A stretch of DNA of 38,278 nt from a virus. Every line of letters begins with the position of its first letter. Positions within the stretch are counted from its first letter, which is position 1. The notes below the pieces were generated by a model. That model saw nothing but the letters and a program-made list of their open reading frames with translations, was not told where the DNA came from and made no database searches. Below, piece after piece: positions 1-38,278 of the stretch. The stretch lies in IMG/VR virus record IMGVR_UViG_3300044953_000224, positions 1 to 38,278 of that record; one strand, 5' to 3'. Made by a program: the position numbers and the translations under genes.

Positions 1-2205
1 GTTTGTTTCTTGACCTAATTGGCTATATGTTTTATCTATGTACCTTGTTTTATATGTAATTTTTCCATCATTGTAGATTTTTTTATCTTGTGATGATATG
101 TTTATAATGTTAGCAAGTTTTTTACCACTAATAACTTTATTTTTAATTATTTTAGCAGTATTTTCAACAAACGATGCACTGCCTTGACCCAACTCTTCCG
201 TCCAAAATTCAGTATTATAAAATCCTGCATCCAACTCCTTTGTTGCAACGCTAGTTGGAGTTTCTCCATCGTCTGTAAGAATAATAATTTCAGAAACCGA
301 ATCAGTTACTTTTGATCCTACAAGTTCATAATCTACAGATCTATCTGATATGCTAGGCATTAAATATTCTTTACTCATAACAACGAAATTATTATATTCA
401 TCAAAAAACATTGATGTTTGAGTTGATATTGCTAAATCATTTAAAATTTCTGCTAAATTTTTATCTGGACTAACAAAAAAGTATGGAATGACTGGCTCAA
501 TATCAGTAGCATTTCTTTTATATATATAATTACTAAACCCAACATAATCTAAAAGCAATGCAATTGCGTAACTCAAAGAAACATTTGTAATAAATAATTG
601 TGGTGCTGGCATAGATTCAAAATAAAAATATAAATCTCTTAACTCTATAGATATTGTTCCACCAGTAATATCTGCTTGTGGAAAACCTTCAGAGTATAAA
701 GTTTTGATTGGTACTAAATAGTCATATCCAGAAACATTAACTATGTTTTCATAAAAAGTAAATTTAACATTTTTTCTAATATAATCAGAAATTAAACTTT
801 TTGAATTTTCATTAAATGCTTGATCTTCATCAAAAATATTAATGCTTCCAGTAGATGCCAATAGTTGACCAATTGGCAAAGCACCAGATCCTAAATCTCC
901 TAAAGATTTAGTAACGTTATATGACACAACCCTGTCAGAAATGTCTACAGTCAGTCTTGGAGAAAACTCAATAAGATCAAAGGTAGAATTAAAATTATTC
1001 ATAGAATCTACAACAATTCTAATACCACGAATATATTCAAACTCTCTATATTTTGTTTCACTTGTAGTAGATTCTATATATGATGAAGGGTTAGTTAAAT
1101 CAGTAACAAAATGTTTTGTTTGATTTAAAGAGTCGTCAGTAAAGAACCATGTGTATTCTGGAACAAATTGTTCATATTTCTGATCTAAATTATTCCATAT
1201 ATGATAGATGCCTTTATCAGAACTATTGGTAATAATTAAATATGCATATCCGTCTATCGATTTTTTTGGTAATAAATTTGTTGATGATAAAACTTCAGCA
1301 TGAATAAAACTATGCTTGTATCGATCTGGTATTTTTAATCCATATGATAACTCTACATATCCATCATTTGGAACAATAAAAGATCCATCTAACCTTCTTG
1401 ATGCAAAGTTAAAGTCTTGAATAGTAACCCATTGATTTCCTTTTAATACTTGAATTTTCCAAACTGCTGGTGTTGTTCTGTTGTTGTTTGAAAAAAATGG
1501 ATCTTCAATAGTGCTTATAGTAGACTGATATGGTCCTAAGTTAACGTCCCCAACGTTTGTTTGCATTTTGACAACAACCCTATTAGATGGAACATTATTT
1601 TTGTAAACAACAAATGGTGCAGCATCATCAATATAATATAATTGACCTACTAATCTATTTGCTATTCCTCTTTCTGTTGTATTTTCTGAAGAAGCAGACT
1701 CTTTTTCTGTTCTATAAGATGTCCAGTATTTAAACTGGTCGTTTTTATCTGGCATATAATATCTTGGTCGTTGTGTAAAAAAAGATCCTTGATTATTAAG
1801 TGCACCAGTCGTAAAATATGGAATATATCTTCCTGGAATATAAGATGTTTTGTTGATACCAGACCTTGGCCTAAATGGTTTAATACAATCTTCTAGAGAA
1901 TAATAAAGTTTAAGTTGTTCTTTTGTTGCTGTATAAAAAATTGGATTTGCATCATCATCTACTCCACCATCTACAACAACATCAGCATCTGTTGCTCCAG
2001 TATAAAACTGTCCTTTATCATATGCATCAAAAGTTGATTGAATAGTTAAATATCTCGTATCATTACTTTGTGGTCGATATCTATAGTTGCCAAGTTTAAA
2101 AATATTATCTGGCATATTCATATTCCATTCAGCAACTATTTTTGATCGTGATTGAACAGTTGGTGAATTTTGAAAATGATTTTTTAATGCTGCATTGTTA
2201 AACAT
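1..2205 (-). CDS. Minor tail protein, 3' part beyond window (partial)
   Basis: An open frame of 735 codons runs from an ATG at 2205 to the window edge without a stop, so the C-terminus is missing. The ATG shares one base with the stop of the preceding tail gene (TAATG), which argues for translational coupling. The product begins MFNNAALKNHF and is rich in Asn, Tyr and Ser. It has beta-type segments and no transmembrane helix or enzyme motif that I recognise. Its place two genes after the tape measure is where siphoviruses encode baseplate or tail-tip proteins. A segment around residues 420-520 (DISDRVVSYNVTKSLGDLG and following) resembles the oligomerising part of large actinophage-type minor tail proteins. 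That resemblance is from memory; the minor-tail role rests on synteny. Confidence 0.7.
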   Translation of the reverse strand, partial: MFNNAALKNHFQNSPTVQSRSKIVAEWNMNMPDNIFKLGNYRYRPQSNDTRYLTIQSTFDAYDKGQFYTGATDADVVVDGGVDDDANPIFYTATKEQLKLYYSLEDCIKPFRPRSGINKTSYIPGRYIPYFTTGALNNQGSFFTQRPRYYMPDKNDQFKYWTSYRTEKESASSENTTERGIANRLVGQLYYIDDAAPFVVYKNNVPSNRVVVKMQTNVGDVNLGPYQSTISTIEDPFFSNNNRTTPAVWKIQVLKGNQWVTIQDFNFASRRLDGSFIVPNDGYVELSYGLKIPDRYKHSFIHAEVLSSTNLLPKKSIDGYAYLIITNSSDKGIYHIWNNLDQKYEQFVPEYTWFFTDDSLNQTKHFVTDLTNPSSYIESTTSETKYREFEYIRGIRIVVDSMNNFNSTFDLIEFSPRLTVDISDRVVSYNVTKSLGDLGSGALPIGQLLASTGSINIFDEDQAFNENSKSLISDYIRKNVKFTFYENIVNVSGYDYLVPIKTLYSEGFPQADITGGTISIELRDLYFYFESMPAPQLFITNVSLSYAIALLLDYVGFSNYIYKRNATDIEPVIPYFFVSPDKNLAEILNDLAISTQTSMFFDEYNNFVVMSKEYLMPSISDRSVDYELVGSKVTDSVSEIIILTDDGETPTSVATKELDAGFYNTEFWTEELGQGSASFVENTAKIIKNKVISGKKLANIINISSQDKKIYNDGKITYKTRYIDKTYSQLGQETN

Positions 2206-2840
2206 TACACTTCTTCCAAAGACACAGAAACATTCCAAAGATCGTGGTTGCTTCCGCCTCGTTTTACAACATCATAACTAAAGTCTGCAATATAAACCTG
2301 CATAATTTCACTGTAACTTGTTAGATGCAAATATGCTGAATCATCAGTGCCAAAGTTTTTATAATTATCATATGATAAAAACATCCAGAATGGTCCTTGA
2401 TGATTTTCATACCAATCAAGCAATTCTACTCCACCTGCACCACCATCTGCTGTATATTCGTTTTGTCCAGTAAGATTAGATTTTCCAGTTGAATTAAAAT
2501 CTGCAAATCTTAAATGTGCCCTTGATGGCAAATTATCCCAAGAAAAAGAAATGGTTATTTTATCTGCAATATGATGTGATCTCATATTTCCATTAATCAT
2601 TCTTTGTCTTTGTTCTATTCTTTGTGGCTTAAACTGTAATGAAGACCTATTATGATCTGATAAAATTAAAAATTGATTTGCTGGCTGTGCTGTACTTGCT
2701 AAACTAGAATTTGCTCCAATTTCTTGTCCAATAGGAATATAAATACCATTAGTTGATAATGTGCCAGCATTTTCAGACCAGATCACAGCCTGTGGCCTTG
2801 CATATTTTTTACGCCCCTGTATATATGCTGTTGTTGCCAT
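2205..2840 (-). CDS. Distal tail / minor tail protein
   Basis: The protein has 211 residues. The ATG overlaps the tape-measure stop (TAATG) and follows an AGGAG Shine-Dalgarno about 9 nt upstream. It has no signal peptide or transmembrane segment. The N-terminus is basic (MATTAYIQGRKKYARPQ); the rest is a mixed beta protein with aromatic-rich stretches (WYENHQGPFWMFLSYDNY) and ends DLWNVSVSLEEV. The gene directly after the tape measure is normally the distal tail protein, which caps the tube and joins it to the baseplate. I assign the role mainly from this position. A tail-tip protein with a different job is possible. Confidence 0.6.
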   Translation of the reverse strand: MATTAYIQGRKKYARPQAVIWSENAGTLSTNGIYIPIGQEIGANSSLASTAQPANQFLILSDHNRSSLQFKPQRIEQRQRMINGNMRSHHIADKITISFSWDNLPSRAHLRFADFNSTGKSNLTGQNEYTADGGAGGVELLDWYENHQGPFWMFLSYDNYKNFGTDDSAYLHLTSYSEIMQVYIADFSYDVVKRGGSNHDLWNVSVSLEEV

Positions 2841-5800
2841 TATCTGCTACTCCTAATTCTTTGTGAGTCAATTTGTTTAATTTGATTAATTACTACTCTT
2901 GCAATATCATTTGGATTTGCATTTGTATTTGATACATTGACACTTAGATTATAATTATACACTGCTGAATTATTATTTGCTGGAAGTTCGCCCTGATTAA
3001 TTCTATTCATTATTCCAATACCAAGTTTATCTACTGCTCGTTTTTGCACAACAAATTCACCAGGAGTTAACATTGCTGGAACAGTATCAGTTCCCTTTGC
3101 AAAACCACCACCTAAGAAATATGGAATTAATCCACCCATAGGTCTGTAGAGTGGTTTTGTCATTCCGCCTTTAGACATATATTTTGGAACAAGACCGCCA
3201 GAACTCATACCAAAATTTTTTGGAACAGTTATTTTTTGTTCATTTTTACCTTTTCCAATTTTTATATTTTGATATGCTTCTTTTTGTGCAAGAATTCTTG
3301 CAACGTCCGCAACATCTTGTTGTTTAGCCTTAGCACTATCGGGCAACCTTGCTGCTTTATTTGCTGCTGCTATTACCTGTTGAAGAGTAGGTGATGAAAT
3401 ACCTGCTGCCCCTCGACTCCCCATAGCACCTAGAGTTTGCGCAACACCTGCAATTGTAAGTGATGCCTTATCTTTAATTTGTGCTTCTCTTGCATCTGAT
3501 GCTGTTTTTTGTTCAATAATTTTTGCAGTGTTTACTCTATCGGCCAACCTTGATGCCTCATTTGCTGCTGCTATTGCCTGTAGAAGAGTAGGTGGTGCCT
3601 TATCTTTAATTTGTGCTTCTCTTGCATCTGATGCTTCCTTATTATTTAATATATCTTTTACATCTACAATATCTTGTTTTTTAGCCTTAGACTTTGCATT
3701 ATTGCCACCGCCTTGAATTGCATTTGTTAATGCCACAAGAGCGGCTGTATTAGCGCTTAATTCAGTTTTCTTAGTGTCTGCTTCTTTTGCTGCTGGATCT
3801 TTTGATTTTGTTTCTTTAGTTGAAGTTGTATCTTTATTTAAATAATCAAGCGGTGATTTTTCTTGTGGCACATCAATTATCTCTCCACCAACAATAATTT
3901 TTTTACTATCTGATGCACCAGGCTGGCGATTGAATTCATCATTAACATCCTTAGTTCCTCTTCTAATCAATTGCATTAAAGGCTTTATATCGCCACTAAT
4001 AGCCTTTTTTAATGCATTTAAAAGTTGTTTTCCTAAACCTGTTCCTACTCCAAATCCAAGTTTAGACATTTCTGATTCTAAATCAATTAAAGCCGATGCT
4101 TCCTCAATAGTCACTCCAAGTATTTTTTCATATTCTTTTCTTATTTTTTGAAATGCATCAAATTCTTTTGTTTTAATAACACTTAAATCTTTTTCTGCTT
4201 TATTATTTTCTTTTTCAATTTGTTTTTGTGTTTTACCGCCAGCGGTAACGCCTTCAAGTTTTTTTTGTTTTTCTTTTTCTAGGTTTGCTTTTTTTTGTTC
4301 TATTTGAGCAAGGGCCTGTCTTTCACGAATGGCTTGAATAGCCCCTGCAGCAGCAGCCATATCTCCACTTGCAAGTTGTTGAGCAAGATCAAACCTTTCT
4401 TTTTGAGTCTGATTAATTTGTTCCTGAATGGCATGCAGTTCATCAAGTTTTTTAATTTGCTTATCATATACATCACTAATCAAGTTTTGCTCATAAGTAA
4501 TTTGTTCTAATAAATAGCCATTTTTTTCTTGTTGTAATTCTATTGCTGTTTTTTGAATTACATTTTTTGCTTCAATCGCTTTGCCTTCAAGATCAAAAAA
4601 TTCTATCAGTTTTTTCATTTTTCCTGCTTCTTTTGCTGCTGGATCTTTTGATTTTGTTTCTTCAATTTGTTGATTTTTCATTTGAATTTTTTGTAATGTT
4701 TTTGCTGTAGAAACTATTTCCTTCATTTGTTTTGTTTTAAGATCACCTTGTTTTATAGAAAGCGCAACGGCCTCGTTTTCTGTAATAAACATTGCTGTTG
4801 CATAATCAACGCCTGCTTTTCTTAATTTATTTACTGCAATAATTCTATTTTGTAAAATATCTATTTCTTTTAAGTTTACTGCTTGCACTTGAATTAGTTG
4901 ATTTTTTGTTTGAAGTTTTTGTAATGTTTTTTCTGTAGAAATTAATTTATTAAGTTGTTCTTTTTTAACAATACCTTGTTTTATAGAATGCGCAACAGAG
5001 TCTTCTTCTGCAATAGACATTGCTATTTCATAATCAACGCCTTCTTTTGTTAATTTATTTATTGCAGCAATTCTATTTTGTAAAACACTTATTTCTTTTA
5101 AGTTTCTTGTATGCATTTGTCCAGCACCAATTGAAGATAGTGCCTTATTAATTAAATCTGCTGCATTTTTAGTCGTAACAACACCTTTATTAATTTCGAT
5201 TCCCCATTTTTTAAGTTGCTTTTGTAACTCTTCTGGGCTAAGGTTTTCAATCATATCAATAAAATCTTTACTAAACTGTCCAGTTTGTAATAATTGTTGG
5301 CTTATGCCATTAAATTCATAAAATGCTCCACCTTTTTTGCCTGGCAAATTCATCACTCTTTTTAATTCTTGAAAGTTACCAAGTGCGTTTACAGATGCTT
5401 GTTGAAAAAGTTTTAATTTTTTATTCATTTCATCAAAAGTAGTGTCTCTTTGTTTTTTAGTTGAACCACCGCTACCAGAACCTTGTCCGCCTAATCCTAA
5501 TCCCGCAGATAGATCTAATCTAGCAAGTGTAACCTTTTGACCCATGTATTCAATAAATTCGTTTCTATACTTATTGTATAGTTCTAAAATTGCTGTTGGA
5601 CTATTTTTATCATATGTGATTCTTTTTTGGTTCAGCCATATTATAAAGTCGTCATCTTTTATGTTAACCTCACCATTAATATTTAATAATGTTGATATTG
5701 TTCTTACATATACTTCTTGTTCCTTTTCTGATAACTTTTTAAAATATTCCATATCTATAGTTTTTTCAAATTCAGTATTAACTTTATTTAAAAACTCAAT

Positions 5801-8800
5801 AGTAAATGGTTTTCCTTTATTATCTGCAATCATCTTAAGATCTTTTGTCATTTCGTTTTGAACTTCTGGATTTTTAAGAATGTAATCAATTTCTGTGTCC
5901 ATTTGCATAACTCCACCAAGTGCAACGACCTTTTGCATCATTTCAATAAATGGCTGGGCATCTTTATCACTTTTTTGACTTAACTGTAATATAAACTCTG
6001 AATTTAACTTAGGTATTGGGTTTCCCTTTGAATCTTGGAATTGACTTACTATCTCCATTGCAGCAGATGTTTCATCTCCGCCAAGTTTTGTTAAAAGAGT
6101 CATTACTCGTTGAATATCTTCTTTATTTTCAAATGTTGAAAATATTCTCATTGCATCTCTAGGACTTATTTCTCCAGAAGCCATTTGAATTTTTAATAAT
6201 ACTGCTTGTTCATCTAATATCAATTTGTTTTTTAATGCTTCTTTAGTCTGTTCTTTTGCAACATCAACATATGCCTCTTGATCTGTTTCTTTATACTTTG
6301 TAGTTATTTGTTTATCTATTGCAGTATCCATAGAGGTTCTTGCATTTCCCCTAGTTGTTGCATATGCTTTTACGAAATCTTCTCTTTGTTTTATTTGTTG
6401 TGCTGTTAAAATTGCTCTATTTTTTTCATATTTAAGATCTAATTCTTTAACTTCTGCAATTTTTCCTTCAAGAACTAATTGTGCTCTTCTTTGTTTATAT
6501 TCTACTTCATAAGAATCTAATAATTGTCTTGATTGTTCAATCATATTTGTTGAATCAGCAACTGCTGCACCAGAAAGTTTTCCTAATTTTTCCATGCTTT
6601 TTTTATTTTGAAAATATGCAATAGCACCGCCAGCAATTGCACCAATAGCGGTTCCAATTACAGCACCAAGTGGTCCAGCAAAACTACCAACAGCAGCACC
6701 AACGCGAGCGCCACCAGCAGTACCCAAAATGGCAGTACCAAGAGCACCAGCAGCAGCACTAGCACCAACACCAGTAAGAACACCGGCAGCAGCACCAAGC
6801 CCTGCTCCTGCTGCTATCGTTCCTTTAGTTTTTGCTGTTTGACTCAATCCAGCAATACCCAAAAATCCACCAGAAGTTCTTTTTTTAAGTTGATCTAAAC
6901 TGCCATCTTTACCCATAAGGTTTTGTGATGATTCAGTCATTAGTGTAGTTCTAATTTGAATACCATTTTTTATAATATCTTTTCCATCTTTTCCAAAAAT
7001 GCCTTGCAATTCTCCAGCAACTTGAATTCCAAGAGTAACGTCTCCCATTTTTGCGCCTAAATTTGCTGCTATTGATTGGGCCTCTTCTGCTGTTATTGCT
7101 CCAGATAAAACAGATGTTTGTAGTTGTGCCTTAAGATTTTCTCTTGCTGCCTTAACACCACGCTCTTTAATATTTTCTTTAAATGCATCGCCCAGTGCTT
7201 TTCCTTGTTCACTTTGAACAAATGCTTCTCCAAAAGTAGTCTTTCCGGTTGCTGCAACTAATTGTCCTCTTGCTGCTAATCTTTGTTTGTCTAATAGTTC
7301 TGTTCCTGTTACTCTTCCACTAAAAAGAGCAAAATTTTGAATTGCTTCTGTGCTTGTTCCAGTTGCTTTAGATAATTTTAAAGCAGCATCTTGGGCTTTA
7401 TCAAACTGCATTCTTAATGCAACCATTGCCGCACCAAATGCTGCTATTGGAGCAAGAATAGCACCTGCTTTGCTCCCAATCATTGGGGCAAGCATGCTTG
7501 CTATAGCAACAACAGGAAGCAGCGATGTAGAAATTTCTCCAATTTTTCCTGGTGCTTGCGTCATCACGCCTAAAGCCATCGTAGTACCCATCATGGCGCC
7601 ACCAGCACGTTGACCAAACTGTCTTCCTCGTTCTTTGTTCAGCGCTTTTTCTTGAGCCTTCTTCTGTTTTTCTTGATCTTTTTGCTCTGTTCTTTGTTGT
7701 ATAAACCTTGCATTATTTTCTCTTGTTATTTTTGCTTGGTGACGTGCATCATTTAAAGCAACCCCAGCCTGTTTTTGTTGTTCAAGTGCTGCCTGTCTAG
7801 CCTGTTTTAATGCTTCTAAACGTTGTTTATCTCCAACCTTTGTTGCTTCAGCAATTTTAACATCTATAGTTCTAATTTTCTTTTTTGCTTTTTCTAAATC
7901 TTGTTGAGCCCTTTGAGCAGCCTTTTTGCGCCTTGCTTCTTCTTCCAATAATTGTTTTTCAGATAAAATTTTTTGATCTTGAACATTAACAGCAATGCCT
8001 GTAGCAGTTTGTGTTCCTCCAGTACCAGAGTTTCTCATTACAAATTTTGAACCTGTACCTTTAGCCCTCATTGCAATTCTATTTAAGAAACCTTTATTTT
8101 TTTGTGTTGAGTCTTTATTTACAACAAACGACCCTTCATTAAGCATTATAGGAACTGTGTCTTTATTTCCCGTTCCCGGAACAAGACCATTTTGCATTGT
8201 TCCTTTGCCACGCATTTTAATAATTCCACCTGAATTTACATACTGTAATGCTGGGCCATATTGTTGTGTTGTTTTTTCATTTAATATCATTTCTCCAGGA
8301 GTTACTAATGCTGGAACTGTTGCAGGCTCTCCATATTGACTTGTTCCTTTTGCTCTACGAATATGTCTAAAGCCGGGAGTAATTCCAGATCGTACCATTG
8401 CGTCTATTTTTTTTCGATCAATTTTTATATTGGAATTTCCGGCTTCTTGAACATTTAAACCCATAAGTCCTCTAATTCTCTGGAAATTTCTTCTTTCTTG
8501 TAATATTTTTTGTTTTTGATAATCAATGTCTTCTGCTAATAAACCACCCAACCTTCCTTCTTTTCCTTTTGGACTCTTAAAAGCAAGTTTTCCAGTTCCT
8601 TTTGCACCACTACGCTCTTCTCTTGAACCTCTACTATCCATTCCTTTATCTGTCAATAATCCTTTATTAAACTCATTAAAAGCAATATTTTGTAGACGTG
8701 ATTTAAGTTGTGTAGTAGTTTTTAAATTACTATTAATTGCTTCTAAATATTGTGCACGTTTTCTAGCATAAACAGATCCTGGTTTATCTCTATCTTTTAC

Positions 8801-11800
8801 AGATTCCCCTTCAGCAAAAGAAGTTGCTAAAGCATATCTATCTGCCATTGCATTGTTCCATGCTTGTTTTGGATTTGGTCTTGTTCCAATCGTTCTTGCG
8901 TCAGAAACTAATTCTGCTAAAGCAATTCTAGTTAACGCTTGTCTATTTGCAATTTTTTCTTTTTTATCTATAGAAGTTGTTTGATCGTATAATTTTTTTT
9001 CATAACGTATTTGTTCTTTTAATGCTTCTTTTGTTTTTAAAGCATCTTCATAAGTCATTGGATAAGGCTCTGCAATATTTTTAAGAGAAATGCCAGCCTT
9101 ATTCATTGCTTGTGTTAATTGATTATATCCCTCTGGACCAAGCATTGTAAAACCAGATGTTTTTCTATAATTATATTTAGAACTGTTTTTATCACTATGA
9201 TATAACCTTTCATCAAGATTTGAGTTTGCATCGTCAAAATGCAATGCTACAGTTCTTGAAACTCCTTTTTTTGCTTTTATTGACTGCGTTATTAAATGTT
9301 TTAAATCCGGAAAATCGTCATCTGTTCCAAAACTTCTAACAACAAGTCCGCTTTTGTTTAAAGCAGCAGCATGAATAGGTTGGAACTTAGACCAGTCTAC
9401 TTTTGCTCCAGCCTCTAATCTTGCAATCATTGATTGATAAAGTGGCAACTCTTCTGGACTTAAATCCATAGTTTTTGTTGTTTTCTTTAATTTTGGAAGA
9501 ATTCTATTAATTTCTTTTTTAATTGCAATGTTATATTCATATGGAGACATTTTTGCTGCTGTTGAAGCAGTTGTCGTTGCAAAAAACTTTTTAGCCCCGC
9601 CTTTAACAGCAAGAAGATTAACCATTGCTTGCTCTTCCATAGAAGGCATTATTTTGGCATACTCAGTCTTAGGTCCAGACGCTCTATCAAATACACCCGC
9701 TGGTCCAACATCACTAACAACTCCTCCGCCAATATTTCCTGGACCTAAATCTTTATCTCCTCTTAACAAGGACGCAACCAATTGTTTTATTGTTTGATTT
9801 TTAGTAAATTTTTGAGGCATTTTAGAAATTTTTGCATCCATTTTAGATTCTAATGCAAAATATTGTCGATGACCAGTGGGGTCGCTTGGATCTTTAATTA
9901 AAATTAATTTTTGTTTTGGAGCAACTAACCCATGTACGTCTCTTGTAATTTGTGTTGCTCGCATTTCTGCCAATGCTGCTTTTTCACTAACCATAGGCTT
10001 AACAAATACCCTAGTGCCGTCTGGTTTTTCATATATTCCACCAACAGAAGAACTTGGAAAACTATGTCCAGATGAAGGGCTAATTCTTTTACCAGGATCT
10101 GTTAATGGAATCTTTTTTGCTCTTGGTGATTTATATGTTTGTGTTGAAATATCGTCAAGTTGTTTTTGTTTTGTTTGTCTTTCTGCTGCTACCTTTGCGT
10201 TTTTACTAGGCATACCCAAAAATTGTTTTTGAACTCTTGCAAACATTTTTGGTGTGCCAATTAATCTTTTTACATAACCGCCTTGATTTAACTGTTCTAA
10301 TAAACCTTTATTTTGTTGTGTTGCTTCTTTATTAACTATAAATTCTCCGGGAGTAAGTACCGCTGGCACAGTATCTGTATTTCCTTTGCCTGGAACAAAT
10401 CCACCAGAACCTAGTTTTATTGGAGGAACTGGAGGTCTTCCTTTAACTACTGGCCTCATCATTCCTGGATTTGTTCTTGCAAATACTGCTGCTGCTGCAG
10501 AGGCTCTTTGATACGCTTGTGTTAATACAACAAGGGCATCTTTTTCCATCATAAACACTTGTTGTAATTTTGAATGTGCTTGATTTAAAGATGCTGCTAC
10601 AGTTGCTGCTTCAATCTGCTCTGATGTCATATAATTAGTTTGTAAACCAAGAATTTTTGATTGTCCACCAAGACCTATGTATCCTTTGCGGAGTAAAACA
10701 AATAGTTTAATAAGGTTTGCAATACCGTTTGCAATCAAACCAAATGTCATAAGTAAAACTGGACCAATAATGCCAACAACACCTATAAACTTTGCTATTC
10801 CACTCTTTACACCATCACTAAGATTATTAAAACCCTTTAATACTTTTCCAACAAACTCAGCAATTGGAGTTACTGCTTTTAAGAATTGTTCTCCAAGAGG
10901 AACTAAAGATACTTTTAAATCTTCTAATGTTTTTTTAAATTTTGTTCCAGTTGAGTCTTCTATTTTTTTTAATTCTCTTTCTGATAAAATTGCCAACTCT
11001 TCAACAGAAGCAGATGTTAGTTGTAAAGTTCTTGAAGCCTGTGTTCCATCTTTTGTTATGTTTTGAAATAGTGTAGAAAGTCTTGAAAATTGAAATTTAC
11101 CAAATAATTGTTCAATTGCTCTGGCTCTGTTTAATGGATCTAATGTGTCTAATGCTTGTGCAAACTGAAGAACAGTTGTTTTAATATCTCCTTTATTACT
11201 TTCAACAATTTGATCTATACTAATTCCAAGATCTTGTAAAAATTCTTTTGCTTTTTTAGTTGGATTAATTAATGCTGCCAAACCAGATTTAAGTGCGTTA
11301 GCACCTTCAGATGCATTAATGCCCCCCTCTTTCATAGCGGTCATAAAAAAGGCTAAATCTTCAATATTTCCACCAAGTTGTTTAACAACTGGAGCAGCCT
11401 TTGGAATTGCAATTGTTAAATCTTCAATGCTTAAAATTGTTTGGTTTTCAACTGCATTAAGAAAATTAATTTTTTTGTTAAGATCGTCTGCAGCAATACC
11501 AAATGCGTTTGTTAGCGATATTGTTGTTTCTAATGCTTGTTGTTGTTCAACCCCACCAAGAACTGCTAGTCTCGTTGCCTCTGCAACCTGCGCTGTAAGA
11601 TCAGCGCCCATCTTACCAGTTGCTGCTGCATCTGCTGCCATCTCCATTGTTTTTTCAACAGCAATGCCATATTTGGTAAATTCTTTTGCTAATAACTCAA
11701 TATTTTTTAATGCTTTATCTGTTTCGTCAGCAGTTGTAAACACTTCTCCATAAACACGTTTAAACCTAATTGCTTGTTTTTCTAAAGCCATAAATGATTT

Positions 11801-12427
11801 GCCTGCTTGAACACCTAACATTGTTAATGGTATTGTAAAACCAACCATAAGTTGGCGACCAGCCCACTGTGTATTTTTACCAAAGTTAAGAAGATTGGTT
11901 GATCCCTGTTTTAATAATTGATTAAAAAGTTGTTGTTTTTGTGCTGCAATTGCTGCTTTTGTTGCAAAATTTTCCATATCTAACGTAAGTGGGCGAATTG
12001 CAATTGCTTTAAGGGAGCCGCTTGCTGTACGACCCATTTTAACAAATTGAGTCTGTATTGTTTTGACACGTTCTTGAGCAACCTTTTGAATTGTGTCAAA
12101 TTCTGATTTAAATAAACGACCAAATGTTTTTGTTGCGCCACCAGCATATCTAAAATATTCACGAGTTGAAAATTTATTTTTTTCAAGAGATTCTGTAAAT
12201 GCTTCAGAGGTGCTTTTAATTTGTTGCAAACTGGCTGAAAATTTTCCAGTTGCATTAATTGAATTAATTAAATTATTTTGTAAATTTGCTTGTGCTTTTG
12301 CTGCTGCTGCTGTTGAGGCAGCAATAGATGTATGAAATTGAGCAAGTTGTCTTTGTAAAGCCTTTAATTGAGCAAGTGCTTGAGTAGCATCAAGATTAAC
12401 CTGAATATTAGATTGAATATCAGCCAC
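2840..12427 (-). CDS. Giant tail tape measure protein (3195 aa)
   Basis: This is the largest gene in the window. The start is GTG at 12427, chosen because AAGGGGG lies 8 nt upstream; an ATG just before it opens only a 3-codon frame. Residues about 1-160 are coiled-coil-like. Residues about 185-540 match the TP901-type tape-measure core (KNTQWAGRQLMVGFTIPL, then the AAATGKMGADL region). Hydrophobic helices follow at about 545-590, 1606-1672 and 1867-1939. Four DTVPxxLTPGEFxVNK-type motifs occur near residues 681, 1373, 1421 and 3113. A kinase-like segment spans about 782-1026. A 76-residue tandem duplication begins near residue 2443, and further Ala/Lys/Gln coiled coil fills the C-terminal third. 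The protein sets tail length and probably forms the DNA exit channel. By the usual rule of about 0.15 nm per residue the tail could approach 480 nm, less for folded inserts. Confidence 0.95.
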   Translation of the reverse strand: MADIQSNIQVNLDATQALAQLKALQRQLAQFHTSIAASTAAAAKAQANLQNNLINSINATGKFSASLQQIKSTSEAFTESLEKNKFSTREYFRYAGGATKTFGRLFKSEFDTIQKVAQERVKTIQTQFVKMGRTASGSLKAIAIRPLTLDMENFATKAAIAAQKQQLFNQLLKQGSTNLLNFGKNTQWAGRQLMVGFTIPLTMLGVQAGKSFMALEKQAIRFKRVYGEVFTTADETDKALKNIELLAKEFTKYGIAVEKTMEMAADAAATGKMGADLTAQVAEATRLAVLGGVEQQQALETTISLTNAFGIAADDLNKKINFLNAVENQTILSIEDLTIAIPKAAPVVKQLGGNIEDLAFFMTAMKEGGINASEGANALKSGLAALINPTKKAKEFLQDLGISIDQIVESNKGDIKTTVLQFAQALDTLDPLNRARAIEQLFGKFQFSRLSTLFQNITKDGTQASRTLQLTSASVEELAILSERELKKIEDSTGTKFKKTLEDLKVSLVPLGEQFLKAVTPIAEFVGKVLKGFNNLSDGVKSGIAKFIGVVGIIGPVLLMTFGLIANGIANLIKLFVLLRKGYIGLGGQSKILGLQTNYMTSEQIEAATVAASLNQAHSKLQQVFMMEKDALVVLTQAYQRASAAAAVFARTNPGMMRPVVKGRPPVPPIKLGSGGFVPGKGNTDTVPAVLTPGEFIVNKEATQQNKGLLEQLNQGGYVKRLIGTPKMFARVQKQFLGMPSKNAKVAAERQTKQKQLDDISTQTYKSPRAKKIPLTDPGKRISPSSGHSFPSSSVGGIYEKPDGTRVFVKPMVSEKAALAEMRATQITRDVHGLVAPKQKLILIKDPSDPTGHRQYFALESKMDAKISKMPQKFTKNQTIKQLVASLLRGDKDLGPGNIGGGVVSDVGPAGVFDRASGPKTEYAKIMPSMEEQAMVNLLAVKGGAKKFFATTTASTAAKMSPYEYNIAIKKEINRILPKLKKTTKTMDLSPEELPLYQSMIARLEAGAKVDWSKFQPIHAAALNKSGLVVRSFGTDDDFPDLKHLITQSIKAKKGVSRTVALHFDDANSNLDERLYHSDKNSSKYNYRKTSGFTMLGPEGYNQLTQAMNKAGISLKNIAEPYPMTYEDALKTKEALKEQIRYEKKLYDQTTSIDKKEKIANRQALTRIALAELVSDARTIGTRPNPKQAWNNAMADRYALATSFAEGESVKDRDKPGSVYARKRAQYLEAINSNLKTTTQLKSRLQNIAFNEFNKGLLTDKGMDSRGSREERSGAKGTGKLAFKSPKGKEGRLGGLLAEDIDYQKQKILQERRNFQRIRGLMGLNVQEAGNSNIKIDRKKIDAMVRSGITPGFRHIRRAKGTSQYGEPATVPALVTPGEMILNEKTTQQYGPALQYVNSGGIIKMRGKGTMQNGLVPGTGNKDTVPIMLNEGSFVVNKDSTQKNKGFLNRIAMRAKGTGSKFVMRNSGTGGTQTATGIAVNVQDQKILSEKQLLEEEARRKKAAQRAQQDLEKAKKKIRTIDVKIAEATKVGDKQRLEALKQARQAALEQQKQAGVALNDARHQAKITRENNARFIQQRTEQKDQEKQKKAQEKALNKERGRQFGQRAGGAMMGTTMALGVMTQAPGKIGEISTSLLPVVAIASMLAPMIGSKAGAILAPIAAFGAAMVALRMQFDKAQDAALKLSKATGTSTEAIQNFALFSGRVTGTELLDKQRLAARGQLVAATGKTTFGEAFVQSEQGKALGDAFKENIKERGVKAARENLKAQLQTSVLSGAITAEEAQSIAANLGAKMGDVTLGIQVAGELQGIFGKDGKDIIKNGIQIRTTLMTESSQNLMGKDGSLDQLKKRTSGGFLGIAGLSQTAKTKGTIAAGAGLGAAAGVLTGVGASAAAGALGTAILGTAGGARVGAAVGSFAGPLGAVIGTAIGAIAGGAIAYFQNKKSMEKLGKLSGAAVADSTNMIEQSRQLLDSYEVEYKQRRAQLVLEGKIAEVKELDLKYEKNRAILTAQQIKQREDFVKAYATTRGNARTSMDTAIDKQITTKYKETDQEAYVDVAKEQTKEALKNKLILDEQAVLLKIQMASGEISPRDAMRIFSTFENKEDIQRVMTLLTKLGGDETSAAMEIVSQFQDSKGNPIPKLNSEFILQLSQKSDKDAQPFIEMMQKVVALGGVMQMDTEIDYILKNPEVQNEMTKDLKMIADNKGKPFTIEFLNKVNTEFEKTIDMEYFKKLSEKEQEVYVRTISTLLNINGEVNIKDDDFIIWLNQKRITYDKNSPTAILELYNKYRNEFIEYMGQKVTLARLDLSAGLGLGGQGSGSGGSTKKQRDTTFDEMNKKLKLFQQASVNALGNFQELKRVMNLPGKKGGAFYEFNGISQQLLQTGQFSKDFIDMIENLSPEELQKQLKKWGIEINKGVVTTKNAADLINKALSSIGAGQMHTRNLKEISVLQNRIAAINKLTKEGVDYEIAMSIAEEDSVAHSIKQGIVKKEQLNKLISTEKTLQKLQTKNQLIQVQAVNLKEIDILQNRIIAVNKLRKAGVDYATAMFITENEAVALSIKQGDLKTKQMKEIVSTAKTLQKIQMKNQQIEETKSKDPAAKEAGKMKKLIEFFDLEGKAIEAKNVIQKTAIELQQEKNGYLLEQITYEQNLISDVYDKQIKKLDELHAIQEQINQTQKERFDLAQQLASGDMAAAAGAIQAIRERQALAQIEQKKANLEKEKQKKLEGVTAGGKTQKQIEKENNKAEKDLSVIKTKEFDAFQKIRKEYEKILGVTIEEASALIDLESEMSKLGFGVGTGLGKQLLNALKKAISGDIKPLMQLIRRGTKDVNDEFNRQPGASDSKKIIVGGEIIDVPQEKSPLDYLNKDTTSTKETKSKDPAAKEADTKKTELSANTAALVALTNAIQGGGNNAKSKAKKQDIVDVKDILNNKEASDAREAQIKDKAPPTLLQAIAAANEASRLADRVNTAKIIEQKTASDAREAQIKDKASLTIAGVAQTLGAMGSRGAAGISSPTLQQVIAAANKAARLPDSAKAKQQDVADVARILAQKEAYQNIKIGKGKNEQKITVPKNFGMSSGGLVPKYMSKGGMTKPLYRPMGGLIPYFLGGGFAKGTDTVPAMLTPGEFVVQKRAVDKLGIGIMNRINQGELPANNNSAVYNYNLSVNVSNTNANPNDIARVVINQIKQIDSQRIRSSR
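4646..5101 (-). repeat. 76-residue tandem duplication in the tape measure
   Basis: Two diverged units of exactly 228 bases (76 codons) lie head to tail. The first begins LKEISVLQNRIAAINKL at 5101 and the second LKEIDILQNRIIAVNKL at 4873. Both continue with xGVDYxxAM, SIKQG and TLQKxQxKNQ at matching offsets. Length-preserving duplication is a common way for tape measures to grow and lengthen the tail. Confidence 0.85.
6600..6830 (-). other. Glycine/alanine zipper membrane-like segment of the tape measure
   Basis: Residues about 1867-1943 of the tape measure consist almost only of Gly, Ala, Val, Ile and Leu, with repeated GxxxG/GxxxA spacing (for example GAAAGVLTGVGASAAAG and GAVIGTAIGAIAGGAIAY), and end in a basic FQNKK. 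This is the composition of glycine-zipper membrane hairpins. It fits a segment that enters the host membrane at DNA ejection. That function is inferred. Confidence 0.5.
9350..10085 (-). other. Protein-kinase-like segment inside the tape measure (residues ~782-1026)
   Basis: Within the tape measure, a globular-looking stretch has the ordered hallmarks of a kinase fold. These are a strand pair GGIYEKPDGTRVFVKP with Lys810 in the ATP-lysine position, Glu821 in a following helix (AALAEMRATQ), the loop RGDKDLGPGN with Asp893 and Asn898 spaced as in HRDLKPEN, and Asp906 in SDVG in the DFG position. The Asn-to-Asp gap is only 8 residues, shorter than in ordinary kinases. It is nearer the compact PI3K/HipA/APH-like forms. 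These residues are seen directly; kinase activity is inference. The region could instead be a structural insert that matches by chance. Confidence 0.45.
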
Positions 12428-12448
12428 TCATAGCACCCCCTTTTTATA

Positions 12449-12757
12449 TTAAATATTTAGCAAAGATGTATCTTGAAGGTTAACTCCTGATGCAGCCTCA
12501 ATAATTTTATAAACTGTAGGCAGATCAATATTCTCTTCGAGTTCCTTTGACTTTTCAGCAAGTTCTGGCTTATATTGCTTCATTGCAATTGCAACACATT
12601 CCATAAGAATGTTCATAGACTTTTCGTTATCTTCTGCAACTGCCGTAAGTCCTTCAAACTTCTTCATAAAAGGACGTAGCAAGGAAATCTTTAATGGTCT
12701 AAGTGAAATCTTAGTACCATCAATCAATACCACAACCACTTCTTCTTTTGTTGTCAT
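12449..12757 (-). CDS. Tail assembly chaperone-like protein (second, short copy)
   Basis: The protein has 102 residues and is led by AAGGAAGGG before the ATG. It aligns with the N-terminal half of the upstream 229-residue protein. Shared features are a start of two strands ending in a PLKIxxLRxxM-like segment, then DN, IL.EC..IAMKQY.P (AHVAMKQYYPS in the neighbour), then DLPTVYKIIEAAS (DLHMVYEILDYSA). A tail assembly chaperone binds the tape measure during tube assembly, which fits its place directly upstream of that gene. In most siphophages the short and long chaperones are made from one locus by frameshifting. Here the short form appears as a separate paralogue with its own promoter and ribosome-binding site. 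Confidence 0.7.
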   Translation of the reverse strand: MTTKEEVVVVLIDGTKISLRPLKISLLRPFMKKFEGLTAVAEDNEKSMNILMECVAIAMKQYKPELAEKSKELEENIDLPTVYKIIEAASGVNLQDTSLLNI

Positions 12758-12784
12758 TATTACCCTTCCTTATTTGGTTATTAA

Positions 12785-12816
12785 ATTATATCACAAAACC
12801 TTGACTTTTATGTCAA
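12785..12816 (-). promoter_or_regulatory. Promoter before the short tail chaperone
   Basis: The minus strand carries the extended -10 TGATATAAT (12785-12793). A TTGACA lies further upstream (12811-12816) with a 20-nt spacer, longer than ideal. The TTGACA sits in a small inverted repeat, TTGAC-ATAAAA-GTCAA, at the end of the preceding gene. Confidence 0.6.
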
Positions 12817-13497
12817 ATCTTCATAGTCTATGCCCATTCCAATACCAAAACCAGCCTTTTGTGCATTTGCTCCCTGTAGTGCTAAAATATCATTTCCATC
12901 AGATGTTTTTCCTTTGCTAAACACTTTTGCTTTAAGATTTTCCCATTCATTTTGTCTATTTTTACCCTTGTCTAAATCTACCCCCTGTATTGCTGCTAAA
13001 AACTTTTTTTCTTGATAATCTAAATCTCTACTTGAAGATAATGTTGCCATTAACTCTGGCATAGACAAAGACAGTTCTAACTCTTTATAATCTTTCCAAA
13101 TACCCAATAAAAAGACTTCCGATTCTAACTTTGCAAGGTCTAAGTCAGACCATCCCGAAGATTTTTCACCTTCTACAGACTTTTGTTTTACATCAGTTTC
13201 TTCTTTTTTATTACCAATTTTAATGTTTGCAGAATAATCTAAAATTTCATAAACCATGTGTAAATCTAATAGTTCTTCTGTATCTTCTAAAGTTTTTATA
13301 GAAGGATAGTATTGTTTCATTGCAACATGTGCACATTTAACTAAAATATCTATCGCATCATTATCACTAGATACCGTTTTAATAACATCAAACTGATCCA
13401 TCAACTCTCTTAAATATTTTATTTTTATAGGAACTAATTCTATAACATCCCCATTAAGCAATTCAAGAAACTTGCTATTATATATTTTAGTAGCCAT
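12808..13497 (-). CDS. Tail assembly chaperone, in-frame long (G-T type) form
   Basis: The protein has 229 residues. Residues 1-95 are a gpG-like chaperone domain. Residues about 135-229 form the T-like extension, ending in KVFSKGKTSDGNDILALQ and AQKAGFGIGMGIDYEDL, a tail typical of phage tail-assembly chaperones. Both parts are in one reading frame, so no frameshift is needed for the long form. At 13203-13208 the coding strand has six A (AAT AAA AAA GAA); slipping back one base there would terminate at a TGA after three codons and give a short form of about 110 residues. The ATG is only 6 nt after a TGATAAAAT -10 box and lacks a Shine-Dalgarno, so the mRNA is probably leaderless. Confidence 0.8.
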   Translation of the reverse strand: MATKIYNSKFLELLNGDVIELVPIKIKYLRELMDQFDVIKTVSSDNDAIDILVKCAHVAMKQYYPSIKTLEDTEELLDLHMVYEILDYSANIKIGNKKEETDVKQKSVEGEKSSGWSDLDLAKLESEVFLLGIWKDYKELELSLSMPELMATLSSSRDLDYQEKKFLAAIQGVDLDKGKNRQNEWENLKAKVFSKGKTSDGNDILALQGANAQKAGFGIGMGIDYEDLT

Positions 13498-13503
13498 TAA
13501 CTA

Positions 13504-13512
13504 ATTTTATCA
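13504..13512 (-). promoter_or_regulatory. Extended -10, leaderless promoter of the long tail chaperone
   Basis: TGATAAAAT on the minus strand is followed by 6 nt (TAGTTA) and then the ATG at 13497. It lies immediately after the upstream terminator. Transcription would begin at or next to the start codon. Confidence 0.6.
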
Positions 13513-13513
13513 T

Positions 13514-13550
13514 AAAAAAACAAAGCCCACCTAATAAAGATGGGCCTTGT
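13514..13550 (-). terminator. Rho-independent terminator after the major tail protein
   Basis: On the minus strand, ACAAGGCCCA and TGGGCTTTGT form a 10-bp stem with one G-T pair and an 11-nt loop, followed by a run of T. It starts 14 nt after the stop of the major tail protein. Confidence 0.9.
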
Positions 13551-13563
13551 TAATCAGTTAAGA

Positions 13564-14205
13564 TTAGGATGCAGTGTGAGTGCGATCAATAATCTTGCCG
13601 TATGTTGCTGTCAAGTCATCTGGAAGAAGACGGAACGAAACTTCAAACATTGAAGCCTCGTCGCGCTTAGCAGATACTGTAACACTTTCAATGGAAAGAG
13701 CGCGATACGCAACGTATACACGCTCAATATTTCCAGAATCTTCACAGTCACCAGTTCCTGGACCTACTGCAACAATACCACGCTCAACTGGACATTCTCC
13801 AATGTCTCCTGCGGAGAGTTGAAGTGTGCGACCTGCTGACGTTGTCTTGGAGCCTGAAAGGTCTGAATCCTGGCCTGCGGTAGCAAGAAGAAGGTTTTCA
13901 AGAGTTGCCTCTGCAAATGTAGTAGCAAGATTTACTTGCATTCCTTGTTTGTAGAGTTTTGCAACGTCAAGAACCTGGTCAACCGCAACCTCACCAAAAT
14001 CTGGTTGGAATTGAAGTTCAATACCGTTCATTGTATAACCAACGTTTGTATAGTCTGGATCCGATGAAAGAGTAGACTTATAAGACTCAGTGCTTACAAA
14101 CGATGGAATAGCATTAGTAGTGGTATTGAGTGTAGCATCAGCAATGAATAGCGCTGCTGCACCTACGATAATGTTAGTGGACGTACCACGAGAATATGCT
14201 GGCAT
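13564..14205 (-). CDS. Major tail (tube) protein
   Basis: The protein has 213 residues, and the gene has AGAGGTG before the ATG. The product is beta-rich with a start MPAYSRGTSTNIIVGAAALF, a central LDVAKLYKQGMQVNLATTFAEATLENLLLA-like stretch (residues about 80-108) common to phage tube subunits, and a late SFRLLPDD segment before the C-terminus. It lies between the tail terminator and the tail chaperones, the standard place. It has its own promoter and a strong terminator, and its codons are visibly richer in G and C than those of its neighbours. All of this fits a very abundant virion protein. A major tail tube role is by far the best explanation. Confidence 0.88.
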   Translation of the reverse strand: MPAYSRGTSTNIIVGAAALFIADATLNTTTNAIPSFVSTESYKSTLSSDPDYTNVGYTMNGIELQFQPDFGEVAVDQVLDVAKLYKQGMQVNLATTFAEATLENLLLATAGQDSDLSGSKTTSAGRTLQLSAGDIGECPVERGIVAVGPGTGDCEDSGNIERVYVAYRALSIESVTVSAKRDEASMFEVSFRLLPDDLTATYGKIIDRTHTAS

Positions 14206-14274
14206 ATTGAATTCACCTCTTTTTAGTTTTGTATTAAGTTATAGTGGCAAACAGGCGATGTTTCCTCTAAAGCC

Positions 14275-14283
14275 AGTATACCA
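14275..14283 (-). promoter_or_regulatory. Promoter of the major tail protein
   Basis: Extended -10 box TGGTATACT on the minus strand just downstream of the tail-terminator gene. It gives a leader of roughly 60 nt that ends in the AGAGGTG ribosome-binding site. The same nonamer precedes genes at 21698 and 35979. Confidence 0.55.
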
Positions 14284-14289
14284 GCGTTT

Positions 14290-14901
14290 TTAGGTATAGT
14301 TGATGTCTGGGTCTGGAATATAAGTATTTATAATTTTTTGTTGATTTATCATATGGTAGTCATATTCAATAACAAATTTATTAAGAGTAAGGCCTCTTAG
14401 AGCAGCCAACTCTGTCAAATCTCTAACTTCTTCTAACTGATAGACTTTAATGTCATGAAAATATACGTTGTGGATTATTGCTACAGCAAGATCAATTATT
14501 GGATTGTCACCTTGTTGTTTTGCCATACACCACCTATTTAGGTCCTCTGCAGCAGCATCTGATCTATCTAGAAGTTGAGAAATAATTATTCCAGCATCTA
14601 TAATTTTGCTAGGTACTGCATAAACATAATATAAAAGTTGTTCACATTTCATTGGATAAAAAGCATTTTTTCTAAATCTTAAAAGCCTGTCATATTGAAT
14701 TGCAATATCCCATTGTGTTGAAAGTGGATTACCATTTTCATCAAATTGTTGTGGAATATCCACTTTATTTTTTGTTAAATCATCTATTGCATTTGGGCTG
14801 CTTGGAATAGTAAGAACACTAAAACCATATTTGTTTAGTTCTTCTTTAATATATTCATTAATCCATATTGGAGCAAATGGCAGTTCTCTTATATCTTTCA
14901 T
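14290..14901 (-). CDS. Tail terminator protein
   Basis: The protein has 203 residues. The N-terminus MKDIRELPFAPIWINEYIK is followed by a compact alpha/beta body. The segment WDIAIQYDRLLRFRKNAFYP and the later QLLDRSDAAAEDLNRWC fit tail-completion proteins that close the top of the tube and join it to the head. Position between the neck protein and the major tail protein supports this. The ATG lies two bases after the stop of the upstream gene, with a weak GGGG upstream. Family assignment is from order and general appearance, not a diagnostic motif. Confidence 0.65.
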   Translation of the reverse strand: MKDIRELPFAPIWINEYIKEELNKYGFSVLTIPSSPNAIDDLTKNKVDIPQQFDENGNPLSTQWDIAIQYDRLLRFRKNAFYPMKCEQLLYYVYAVPSKIIDAGIIISQLLDRSDAAAEDLNRWCMAKQQGDNPIIDLAVAIIHNVYFHDIKVYQLEEVRDLTELAALRGLTLNKFVIEYDYHMINQQKIINTYIPDPDINYT

Positions 14902-14902
14902 A

Positions 14903-15589
14903 TTAATATTCTACCCCAATTGTTGCATTTGCTATCCAGTTATATCCAGTGCTAATTCCCTTTGTTCTGCCCTGTTTTGATCCCGCCCTAATATTTTCTT
15001 TGTATGAAATTGGATTTTCTAGGTAATCTAAAATTCCACTTGCACGTAAAAATGATTGAGTAAAATATCTATTAAAAAATGTATCAAATGCTTTTTCATA
15101 TGCACCCTGAACTTTATCTCCTCCAGGATTTTCTACCTTTACTGGATTTGACGTAAACACTTGTTCTCCATTATCTTCAAAAACTAAAACTTTTGACCTT
15201 CTTGGTTTTATAATAACTGGAGTTCCATTTTCCATAATTTGTGCTTTATTTATAAACGGAACGGTTGATCCATTTTTTATTGACTTAGACTGTTTAAATG
15301 TTGAATTAAAAAATATACTGTCTTTATTATTACTTGCATATGTTATATCATATAATCTTGCACCTGGACTACCAACCTGGTTCCATTCATAAATATGATG
15401 TAGCGCTCCAGGACTCATTCTTGCTGTAACATCTATATATTGTTTAAATGCTCCTACAGTGCTTGATGCTAAATTATTTAAAAAAACCCTATGTCCTTTT
15501 TTAGTTCCATCTAAAAATCCTAAAGAATACTCAACAACGTTGTTCATCATTTTTTCAAACATTAATGTGTTTGCTTTTGCGTTTAACAC
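14903..15589 (-). CDS. Neck protein (HK97 gp10-like)
   Basis: The protein has 228 residues. It starts at GTG, which overlaps the previous stop (TAGTG), with AAGGTG upstream. The stretch RVFLNNLASSTVGAFKQYID followed by ARMSPGALHHIYEW and GSPGARLYDI (residues about 35-80) is the recognisable core of the neck/connector proteins encoded between head-closure and tail-terminator genes in actinophage-type siphoviruses. The C-terminal half is basic and Gly-rich. It likely bridges the connector and the tail. Neighbour order on both sides supports the call. Confidence 0.7.
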   Translation of the reverse strand: MLNAKANTLMFEKMMNNVVEYSLGFLDGTKKGHRVFLNNLASSTVGAFKQYIDVTARMSPGALHHIYEWNQVGSPGARLYDITYASNNKDSIFFNSTFKQSKSIKNGSTVPFINKAQIMENGTPVIIKPRRSKVLVFEDNGEQVFTSNPVKVENPGGDKVQGAYEKAFDTFFNRYFTQSFLRASGILDYLENPISYKENIRAGSKQGRTKGISTGYNWIANATIGVEY

Positions 15590-16035
15590 TAGTCATCAAC
15601 ACCTTGATTTTCTGCTCTTCTTATTAATATTTTATAATATTCAATATTACCAAATGGTCCTACCAATGGCTCCATTGTTGCAATTTCATAGATTGTTCCG
15701 CGATCCTCTCTTTGTCCAGATGTTTCTTTATAAATTAATTCTCCAGAACAATTTCTAATGTTTGTAATTAATACGTTTGTAATTGAATTGTTTGTTCCAT
15801 CTTTTCCAATACGGATATCATTTTTTACCCTGCCTAACAGCATGTTTTCATATTGAACAAATACTTTTGGCTTAACTTCTTCTTCAAATGCTGAACCAAC
15901 TGGAGCAAGATTAGTTACAATAGTTCTATCGAATCCCCAGTCTTTTTTTACTTGACCATAAATATCTTGTTTAACAATTGGATGATATATATCTGCAATC
16001 ATTGGGTACATAAAGTCTATTTCGTTGCATAGCAT
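15589..16035 (-). CDS. Head closure (stopper) protein
   Basis: The protein has 148 residues. The ATG overlaps the stop of the adaptor gene (TAATG) and has AGGAG 7 nt upstream. The small beta-barrel-like product begins with MLCNEIDFMYPMIADIYHP and has the alternating pattern TIVTNLAPVG, NMLLGRVKNDIRIG, TIYEIATMEP expected of gp16/stopper-type proteins that seal the connector after packaging. It lies second after the adaptor, the usual place. No catalytic motif is visible. Confidence 0.6.
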   Translation of the reverse strand: MLCNEIDFMYPMIADIYHPIVKQDIYGQVKKDWGFDRTIVTNLAPVGSAFEEEVKPKVFVQYENMLLGRVKNDIRIGKDGTNNSITNVLITNIRNCSGELIYKETSGQREDRGTIYEIATMEPLVGPFGNIEYYKILIRRAENQGVDD

Positions 16036-16949
16036 TACAATACTCCAGGAACAATGATGCGACTCGCATATCTCTCAAGAATCTTATCAACAATTAAATT
16101 ACCAGTTCCATTGAACAAAGACTTTTCAAACTGAATTCTAAATTGATCTGTATTATACGCAGATGCATACCTCTTAAAATAATCTAACCTTCCACACTTA
16201 ATGTCATCCATTAACATTAATGTTGCTTCTTTAATGTCTGTGGGAACAACTTTATATCCTGTCTCTACTATAAATGTGTAGTCAGAACTCTTTGAAAATG
16301 TATTTCCCCAGCCAATTGGACCTAACCAATCTGACTGTGCTGTCGGCATCATTAAAGGTGCTTGATCTGCTCTATTGTATGCCCCAGTAATTTCTTGAAT
16401 AATAGCAGTCTTATTATCACTCAACTTATAGGTAACTCCAAAAATTGCTGGCTCTTCTAAAGAAGAATCATACCAAAGTTCGTTGTTTTGATAAACCTTT
16501 AATACTTTTCTGGTACGTGGTTTAACTGGAGCATAATCAGTATTTAATCCTATATGCTCAATTGTTTCGGTTGTATAATAAAAACCACCTGTAATAGCAT
16601 CAATAATTAATCTTGCTGTTAATTCTCTTTGAGTTGTTTCTGCTATTTCTGTTGCTGTTGTTTCAAGAGTTGCTGGATCTACATAAGGCCTTTTAATTTC
16701 AAGCATGTCTTCAACAACAATGTCTTCATCTTGTTCTTGAATTCTTAAGGCATAAACCTTGTCATATAAATGCCAGTCATCTGTTTCAAACGTATAGTTT
16801 AGTTTTTTACCAGATGTCGAGGTTATTGTTTCTTCTAAAATAACTGCATCTCTATCTTCGTCTTCAATAATCAAATCATATGCTGTAGATGCTGCTGGAA
16901 CAGCATACGAAATGCTTAACGGGTATGGTGGAAGACGAAGAATTTTCAT
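16035..16949 (-). CDS. Head-tail connector / adaptor protein
   Basis: The protein has 304 residues, and its ATG overlaps the stop of the 72-residue gene (ATGA). Residues about 1-95 look like an Ig-like beta domain. Residues about 95-130 (TATEIAETTQRELTARLIID) and 235-304 (TDIKEATLMLMDDIKCGRL and following helices) form the helical portion expected of gp15/gp6-type adaptors that dock under the portal. The extra N-terminal beta domain makes it longer than the usual adaptor of 100-150 residues. The role is inferred from order between capsid and stopper genes and from the helical C-terminus. Confidence 0.6.
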   Translation of the reverse strand: MKILRLPPYPLSISYAVPAASTAYDLIIEDEDRDAVILEETITSTSGKKLNYTFETDDWHLYDKVYALRIQEQDEDIVVEDMLEIKRPYVDPATLETTATEIAETTQRELTARLIIDAITGGFYYTTETIEHIGLNTDYAPVKPRTRKVLKVYQNNELWYDSSLEEPAIFGVTYKLSDNKTAIIQEITGAYNRADQAPLMMPTAQSDWLGPIGWGNTFSKSSDYTFIVETGYKVVPTDIKEATLMLMDDIKCGRLDYFKRYASAYNTDQFRIQFEKSLFNGTGNLIVDKILERYASRIIVPGVL

Positions 16950-17164
16950 TTATTTTTGCCGTAGTATTTTGCTAACTCAACAGCACTTACCTCTCGAACC
17001 GACTTTGATTTCAAAAAAACGTCTAAGTTTGTTTTATCAATAATAGAAAATCCTTGGTCAATATGACCATATCCATCAAAGTATAAGTTTTTATCAGAAA
17101 AAATAACTGTTTGATCATTGACCTCTACGGCCTTAGATACTACTTTTTTTGTTGTACTTGCCAT
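16946..17164 (-). CDS. Small conserved-position head protein, unknown
   Basis: The protein has 72 residues (start MASTTKKVVSKAVEV, end AVELAKYYGKNK). It is the first gene after the capsid terminator and has its own extended -10 promoter and an AAGGAGC ribosome-binding site. No motif is recognised. It is a soluble, charged protein with no membrane segment. Small proteins at this place can be head decoration or connector accessory factors. The C-terminal VSAVELAKYYGK helix resembles the end of Rho/LEM-like helical tags seen near phage heads, but this is too weak to name it. Confidence 0.6.
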   Translation of the reverse strand: MASTTKKVVSKAVEVNDQTVIFSDKNLYFDGYGHIDQGFSIIDKTNLDVFLKSKSVREVSAVELAKYYGKNK

Positions 17165-17187
17165 TTTTGCTCCTTAATCGTACCTTA

Positions 17188-17196
17188 ATTATATCA
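17188..17196 (-). promoter_or_regulatory. Promoter for the neck gene group
   Basis: A perfect extended -10 TGATATAAT on the minus strand, 7 nt downstream of the capsid terminator and about 23 nt before the ATG at 17164, with AAGGAG between. It restarts transcription after the terminator. Confidence 0.65.
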
Positions 17197-17203
17197 GATT
17201 GTT

Positions 17204-17233
17204 AAAAAGGGCAGAGGACGAATCCCCTGCCCT
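17204..17233 (-). terminator. Rho-independent terminator after the major capsid gene
   Basis: The minus strand has AGGGCAG and CTGCCCT as a perfect 7-bp outer stem, an inner GG/CC extension around a short loop, and a five-T tail. It starts 17 nt past the capsid stop codon. Confidence 0.92.
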
Positions 17234-17250
17234 AATTAATTGCTTAATGA

Positions 17251-18372
17251 TTAGGAAGCAGCAACGTCCTTATAGGCAATTGCATCTTCTTCTTCAATTT
17301 GGATACCAAAACGAACAAATACTGTATATTCGATAGTATCTTTCTTTGGTTGATACTGACGATTTACAGTGATATCGCGTTGGAAACCCCAGATACGGTT
17401 TGCTGGGAATGTCAAATCAACATAATCTTCTGGATAGTAAGGAACTTCCATTACGTCAATGCCGAGTACGCGAGTGGTACGTGCATCTCCAATAACTTGT
17501 CCTTGACCATCGAGGTATGCTTGACGATTTGCTTGTGTGCTACCTGTGCGTGTTGAAAAAGCCTCAGAAATAGCATCTGCAAGAGTACCGTTGTTACGAA
17601 CAATGCTTTGGAACACATCTGTACCAGCATAGAACTTAAGATTACTCTTAAGTGCGCGATACTTACGTGGCATTGCATTGATAATGCCTTGCATAACTGG
17701 TGTTGTCCAGTTATCAGACGAAACGGCTGGAAGCACAGAATCATGTGCATCTCCGTTAGTGGTAACTAAGTGATGGAAGCCTTCCATAATTGAAAGGAAG
17801 TTTCCTGTTGCACCATCTCCGTTGATAGCCAAATCTTCGATATCATTACCGAATGCATTGGTCATCAAGCGAACAAGATGATCTTCAAGTGCAGCGCCTT
17901 CAACGTTATCTTCAAGCGCTTCTGTAGTAACTTCCCAATCAAGACGAATCTTCTTGGTTGTAAGTTCTACTTTAGAAAATGTTGCACCAGTATTGGTGTA
18001 AACACCATCACCTTGAGAAGCGGCGCGAATAACACGCTCACCAACATTAACTTTTTCAAGTTCCATTGTGTTGGCTCGCATGGTAACTCTACGTCCATCT
18101 TTAGCGAGAACTGTAGCATCCCAGACATAATCAATAAATTGACGTGCCTGTTCTGGTCTCAGAATTCCACTAGCGGCAGATCCCGAAGGATTTACAGCGT
18201 TTGCACCAGTTGTTACACCGAATTGTGCTGTTGGGATGTTGCCCAAGGTGGCTGCACCTGGGGATGAAACACCACCGATTCCACCAGAAGCAAAGCCACC
18301 ATCCGAGTTGTATAGACCCGAGTCTGATGCGCCACCGCTGCCTGGTTGATTTTTAATAATTTCTTCTGACAT
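17251..18372 (-). CDS. Major capsid protein (HK97 fold)
   Basis: The protein has 373 residues from the ATG at 18372, preferred over a GTG nine bases upstream because AGGAGGT lies 7 nt before the ATG and covers the GTG. Residues 1-70 are a flexible Gly/Ser/Ala-rich arm. The remainder reads as an HK97-fold capsid subunit: an E-loop/strand region (VTMRANTMELEKVNVGERV), a long helix (LEDHLVRLMTNAFGNDIEDL), GDGATGNFLSIMEGF, and a late beta section ending GIQIEEEDAIAYKDVA. It follows the protease-scaffold gene and precedes a strong terminator. Its composition is more GC-rich than its neighbours, as expected for the most abundant virion protein. Confidence 0.92.
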   Translation of the reverse strand: MSEEIIKNQPGSGGASDSGLYNSDGGFASGGIGGVSSPGAATLGNIPTAQFGVTTGANAVNPSGSAASGILRPEQARQFIDYVWDATVLAKDGRRVTMRANTMELEKVNVGERVIRAASQGDGVYTNTGATFSKVELTTKKIRLDWEVTTEALEDNVEGAALEDHLVRLMTNAFGNDIEDLAINGDGATGNFLSIMEGFHHLVTTNGDAHDSVLPAVSSDNWTTPVMQGIINAMPRKYRALKSNLKFYAGTDVFQSIVRNNGTLADAISEAFSTRTGSTQANRQAYLDGQGQVIGDARTTRVLGIDVMEVPYYPEDYVDLTFPANRIWGFQRDITVNRQYQPKKDTIEYTVFVRFGIQIEEEDAIAYKDVAAS

Positions 18373-18397
18373 ATTGTTCACCTCCTAGTGAATTTCC

Positions 18398-18928
18398 TTA
18401 TCTAAATAGGTCAGTTGCGAGGAAACGACCACCCCATAAGGATTTCTGAACCATTTCTGGCTCCTGTACGATCTCGCCTAGATCGCCAGACTTGCGGAAA
18501 GCAGTATCTTGCTCTACAGCGTCTACTCTCTTTCCAAACTCATCATTACTTTCTTTGACGCTCTTAACCTCTTTAGATACGTCTGTAATGGACTTGCTTA
18601 ACTCAGCAACTTGAGTCTGGACCAATTTTATGGTCTCTTCATTCAAAGACTTAATAGTTGCTGCTAGATCGCCAAAGGCACTCGCAAGAGTTTCTTTAAT
18701 TTCGGCAACTGCATTGACTACTACCTCATCAGATTTTACAATTTCTTCAGTTGCTTTTGCAACCTCTTCTGACTTGGCAAGTTCAGTCTCAACAACTGCT
18801 TCGGTTGCCTCAGTTGTTTCAGCAACGGGTGCTTCTTCAACCTCAACACTCTTGGTAACAGTATCAACATCTGTTGCCTCTGGAGCGACCTTAACATCTT
18901 CAACAACTGCTGTTGTTTCGTTTGTCAT
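18398..18928 (-). CDS. Nested scaffold protein from internal start (176 aa)
   Basis: Codon 255 of the protease gene is an ATG in the same frame, preceded by AAAAGGAGGT with an 8-nt spacer. This is the strongest Shine-Dalgarno seen near the head genes. Starting there gives an acidic 176-residue protein, MTNETTAVVEDVK and so on, with a C-terminal coiled coil. It corresponds to the free scaffold that lambda makes as Nu3 from inside gene C. The ribosome-binding site is seen directly; use of the start is inferred. Confidence 0.7.
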   Translation of the reverse strand: MTNETTAVVEDVKVAPEATDVDTVTKSVEVEEAPVAETTEATEAVVETELAKSEEVAKATEEIVKSDEVVVNAVAEIKETLASAFGDLAATIKSLNEETIKLVQTQVAELSKSITDVSKEVKSVKESNDEFGKRVDAVEQDTAFRKSGDLGEIVQEPEMVQKSLWGGRFLATDLFR

Positions 18929-19690
18929 AGGACTTACCTCCTTTTGAATCTCAGTTGTACTAATACCTTTGGCACTATCAACTAAGAACTTTATCATGTC
19001 TGTTTTTTCATTATCGGTTTTCTCAACAAAACCTATATTTTTCATAGGTTGACCAGACGTTGGGCTAATTTCTGTCTCATTTTCTGAAACCATTACAAGG
19101 CCAGAATCTTTATCCCAAAACACATTTTCTACAACAATGTCTGCTGCAGATCCTTTAAGAACATCTACACCATTAACTTTTTCAATAGAAATAATACTAG
19201 CAAATTGATTTGCTGGATTATCAACAAGTGAAAGTTCTATAAGATCATAATCTTTAATAATTCTAATTGGTTTATCCATTTTTTCATCATACCCATCGTC
19301 CCATTTGTTCATTTTTCCGCCGATTGAAAAACCTGTATATGTTCCATCCAACACTTTCTCCCACGCATTTTGTGCGCCCTTTGATACATATGCTGAAACA
19401 AAAACTCCAGAATAAAATTTTTTTGAATCTGGATCAAAATACTTATCTTCTTTAAATGCAATCATTTTACCTACCGCAGAAGGCTGATGCATTTCACGAA
19501 TGTTGCCTCTAAATTTAGAAAAAGCCATCAAACTAGCGTCAGTTGTAACAATATCATTTTGTCTATCAAGATTGTCAAGTGTCGCAAAACCCGATACAAT
19601 TCTACGCTCCTTGTCAATTTTGGCAAAAGGCATTGACAACCTTACGTTGTCTCCTTCTGTTGACCAGTGGGCTTTATTAATAATACTCAT
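18398..19690 (-). CDS. Prohead protease fused to scaffold
   Basis: The protein has 430 residues. Residues about 15-175 form a herpes-assemblin/HK97-type maturation protease (S78/U35 family). His68 lies in REMHQPS, Ser122 in TGFSIGGKM and Asp157 in LSLVDNPANQ, giving a His-Ser-acid triad. Residues about 180-255 link to a Thr/Glu/Val-rich region and a long coiled coil (ASAFGDLAATIKSLNEETI and following) typical of scaffolding delta-domains. The protease would remove the scaffold before DNA packaging. A nested start at codon 255 can make the scaffold alone. The ATG is 9 nt after a TGATATAAT box and has only a weak ribosome-binding site. Confidence 0.88.
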   Translation of the reverse strand: MSIINKAHWSTEGDNVRLSMPFAKIDKERRIVSGFATLDNLDRQNDIVTTDASLMAFSKFRGNIREMHQPSAVGKMIAFKEDKYFDPDSKKFYSGVFVSAYVSKGAQNAWEKVLDGTYTGFSIGGKMNKWDDGYDEKMDKPIRIIKDYDLIELSLVDNPANQFASIISIEKVNGVDVLKGSAADIVVENVFWDKDSGLVMVSENETEISPTSGQPMKNIGFVEKTDNEKTDMIKFLVDSAKGISTTEIQKEVSPMTNETTAVVEDVKVAPEATDVDTVTKSVEVEEAPVAETTEATEAVVETELAKSEEVAKATEEIVKSDEVVVNAVAEIKETLASAFGDLAATIKSLNEETIKLVQTQVAELSKSITDVSKEVKSVKESNDEFGKRVDAVEQDTAFRKSGDLGEIVQEPEMVQKSLWGGRFLATDLFR

Positions 19691-19699
19691 ATCACATCC

Positions 19700-19732
19700 A
19701 TTATATCAACTATTTTAGCACTTTGTTGATAT
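19700..19732 (-). promoter_or_regulatory. Promoter with overlapping inverted repeat before the protease
   Basis: The minus strand has extended -10 TGATATAAT (19700-19708). It is overlapped by a perfect 8-bp inverted repeat, ATATCAAC and GTTGATAT, with a 14-nt loop (19703-19732). A repressor or activator bound there would cover the -10 box. The site sits right at the end of the portal gene. Confidence 0.5.
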
Positions 19733-21333
19733 TATGTGGAAGACCTCCCCTCTCCCTGTGGATTTCTTCCAGAAATTGTGGAAGGAGAGTCTGAATTGTT
19801 ATTTGTTCTTTCAGCATCTCTTTCTCTATTTCCAGCAAGATTTGCTCTAGCATCTGTTGCTTGTCTTGCAGACATCTCAAACGGTGCGTCTCCATCTGGT
19901 CTTTGTGGCAAACCAATAACTTCTCTAGCCTCATTTGGCATCATAACCTGAGTCTTTACATATCTTTCAAGAATTTGAGATTGTGCAATTTCATCAGTTA
20001 GCGTAAGTTCATTAAACTTAAGTTCAAGAATGTCTGTTTTTTCACGCACTACCTTGTTAATAAGTTTTTCTAACTCTTGTTGTGCTGGTCTAGCAACCTG
20101 CTCTTTAAATGTTCTATCTTGTGCTAAAGCAGCAGCAATTGAACCACTATCTGCACCGCCAAGTTTAGAAATAGGAACTTGATGAGCAATCAAAATATCG
20201 TCACGATTTCTGACTCTATATTCATTAAATGATGCCTCTTGAATTCCATTTTCAATTGGATCCATCTTAAATTCAACTTTATTATTTTCACTATCTCCAG
20301 GAAGTGGTATATAAAGTGTTCTATGAGACTGTGATTTTAAACCAGTTTGCAAAAATCTAAACATCTTATCTTCTGCATCAGCAGACAACTTTGCACCCTT
20401 GAGTGTAATAATATATCTTGGAACTGCTTTGTTTTCAAAATAATCAATATTATATTGAGAAGCAAGTTGATCTCCAACAAGTGCTGGCAAGGCAGCAATA
20501 ATGTCTGGAACTCCATAGTAAGTGTTTAGTGGAGAATATTGCTTAAAGTGAATAATTTCATTTGGTCTGCGATCTGTTGTAATTGGGTTTAGATTCTTTG
20601 CCCCAAAGTTTCTAAAGTATATTACAGAAGGACCAATAATTTGAACATATCCATCACGCAATCTACGAACACGAATTGTTGTTGCAGGAATATGTCCAAT
20701 ATATCCAATTTCACCAGTAACTGTACGGCCAATTTCCATATATCCGTTACCAGTTGCTTGCATGTCTACATAAATTTTTTCCATTGTTTTTGTAAAACTG
20801 TCATCATCGTTTAGACTTTCTATCCAATCTTTCATTTCAATCTTTGCACGTTCAATGCGCTTTCTTGCTCTATTCAATGCAGTTTCATCTTCAACATTTT
20901 CAAGTTTAAGCATTGTTCTTGAGCCAACAACAAAATCATATCCAAGACCAACAACGTTTTCTACTTTTGCGTCAATTGCTGCGTGATTTGCAAAAGAAGT
21001 ATCATAATAGTTTGCTAATTCGTAAAGATTATACGGTGGTGTAATAACATCAAACAGGCCATAACCATTTCTAATTACAGCACCAGGATTGATGGCTTTT
21101 GATCTTGTATTTTCAACTCCTGATGGGCTTGAGTTTGCACTATTTAGATATGCATTTGCTGCTGTGTCTACCTTGCCTAAATTTCTTGATGTACGTCTTT
21201 TAAAGTTTTGATCTAAGTTTCCCAAACCTTTTAAATCATCCCAAGATTTGTTGAACGGATCACTTTTTTTAAAAGTATCATCTTTTTCTAATGGATCGCT
21301 AATAGATGCGCCAAGTATGTAGTCTTCATTCAT
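19732..21333 (-). CDS. Portal protein
   Basis: The protein has 533 residues, and its ATG overlaps the preceding stop (TAATG). The core is that of PBSX/HK97-type portals: YDTSFANHAAIDAKVENVVG (residues about 109-128), GYIGHIPATTIRVRRL, IIHFKQYSPLNTYYGVPDII and the following helix DYFENKAVPRYIITL. About the first 80 residues are polar, and the C-terminal 40 are Asn/Ser/Arg-rich and probably disordered. The dodecameric portal is the DNA gate and the docking site for terminase and connector. It is directly upstream of the protease and capsid genes. No terminase gene lies next to it in this window, which is unusual for a standard late region. Confidence 0.92.
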   Translation of the reverse strand: MNEDYILGASISDPLEKDDTFKKSDPFNKSWDDLKGLGNLDQNFKRRTSRNLGKVDTAANAYLNSANSSPSGVENTRSKAINPGAVIRNGYGLFDVITPPYNLYELANYYDTSFANHAAIDAKVENVVGLGYDFVVGSRTMLKLENVEDETALNRARKRIERAKIEMKDWIESLNDDDSFTKTMEKIYVDMQATGNGYMEIGRTVTGEIGYIGHIPATTIRVRRLRDGYVQIIGPSVIYFRNFGAKNLNPITTDRRPNEIIHFKQYSPLNTYYGVPDIIAALPALVGDQLASQYNIDYFENKAVPRYIITLKGAKLSADAEDKMFRFLQTGLKSQSHRTLYIPLPGDSENNKVEFKMDPIENGIQEASFNEYRVRNRDDILIAHQVPISKLGGADSGSIAAALAQDRTFKEQVARPAQQELEKLINKVVREKTDILELKFNELTLTDEIAQSQILERYVKTQVMMPNEAREVIGLPQRPDGDAPFEMSARQATDARANLAGNRERDAERTNNNSDSPSTISGRNPQGEGRSST

Positions 21334-21698
21334 TATTCTTCACCATGTACCCTCAATGTTTGTTGTGCATCATAAACTGCACCAAGATCATTCATGTTTG
21401 GAATTAAACCCTCACGCATTCGTGACAACTGCTCTGTATATTCCATCTCACTAACCCTTTTAATGCCAGGATGAAATTCGGCATGTCCACCTTCGCATCC
21501 ATAATACTCTGCTGCTCGTCTTAACTCAGTTATTTTTTTTAGATCTCCACGCATCGCTGGTATATTAAGCAAGTTTCCATGTCCGTCTCCAAAAGCCTTG
21601 CCGTTGGGCTTTATCCAAATATACATACCCCAGTCATAGCCCTTTTCAATTAGTTTGAGTTTAGACTTACCAACTTTTTCTGATTTTGGCTTATTCAT
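21333..21698 (-). CDS. Conserved phage protein of unknown function (portal-adjacent)
   Basis: The protein has 121 residues from the ATG at 21698. An in-frame GTG two codons earlier is rejected because the ATG lies exactly 7 nt after a TGGTATACT promoter box. The core YDWGMYIWIKPNGKAFGDGH, then LNIPAMRGD, AAEYYG and a late QLSRMREGLIPNMNDLG is a pattern I recall from hypothetical proteins next to portal genes of actinophage-like and other environmental phages. No enzyme motif is visible. It is translationally coupled to the portal by a TAATG overlap. Its role is unknown; a packaging or portal accessory function would fit the location. Confidence 0.7.
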   Translation of the reverse strand: MNKPKSEKVGKSKLKLIEKGYDWGMYIWIKPNGKAFGDGHGNLLNIPAMRGDLKKITELRRAAEYYGCEGGHAEFHPGIKRVSEMEYTEQLSRMREGLIPNMNDLGAVYDAQQTLRVHGEE

Positions 21699-21705
21699 AA
21701 CCACT

Positions 21706-21714
21706 AGTATACCA
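21706..21714 (-). promoter_or_regulatory. Leaderless promoter of the portal operon
   Basis: Minus-strand TGGTATACT followed by 7 nt and the ATG at 21698. There is no Shine-Dalgarno in between, so the transcript should start at or beside the start codon. Confidence 0.6.
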
Positions 21715-21716
21715 TA

Positions 21717-24700
21717 TTATGCTGGACTGATTATATATTCTTGCCAAGAAACATCTTGATATAATGATATGCTATTAGAAATTATCCTAAAGTCATTATT
21801 AAAGTCATCTATGATAGTTGTTTGATTACCAATATAACTTTTATATACTTCTGAAGGGTTTACTATATATCTAGAATCTCTAGATCTAATTAACATATTG
21901 TTCCAGTCCCCTTCATTTTCCCATGCCTGCCAACTTGCTTGCTCATCCTCAACATCTTGCCAAGTTCTCAAAATCAACCGCTGGACAACTTGTAGTGGAG
22001 TTCCTTGATAAAAAGAAATATTATTAAACATCATTAAATATTTTAAAACAATGCTTCCAGAATAATTGTTAAAACTTAAAGATGAATTAAAAGAAATACC
22101 TAAAGAATACCATTGTTGTATATCTATAACTGGCTCTCCAACTAATTTGCCATTTAAATAATATGATAAGTTTGTAAATAAACCACCAGAAGATCTTGAT
22201 TTGGCAAAAATAACCCCTCGTTTTGCATTTGAAAAGTTTGCTTTGATATAAAAATCTAAAGAATCATCTTTATAATTTATTTCAAATATTTTAACTGGGT
22301 TTTCAGAAAAAGCAAACAGATCACATCTAGTAAACATTTGAATTGCGCTTAAAGAATATTGATCAATTGCAGTTGAAGAAACTGTAATTAAAACTCCTCG
22401 TTCAATATCATTAATACCATTTCTTAACTCTAAACCGCTTTTTCTTGTTAAATATAAATATGGAGTATTATCTTTATCAATAATTAAAGGATTCTTTCCT
22501 TTATAATTTGTATAAAGTCCTACCTTTTTAAATGGATATATGTCTATGCCAGACTTTGTTCCTATTGGCGTGTTTGAATTATAATTTAATGTTCTTGCAG
22601 CAAATTCTAGTTTTCTTAAAAATATTTTTTTCTTTAAAACGCTTTTAACTTTAAAATTTATAAAATAAATTAAAGACATGTTAGATAAATTAACGTTTTT
22701 ATCTGGATAAATTAAATATCCATCAACCAACTCAAATCTTTTATCTGTCCAGTCTGTGGTGTTTAAGTCTAACACCCTAGACTGATTTGCAGAAACATCA
22801 GTGTAATCTTCGTCTGGCTTAGAATAACCGTTTGATGTATAGTCAAATGCAACATAAGATCTAATAGATGCGTTTGAAGTTGAATATGTGTTTGATATAG
22901 ATGAATTAGTCCAATAAGTTTGTCCAGCAGCAGGTACATCTGATGGTGACGGATAATCAATATTAAATTGAATAAAATCTAAGTCGTTGACTGTGTTATT
23001 AGATGTATCCACAACTTGTGACATTAATGTAGATATTGGAATATAGTCTCTCCAATATCCTGCTACTGAAATATCTAAAAAGAATTTTCCATATTCTTCA
23101 AATGGTGACAGTGTATAACTAGCAATATGTGGCAATAAAGATGAATATGCATTAATTATTGCAATTCCATTAGATGCAAAATAATGATCTATTTCCAATG
23201 AATTCTTTATTGTTGATATTCCAAAAGTATAAATTTTTCCAGTAAACTTATCATTATTAAAATCATTTCCTACATAAAGTTTTAGTGAAATCGAATTAGA
23301 TAAAAATTGAGACAAACCTAAAATATTATTGCTTAACAACTTGCTAAATTCAAACCCTGCAACAAATTCATGTAATGGAATTACTGCAGACGTAATAGTT
23401 GTTGTTGTTCCGTTATAACAAAAAATATAGTTAATACTATTATTGCTAGCAAGCCGTCTAATTTTTAAATAATTGTTGTTGTCTTGAAATAAACAGATTA
23501 ATGTTTGATCTGTTGAAGAACTTGTAAATTCAAAAACTCCATAAATTGCATTTATTGGTGATTGTATAAAATTTAAATTATTAAAATATATTGAAGAATT
23601 TATTGAGTTCCACGTTGAGTTTGGGTTTAAAGAAAAAAATCTTTCTCCATCATCTTGTATTGCATAACTGTCTTCTTCTAATTCTGATAAAGTTTTTGAT
23701 CCTAAATTAAAAGTAGGCAATGAATAGTCTGGTGTTTTTAAAGACGTATCTGTTGCATTTAAATTATCAATGTCTGCTTGTTGCCAGGATAAATTTAAAG
23801 GATAGGATTTGTTGCTATTATACTTTGAAACAGAATAATCAATTTCTACAGACGTTCCGCCATAATAACTATCAATAACTTCTGAAGATAATGGAACGCC
23901 TTGTCCATAAACATAATGTGACTTAGCAACCAATGTTGACATTACATATGGAAATATAGAAAAAGATCCTAAAATTATTGGATCTACCACGTTATCTTTA
24001 TATGCATAAAATCCAACCCAGTCATTACTTTCATTATTAGAACTAAACTCTTCTGGCAAAACCAAATCATTTGTATTAAAAGACAGTTGTCCAACTTCTT
24101 CACCATTTACTAAAAGTGTGGCAAAATTTTTAATAAGTCTAATGTGTACAAGCATTGGTCTAAACCATTCACCAACATAATGTGAAACAAAGTTGTTGCC
24201 AATAACTAAAGTTAAAAAGGCGTTCTCAACATATAATCCATCAGTTGAATTAATTGGACCAAAAATCCTTTTAGGCGTTGTTGCATTAGAGTCTATATTT
24301 AACCAACACTCTACAGTATAGTTTTGATTTCTTCCAACCTCATTTAAAAATCCGCAACCTGGAAAAATTATAGAAGGCCTTGCACTAATAATAAAATCAG
24401 ATTGGTTTTCAAACTCGTGCAAACTTCCCCATGTTTCATTTTCATCCCAGTAAGACCAGGTTTCGTCTTCAGTTTGATCCCAACTTCTTGTTGTGATTAA
24501 TTCTTCATGTGGTATAAGTTCAACAGAACCGCTAGATCCAAAAACTAAAGGAATAGATCCATGTCTTGCCACAAGATTATTATTAGCAACAATATAATAT
24601 CCGTTTTTATCTGAAAGTCCATATGCATCTGCAACTACAGCACCATCTACATTTAAATTAATTGAAGATGGCAAAGCAATTTGTTGTTTTCCTAAAGACT

Positions 24701-25319
24701 CTGCTTGATATTCTTCACACAGTTGTCCCATTGTTAGTCCATGCCAACTAAACCTGTAGTCTGATGTTGAAGTTCCATCTGTATTAGTAGTTATTTTTAT
24801 AAGTATGTCAATATTTTCATTTGTTACTCCAGCAGGAATATCAAAAGTGCCTGAAATAAAAAACCATCCACGTTTTTCTTGTGTGTTAACAAAATTTAAA
24901 TCTTTGTATGTTGTTGATCCACCAGAATATTTATAACCGATAGACAATTTATCTAAAAATCTACTTTCTGAATAAACCCAAACACCAATGCAAAATGTTG
25001 CAAGGTTACTGTCAAGATCATCAAACCCTACAAAACCTGAGGTTTCTAATATAATTGGACTATTTTCATTAACAATTTCAACAGAAAGAATATCTTCATC
25101 TGGAAAAGGATATGGAGACATAGACTTAATTACTGAAGATGATGGAGAATAGGTGGTTGCTCCATTTGTGACTGTCCAATCCTCATACCCAGTAAATAAA
25201 TCTTCTCTAACTGAATTACTAATTAAACTAATATAGTCAGCATTATCGTCTAGATGCCAGATAGCAATAGGATGCTCTGAGTATAGTTTTTCAGCATACA
25301 GATTTGATAAAACTGTCAT
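21717..25319 (-). CDS. Large LamG/concanavalin-like virion protein
   Basis: The protein has 1200 residues. It is beta-rich and Asn/Ser/Tyr-rich, with at least three concanavalin-type jelly-roll stretches: residues about 300-470 (TVECWLNIDSNATTPKRIF, then FATLLVNGEEVGQL), about 580-700 (GVFEFTSSSTDQTLICLFQ) and about 1015-1125 (GVIFAKSRSSGG, SYYLNGKLVGEPV). Two Trp/acid clusters (DETWSYWDENETWGSL and DEQASWQAWENEGDW) flank these regions. Such proteins are usually tail or head-surface adhesins that bind glycans. It is transcribed from its own promoter between the reductase and the portal group, away from the other tail genes, so a head-fibre role is possible. Confidence 0.72.
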   Translation of the reverse strand: MTVLSNLYAEKLYSEHPIAIWHLDDNADYISLISNSVREDLFTGYEDWTVTNGATTYSPSSSVIKSMSPYPFPDEDILSVEIVNENSPIILETSGFVGFDDLDSNLATFCIGVWVYSESRFLDKLSIGYKYSGGSTTYKDLNFVNTQEKRGWFFISGTFDIPAGVTNENIDILIKITTNTDGTSTSDYRFSWHGLTMGQLCEEYQAESLGKQQIALPSSINLNVDGAVVADAYGLSDKNGYYIVANNNLVARHGSIPLVFGSSGSVELIPHEELITTRSWDQTEDETWSYWDENETWGSLHEFENQSDFIISARPSIIFPGCGFLNEVGRNQNYTVECWLNIDSNATTPKRIFGPINSTDGLYVENAFLTLVIGNNFVSHYVGEWFRPMLVHIRLIKNFATLLVNGEEVGQLSFNTNDLVLPEEFSSNNESNDWVGFYAYKDNVVDPIILGSFSIFPYVMSTLVAKSHYVYGQGVPLSSEVIDSYYGGTSVEIDYSVSKYNSNKSYPLNLSWQQADIDNLNATDTSLKTPDYSLPTFNLGSKTLSELEEDSYAIQDDGERFFSLNPNSTWNSINSSIYFNNLNFIQSPINAIYGVFEFTSSSTDQTLICLFQDNNNYLKIRRLASNNSINYIFCYNGTTTTITSAVIPLHEFVAGFEFSKLLSNNILGLSQFLSNSISLKLYVGNDFNNDKFTGKIYTFGISTIKNSLEIDHYFASNGIAIINAYSSLLPHIASYTLSPFEEYGKFFLDISVAGYWRDYIPISTLMSQVVDTSNNTVNDLDFIQFNIDYPSPSDVPAAGQTYWTNSSISNTYSTSNASIRSYVAFDYTSNGYSKPDEDYTDVSANQSRVLDLNTTDWTDKRFELVDGYLIYPDKNVNLSNMSLIYFINFKVKSVLKKKIFLRKLEFAARTLNYNSNTPIGTKSGIDIYPFKKVGLYTNYKGKNPLIIDKDNTPYLYLTRKSGLELRNGINDIERGVLITVSSTAIDQYSLSAIQMFTRCDLFAFSENPVKIFEINYKDDSLDFYIKANFSNAKRGVIFAKSRSSGGLFTNLSYYLNGKLVGEPVIDIQQWYSLGISFNSSLSFNNYSGSIVLKYLMMFNNISFYQGTPLQVVQRLILRTWQDVEDEQASWQAWENEGDWNNMLIRSRDSRYIVNPSEVYKSYIGNQTTIIDDFNNDFRIISNSISLYQDVSWQEYIISPA

Positions 25320-25328
25320 AGTATCCTA

Positions 25329-25357
25329 ATTATACATTACAACTGCATGTAGCACAA
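25329..25357 (-). promoter_or_regulatory. Promoter of the LamG-like gene
   Basis: Minus-strand TTGTGC (25352-25357), a 17-nt spacer and TATAAT (25329-25334). The ATG at 25319 follows the -10 box by 9 nt, leaving a leader of only a few bases. Confidence 0.65.
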
Positions 25358-25377
25358 TGATTTTTATCCCCGTGCCC

Positions 25378-27408
25378 TTAATTATTGGGAATCATACACA
25401 CGTCTGTAGTACAATAAGCCTCTCCTTCTGCTTCTAAATTTTTTACCCCGTCATAAATTGCTGACCAATCAATCTTAGCAATTTTACCAACGTAGTCATC
25501 ATATTCTTGTTGAGTAATTTGTTGATATGGCTGTTGAGGATAAACTGTATTTCCCATCGGAAGGAATGATACAGCCTTTAACTGACCCTCATACATGTGC
25601 AGTGCTGGAGCAATATGCTTTGTCTCTAACTCCTTGTCAAACGACAGTGTTACAGAAACACCATTATCAGACCAATATTTTTGAGTTGTTGCTGCAAGAC
25701 CAATCTTTTCAAACAAAGTTACATCTTTTTCTGACCTTGAATGTCCTGAATGAACTGGAAAATAAACAACAACAGTATTATCAGAAACTAAATCATCTTC
25801 CATTTTATACCCTGCTGCTTTAAATAAATGTAACATTGGATCTTGATCACTGAACCTAATTGCACGAAGGAAATATTCTCCACCCACTGGCCAGTGAACT
25901 CCTGGAGAAGCACCAGAAAGTAGTGAAACAGAACCAGATGGCTTGACTGTAGTTACCCTAATTGATTCACGAACACACAACCATTCTGAATATTGTTTAT
26001 CGTATTTACGAATTGTTTGATATCCTTCATCCATCCAATCACGAGTTGCTGGAAGTCCATGAGTATCGGCAAATGATGCAATACCAGTAAGTGACGTACC
26101 AATACGGCGATTACGTTGCATAATTCCATTTGTAATTTGCCAGTGTGTAGGAACAAGCGTTACTGTTTTACCATATAGGTAGGCAAACTTTAATGTACGT
26201 AAAAAATCTTCTTTGCTTTCATGTCGATTAAGATGAACCTCTACAAGAGTACAAAGTTCATATGACTCTAGTGGTTGCTCTGCACAAGGATTAAAACCCA
26301 TTACACGATAATCTTTTCCATCCGCTGAATCAGCAAGGCGTCCATAATTTCTAGCAACATCCAACCAAATAAATCCTGGCTCACCATTATTAGAAATAAG
26401 ATCAACATAATCTTCATACTTTGTTCCAACTGTAGCAGAAATAGAGTTATTACTCATCCATGCCCAGCCCGGATTTTCTGAATCAAATGAATTTCTTTCT
26501 GGAAATACTTCTGAATTTTTTAAATTAATAAAATCATTATCTCCTGCAGCACCCAATGCTAGTGTTGCAGAGCGTCTAACATTTCCAGAAACAACACATG
26601 TACCAATTAAATTTACGATGTCAACAATAGCCCTTGCATCAAGGTTCTCTCCGACTCTAGAACTGATTACTTTACGAAGCCTATTGTGAAGGTCAATTAG
26701 AGGCTGTGGACCGCTTGAAACGCCTCCAAAGCCCTTAATTGGTGCTCCTGCGGGACGTATCAAGCAATAATCAAACTCTTGAATATTTTGATTTGGTCTA
26801 AGCATAGAATTAAGAAGTATTCTTGTTGCCTCTACCCATCCTTCACGAGTATCTGGAATTTGATAAATTACAACAGGTTCGGTTGGTGCATAGATTGGCA
26901 TTTCTTTGTCTTGTCCAACAGTATCAAAGCCTACTCCAACACCAAGCATTAACGCATCCATAACCCAAGCAAATAAAGCACCTGGATCATTTCTATCAAT
27001 ATCACGAGTTGATACCATCGCACAATTTTGAAGAGCAGCAGAGTTGCGTTTTTTCATGGTCATTGGAGTTCCGAATGCCCACAGACCTCTTCCTGGTGGA
27101 GTCCACTTAAGATTAAACATACGATCAAACGCTTCTTGTGCTGACTTCTGTGCTTTATAGTCATTCCAAGGCAGTCTGTTTTCCTTTGCGTGATTCTTTT
27201 GTACAGAATACATACCCTCGATTACTCTTTTGCAAACCTCATGCCATCTTTCCTTAGTTCCGTCCTCCTTAACACGAGAGTAAGTACGTATAAAAGTAAT
27301 CTCTCCTAGTGAGTTAAGTCCAGCATCTTTAAAGCCAAAAGGTGGCTCTATTTCTGCATATTTTGTAACAAAATCATCGGAAAAGCGAAAAGAAAAAACA
27401 TCTGACAT
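25378..27408 (-). CDS. nrdJ: Adenosylcobalamin-dependent ribonucleotide reductase (class II, RTPR type)
   Basis: The protein has 676 residues; the start is the ATG after AGGAG. It reduces ribonucleotides to deoxyribonucleotides with a cobalamin-generated thiyl radical. By comparison with Lactobacillus leichmannii RTPR the key residues are present. Cys129 in QNCAM and Cys386 in YELCT are the reducible pair, and Cys375 in FNPCAEQPLESYELC carries the thiyl radical. Asn373 and Glu377 are the active-site partners, and Cys666/Cys671 (CTTDVC) are the C-terminal shuttle cysteines with the same four-residue spacing. It therefore looks active and complete. It gives the phage its own dNTP supply but sits oddly among late genes, with its own promoter. 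Confidence 0.95.
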   Translation of the reverse strand: MSDVFSFRFSDDFVTKYAEIEPPFGFKDAGLNSLGEITFIRTYSRVKEDGTKERWHEVCKRVIEGMYSVQKNHAKENRLPWNDYKAQKSAQEAFDRMFNLKWTPPGRGLWAFGTPMTMKKRNSAALQNCAMVSTRDIDRNDPGALFAWVMDALMLGVGVGFDTVGQDKEMPIYAPTEPVVIYQIPDTREGWVEATRILLNSMLRPNQNIQEFDYCLIRPAGAPIKGFGGVSSGPQPLIDLHNRLRKVISSRVGENLDARAIVDIVNLIGTCVVSGNVRRSATLALGAAGDNDFINLKNSEVFPERNSFDSENPGWAWMSNNSISATVGTKYEDYVDLISNNGEPGFIWLDVARNYGRLADSADGKDYRVMGFNPCAEQPLESYELCTLVEVHLNRHESKEDFLRTLKFAYLYGKTVTLVPTHWQITNGIMQRNRRIGTSLTGIASFADTHGLPATRDWMDEGYQTIRKYDKQYSEWLCVRESIRVTTVKPSGSVSLLSGASPGVHWPVGGEYFLRAIRFSDQDPMLHLFKAAGYKMEDDLVSDNTVVVYFPVHSGHSRSEKDVTLFEKIGLAATTQKYWSDNGVSVTLSFDKELETKHIAPALHMYEGQLKAVSFLPMGNTVYPQQPYQQITQQEYDDYVGKIAKIDWSAIYDGVKNLEAEGEAYCTTDVCMIPNN

Positions 27409-27450
27409 AAACGTAAATCTCCTAATTAAATAAACCTTATATGATGTTTA

Positions 27451-27479
27451 ATTGTAGCAGAGTTTTTAGTTTTTGTAAA
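27451..27479 (-). promoter_or_regulatory. Strong promoter of the ribonucleotide reductase
   Basis: Minus-strand TTTACA (27474-27479), a 17-nt spacer and TACAAT (27451-27456), extended by TG as TGCTACAAT. The leader is about 36-40 nt and ends in TTAGGAG. The 107-bp gap 27409-27515 holds no gene. Confidence 0.75.
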
Positions 27480-27506
27480 CTCTATAGTTATAGATTAGGT
27501 AGAGTT
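27459..27506 (-). repeat. Three alternating arms of an inverted repeat in the nrdJ promoter
   Basis: The minus strand reads AACTCTA (27500-27506), TAGAGTTT (27477-27484) and AAACTCT (27459-27465). The middle arm can pair with either outer arm. The second pairing spans the -35/-10 spacer, so it is a candidate operator. Confidence 0.5.
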
Positions 27507-27515
27507 ATTTGTTTA

Positions 27516-28094
27516 TTAAACCTTATTCCAAAATCCAGGACTTAAATACTTAGTTCCAGATATTATTGGAAGCGATTCATGAAAGTATGGTTCTACTGAA
27601 GGAAAGGCAACTAGACTATTTTTTTCAGGTTTAATTTTTATGTTTTGTTTTTTAAAAAATAACTCACCGCCTTCGTAGTTATCATTTAAATATAAAACTA
27701 TAGAAAGCATTGCTGACGTATCTCCATTATATGAATCTGTGTGAGATCCCATACTATTTCCTTTAAAATATTTGCTAATTGATAGCGGAGCAAGCCTGCC
27801 TAAATCAACTCCATACCTTAAAGAATATTCTTTTGAACAAGATCTTATTGCAAAGTCTAACATTTTTACAATTTTGTGAGATAAAAGTGTTTCATTTAAA
27901 AATTCATATGCAGAAACAAATTTTTGACTACCAAAAACTGTTAAGTTGTCACTTGAATTCCATGGCTTCCATTTTTTAATTATGCTACTATCATCATCTA
28001 AATCGTCTTTTTCAACCAAATCAACAAAATCAATATCTTCATCAAAAATATTTTTATAATATACAATTTTTGGATAGATCTCATCAATTATCAT
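27516..28094 (-). CDS. 2-oxoglutarate/Fe(II) oxygenase, copy 8
   Basis: The protein has 192 residues. It has the double-stranded beta-helix core of a prolyl-4-hydroxylase-like dioxygenase. Iron ligands are His118 and Asp120 (SHTDS) and His172 (YFHES). Lys182 in SGTKY is the likely 2-oxoglutarate anchor in place of the usual Arg. The family signature YLNDNYEGGELFF lies between them. The N-terminal YPKIVYYKNIF resembles the start of copy 4. It is the last oxygenase before the reductase gene, and its start overlaps the small upstream frame. The substrate is unknown. Confidence 0.85.
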   Translation of the reverse strand: MIIDEIYPKIVYYKNIFDEDIDFVDLVEKDDLDDDSSIIKKWKPWNSSDNLTVFGSQKFVSAYEFLNETLLSHKIVKMLDFAIRSCSKEYSLRYGVDLGRLAPLSISKYFKGNSMGSHTDSYNGDTSAMLSIVLYLNDNYEGGELFFKKQNIKIKPEKNSLVAFPSVEPYFHESLPIISGTKYLSPGFWNKV

Positions 28095-28200
28095 TTTCCC
28101 ACAACTCTCTTTGCTCTTCTTGTTCCTTAGAGTATTCTTTCATTTTTAGAAAAAACATCTAAAAATTCTATAACATCATCTTTATAGACAATACTATCAT
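28084..28200 (-). pseudogene. Small frame split by a one-base shift in an A run
   Basis: An ATG at 28200 overlaps the stop of the upstream oxygenase (ATGA) and opens 25 codons ending SKNERIL at 28123. A second frame starts at 28143 (MKEYSKEQEEQRELWENDN) and ends at 28084, overlapping the next gene. If the five A at the junction were four, the two would join into one 39-residue charged protein. That protein would fit the gap exactly and carry the usual overlaps at both ends. It may be a recent frameshift, a sequencing/assembly error, or a slippage site. I do not recognise the product. Confidence 0.45.
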
Positions 28201-28952
28201 GCATATTTATTTCCTTTAAGCCATTCTTGTTTTTGTTTTGCTTGTTCTTCCCTAACTATTTTTTCTTCTTCTGCCCATCTATCAAGAGTCTCTTGGGTAT
28301 ACTCTACATCTGCATAGTCCCAAAATGAAACCATGGTGTACCTAGTTCCATCTGTTATTTCACTTACTCCATGAATATTTTCTACTCCGCCAGGAAAAAC
28401 ATAATAAGAGTAAGCGTTTGGCTTAAAAGATAGATATGGCTTCATCTCATTGTCTTTATCACAAAAATATAACTCTCCTCCATCATAATTATCATTTAAA
28501 TATAAAATACCAACATACTTATTTATTTCAAATGCATTTGGATTTCCTTGATGATCAGAATTATCTGAGTGTGGTGCAGCAAAACCACCTATGTCCCATT
28601 TTTGTGCATGAGATGTATTTGCCTTTACTTTTCTTCCAAAAACCTTTTCTATTGCTTCTTGATATTTATCCTTTAAGTCTGTAAAAAAGTTATCTGAAAG
28701 ACCAAAAGATCTCATTGTATTTGCATCTGTCATTATGCCCTTGCCAGAAGATCCATAAAATGCAATATCTCCCCATTCAACATTACAATTTTCAAAAAAA
28801 TTAATCATTTTAGGAACAATATCTGGTGATATAAAATTTGGAATCTCAACAATTTTATTTGTTGTTACTCCAAGCCTAGTTTCTTTTATTTCTGAGTTTT
28901 GATAATAAACAAATTTAGACTCATCTATTGTATCAATAATTGCATTGTCCAT
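28197..28952 (-). CDS. 2-oxoglutarate/Fe(II) oxygenase, copy 7
   Basis: The protein has 251 residues from the ATG at 28952. A TTG/GTG extension to 28970 is rejected because it runs through the -10 box and the ATG is 6 nt after TATAAT. Iron ligands are His128 and Asp130 (PHSDNSD) and His194 (NIHGV). Arg204 in DGTRY binds 2-oxoglutarate. YLNDNYDGGELYF is the family signature. N-terminal residues 25-60 (VEIPNFISPDIVPKMINFF) match the lid helix region of prolyl-4-hydroxylase-like enzymes. The C-terminal 40 residues are a charged helix. All catalytic residues are present. Confidence 0.88.
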   Translation of the reverse strand: MDNAIIDTIDESKFVYYQNSEIKETRLGVTTNKIVEIPNFISPDIVPKMINFFENCNVEWGDIAFYGSSGKGIMTDANTMRSFGLSDNFFTDLKDKYQEAIEKVFGRKVKANTSHAQKWDIGGFAAPHSDNSDHQGNPNAFEINKYVGILYLNDNYDGGELYFCDKDNEMKPYLSFKPNAYSYYVFPGGVENIHGVSEITDGTRYTMVSFWDYADVEYTQETLDRWAEEEKIVREEQAKQKQEWLKGNKYA

Positions 28953-28958
28953 ACTTAT

Positions 28959-28964
28959 ATTATA
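28959..28964 (-). promoter_or_regulatory. Leaderless -10 box before oxygenase copy 7
   Basis: Minus-strand TATAAT, then 6 nt (ATAAGT) and the ATG at 28952. It lacks the exact TGn extension and a good -35, but the spacing equals that of the other leaderless starts in this window. Confidence 0.45.
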
Positions 28965-28970
28965 CACCAA

Positions 28971-29543
28971 TTAACATGGGACTTTAATTTTTTCTCTTAT
29001 TGCACTTGGAAAACTATACCTAACATTTGTTTTTACTGGATTAACACCATGCTCACAGTGATCTTCTGCACTATGAATAATAAGGTCGCCAGCCTTTGGC
29101 TTATATATAATGTTTTGTTTAGTATAAAATATTTCTCCGCCTTCATAGTCATCATTAATATAAACTACCAAGCCATAAACATTGTTGTCTACTAAAGTAA
29201 AACAATCATCTTTTTTTACTAGTTTACTTAACTCCCTGGTTTGTAAAAAGTCATGGTTATCTGAATGTACTCCATGTCCTTGTCCTGGCATTAATCTTGT
29301 AATACTAGAGTGCTCATGTAAATATAACTGATTTGGCAATAGTGCTTTAATTCTTTGAGAAATCACCATAGCCTCTTTTAAAGTTGGAGTAGATTGATTT
29401 TGAGGATATATTCCATTCCATAATTTTTCACCAGATACTCTTATTTTATTTAATATTAATTGAATTTCATTTTGATGTAAAAAATTATTATGTAACCATA
29501 TGTCATTTCCAATAGTGAAAAAATTTGAATTATTGCTAAACAT
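28971..29543 (-). CDS. 2-oxoglutarate/Fe(II) oxygenase, copy 6
   Basis: The protein has 190 residues and begins one base after the TAA of copy 5, with TAAGG in the end of that gene as ribosome-binding site. Iron ligands are His93 and Asp95 (GVHSDNHD) and His165 (CEHGV). Arg175 in VRYSF is the co-substrate anchor. The core contains YINDDYEGGEIFY and YKPKAGDLIIHS. It is closest in layout to copy 5 (same His93/Asp95 numbering, shared IHSA and EHGV segments), so the two look like a tandem duplication. The substrate is not evident. Confidence 0.88.
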   Translation of the reverse strand: MFSNNSNFFTIGNDIWLHNNFLHQNEIQLILNKIRVSGEKLWNGIYPQNQSTPTLKEAMVISQRIKALLPNQLYLHEHSSITRLMPGQGHGVHSDNHDFLQTRELSKLVKKDDCFTLVDNNVYGLVVYINDDYEGGEIFYTKQNIIYKPKAGDLIIHSAEDHCEHGVNPVKTNVRYSFPSAIREKIKVPC

Positions 29544-29544
29544 T

Positions 29545-30225
29545 TTATGCCTTATATTTTGTTAATTCTGGCATAATAACAGATTTTTCATTTTTAAATA
29601 ATGGCTCAAGCCAAATATTTATATTTTTTTGTCTTTTTTTATTTTCTTCGGTTCCATAATTATAAAATGATCCTGGATTTTTTTCTGGCTTTAAGGAAAA
29701 ATTAGAAAATGTATACCTAAGACCATTTTTTACTGGTCTAACACCATGTTCATGCGATTTTAATGCACTATGAATAACCAAGTCTCCTGGCTGTACTGGA
29801 ACTTCAATTCCTTGGTTTGGATAGTATATTTCACCACCAGCAAAATCTCCAAAGTAAACACATGCTCCCCATGACAGAACGCAGCATGTAGCCCAAACAT
29901 CTGGAACTGTAAGTTCTTCAGTCATTTCTTCTCCAGGGCTGTCGCAGTGTGGCAGCATCTGCTTTCCTTCTCCAAAATATAGCATACTTGCCATTGGATG
30001 AATAACGTATTCTGGTGCAAGAAATTCTGATATTTTATTCCAAACTGGAACTAATTCTGGAATTGCTGGAGTTACCTTAAACTCAATTTCATCGAACCAA
30101 TGATTTCCAAGATCTAAATTTTTTGCTATAGAGTTTATTAAATCAACTTCTTCTTTTGATATAAAATTTTTATACCAAAAAATTCCATCATCTAATTTAA
30201 TAATGTTTGGACTGTCTTGAAACAT
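29545..30225 (-). CDS. 2-oxoglutarate/Fe(II) oxygenase, copy 5
   Basis: The protein has 226 residues. Iron ligands are His93 and Asp95 (LPHCDSPG) and His160 (SHEHGV). Arg170 in LRYTF is the 2-oxoglutarate anchor. The usual YLND signature is altered to VYFGDFAGGEIYYP, the most divergent in the group. Residues 1-60 are an N-terminal lid; the C-terminal 50 are basic and then hydrophobic. Its ATG is 6 nt from a TGATATAAT box whose TGA is also the stop codon of the CDGSH gene, so the mRNA is probably leaderless. Confidence 0.86.
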   Translation of the reverse strand: MFQDSPNIIKLDDGIFWYKNFISKEEVDLINSIAKNLDLGNHWFDEIEFKVTPAIPELVPVWNKISEFLAPEYVIHPMASMLYFGEGKQMLPHCDSPGEEMTEELTVPDVWATCCVLSWGACVYFGDFAGGEIYYPNQGIEVPVQPGDLVIHSALKSHEHGVRPVKNGLRYTFSNFSLKPEKNPGSFYNYGTEENKKRQKNINIWLEPLFKNEKSVIMPELTKYKA

Positions 30226-30231
30226 ATTACT

Positions 30232-30240
30232 ATTATATCA
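30232..30240 (-). promoter_or_regulatory. Leaderless promoter of oxygenase copies 5 and 6
   Basis: Perfect TGATATAAT on the minus strand, followed by AGTAAT and the ATG at 30225. The first three bases double as the stop of the upstream CDGSH gene. Confidence 0.65.
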
Positions 30241-30354
30241 TTCTTTATCTTTTTTATCTGACTCTATACTATCAGAATCTTTTTTTACATTATGCGTTCC
30301 ATCACAATATGGATATCTTAGCGATCTTCCACAAATACACTGCTTAAGACCCAT
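30238..30354 (-). CDS. Minimal CDGSH iron-sulfur protein (38 aa)
   Basis: The motif CICGRSLRYPYCDGTH matches the CDGSH consensus C-x-C-x2-S-x3-P-x-C-D-G-T-H exactly. Three Cys and one His would bind a 2Fe-2S cluster, as in mitoNEET-type proteins. I place the start at the ATG at 30354. AGAAGG lies 7 nt upstream and the overlap with the oxygenase before it is then only 11 bp; the longer frame from 30453 would overlap by 110 bp. The product is MGLKQ, the motif, then a charged Lys/Asp/Ser tail. It is much smaller than cellular members. Between oxygenase genes it could be an electron carrier or redox sensor for them, but that is inference. Confidence 0.8.
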   Translation of the reverse strand: MGLKQCICGRSLRYPYCDGTHNVKKDSDSIESDKKDKE

Positions 30355-31135
30355 AAGGGTACCTTCTATTCTCTTTAATTCTTTGTCTTTCCATTTCTGC
30401 CCAGACATCTTTTCCATATTTTTTTTCATTAGAAAGCCATTCTGGCGATCCACTATATGGTATCTGATAAAAACATCTTACCAAATACTTATCTTTTTTC
30501 TTAACTCTTTTAACACCGTGTAAGTACATACCTTCATCTGATAAAACATCTGGATGACCTGACGGAAAGACTAATACATCTCCAGCCTTTGGTTTATAAG
30601 TAATGCGATCATTTTTAATTATAAAATCAATCTCTCCACCATCATAGTCATCATTTAAATACATTGTACATGTTATTGCAAATTTATTTCCAGGCATATC
30701 AGATTCTATCTTTACAAAATCAGTATGATGCACCATAACATGTTCATTTGATCTGGGGTTATTATCATAAAAGTATCTTGAATATGATGGCCCCATCATA
30801 ATCCAATTATCTCCTTTTACTACATTATGCTCTTGTAAAAAATGATTTGTTGATATATTAAAAGCATCTAAAATAATTTTTGCATATTTATATTCGTTAT
30901 AAAACTTTTCATCTTTTTCTGAATCTAAACTGTTAGAAAGAATATTTTCTAATGTTGGAGTTTGACCTAAATAAGTTCCAAATCTAGACCATGGAAGCCA
31001 GTCAAGAAATACCTTGCTGCTTTTAGGATTTTCTTCTGAATATTTAAGCATTTGAACCAAAATCTCTGGATTTGGTATTAAATCTTTATATAAATAAATT
31101 TTAGGATATAAAACTTCATATTTAATTTGAGGCAT
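30344..31135 (-). CDS. 2-oxoglutarate/Fe(II) oxygenase, copy 4
   Basis: The protein has 263 residues, overlaps the end of copy 3 by 14 bp, and has TAGGAA before the ATG. Iron ligands are His137 and Asp139 (VHHTDF) and His206 (YLHGV). The co-substrate anchor is Lys216 in DKYLVR, or less likely Arg220. The signature is YLNDDYDGGEIDF with YKPKAGDVLVFPSGHPD. The N-terminal YPKIYLYKDLIPNPEILVQM resembles copy 8. The insertion between the strand and His206 and the long basic C-terminus set it apart. Its last codons contain the ribosome-binding site of the CDGSH gene. Confidence 0.86.
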   Translation of the reverse strand: MPQIKYEVLYPKIYLYKDLIPNPEILVQMLKYSEENPKSSKVFLDWLPWSRFGTYLGQTPTLENILSNSLDSEKDEKFYNEYKYAKIILDAFNISTNHFLQEHNVVKGDNWIMMGPSYSRYFYDNNPRSNEHVMVHHTDFVKIESDMPGNKFAITCTMYLNDDYDGGEIDFIIKNDRITYKPKAGDVLVFPSGHPDVLSDEGMYLHGVKRVKKKDKYLVRCFYQIPYSGSPEWLSNEKKYGKDVWAEMERQRIKENRRYPYGS

Positions 31136-31799
31136 CTTTATTCCTATGAGACCTTATAGTCCAAAAAAATGGACATGTATATCTTATTCCGCTTTCTATT
31201 TTTGATACACCATGTATGTAATTTAAATCTCCTGGGAAAAAATAGGCTGCTCCAGCCTTTGGTTTAAAACTAATATTTTGTTTTGGAAAGAATAACTCTC
31301 CTCCAGCATAATCGTCATTTAAATAAAATAAACTTGCAAGGTCGTAGTATGGAAAATCATTTGGCTTTCCAGCATTATCACCATCGTGCAACTCTTTATC
31401 TGCATGAGGATTTTGAAACTGTCCAGGTAGCCACCTAACAATTGCTGGATTGGTAGCCCATGCGTCTACCTCAAAAAAATCATCAACAATTAATTTTAAT
31501 CTTTCAACCATTTTTTGAATCATTGGGAAGATAGTTGGGTCTTGTTTGTTTATAACAATACTAGTTGCTACACGATCTTTCCAATATTCTGAATCATATA
31601 TAACCGTTCCATCTTCATTATATCTTGTTTCAGTATAATCCCATTTTTTGATATTTTTTGCAAAATTTGAAATTTTATACAACTCTTCTTCTGTCATAAA
31701 GTTTTCAAGTTCAACGATTTTGTCTGAAGAAGATCCAAAAAATCCAGATGGTGTTATTGAAAATCTATCGCCTGCATGTATATTTGTTGGAATTTTCAT
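31122..31799 (-). CDS. 2-oxoglutarate/Fe(II) oxygenase, copy 3
   Basis: The protein has 225 residues. Iron ligands are His132 and Asp134 (NPHADKE) and His196 (YIHGV). Arg206 in SGIRY binds 2-oxoglutarate. The signature is FYLNDDYAGGELFFPKQN with FKPKAGAAYFFPG. Residues 28-50 (IVELENFMTEEELYKISNF) are the N-terminal lid typical of prolyl-4-hydroxylase-like enzymes. RWLPGQFQNPHAD leads into the metal site. The ATG is 6 nt after a TGATATAAT promoter with no Shine-Dalgarno, so it should be read from a leaderless mRNA that continues into copy 4 and the CDGSH gene. Confidence 0.88.
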   Translation of the reverse strand: MKIPTNIHAGDRFSITPSGFFGSSSDKIVELENFMTEEELYKISNFAKNIKKWDYTETRYNEDGTVIYDSEYWKDRVATSIVINKQDPTIFPMIQKMVERLKLIVDDFFEVDAWATNPAIVRWLPGQFQNPHADKELHDGDNAGKPNDFPYYDLASLFYLNDDYAGGELFFPKQNISFKPKAGAAYFFPGDLNYIHGVSKIESGIRYTCPFFWTIRSHRNKDASN

Positions 31800-31805
31800 A
31801 ATATA

Positions 31806-31814
31806 ATTATATCA
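31806..31814 (-). promoter_or_regulatory. Leaderless promoter of oxygenase copies 3 and 4
   Basis: Perfect TGATATAAT on the minus strand, then TATATT (6 nt) and the ATG at 31799. It lies in the 19-bp gap after the DUF6065-like gene. Confidence 0.65.
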
Positions 31815-31818
31815 CAAA

Positions 31819-32553
31819 TCAAGAGTATTTTCTCATTTCCCATACTTCTGACCTGTAGACTCCTCCGTTTGGCTTTCTATATTTTGCACTATTTTTTTGA
31901 TTTCTTTTCATCATCTCTATAAAACTAAATGTTACAACTTCACTTTCCCAACTTTCTCTCTTAAATGGAACTATCTGAGTAAATGGCGTTCCTTTTGGAA
32001 TAATTCCAGTAAAGTCTTTTGATATAAAAAATGGCATACTGCCAGGTAGATCAATTTTATCGTTATCAATAATTCCAGAAACTGTTAGAAATGGCAACTC
32101 AAATCTATTAAATGGATGACTATATAAAGCACTATATCCTTCTGGAAGACTAATGCCCCAATCTGGAAACCAGGCAAAATGCTCATCACGATATCCAGTA
32201 GGAGTTATAAAATCTTCCATAGGCGCTCTTGAAGTACAAAAGTCTTTATATTTTTTATCTTCAGTTTTAACAGATATCTTATTCTTATCATCAATAAAAA
32301 ACTCTAAATCACATGGCGTTACATATGTATAACCAGTGCCCATGATATCAAAAACTGCTGGACAAGCCTTCCAAGTTGGAATCTTTCCTTTATCTGGACC
32401 AATAAAAAAACTGTTGGTTCCTGGAATTTTTGCAAAACGATCCATTTTTCTATACCACTCTGGTATTGTTTTTAATATAGGCTTTGGCTTAAACTCTGAA
32501 TTTTCATTTAACCAGTTTCTATTTGCAACAAATTTTATTTTTTTAATTTCCAT
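31819..32553 (-). CDS. DUF6065-like / cyanophage-type hypothetical protein
   Basis: The protein has 244 residues. The start overlaps the upstream gene by 11 bp. Recognisable blocks are KPKPILKTIPEWYRKMDRF, PTWKACPAVFDIMGTGYTYV, HPFNRFELPFLTVSGIID and IIPKGTPFTQIVPFKRE. I recall this set from conserved hypothetical proteins of cyanophages and other aquatic phages. The last block parallels ITIPANTPAIAIIPISI in the adjacent DUF6065 protein, so the two are probably remote paralogues. No catalytic triad is obvious. It has repeatedly been seen by annotators near 2-oxoglutarate oxygenases or glycan genes, but I cannot verify this here. Confidence 0.65.
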   Translation of the reverse strand: MEIKKIKFVANRNWLNENSEFKPKPILKTIPEWYRKMDRFAKIPGTNSFFIGPDKGKIPTWKACPAVFDIMGTGYTYVTPCDLEFFIDDKNKISVKTEDKKYKDFCTSRAPMEDFITPTGYRDEHFAWFPDWGISLPEGYSALYSHPFNRFELPFLTVSGIIDNDKIDLPGSMPFFISKDFTGIIPKGTPFTQIVPFKRESWESEVVTFSFIEMMKRNQKNSAKYRKPNGGVYRSEVWEMRKYS

Positions 32554-33259
32554 TTTTTCTCTTATCGGTTGTCTTTAGTTTAAAGGCTTTTATTTCGTGT
32601 TTTCCTATTTTTGTATTTTTCTCATCTGTTGCATTTCTATAAAAATGTGTCCACTCTCCACGTTGATTTAATTCTTGAGAAACCTCTCCATAACTTTTAT
32701 TTTTTTGCTTTTGTTCTTCAGTTATAAACAAATCATATATTTCAATTTCTGTATTATTAATTTCAGAAATAGATATTGGGATTATTGCGATTGCTGGAGT
32801 GTTTGCTGGAATAGTTATAACAGATTTAGGCTTAATTACTTTTAATGCTGCAGGAATCATATGTGAATAAAAAGAAGTACTTATTAGCGTTGTATAAGGA
32901 ATTACTCCGTCAAGAAATAGGTTTGGAACTGGCATAGTTAGCACTGTAATATTTTCATCAGTAATAAATTTAACATTAGTATTTAAACTTAGTGTTGCAC
33001 TTCTTCTATTTTCATTTACATATTTATGTCCACTTAAAATTGTTATATGTCCTTCTTCTCTATCCGTGTCTATACCGTCCCAAATAAACACTATGTTTTC
33101 TGGAAAACTAATACCCCATCCTAATCCATTTGCTAAAGAAACTGGAAAGCAATGATATGCATGAGCATTTGTTACATCGTCCATCCAGGATCTTTTGATT
33201 GAAAGTGGTTCAAGTTTTACATTAGATCCTTGAACTATTTCTGCTCTTATCTTATTCAT
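32543..33259 (-). CDS. DUF6065 family protein
   Basis: The protein has 238 residues, and the ATG overlaps the previous stop (TAATG). The segment KRSWMDDVTNAHAYHCFPVS followed by LANGLGWGISFPENIVFIWD matches my memory of the DUF6065 core (RPWMD, AYRCLPLTIAN, GW). Later PNLFLDGVIPY and IPANTPAIAIIPIS complete the fold. The function of the family is unknown. It has no membrane segment. It sits between two pairs of oxygenases and next to a distant relative, so the pair may act on the same substrate as the oxygenases or bind it. The C-terminal 50 residues are highly charged. Confidence 0.7.
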   Translation of the reverse strand: MNKIRAEIVQGSNVKLEPLSIKRSWMDDVTNAHAYHCFPVSLANGLGWGISFPENIVFIWDGIDTDREEGHITILSGHKYVNENRRSATLSLNTNVKFITDENITVLTMPVPNLFLDGVIPYTTLISTSFYSHMIPAALKVIKPKSVITIPANTPAIAIIPISISEINNTEIEIYDLFITEEQKQKNKSYGEVSQELNQRGEWTHFYRNATDEKNTKIGKHEIKAFKLKTTDKRKNGN

Positions 33260-33918
33260 TAATCATTTGTTTCTTGATAAAATGCCGGATTGTGAAACTT
33301 AGAACTATAATCTAACATAGTAACAATTGAATATTTAGTTCCAGAAGTTACTGGCATTGCTCTATGTGGATACATATAGTTTGATGGAAATATATACAAA
33401 TCACCTGCTTTTGGCTTAATGTTTAAATCTTGTAGCCTAAAGGATAACTCTCCACCTTCATAATCGTCATTAGGATATGCTACTAAAGAAACTACACAGT
33501 TATAAGAAAATCCGTGATCATGATGTTCTTGAAAATGCTGTCCTGGACCATATTTGACAAAATTAAATGCCTCCCAATATTTTAACTCTCCTCCTATATA
33601 GAACTGTCTAGAATAATCTTGTACTGCTGGTAACTTTGCATTATAGACATCTTCCCATAGTTCTGTTAAAGTCTTAGCAGTATTACCTGTATCTTTACCT
33701 ATATCTGTTTTTTTATACTTAAAATCTACACAATCTCTATACTCTGGCATTTTTTGTGCATATCCAACAAGTGCTTCTCTCCAAACATATGACTTATTAT
33801 CCGTATTTTTTAATGCATTTTCTAGTCTATCAATCACATCTATACCTGTTAACACATTTCTGTAAACAACAATTCCTGATCCAAAATCTTTTTTTTCTGT
33901 CCATGTTTGGTCTATCAT
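33259..33918 (-). CDS. 2-oxoglutarate/Fe(II) oxygenase, copy 2
   Basis: The protein has 219 residues, overlaps copy 1 by 4 bp (ATGA), and has AAAGGA before the ATG. Iron ligands are His132 and Asp134 (EHHDHG) and His185 (YPHRA). Lys195 in SGTKY is the likely 2-oxoglutarate anchor. The signature is AYPNDDYEGGELSF with IKPKAGDLYIFPSNYMYPH. It resembles copy 1 throughout, including CxDFKY, EAFNFVKY and IFPSNYxYxH, so the two are tandem paralogues that have diverged greatly. All metal ligands are intact. Confidence 0.88.
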   Translation of the reverse strand: MIDQTWTEKKDFGSGIVVYRNVLTGIDVIDRLENALKNTDNKSYVWREALVGYAQKMPEYRDCVDFKYKKTDIGKDTGNTAKTLTELWEDVYNAKLPAVQDYSRQFYIGGELKYWEAFNFVKYGPGQHFQEHHDHGFSYNCVVSLVAYPNDDYEGGELSFRLQDLNIKPKAGDLYIFPSNYMYPHRAMPVTSGTKYSIVTMLDYSSKFHNPAFYQETND

Positions 33919-34649
33919 AAATAATCCTTTCTAGTCATGACTTTATGAGCATTATCGTTTAAATCCATCATAGCAACTACGCAATACTTAGTTCCACTAA
34001 TCATATCTAAGGAAGCGTGTTCATAGATATAATTAGATGGAAAAATAGCAATGTCCCCAGCCTTTGGCTTGTATGTTAATTTATCTAATCGTGGAAAATA
34101 GATTTCTCCACCTTCGTAATTATCATTAAGATATATAACAGCAGAAACCGTTGCACTATAAGCAGGTCCATGATCAGCATGAATCCTAAACTGTTGGCCA
34201 GCACCCTCATACTTTACAAAATTAAATACCTCATAATATGTTACGTTAATGCCCCAATAATAAGCATAATCGTCTATACAAGATTTTAAAACATTGTAAA
34301 TCTCTTTGTACATATCAATTAATTCAGAATTTTCAATATTTCTTGGTCCAAGAATTTTATCATTATACTTAAAGTCAGAGCAATTTCTTGCATATTTTAT
34401 TGGCTTGTCTGAGTTTGTAACCTGTGCTTCATTCCATCTATACGATGTCTGTCCATTTAAATTATTCTCTAAAATATTTAAATATTTATTACAACTTTCT
34501 TTAGAAATTGCATTATGGTAAATATTTAGACCAAGACCTGGGTTACTAACTTTAATATTATTAAAAAATTTATCTGGCATTCGTGTTGATGCAGATTCTG
34601 ATCTATCTTTAGTAAACCAAATATTCTGGGAATCATCTATTTCAATCAT
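33915..34649 (-). CDS. 2-oxoglutarate/Fe(II) oxygenase, copy 1
   Basis: The protein has 244 residues and is the first gene of the cassette, with AAAGGAG before the ATG and its own promoter. Iron ligands are His157 and Asp159 (RIHADHG) and His211 (YEHAS). Lys221 in SGTKY replaces the usual Arg. The signature is YLNDNYEGGEIYFPRLD with YKPKAGDIAIFPSNYIYEH. Residues 40-65 (GLNIYHNAISKESCNKYLNI) are the N-terminal lid. It lies directly downstream of the FN3-FFPP-Hint protein, whose proline-rich tract is a conceivable hydroxylation target. That link is speculative. Confidence 0.88.
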   Translation of the reverse strand: MIEIDDSQNIWFTKDRSESASTRMPDKFFNNIKVSNPGLGLNIYHNAISKESCNKYLNILENNLNGQTSYRWNEAQVTNSDKPIKYARNCSDFKYNDKILGPRNIENSELIDMYKEIYNVLKSCIDDYAYYWGINVTYYEVFNFVKYEGAGQQFRIHADHGPAYSATVSAVIYLNDNYEGGEIYFPRLDKLTYKPKAGDIAIFPSNYIYEHASLDMISGTKYCVVAMMDLNDNAHKVMTRKDYL

Positions 34650-34667
34650 GCATTTCTCCTTTATTTA

Positions 34668-34696
34668 ATTGTATCATAAGAAACAATTAAATTCAA
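34668..34696 (-). promoter_or_regulatory. Promoter of the oxygenase cassette
   Basis: Minus-strand TTGAAT (34691-34696), exactly 17 nt, then TACAAT (34668-34673), also extended as TGATACAAT. The leader is about 11-14 nt with AAAGGAG. This is the most complete promoter in the window together with that of nrdJ. Confidence 0.75.
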
Positions 34697-34701
34697 GAAG
34701 A

Positions 34702-35979
34702 TTATTCAGTAATTGGATCTTCAGTAATTGGATCTCTTGCATCAAATACAAGCATATTTTCTGTAAAGAAGTTGTCATATGGTTCACAGTTAATGCTATA
34801 AACTGTTTCATCATAATCTACAACATCTAGGTATTCAATATTAATAAATCCCAACTCTTCATATGAGAAAACCATATATGTATCATCAATGGCATCAACT
34901 CTAGTAAATCTTGAGATACCATCTTTTTTAGTCAATATATAGTGTGTTGCAGAATAAGCATCTCCATTAACTACATATAACTTGTCTACTGTTCTTGATG
35001 TAACAGAAACCACTGTCGTTTCTTTTAAGTTTGTTTCATTTAACATTAAGTTTTCTGCTGACCAGTTTAACCAATCATTTTGTTCAATTATAGATGGATC
35101 TGCTGGAATCTCCATCGCAAGAATCACATCTCCAACAACTATATCCTTTGCATCTTTTCTGCCTTGGACAGTTTTAATTCCAGTATTACCTGATACTGAA
35201 TATTCATACTCGAATAGTGGGAAGAAAGGTGGGAAGAATGGGAAGAATGGTGGGAAGAAAGGTGGAAAGAATGGAGGGAAGAAGGGTGGAAAGAAGGGTG
35301 GAAAGAATGGGAAGAATGGTGGGAAAAATGGCGCCAGTGTTGTAATAACATCAGTCGTTGCTCCTATAGATGATCCATTTGCATTCTTTGCAACAATAGT
35401 ATATGACTGAGATGTATTTGCAGTATCACTAATTGTAGTTGATGTTGCAGAACCAGAAAGACCTAGAGATGATGTTCCATCAGAACCGTTTACATCATGG
35501 GAAGATAGCGCTTTACCACCATTTGCACCCAATGTCCAACTAATAGTATTTTGATTAATTCCAGCGGTTGCGCTTGGACTTTGTGGTGATTGTGGAACTG
35601 TTGTTGCTGTAACTGAAGTGGATGTCGTTCCACTTGCTGTACCAATTGCATTCTTTGCTTTTACTGTAAATGTATACGATGTATTTGATGCAAGTCCCTG
35701 AAAAGTATAAGAAGTTGAAGAAGATCCTGTATTATGAGTATATGTAGATGGTGTTGTAGAAATTTCATAAGAAGTTGCTGCTGGAGATGTTGCTGGAAGT
35801 GCCCAAGATAAATTTACTGCTCCACCAGTTCCTGATGCAGAAGCAGCGGAGGTAGTATTTGCAGTAGCAAGATAAGGACGATTAGTTCCTACATCTGTAG
35901 CAGTTAAAGAAGTAACATTTAATGGTTCTAAAAAGTTATCTTGCGCTGAAGACTTGATTCCTCTGCGTTTAATTGCCAT
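34702..35979 (-). CDS. FN3 - Phe/Pro tract - Hint domain protein
   Basis: The protein has 425 residues, and the gene has AAAAGGAG before the ATG. Residues about 43-126 form a fibronectin type III domain (VNLSWALPA, SYTFTVKAKNAIGTAS) and about 127-215 a second one (NTISWTLGANGG, SYTIVAKNANGS). Residues 217-255 are almost only Phe and Pro in FFPP steps. Residues about 258-413 read as a Hint domain: SVSGNTGIKTVQGRKDAKDI then VVGD (block A, Ser261 where inteins have Cys1), SATHYILTKKDG with His346 (block B), and YSINCEPYDNFFTENMLVFD (C-terminal blocks, FD instead of HN). It ends with a doubled DPITE. It is probably a virion surface protein that self-cleaves or once did. Confidence 0.75.
   Translation of the reverse strand: MAIKRRGIKSSAQDNFLEPLNVTSLTATDVGTNRPYLATANTTSAASASGTGGAVNLSWALPATSPAATSYEISTTPSTYTHNTGSSSTSYTFQGLASNTSYTFTVKAKNAIGTASGTTSTSVTATTVPQSPQSPSATAGINQNTISWTLGANGGKALSSHDVNGSDGTSSLGLSGSATSTTISDTANTSQSYTIVAKNANGSSIGATTDVITTLAPFFPPFFPFFPPFFPPFFPPFFPPFFPPFFPFFPPFFPLFEYEYSVSGNTGIKTVQGRKDAKDIVVGDVILAMEIPADPSIIEQNDWLNWSAENLMLNETNLKETTVVSVTSRTVDKLYVVNGDAYSATHYILTKKDGISRFTRVDAIDDTYMVFSYEELGFINIEYLDVVDYDETVYSINCEPYDNFFTENMLVFDARDPITEDPITE
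34741..35208 (-). other. Hint (intein/hedgehog-like) domain with altered ends
   Basis: Residues 258-413 of the FN3 protein. The first residue of block A is Ser261, block B keeps SxxH with His346, and the end has Phe412-Asp413 where splicing inteins carry His-Asn. N-S/N-O acyl shift chemistry at residue 261 would still be possible. Asn cyclisation would not. No homing-endonuclease insert is present. Confidence 0.65.
35215..35331 (-). repeat. Phe/Pro (FFPP) low-complexity repeat
   Basis: About 117 bases encode 39 residues of FFPP/FFP units. On the plus strand this is a purine-only-like tract of GGGAAGAA and GGTGGGAAG steps. It should be prone to slippage and length variation. Confidence 0.9.
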
Positions 35980-36006
35980 AAATATTACTCCTTTTCTTTA
36001 ATATAT

Positions 36007-36015
36007 AGTATACCA
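36007..36015 (-). promoter_or_regulatory. Promoter of the FN3-Hint gene
   Basis: Extended -10 TGGTATACT on the minus strand, inside the 40-bp gap after the tail fibre, followed by AAAAGGAG and the ATG at 35979. The same nonamer is used at 14275 and 21706. Confidence 0.6.
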
Positions 36016-36019
36016 ACTT

Positions 36020-38086
36020 TTATGCTGACAAATCTCCCATTACGATCCAGGTATCTGTTGCTCTCTTGAAGAGAGTTGCAGATGAGTATTGAGCACGTAA
36101 TTTAAGACCTGGAGTTGCGTTTACAGTAACTCCTGCTGCTCCGGCAACTGTTACTTGACCAGCACCAGTTTGAAGAATATCAATTGATGTTCCTACTGGA
36201 TATGCTGTTGTTGAGTTTGCTGGAATTGTTAAAGTAATTGCTGATGCTGAACTGAATTCAATAAAATTATCTCTTAGTGATAGTCCACCAGTTGATAGAT
36301 TATATGATGCTGTTTGTTGACTAATTGTTGTTCTTGAAGGAACGCCTTCTTTTGTTTGAGTTCCGTCTGAAAACGCTACACCTGAAGCAGATGCTGTTAC
36401 AAGACCAGAGAATGTTGGATTGCTGATTACAGAAACTTGTCCACCTGTAACAGATATATTAGTTCCTGCTGTAATTGTTCCAGCACCAGAAAATTGTGTA
36501 AACTCAATATTGTCTGTTCCTAATGTTGTAACTACGTTAGTTTGTACCCAACCAGTTTTTTCGTTTGTGGTACCATATTCAACAAATATAAAGTCTCCTG
36601 CATCAACCTCACCAACGGTATCATAGTCTGTTGCACGAGTTGGTGCTCCTGATGCTGCAACAATATAAACACCATTTTGAGATTTTGTAGTTTGATTTTT
36701 AACAAGAATTCTATTTCCAGTTGCAAGAGTTACGCCATCAAGAGTATCTCCATTTTCAACATCAGTGGCAAGTGTAATATTGCTAGTTGTAGCAGCCTGT
36801 ACAGAAGCATGTACATTTAATCCAGCAGTTGCTGCATCAACATATTGTTTTGTTGCTGCACCAAGAGCGGTTTCTGGATCTGCAGCAAGAACTACTGCTC
36901 CAGTAAATGTTGCTCCTGAAAGACTTGCTTTTGCATCAAGATCTGTTGTAAGATTTGTAATATCTGATTGTGCATGAGTATGTGATGTTGATGCTTTTTC
37001 ATCAATTTGTGTTTGAATTGCAGACGTTACACCACCTACATAATTAAGTTCTGCTGTAGAAGCAGTTACTCCGTCAAGAATGTTAAGTTCTGCTGTAGAT
37101 GCAGTAACTCCATCAAGAATATTAAGTTCTGCTGCTGATGCTGTTACGTCTGTTGCACCTGCTTCAAGAAGATGTGTGTGAACTGTTGCTGCTTTACCAT
37201 CAAGTTGTGGCTGAATTTCAGAGGTAACTCCATTAACATATCCAATTTCTGTTGAAGACACATCTCCAATTGATGTTGTTGATGGAAGCACTACTGTTCC
37301 AGTAAATGTAGGAGAATTAGTTGGTGCCTTTGTGTCAATTTGTGTTTGAATTGCTGAAGTTACTCCGTTAACATAACCTAATTCTGTGTCTGAAACGTCT
37401 CCAATTGATGTTGTTGATGGAAGTACTACTGTTCCAGTAAGTACTACTGTTCCAGTAAATGTAGGAGAATTAGTTGGTGCCTTTGTGTCAATTTGTGATT
37501 GGATGGATGATGTAACTCCAGACAAATATCCAAGTTCTGTTGCAGAGGCGCCAGTAGCACTAAGGTTTCCAGTTGTAATAATTGTACCGCTTACATTTGG
37601 AATAGTAACTGTACGATCCGCAGTAGGATCTGTTACAGTAAGAGTTGTTTCATACGAATCTGCTGTTGAACCTTCAAACACAAATGAATTTGTAACAGCA
37701 ATTGTCGTGCTATCAATTGTAGTTGTTGTTCCTTGTACTGTTAAATTACCAGAAACTGTTACGTTACCGCTGTCGTCTGCAAGAACAACAGTACCACTTG
37801 AGTTTGGTAAAGTAATTGTGCGATCTGCAGTTGGGTCTGTTACTGTAAGAGTTGTTTCATGTGCATCTGAGGTTGATCCTTCAAAAGTAATGCTGGAGCC
37901 AAACGCTGGGTTTACTGTGGAGGATTGGTCAATAAAGTAATCAAGGTCTGCCCAGTGATTGATGCCATCACCAATCTTAAACTTATTAGTATCTGATTCC
38001 CATCCCATTTCACCTGCATTTAAAATAGGGTCTGCTGAAGTCCATTGGGCTGCAGTGCCTCTCCGTTGCTGCATTCTTGTTGCCAT
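36020..38086 (-). CDS. Repeat-rich tail fibre / receptor-binding protein
   Basis: The protein has 688 residues, with GTAGGAGG before the ATG. Residues 1-52 (MQQRRGTAAQWTSADPILNA then GEMGWESDTNKFKIGDG) are the N-terminal attachment domain found in many phage fibres. Repeats follow: TLTVTDPTADRTITLPNSSG (three variants in 70-165), ELGYLSGVTSSIQSQIDTKA and relatives (three to four), and TAELNILDGVTAS (three). Residues about 410-540 (KQYVDAATAGLNVHASVQAA, NGVYIVAASGAPTRATDYD) form a widespread fibre domain. The C-terminus is a small beta domain ending in RATDTWIVMGDLSA. It likely forms a trimeric fibre that touches the host. Confidence 0.85.
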   Translation of the reverse strand: MATRMQQRRGTAAQWTSADPILNAGEMGWESDTNKFKIGDGINHWADLDYFIDQSSTVNPAFGSSITFEGSTSDAHETTLTVTDPTADRTITLPNSSGTVVLADDSGNVTVSGNLTVQGTTTTIDSTTIAVTNSFVFEGSTADSYETTLTVTDPTADRTVTIPNVSGTIITTGNLSATGASATELGYLSGVTSSIQSQIDTKAPTNSPTFTGTVVLTGTVVLPSTTSIGDVSDTELGYVNGVTSAIQTQIDTKAPTNSPTFTGTVVLPSTTSIGDVSSTEIGYVNGVTSEIQPQLDGKAATVHTHLLEAGATDVTASAAELNILDGVTASTAELNILDGVTASTAELNYVGGVTSAIQTQIDEKASTSHTHAQSDITNLTTDLDAKASLSGATFTGAVVLAADPETALGAATKQYVDAATAGLNVHASVQAATTSNITLATDVENGDTLDGVTLATGNRILVKNQTTKSQNGVYIVAASGAPTRATDYDTVGEVDAGDFIFVEYGTTNEKTGWVQTNVVTTLGTDNIEFTQFSGAGTITAGTNISVTGGQVSVISNPTFSGLVTASASGVAFSDGTQTKEGVPSRTTISQQTASYNLSTGGLSLRDNFIEFSSASAITLTIPANSTTAYPVGTSIDILQTGAGQVTVAGAAGVTVNATPGLKLRAQYSSATLFKRATDTWIVMGDLSA
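37044..37160 (-). repeat. Three 39-bp tandem repeats in the fibre gene
   Basis: Units start at 37044, 37083 and 37122, exactly 39 bases apart, and encode TAELNILDGVTAS with few changes. They are collagen-free fibre shaft repeats that can change copy number in frame. Confidence 0.85.
37422..37457 (-). repeat. Perfect 18-bp tandem duplication in the fibre gene
   Basis: The 18 bases at 37422-37439 are repeated without change at 37440-37457, giving TGTVVL twice in a row. The other copies of this shaft repeat have it once, so this is a recent in-frame duplication. Confidence 0.9.
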
Positions 38087-38120
38087 ATTATTTTCCTCCT
38101 ACAGAAAATTTATTAGTTTT

Positions 38121-38129
38121 ATTATAACA
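38121..38129 (-). promoter_or_regulatory. Promoter of the tail fibre gene
   Basis: Extended -10 TGTTATAAT on the minus strand, about 35 nt before the fibre ATG, with GTAGGAGG in the leader. No convincing -35 is seen. Confidence 0.6.
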
Positions 38130-38151
38130 GATAATTAATTAAAATTATCTG
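38128..38151 (-). repeat. AT-rich palindrome at the fibre promoter
   Basis: Perfect 9-bp arms CAGATAATT and AATTATCTG with a 6-nt loop. It spans the stop of the upstream gene and touches the -10 box. It is too AT-rich and lacks the T tail for a confident terminator, so an operator is as likely. Confidence 0.5.
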
Positions 38152-38278
38152 TTGCAATTCCTCCATCATAAGTGTTTTCCCATGATACTGTGCTATAGTC
38201 TCCTGCGCTTACTAGAACACCTGGTTCATTGTAAGCACCTCCAGAAACAAATGTACTAACAATAAGACCAGATCCATC
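38135..38278 (-). CDS. C-terminal end of an unidentified protein (partial)
   Basis: An open frame enters from the window edge and ends at TAA (38135-38137), giving 47 residues. The visible part is Gly/Ser/Thr-rich and ends with SWENTYDGGIATDNFN. It could be the tip of another fibre or surface protein, given its place just upstream of the fibre gene, but it is too short to name. Confidence 0.6.
   Translation of the reverse strand, partial: DGSGLIVSTFVSGGAYNEPGVLVSAGDYSTVSWENTYDGGIATDNFN

Follow-up and report, generated by a model that had tools for sequence, protein, structure and literature searches.

Proline hydroxylation is known mainly from collagen, from plant and algal cell walls and from a chlorovirus. 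The nearest precedent for the locus described here is the prolyl hydroxylase of PBCV-1 (vCPH), a virus-encoded enzyme of the prolyl 4-hydroxylase (P4H) type for which proline-rich proteins of the virus itself were proposed as substrates (Eriksson et al. 1999, cited in PMC9301287). A repetitive proline-rich peptide (Ser-Pro repeats) is also the substrate of the algal P4H 3gze, a single enzyme acting on algal cell-wall proteins. With regard to phages, T4-like cyanophages carry up to five 2OG-Fe(II) oxygenases of the PF13640 type per genome, for which roles in 2OG signalling and DNA repair were proposed (PMC3037559), and cyanophage S-SCSM1, which infects Synechococcus WH7803, harbours at least six oxygenases among its tail-fibre genes, one of the fibres bearing RQPRNFR-type repeats. 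Low-complexity, proline-containing repeats of the Gly-X-Y type are present in collagen-like phage fibres, and DUF6065 proteins occur in Alphaproteobacteria, in two genomes (L305, L310) fused to a Cupin_8/JmjC-type hydroxylase domain.

The window analysed here, the whole 38,278-nt stretch of record IMGVR_UViG_3300044953_000224 (positions 1 to 38,278), comes from an uncultured aquatic phage. Within 7.1 kb, it holds eight PF13640-type 2OG-Fe(II) oxygenases together with a DUF6065 protein, a distant DUF6065 relative and a CDGSH ORF, and the gene of an FPPF-repeat protein is located directly upstream of this array; the same virus thus encodes both P4H-type enzymes and a proline-rich repeat protein. 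The features are the following:

36020–38086, minus strand: tail-fibre-type protein carrying an Mtd_N domain, next to the module on its 5' side (PF18454, 44.6 bits; PHROG tail fibre matches)
34702–35979, minus strand: fn3/(FPPF)n/Hint-like protein, candidate substrate (fn3, 35.9 bits; Intein_splicing, weak; sequence)
35212–35331, minus strand: Phe/Pro tandem repeat PFFPPFFPFFPPFFPPFFPPFFPPFFPPFFPFFPPFFPLF
33915–34649, minus strand: 2OG-Fe(II) oxygenase ox8, first in transcription order (PF13640; HxD..H, K at H+10)
33259–33918, minus strand: 2OG-Fe(II) oxygenase ox7, P4H-like by model (PF13640; alignment; structure model)
32543–33259, minus strand: DUF6065 protein with a predicted dUTPase-like beta-clip fold (PF19541)
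31819–32553, minus strand: phrog_7084 protein, distant DUF6065 relative (PHROG match; profile comparison)
31122–31799, minus strand: 2OG-Fe(II) oxygenase ox6 (PF13640; alignment)
30344–31135, minus strand: 2OG-Fe(II) oxygenase ox5 (PF13640; alignment)
30238–30453, minus strand: CDGSH iron-sulphur miniprotein (PF09360; motif CICGRSLRYPYCDGTH)
29545–30225, minus strand: 2OG-Fe(II) oxygenase ox4, with the lowest Pfam score and intact sites (PF13640; alignment)
28971–29543, minus strand: 2OG-Fe(II) oxygenase ox3 (PF13640; alignment)
28197–28970, minus strand: 2OG-Fe(II) oxygenase ox2 (PF13640; alignment)
27516–28094, minus strand: 2OG-Fe(II) oxygenase ox1, last copy of the array (PF13640; alignment)
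25378–27408, minus strand: class II (B12-dependent) ribonucleotide reductase (RNR), 3' boundary of the module

All eight oxygenase ORFs, at the positions given by the initial annotation, matched PF13640 (2OG-FeII_Oxy_3) in profile searches; seven exceeded the curated cut-off and ox4 fell below it (E 2.7e-5). In line with the earlier claim of a preserved HxD...H motif and Arg/Lys anchor, H118, D120 and H172 were invariant in the alignment of the eight copies, and each showed a K or R at H+10, which corresponds to the P4H-type spacing of the 2OG anchor. Values of dN/dS against close relatives (L010/L012) ranged from 0.07 to 0.37 for all eight, and other contigs repeated the same copies in unchanged order, so that the array goes beyond a chance assembly; judged from their sequences, the copies appear to be both active and ancient. 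The grouping noticed previously also held when copies were numbered in transcription order, with the closest tree pairs, namely 33915/33259 (1.64), 30344/27516 (2.89) and 29545/28971 (3.20), matching copies 1-2, 4/8 and 5-6, respectively. The number of copies, initially regarded as unusual, is not in itself exceptional, since arrays of 5–11 oxygenases are common in related uncultured phages: PF13640 was present in 32 of 33 long FPPF-bearing records, mostly in 5–11 copies.

The model of ox7, the only copy modelled, predicted a double-stranded beta-helix fold (pLDDT 91.5), whose nearest structures were algal P4H with (Ser-Pro)5, P. putida P4H, PBCV-1 P4H (5c5t, among the best matches) and PHD2. 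The top structural match was 3gze (E 1e-10), albeit at 17% identity, and the best PDB matches of the ox7 sequence profile were bacterial P4Hs. On the basis of this model, the fold of ox7 is closest to that of prolyl 4-hydroxylases. However, while PBCV-1 is an algal virus with one such enzyme, the arrays considered here comprise up to 11 copies in tailed phages, next to FPPF repeats and accompanied by DUF6065.

The initial annotation was right about the eight genes but stopped one gene short and thereby missed the likely substrate, i.e., the (FPPF)n protein encoded at 34702–35979. This protein consists of fn3 domains, an (FPPF)n tract and a Hint-like tail. Its repeat is encoded by mixed synonymous codons (TTC/TTT for Phe, CCA/CCT/CCC for Pro) and, in contrast to the Gly-X-Y units of collagen-like phage fibres, is made of Phe/Pro tetrads and triads (FPPF/FPF). 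When 257 Gb of bacterial and archaeal genomes were scanned for the FPPF pattern, 27 stretches were retrieved, mostly single chance matches, and the contigs with genuine FP-repeat proteins look viral. No FPPF protein was seen in the two cyanophage regions inspected.

We also analysed the association of the repeat with the array across viruses. A same-strand oxygenase was found within 3 kb downstream of 59 of 74 FPPF genes in viral contigs, versus 1 of 51 upstream; 15 of the 74 had no adjacent oxygenase. At the orthologous locus, ox8, ox7 and DUF6065 were all present in 12/12 loci with FPPF-type repeats and in 0/12 with another repeat or none. Similarly, in a sample chosen via the neighbouring RNR gene, blind to both repeat and array, the array and DUF6065 were present at 7/7 FP-repeat loci compared to 0/39 loci in which another repeat type or none was detected. 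Relatives that had just two oxygenases at the locus harboured FPF/PPPF units in place of FPPF. On the backbone tree, repeat state and array state switched together 4–6 times, of which only four independent switches were firmly supported (sign test, p 0.125). Some oxygenase arrays were located in loci without FP repeats (L239). The number of Pro-Pro steps did not correlate with that of oxygenases (rho 0.03), and the FPF count gave a rho of 0.46 in an unplanned test that ignored relatedness. A second scaffold was represented by one locus only, with too few relatives for the covariation test.

That the enzymes appear and disappear with the proline repeats across related viruses suggests that the phage modifies its own fibre, and we consider it probable that an array of prolyl hydroxylases acts on the fibre repeats. 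Together with the P4H-like model of ox7, this covariation favours the proline residues of virion proteins among the targets proposed initially; nothing was found that pointed to lysine or to a host-surface glycan.

Since repeat and enzyme genes are adjacent, co-transfer as one block could explain part of the covariation. The fibre region might be a recombination hot spot where both are exchanged without any biochemical link, with the enzymes doing something else; the several switches of state between close relatives, and the flanking genes that stay while the repeat/array block changes, are in line with this. However, oxygenases followed FP repeats in a strict direction on several different non-repeat scaffolds, and the reduced-array relatives changed their repeat type while fn3 and Hint-like parts remained the same, so that we regard such hitch-hiking as unlikely.

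Modification of the same repeats by other chemistry, such as hydroxylation or cross-linking of Phe/Tyr, or hydroxyls serving as sugar anchors, appears improbable. 2OG enzymes are chemically versatile, and in FP repeats Phe (and Tyr, His) is as abundant as Pro. Nevertheless, relatives without the array kept Phe-rich repeats (GFTPF, VFGFSPF, HYAGF) and lost the Pro-Pro steps, the ox7 model is nearest to prolyl hydroxylases, and Pfam and PHROG profile searches of the module yielded no glycosyltransferase.

Quite improbable, in our view, is a host-directed role, with host proteins (e.g., EF-Tu) or glycans of the cell surface as targets, or with the enzymes adjusting the 2-oxoglutarate level of the host. 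A P. putida P4H bound to EF-Tu was indeed a near structural match of ox7, and 2OG draw-down and DNA repair were proposed for the many oxygenases of cyanophages (Sullivan et al., PMC3037559), but a host target would leave unexplained why the presence of the array follows the sequence of a single phage protein.

With regard to the accompanying genes, DUF6065 consistently accompanies the oxygenases: a same-strand oxygenase lay within 2 kb of 77 of 78 DUF6065 genes, whereas at six bacterial loci inspected, members of this Pfam family were flanked by other genes. For DUF6065, the lack of recurrent neighbourhood that would have refuted the initial reading was therefore not what the survey showed. 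The claim of two DUF6065-type proteins stood in full for 32543–33259 (PF19541, 84.1 bits versus a cut-off of 26.6). The protein at 31819–32553 gave no Pfam match, was assigned to phrog_7084 and, by the Pfam cut-off, falls outside the family; as the phrog_7084 family profile matched that of DUF6065 (hhalign, 97%, 7.6e-11), the claim is valid at the superfamily level. The DUF6065 model showed a predicted beta-clip fold, and all 50 PDB matches listed were dUTPases (E 2e-4 to 3e-3). Inspection of conserved columns revealed no recognisable dUTPase motifs in DUF6065, while in an informal comparison GIIDxD and GTPxxQ of phrog_7084 resembled dUTPase motifs 3 and 4; a dUTPase assignment for DUF6065 was set aside, the likeness being one of fold only. 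That these proteins and the oxygenases modify nucleotides or DNA is extremely improbable, for although the model, the adjoining RNR gene, the thymidylate synthase next to phrog_7084 relatives in halovirus HSTV-2 and the link of cyanophage oxygenases to DNA repair (PMC3037559) would fit, RNR and phrog_7084 genes persist in relatives without any array, the ox7 fold is modelled as P4H-like and no dUTPase motifs were recognisable in DUF6065 on inspection.

The CDGSH ORF scored above the Pfam cut-off (PF09360, 32 versus 29.5 bits), and CICGRSLRYPYCDGTH conforms to the motif CxCx2(S/T)x3PxCDG(S/A/T)H. As its annotated N-terminus overlaps the 30344–31135 oxygenase, the true start may be near the ATG at 30354, giving about 38 aa. 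This motif was detected in only four lineages (the window, L009/L010, L022 and L030/L031), and CDGSH was rejected as a general partner of the array.

When DUF6065, the FP/Hint protein and one further type of FPPF protein served as tblastn queries on 50,697 phage records, with BLAST masking low complexity, no match was obtained, so no isolate carrying the module was found. The nearest isolate capsid and portal proteins were those of Streptomyces phages, which suggests a possible actinobacterial host. In the open-access literature, we found no paper on FPPF repeats in phage or on DUF6065, and nothing relevant on prolyl hydroxylase with phage fibres.

In the fibre self-modification that we favour, the locus would be a phage-encoded modification cassette, in which a fibre-type protein of the late operon supplies the Phe/Pro repeat, its gene being followed by those of the partner protein DUF6065 and of an array of diverged 2OG-Fe(II) oxygenases resembling prolyl hydroxylases. 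Drawing on cellular Fe(II), O2 and 2-oxoglutarate, these enzymes would hydroxylate prolines of the freshly synthesised fibre ahead of assembly. The enzymes may differ in the position or context that they serve within FPPF, FPF and PPPF units, and hydroxylation could stabilise the repeat or alter stickiness or receptor contacts. Somewhat more tentatively, up to 11 diverged prolyl hydroxylases and DUF6065 could form a dedicated post-translational modification system that writes a position-specific hydroxylation pattern on (FPPF)n fibres.

Phage oxygenases are here tied to one particular candidate substrate that the phage itself encodes and that contains a simple repeat, which makes the question testable. 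If fibre self-modification is the true reading, phages build proline-hydroxylated fibres, and such phage genes would be virion-maturation rather than metabolic genes. Should the more tentative reading of a dedicated modification system hold, phage virions would carry a hydroxyproline material on which adhesion or host range depends, and some of the prolyl hydroxylase genes regarded as 'cryptic' in aquatic viromes would be explained.

The window, an IMG/VR virus record of 38,278 bases (GC 0.34), carries eight 2OG-Fe(II) oxygenase genes at 27516-34649 on the minus strand, designated here ox1 to ox8 by coordinate, so that copy 1 of the initial annotation, numbered in transcription order, is ox8. 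The gene immediately upstream of ox8, a neighbour which that annotation overlooked, encodes PFFPPFFPFFPPFFPPFFPPFFPPFFPPFFPFFPPFFPLF, flanked by fn3 domains on one side and a Hint-like tail on the other. In order of transcription, the genes preceding ox8 are:

36020-38086, minus strand: Mtd_N tail-fibre-type gene, first
34702-35979, minus strand: fn3/(FPPF)n/Hint-like gene, second

These are followed, on the same strand, by ox8, ox7, DUF6065, the phrog_7084 protein, ox6, ox5, CDGSH, ox4, ox3, ox2, ox1 and a class II ribonucleotide reductase (RNR), downstream of which lie a 1200-aa protein, a 123-aa protein, the portal, the protease and the major capsid protein. Several genes of the window overlap by a few bases, in an operon-like manner. 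Elsewhere in the window, a 3195-aa protein (2840-12427; two-copy 228-base direct repeat at 4660-5105) is probably the tape measure, judging by its size and place.

All eight oxygenases matched PF13640, seven of them above the curated cut-off, and HxD, the distal H and a K/R at H+10 were present in every copy, which bears out the initial view of strongly diverged genes with preserved active sites; ox1 shared only 25–31% identity with the other copies. The groups proposed initially were also recovered, the closest pairs in the tree being ox8/ox7, ox5/ox1 and ox4/ox3. The same eight copies were found in conserved order in a more distant relative, L031 (identity of 54% for ox8, 82% for ox4, 73% for ox2 and 40% for ox1), and dN/dS values were 0.07–0.37 (reference L010 or L012); therefore, the array is old and each copy is separately maintained, unlike the product of a recent tandem burst. 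The AlphaFold2 model of ox7, the one copy modelled, was confident (pLDDT 91.5), and its nearest solved structures were an algal P4H with a (Ser-Pro)5 peptide and the Pseudomonas putida P4H with EF-Tu, with Dictyostelium PHD, the PBCV-1 prolyl hydroxylase (5c5t) and PHD2 also among them. A sequence-profile search with ox7 returned bacterial P4H first and then LH3.

With regard to the repeat itself, at least 120 IMG/VR stretches matched a degenerate pattern for FPPFFPPFF, while the genomes of bacteria and archaea (257 Gb) yielded 27 matches, mostly single chance ones. The genuine FP-repeat proteins among these 27 were all in viral-looking contigs, three of the four having oxygenases nearby (L275, L282, L293) and the fourth contig stopping directly after its repeat gene. 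PF13640 was detected, mostly in 5–11 copies, in 32 of 33 FPPF-bearing records (>30 kb, selected blind to oxygenases). Across the FPPF loci and the window, a same-strand oxygenase lay within 3 kb downstream in 59 of the 74 FP-rich ORFs with 3 kb visible downstream, compared with 1 of 51 upstream (Fisher 4e-20, a nominal p as near-relatives are included). By non-repeat scaffold, this held for 44/47 fn3 proteins and 9/13 of a second scaffold, along with four singletons; none of three long FP-repeat proteins (up to ~1,100 aa) had an adjacent oxygenase. An Mtd_N-like fibre gene directly preceded the FP-repeat gene in 17 of 101 cases, compared with ~1% for ORFs in general.

Repeat and array also covaried. 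Among the 43 records that share the window's capsid family, each of the 10 with FPPF had at least five oxygenases, and FPPF was absent from all 24 without detected PF13640 (Fisher 1.5e-7). At the orthologous place, from the Mtd_N gene to RNR, oxygenases and DUF6065 were present in 12 loci with the FPPF repeat; where the repeat was of another type (GFTPF pentads, SPFAPF, PVYGF) or missing (12 loci), both were absent there, and the fn3 protein and phrog_7084 were retained. Three close relatives with just ox8 and ox7 at the locus had FPF triads with poly-Pro, or PPPF units, and two of them carry a second module (L237 6064-10284; L238 4838-9060) with a PPPF-repeat fn3/Hint protein, further oxygenases and another DUF6065. 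Because this comparison was found while looking, it was repeated on a new RNR-anchored sample, restricted to loci long enough to show either feature and sharing some contigs with the first, so that the two are not fully independent: array and DUF6065 were present in 7/7 FP-repeat loci versus 0/39 others. The automated tally was 6/0/1/39; the exception, L404, was counted as the seventh FP-repeat locus because its FPPF repeat, at contig bases 6-124, fell outside the scanned stretch.

On a portal and protease tree, the combined state changed six times, four of these forced by well-supported branches, and repeat and array changed together each time. Four independent pairs are too few for significance in a sign test, and therefore the two may covary as a block linked by co-transfer. 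Relatives lacking the array carry different aromatic repeats on this fn3 protein (GFTPF, VFGFSPF, HYAGF, SFTPYSF; L333, L351, L364, L374, L378, L387 and others, and L236, L244, L246, L248), so a Phe/Tyr-rich low-complexity tract, variable in type, seems to be required at this position of the fibre. Separately, a related large phage record (L239 8721-13863) has a five-oxygenase array and no FP-repeat gene within the stretch read; this array likely acts on a different substrate.

The suggested recurrence of DUF6065 beside oxygenases was confirmed, with a same-strand oxygenase within 2 kb of 77/78 DUF6065 genes, most of them sampled via FPPF; a set sampled through DUF6065 itself agreed, oxygenases being present in 23/24 of its loci. 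Its model (pLDDT 86.8) showed a dUTPase-like beta-clip fold, in which dUTPase motifs were not recognisable. The phrog_7084 protein, a distant relative of DUF6065, also occurs without oxygenases; its haloviral relatives show sequence hints of a dUTPase-like fold, and the copy in HSTV-2 (L232 5905-6774) adjoins thymidylate synthase. Of ~30 alphaproteobacterial loci read, 2 (L305, L310) encode DUF6065 joined to a hydroxylase domain of the Cupin_8/JmjC type, which hints independently at a hydroxylase-partner role; where neighbours were sampled at other bacterial DUF6065 loci, they were unrelated genes. At L309, DUF6065 is fused to a SapC domain. No such recurrence was seen for CDGSH, the motif being found in four lineages only; as a guess, this protein might help to provide iron or to pass on electrons.

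The best-supported reading is a self-modification cassette, in which prolyl-hydroxylase-like enzymes would modify the Pro-Phe repeats of the adjacent fibre-type protein. The analysis shows which genes are present, that their active sites are intact, the modelled fold of one copy, the gene order and the covariation; from these we infer which protein and which residue are modified, how the enzymes share the work, where the protein sits in the virion and what the phage gains. PP count did not predict enzyme count (rho 0.03). A viral P4H linked to proline-rich viral proteins is already known, from PBCV-1 (as cited in PMC9301287), as are multiple 2OG oxygenases per cyanophage genome, for which other functions have been proposed (PMC3037559). 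Searches of the open-access literature turned up neither FPPF repeats in phages nor a connection between such repeats and arrays of hydroxylases. A possible laboratory model is the isolated cyanophage S-SCSM1 (L235, MK867354), in which at least six 2OG oxygenases lie among the tail-fibre genes; three of them are beside a protein (2081-3346) labelled 'short tail fibre', whose repeats are of the RQPRNFR/APFNFR type.
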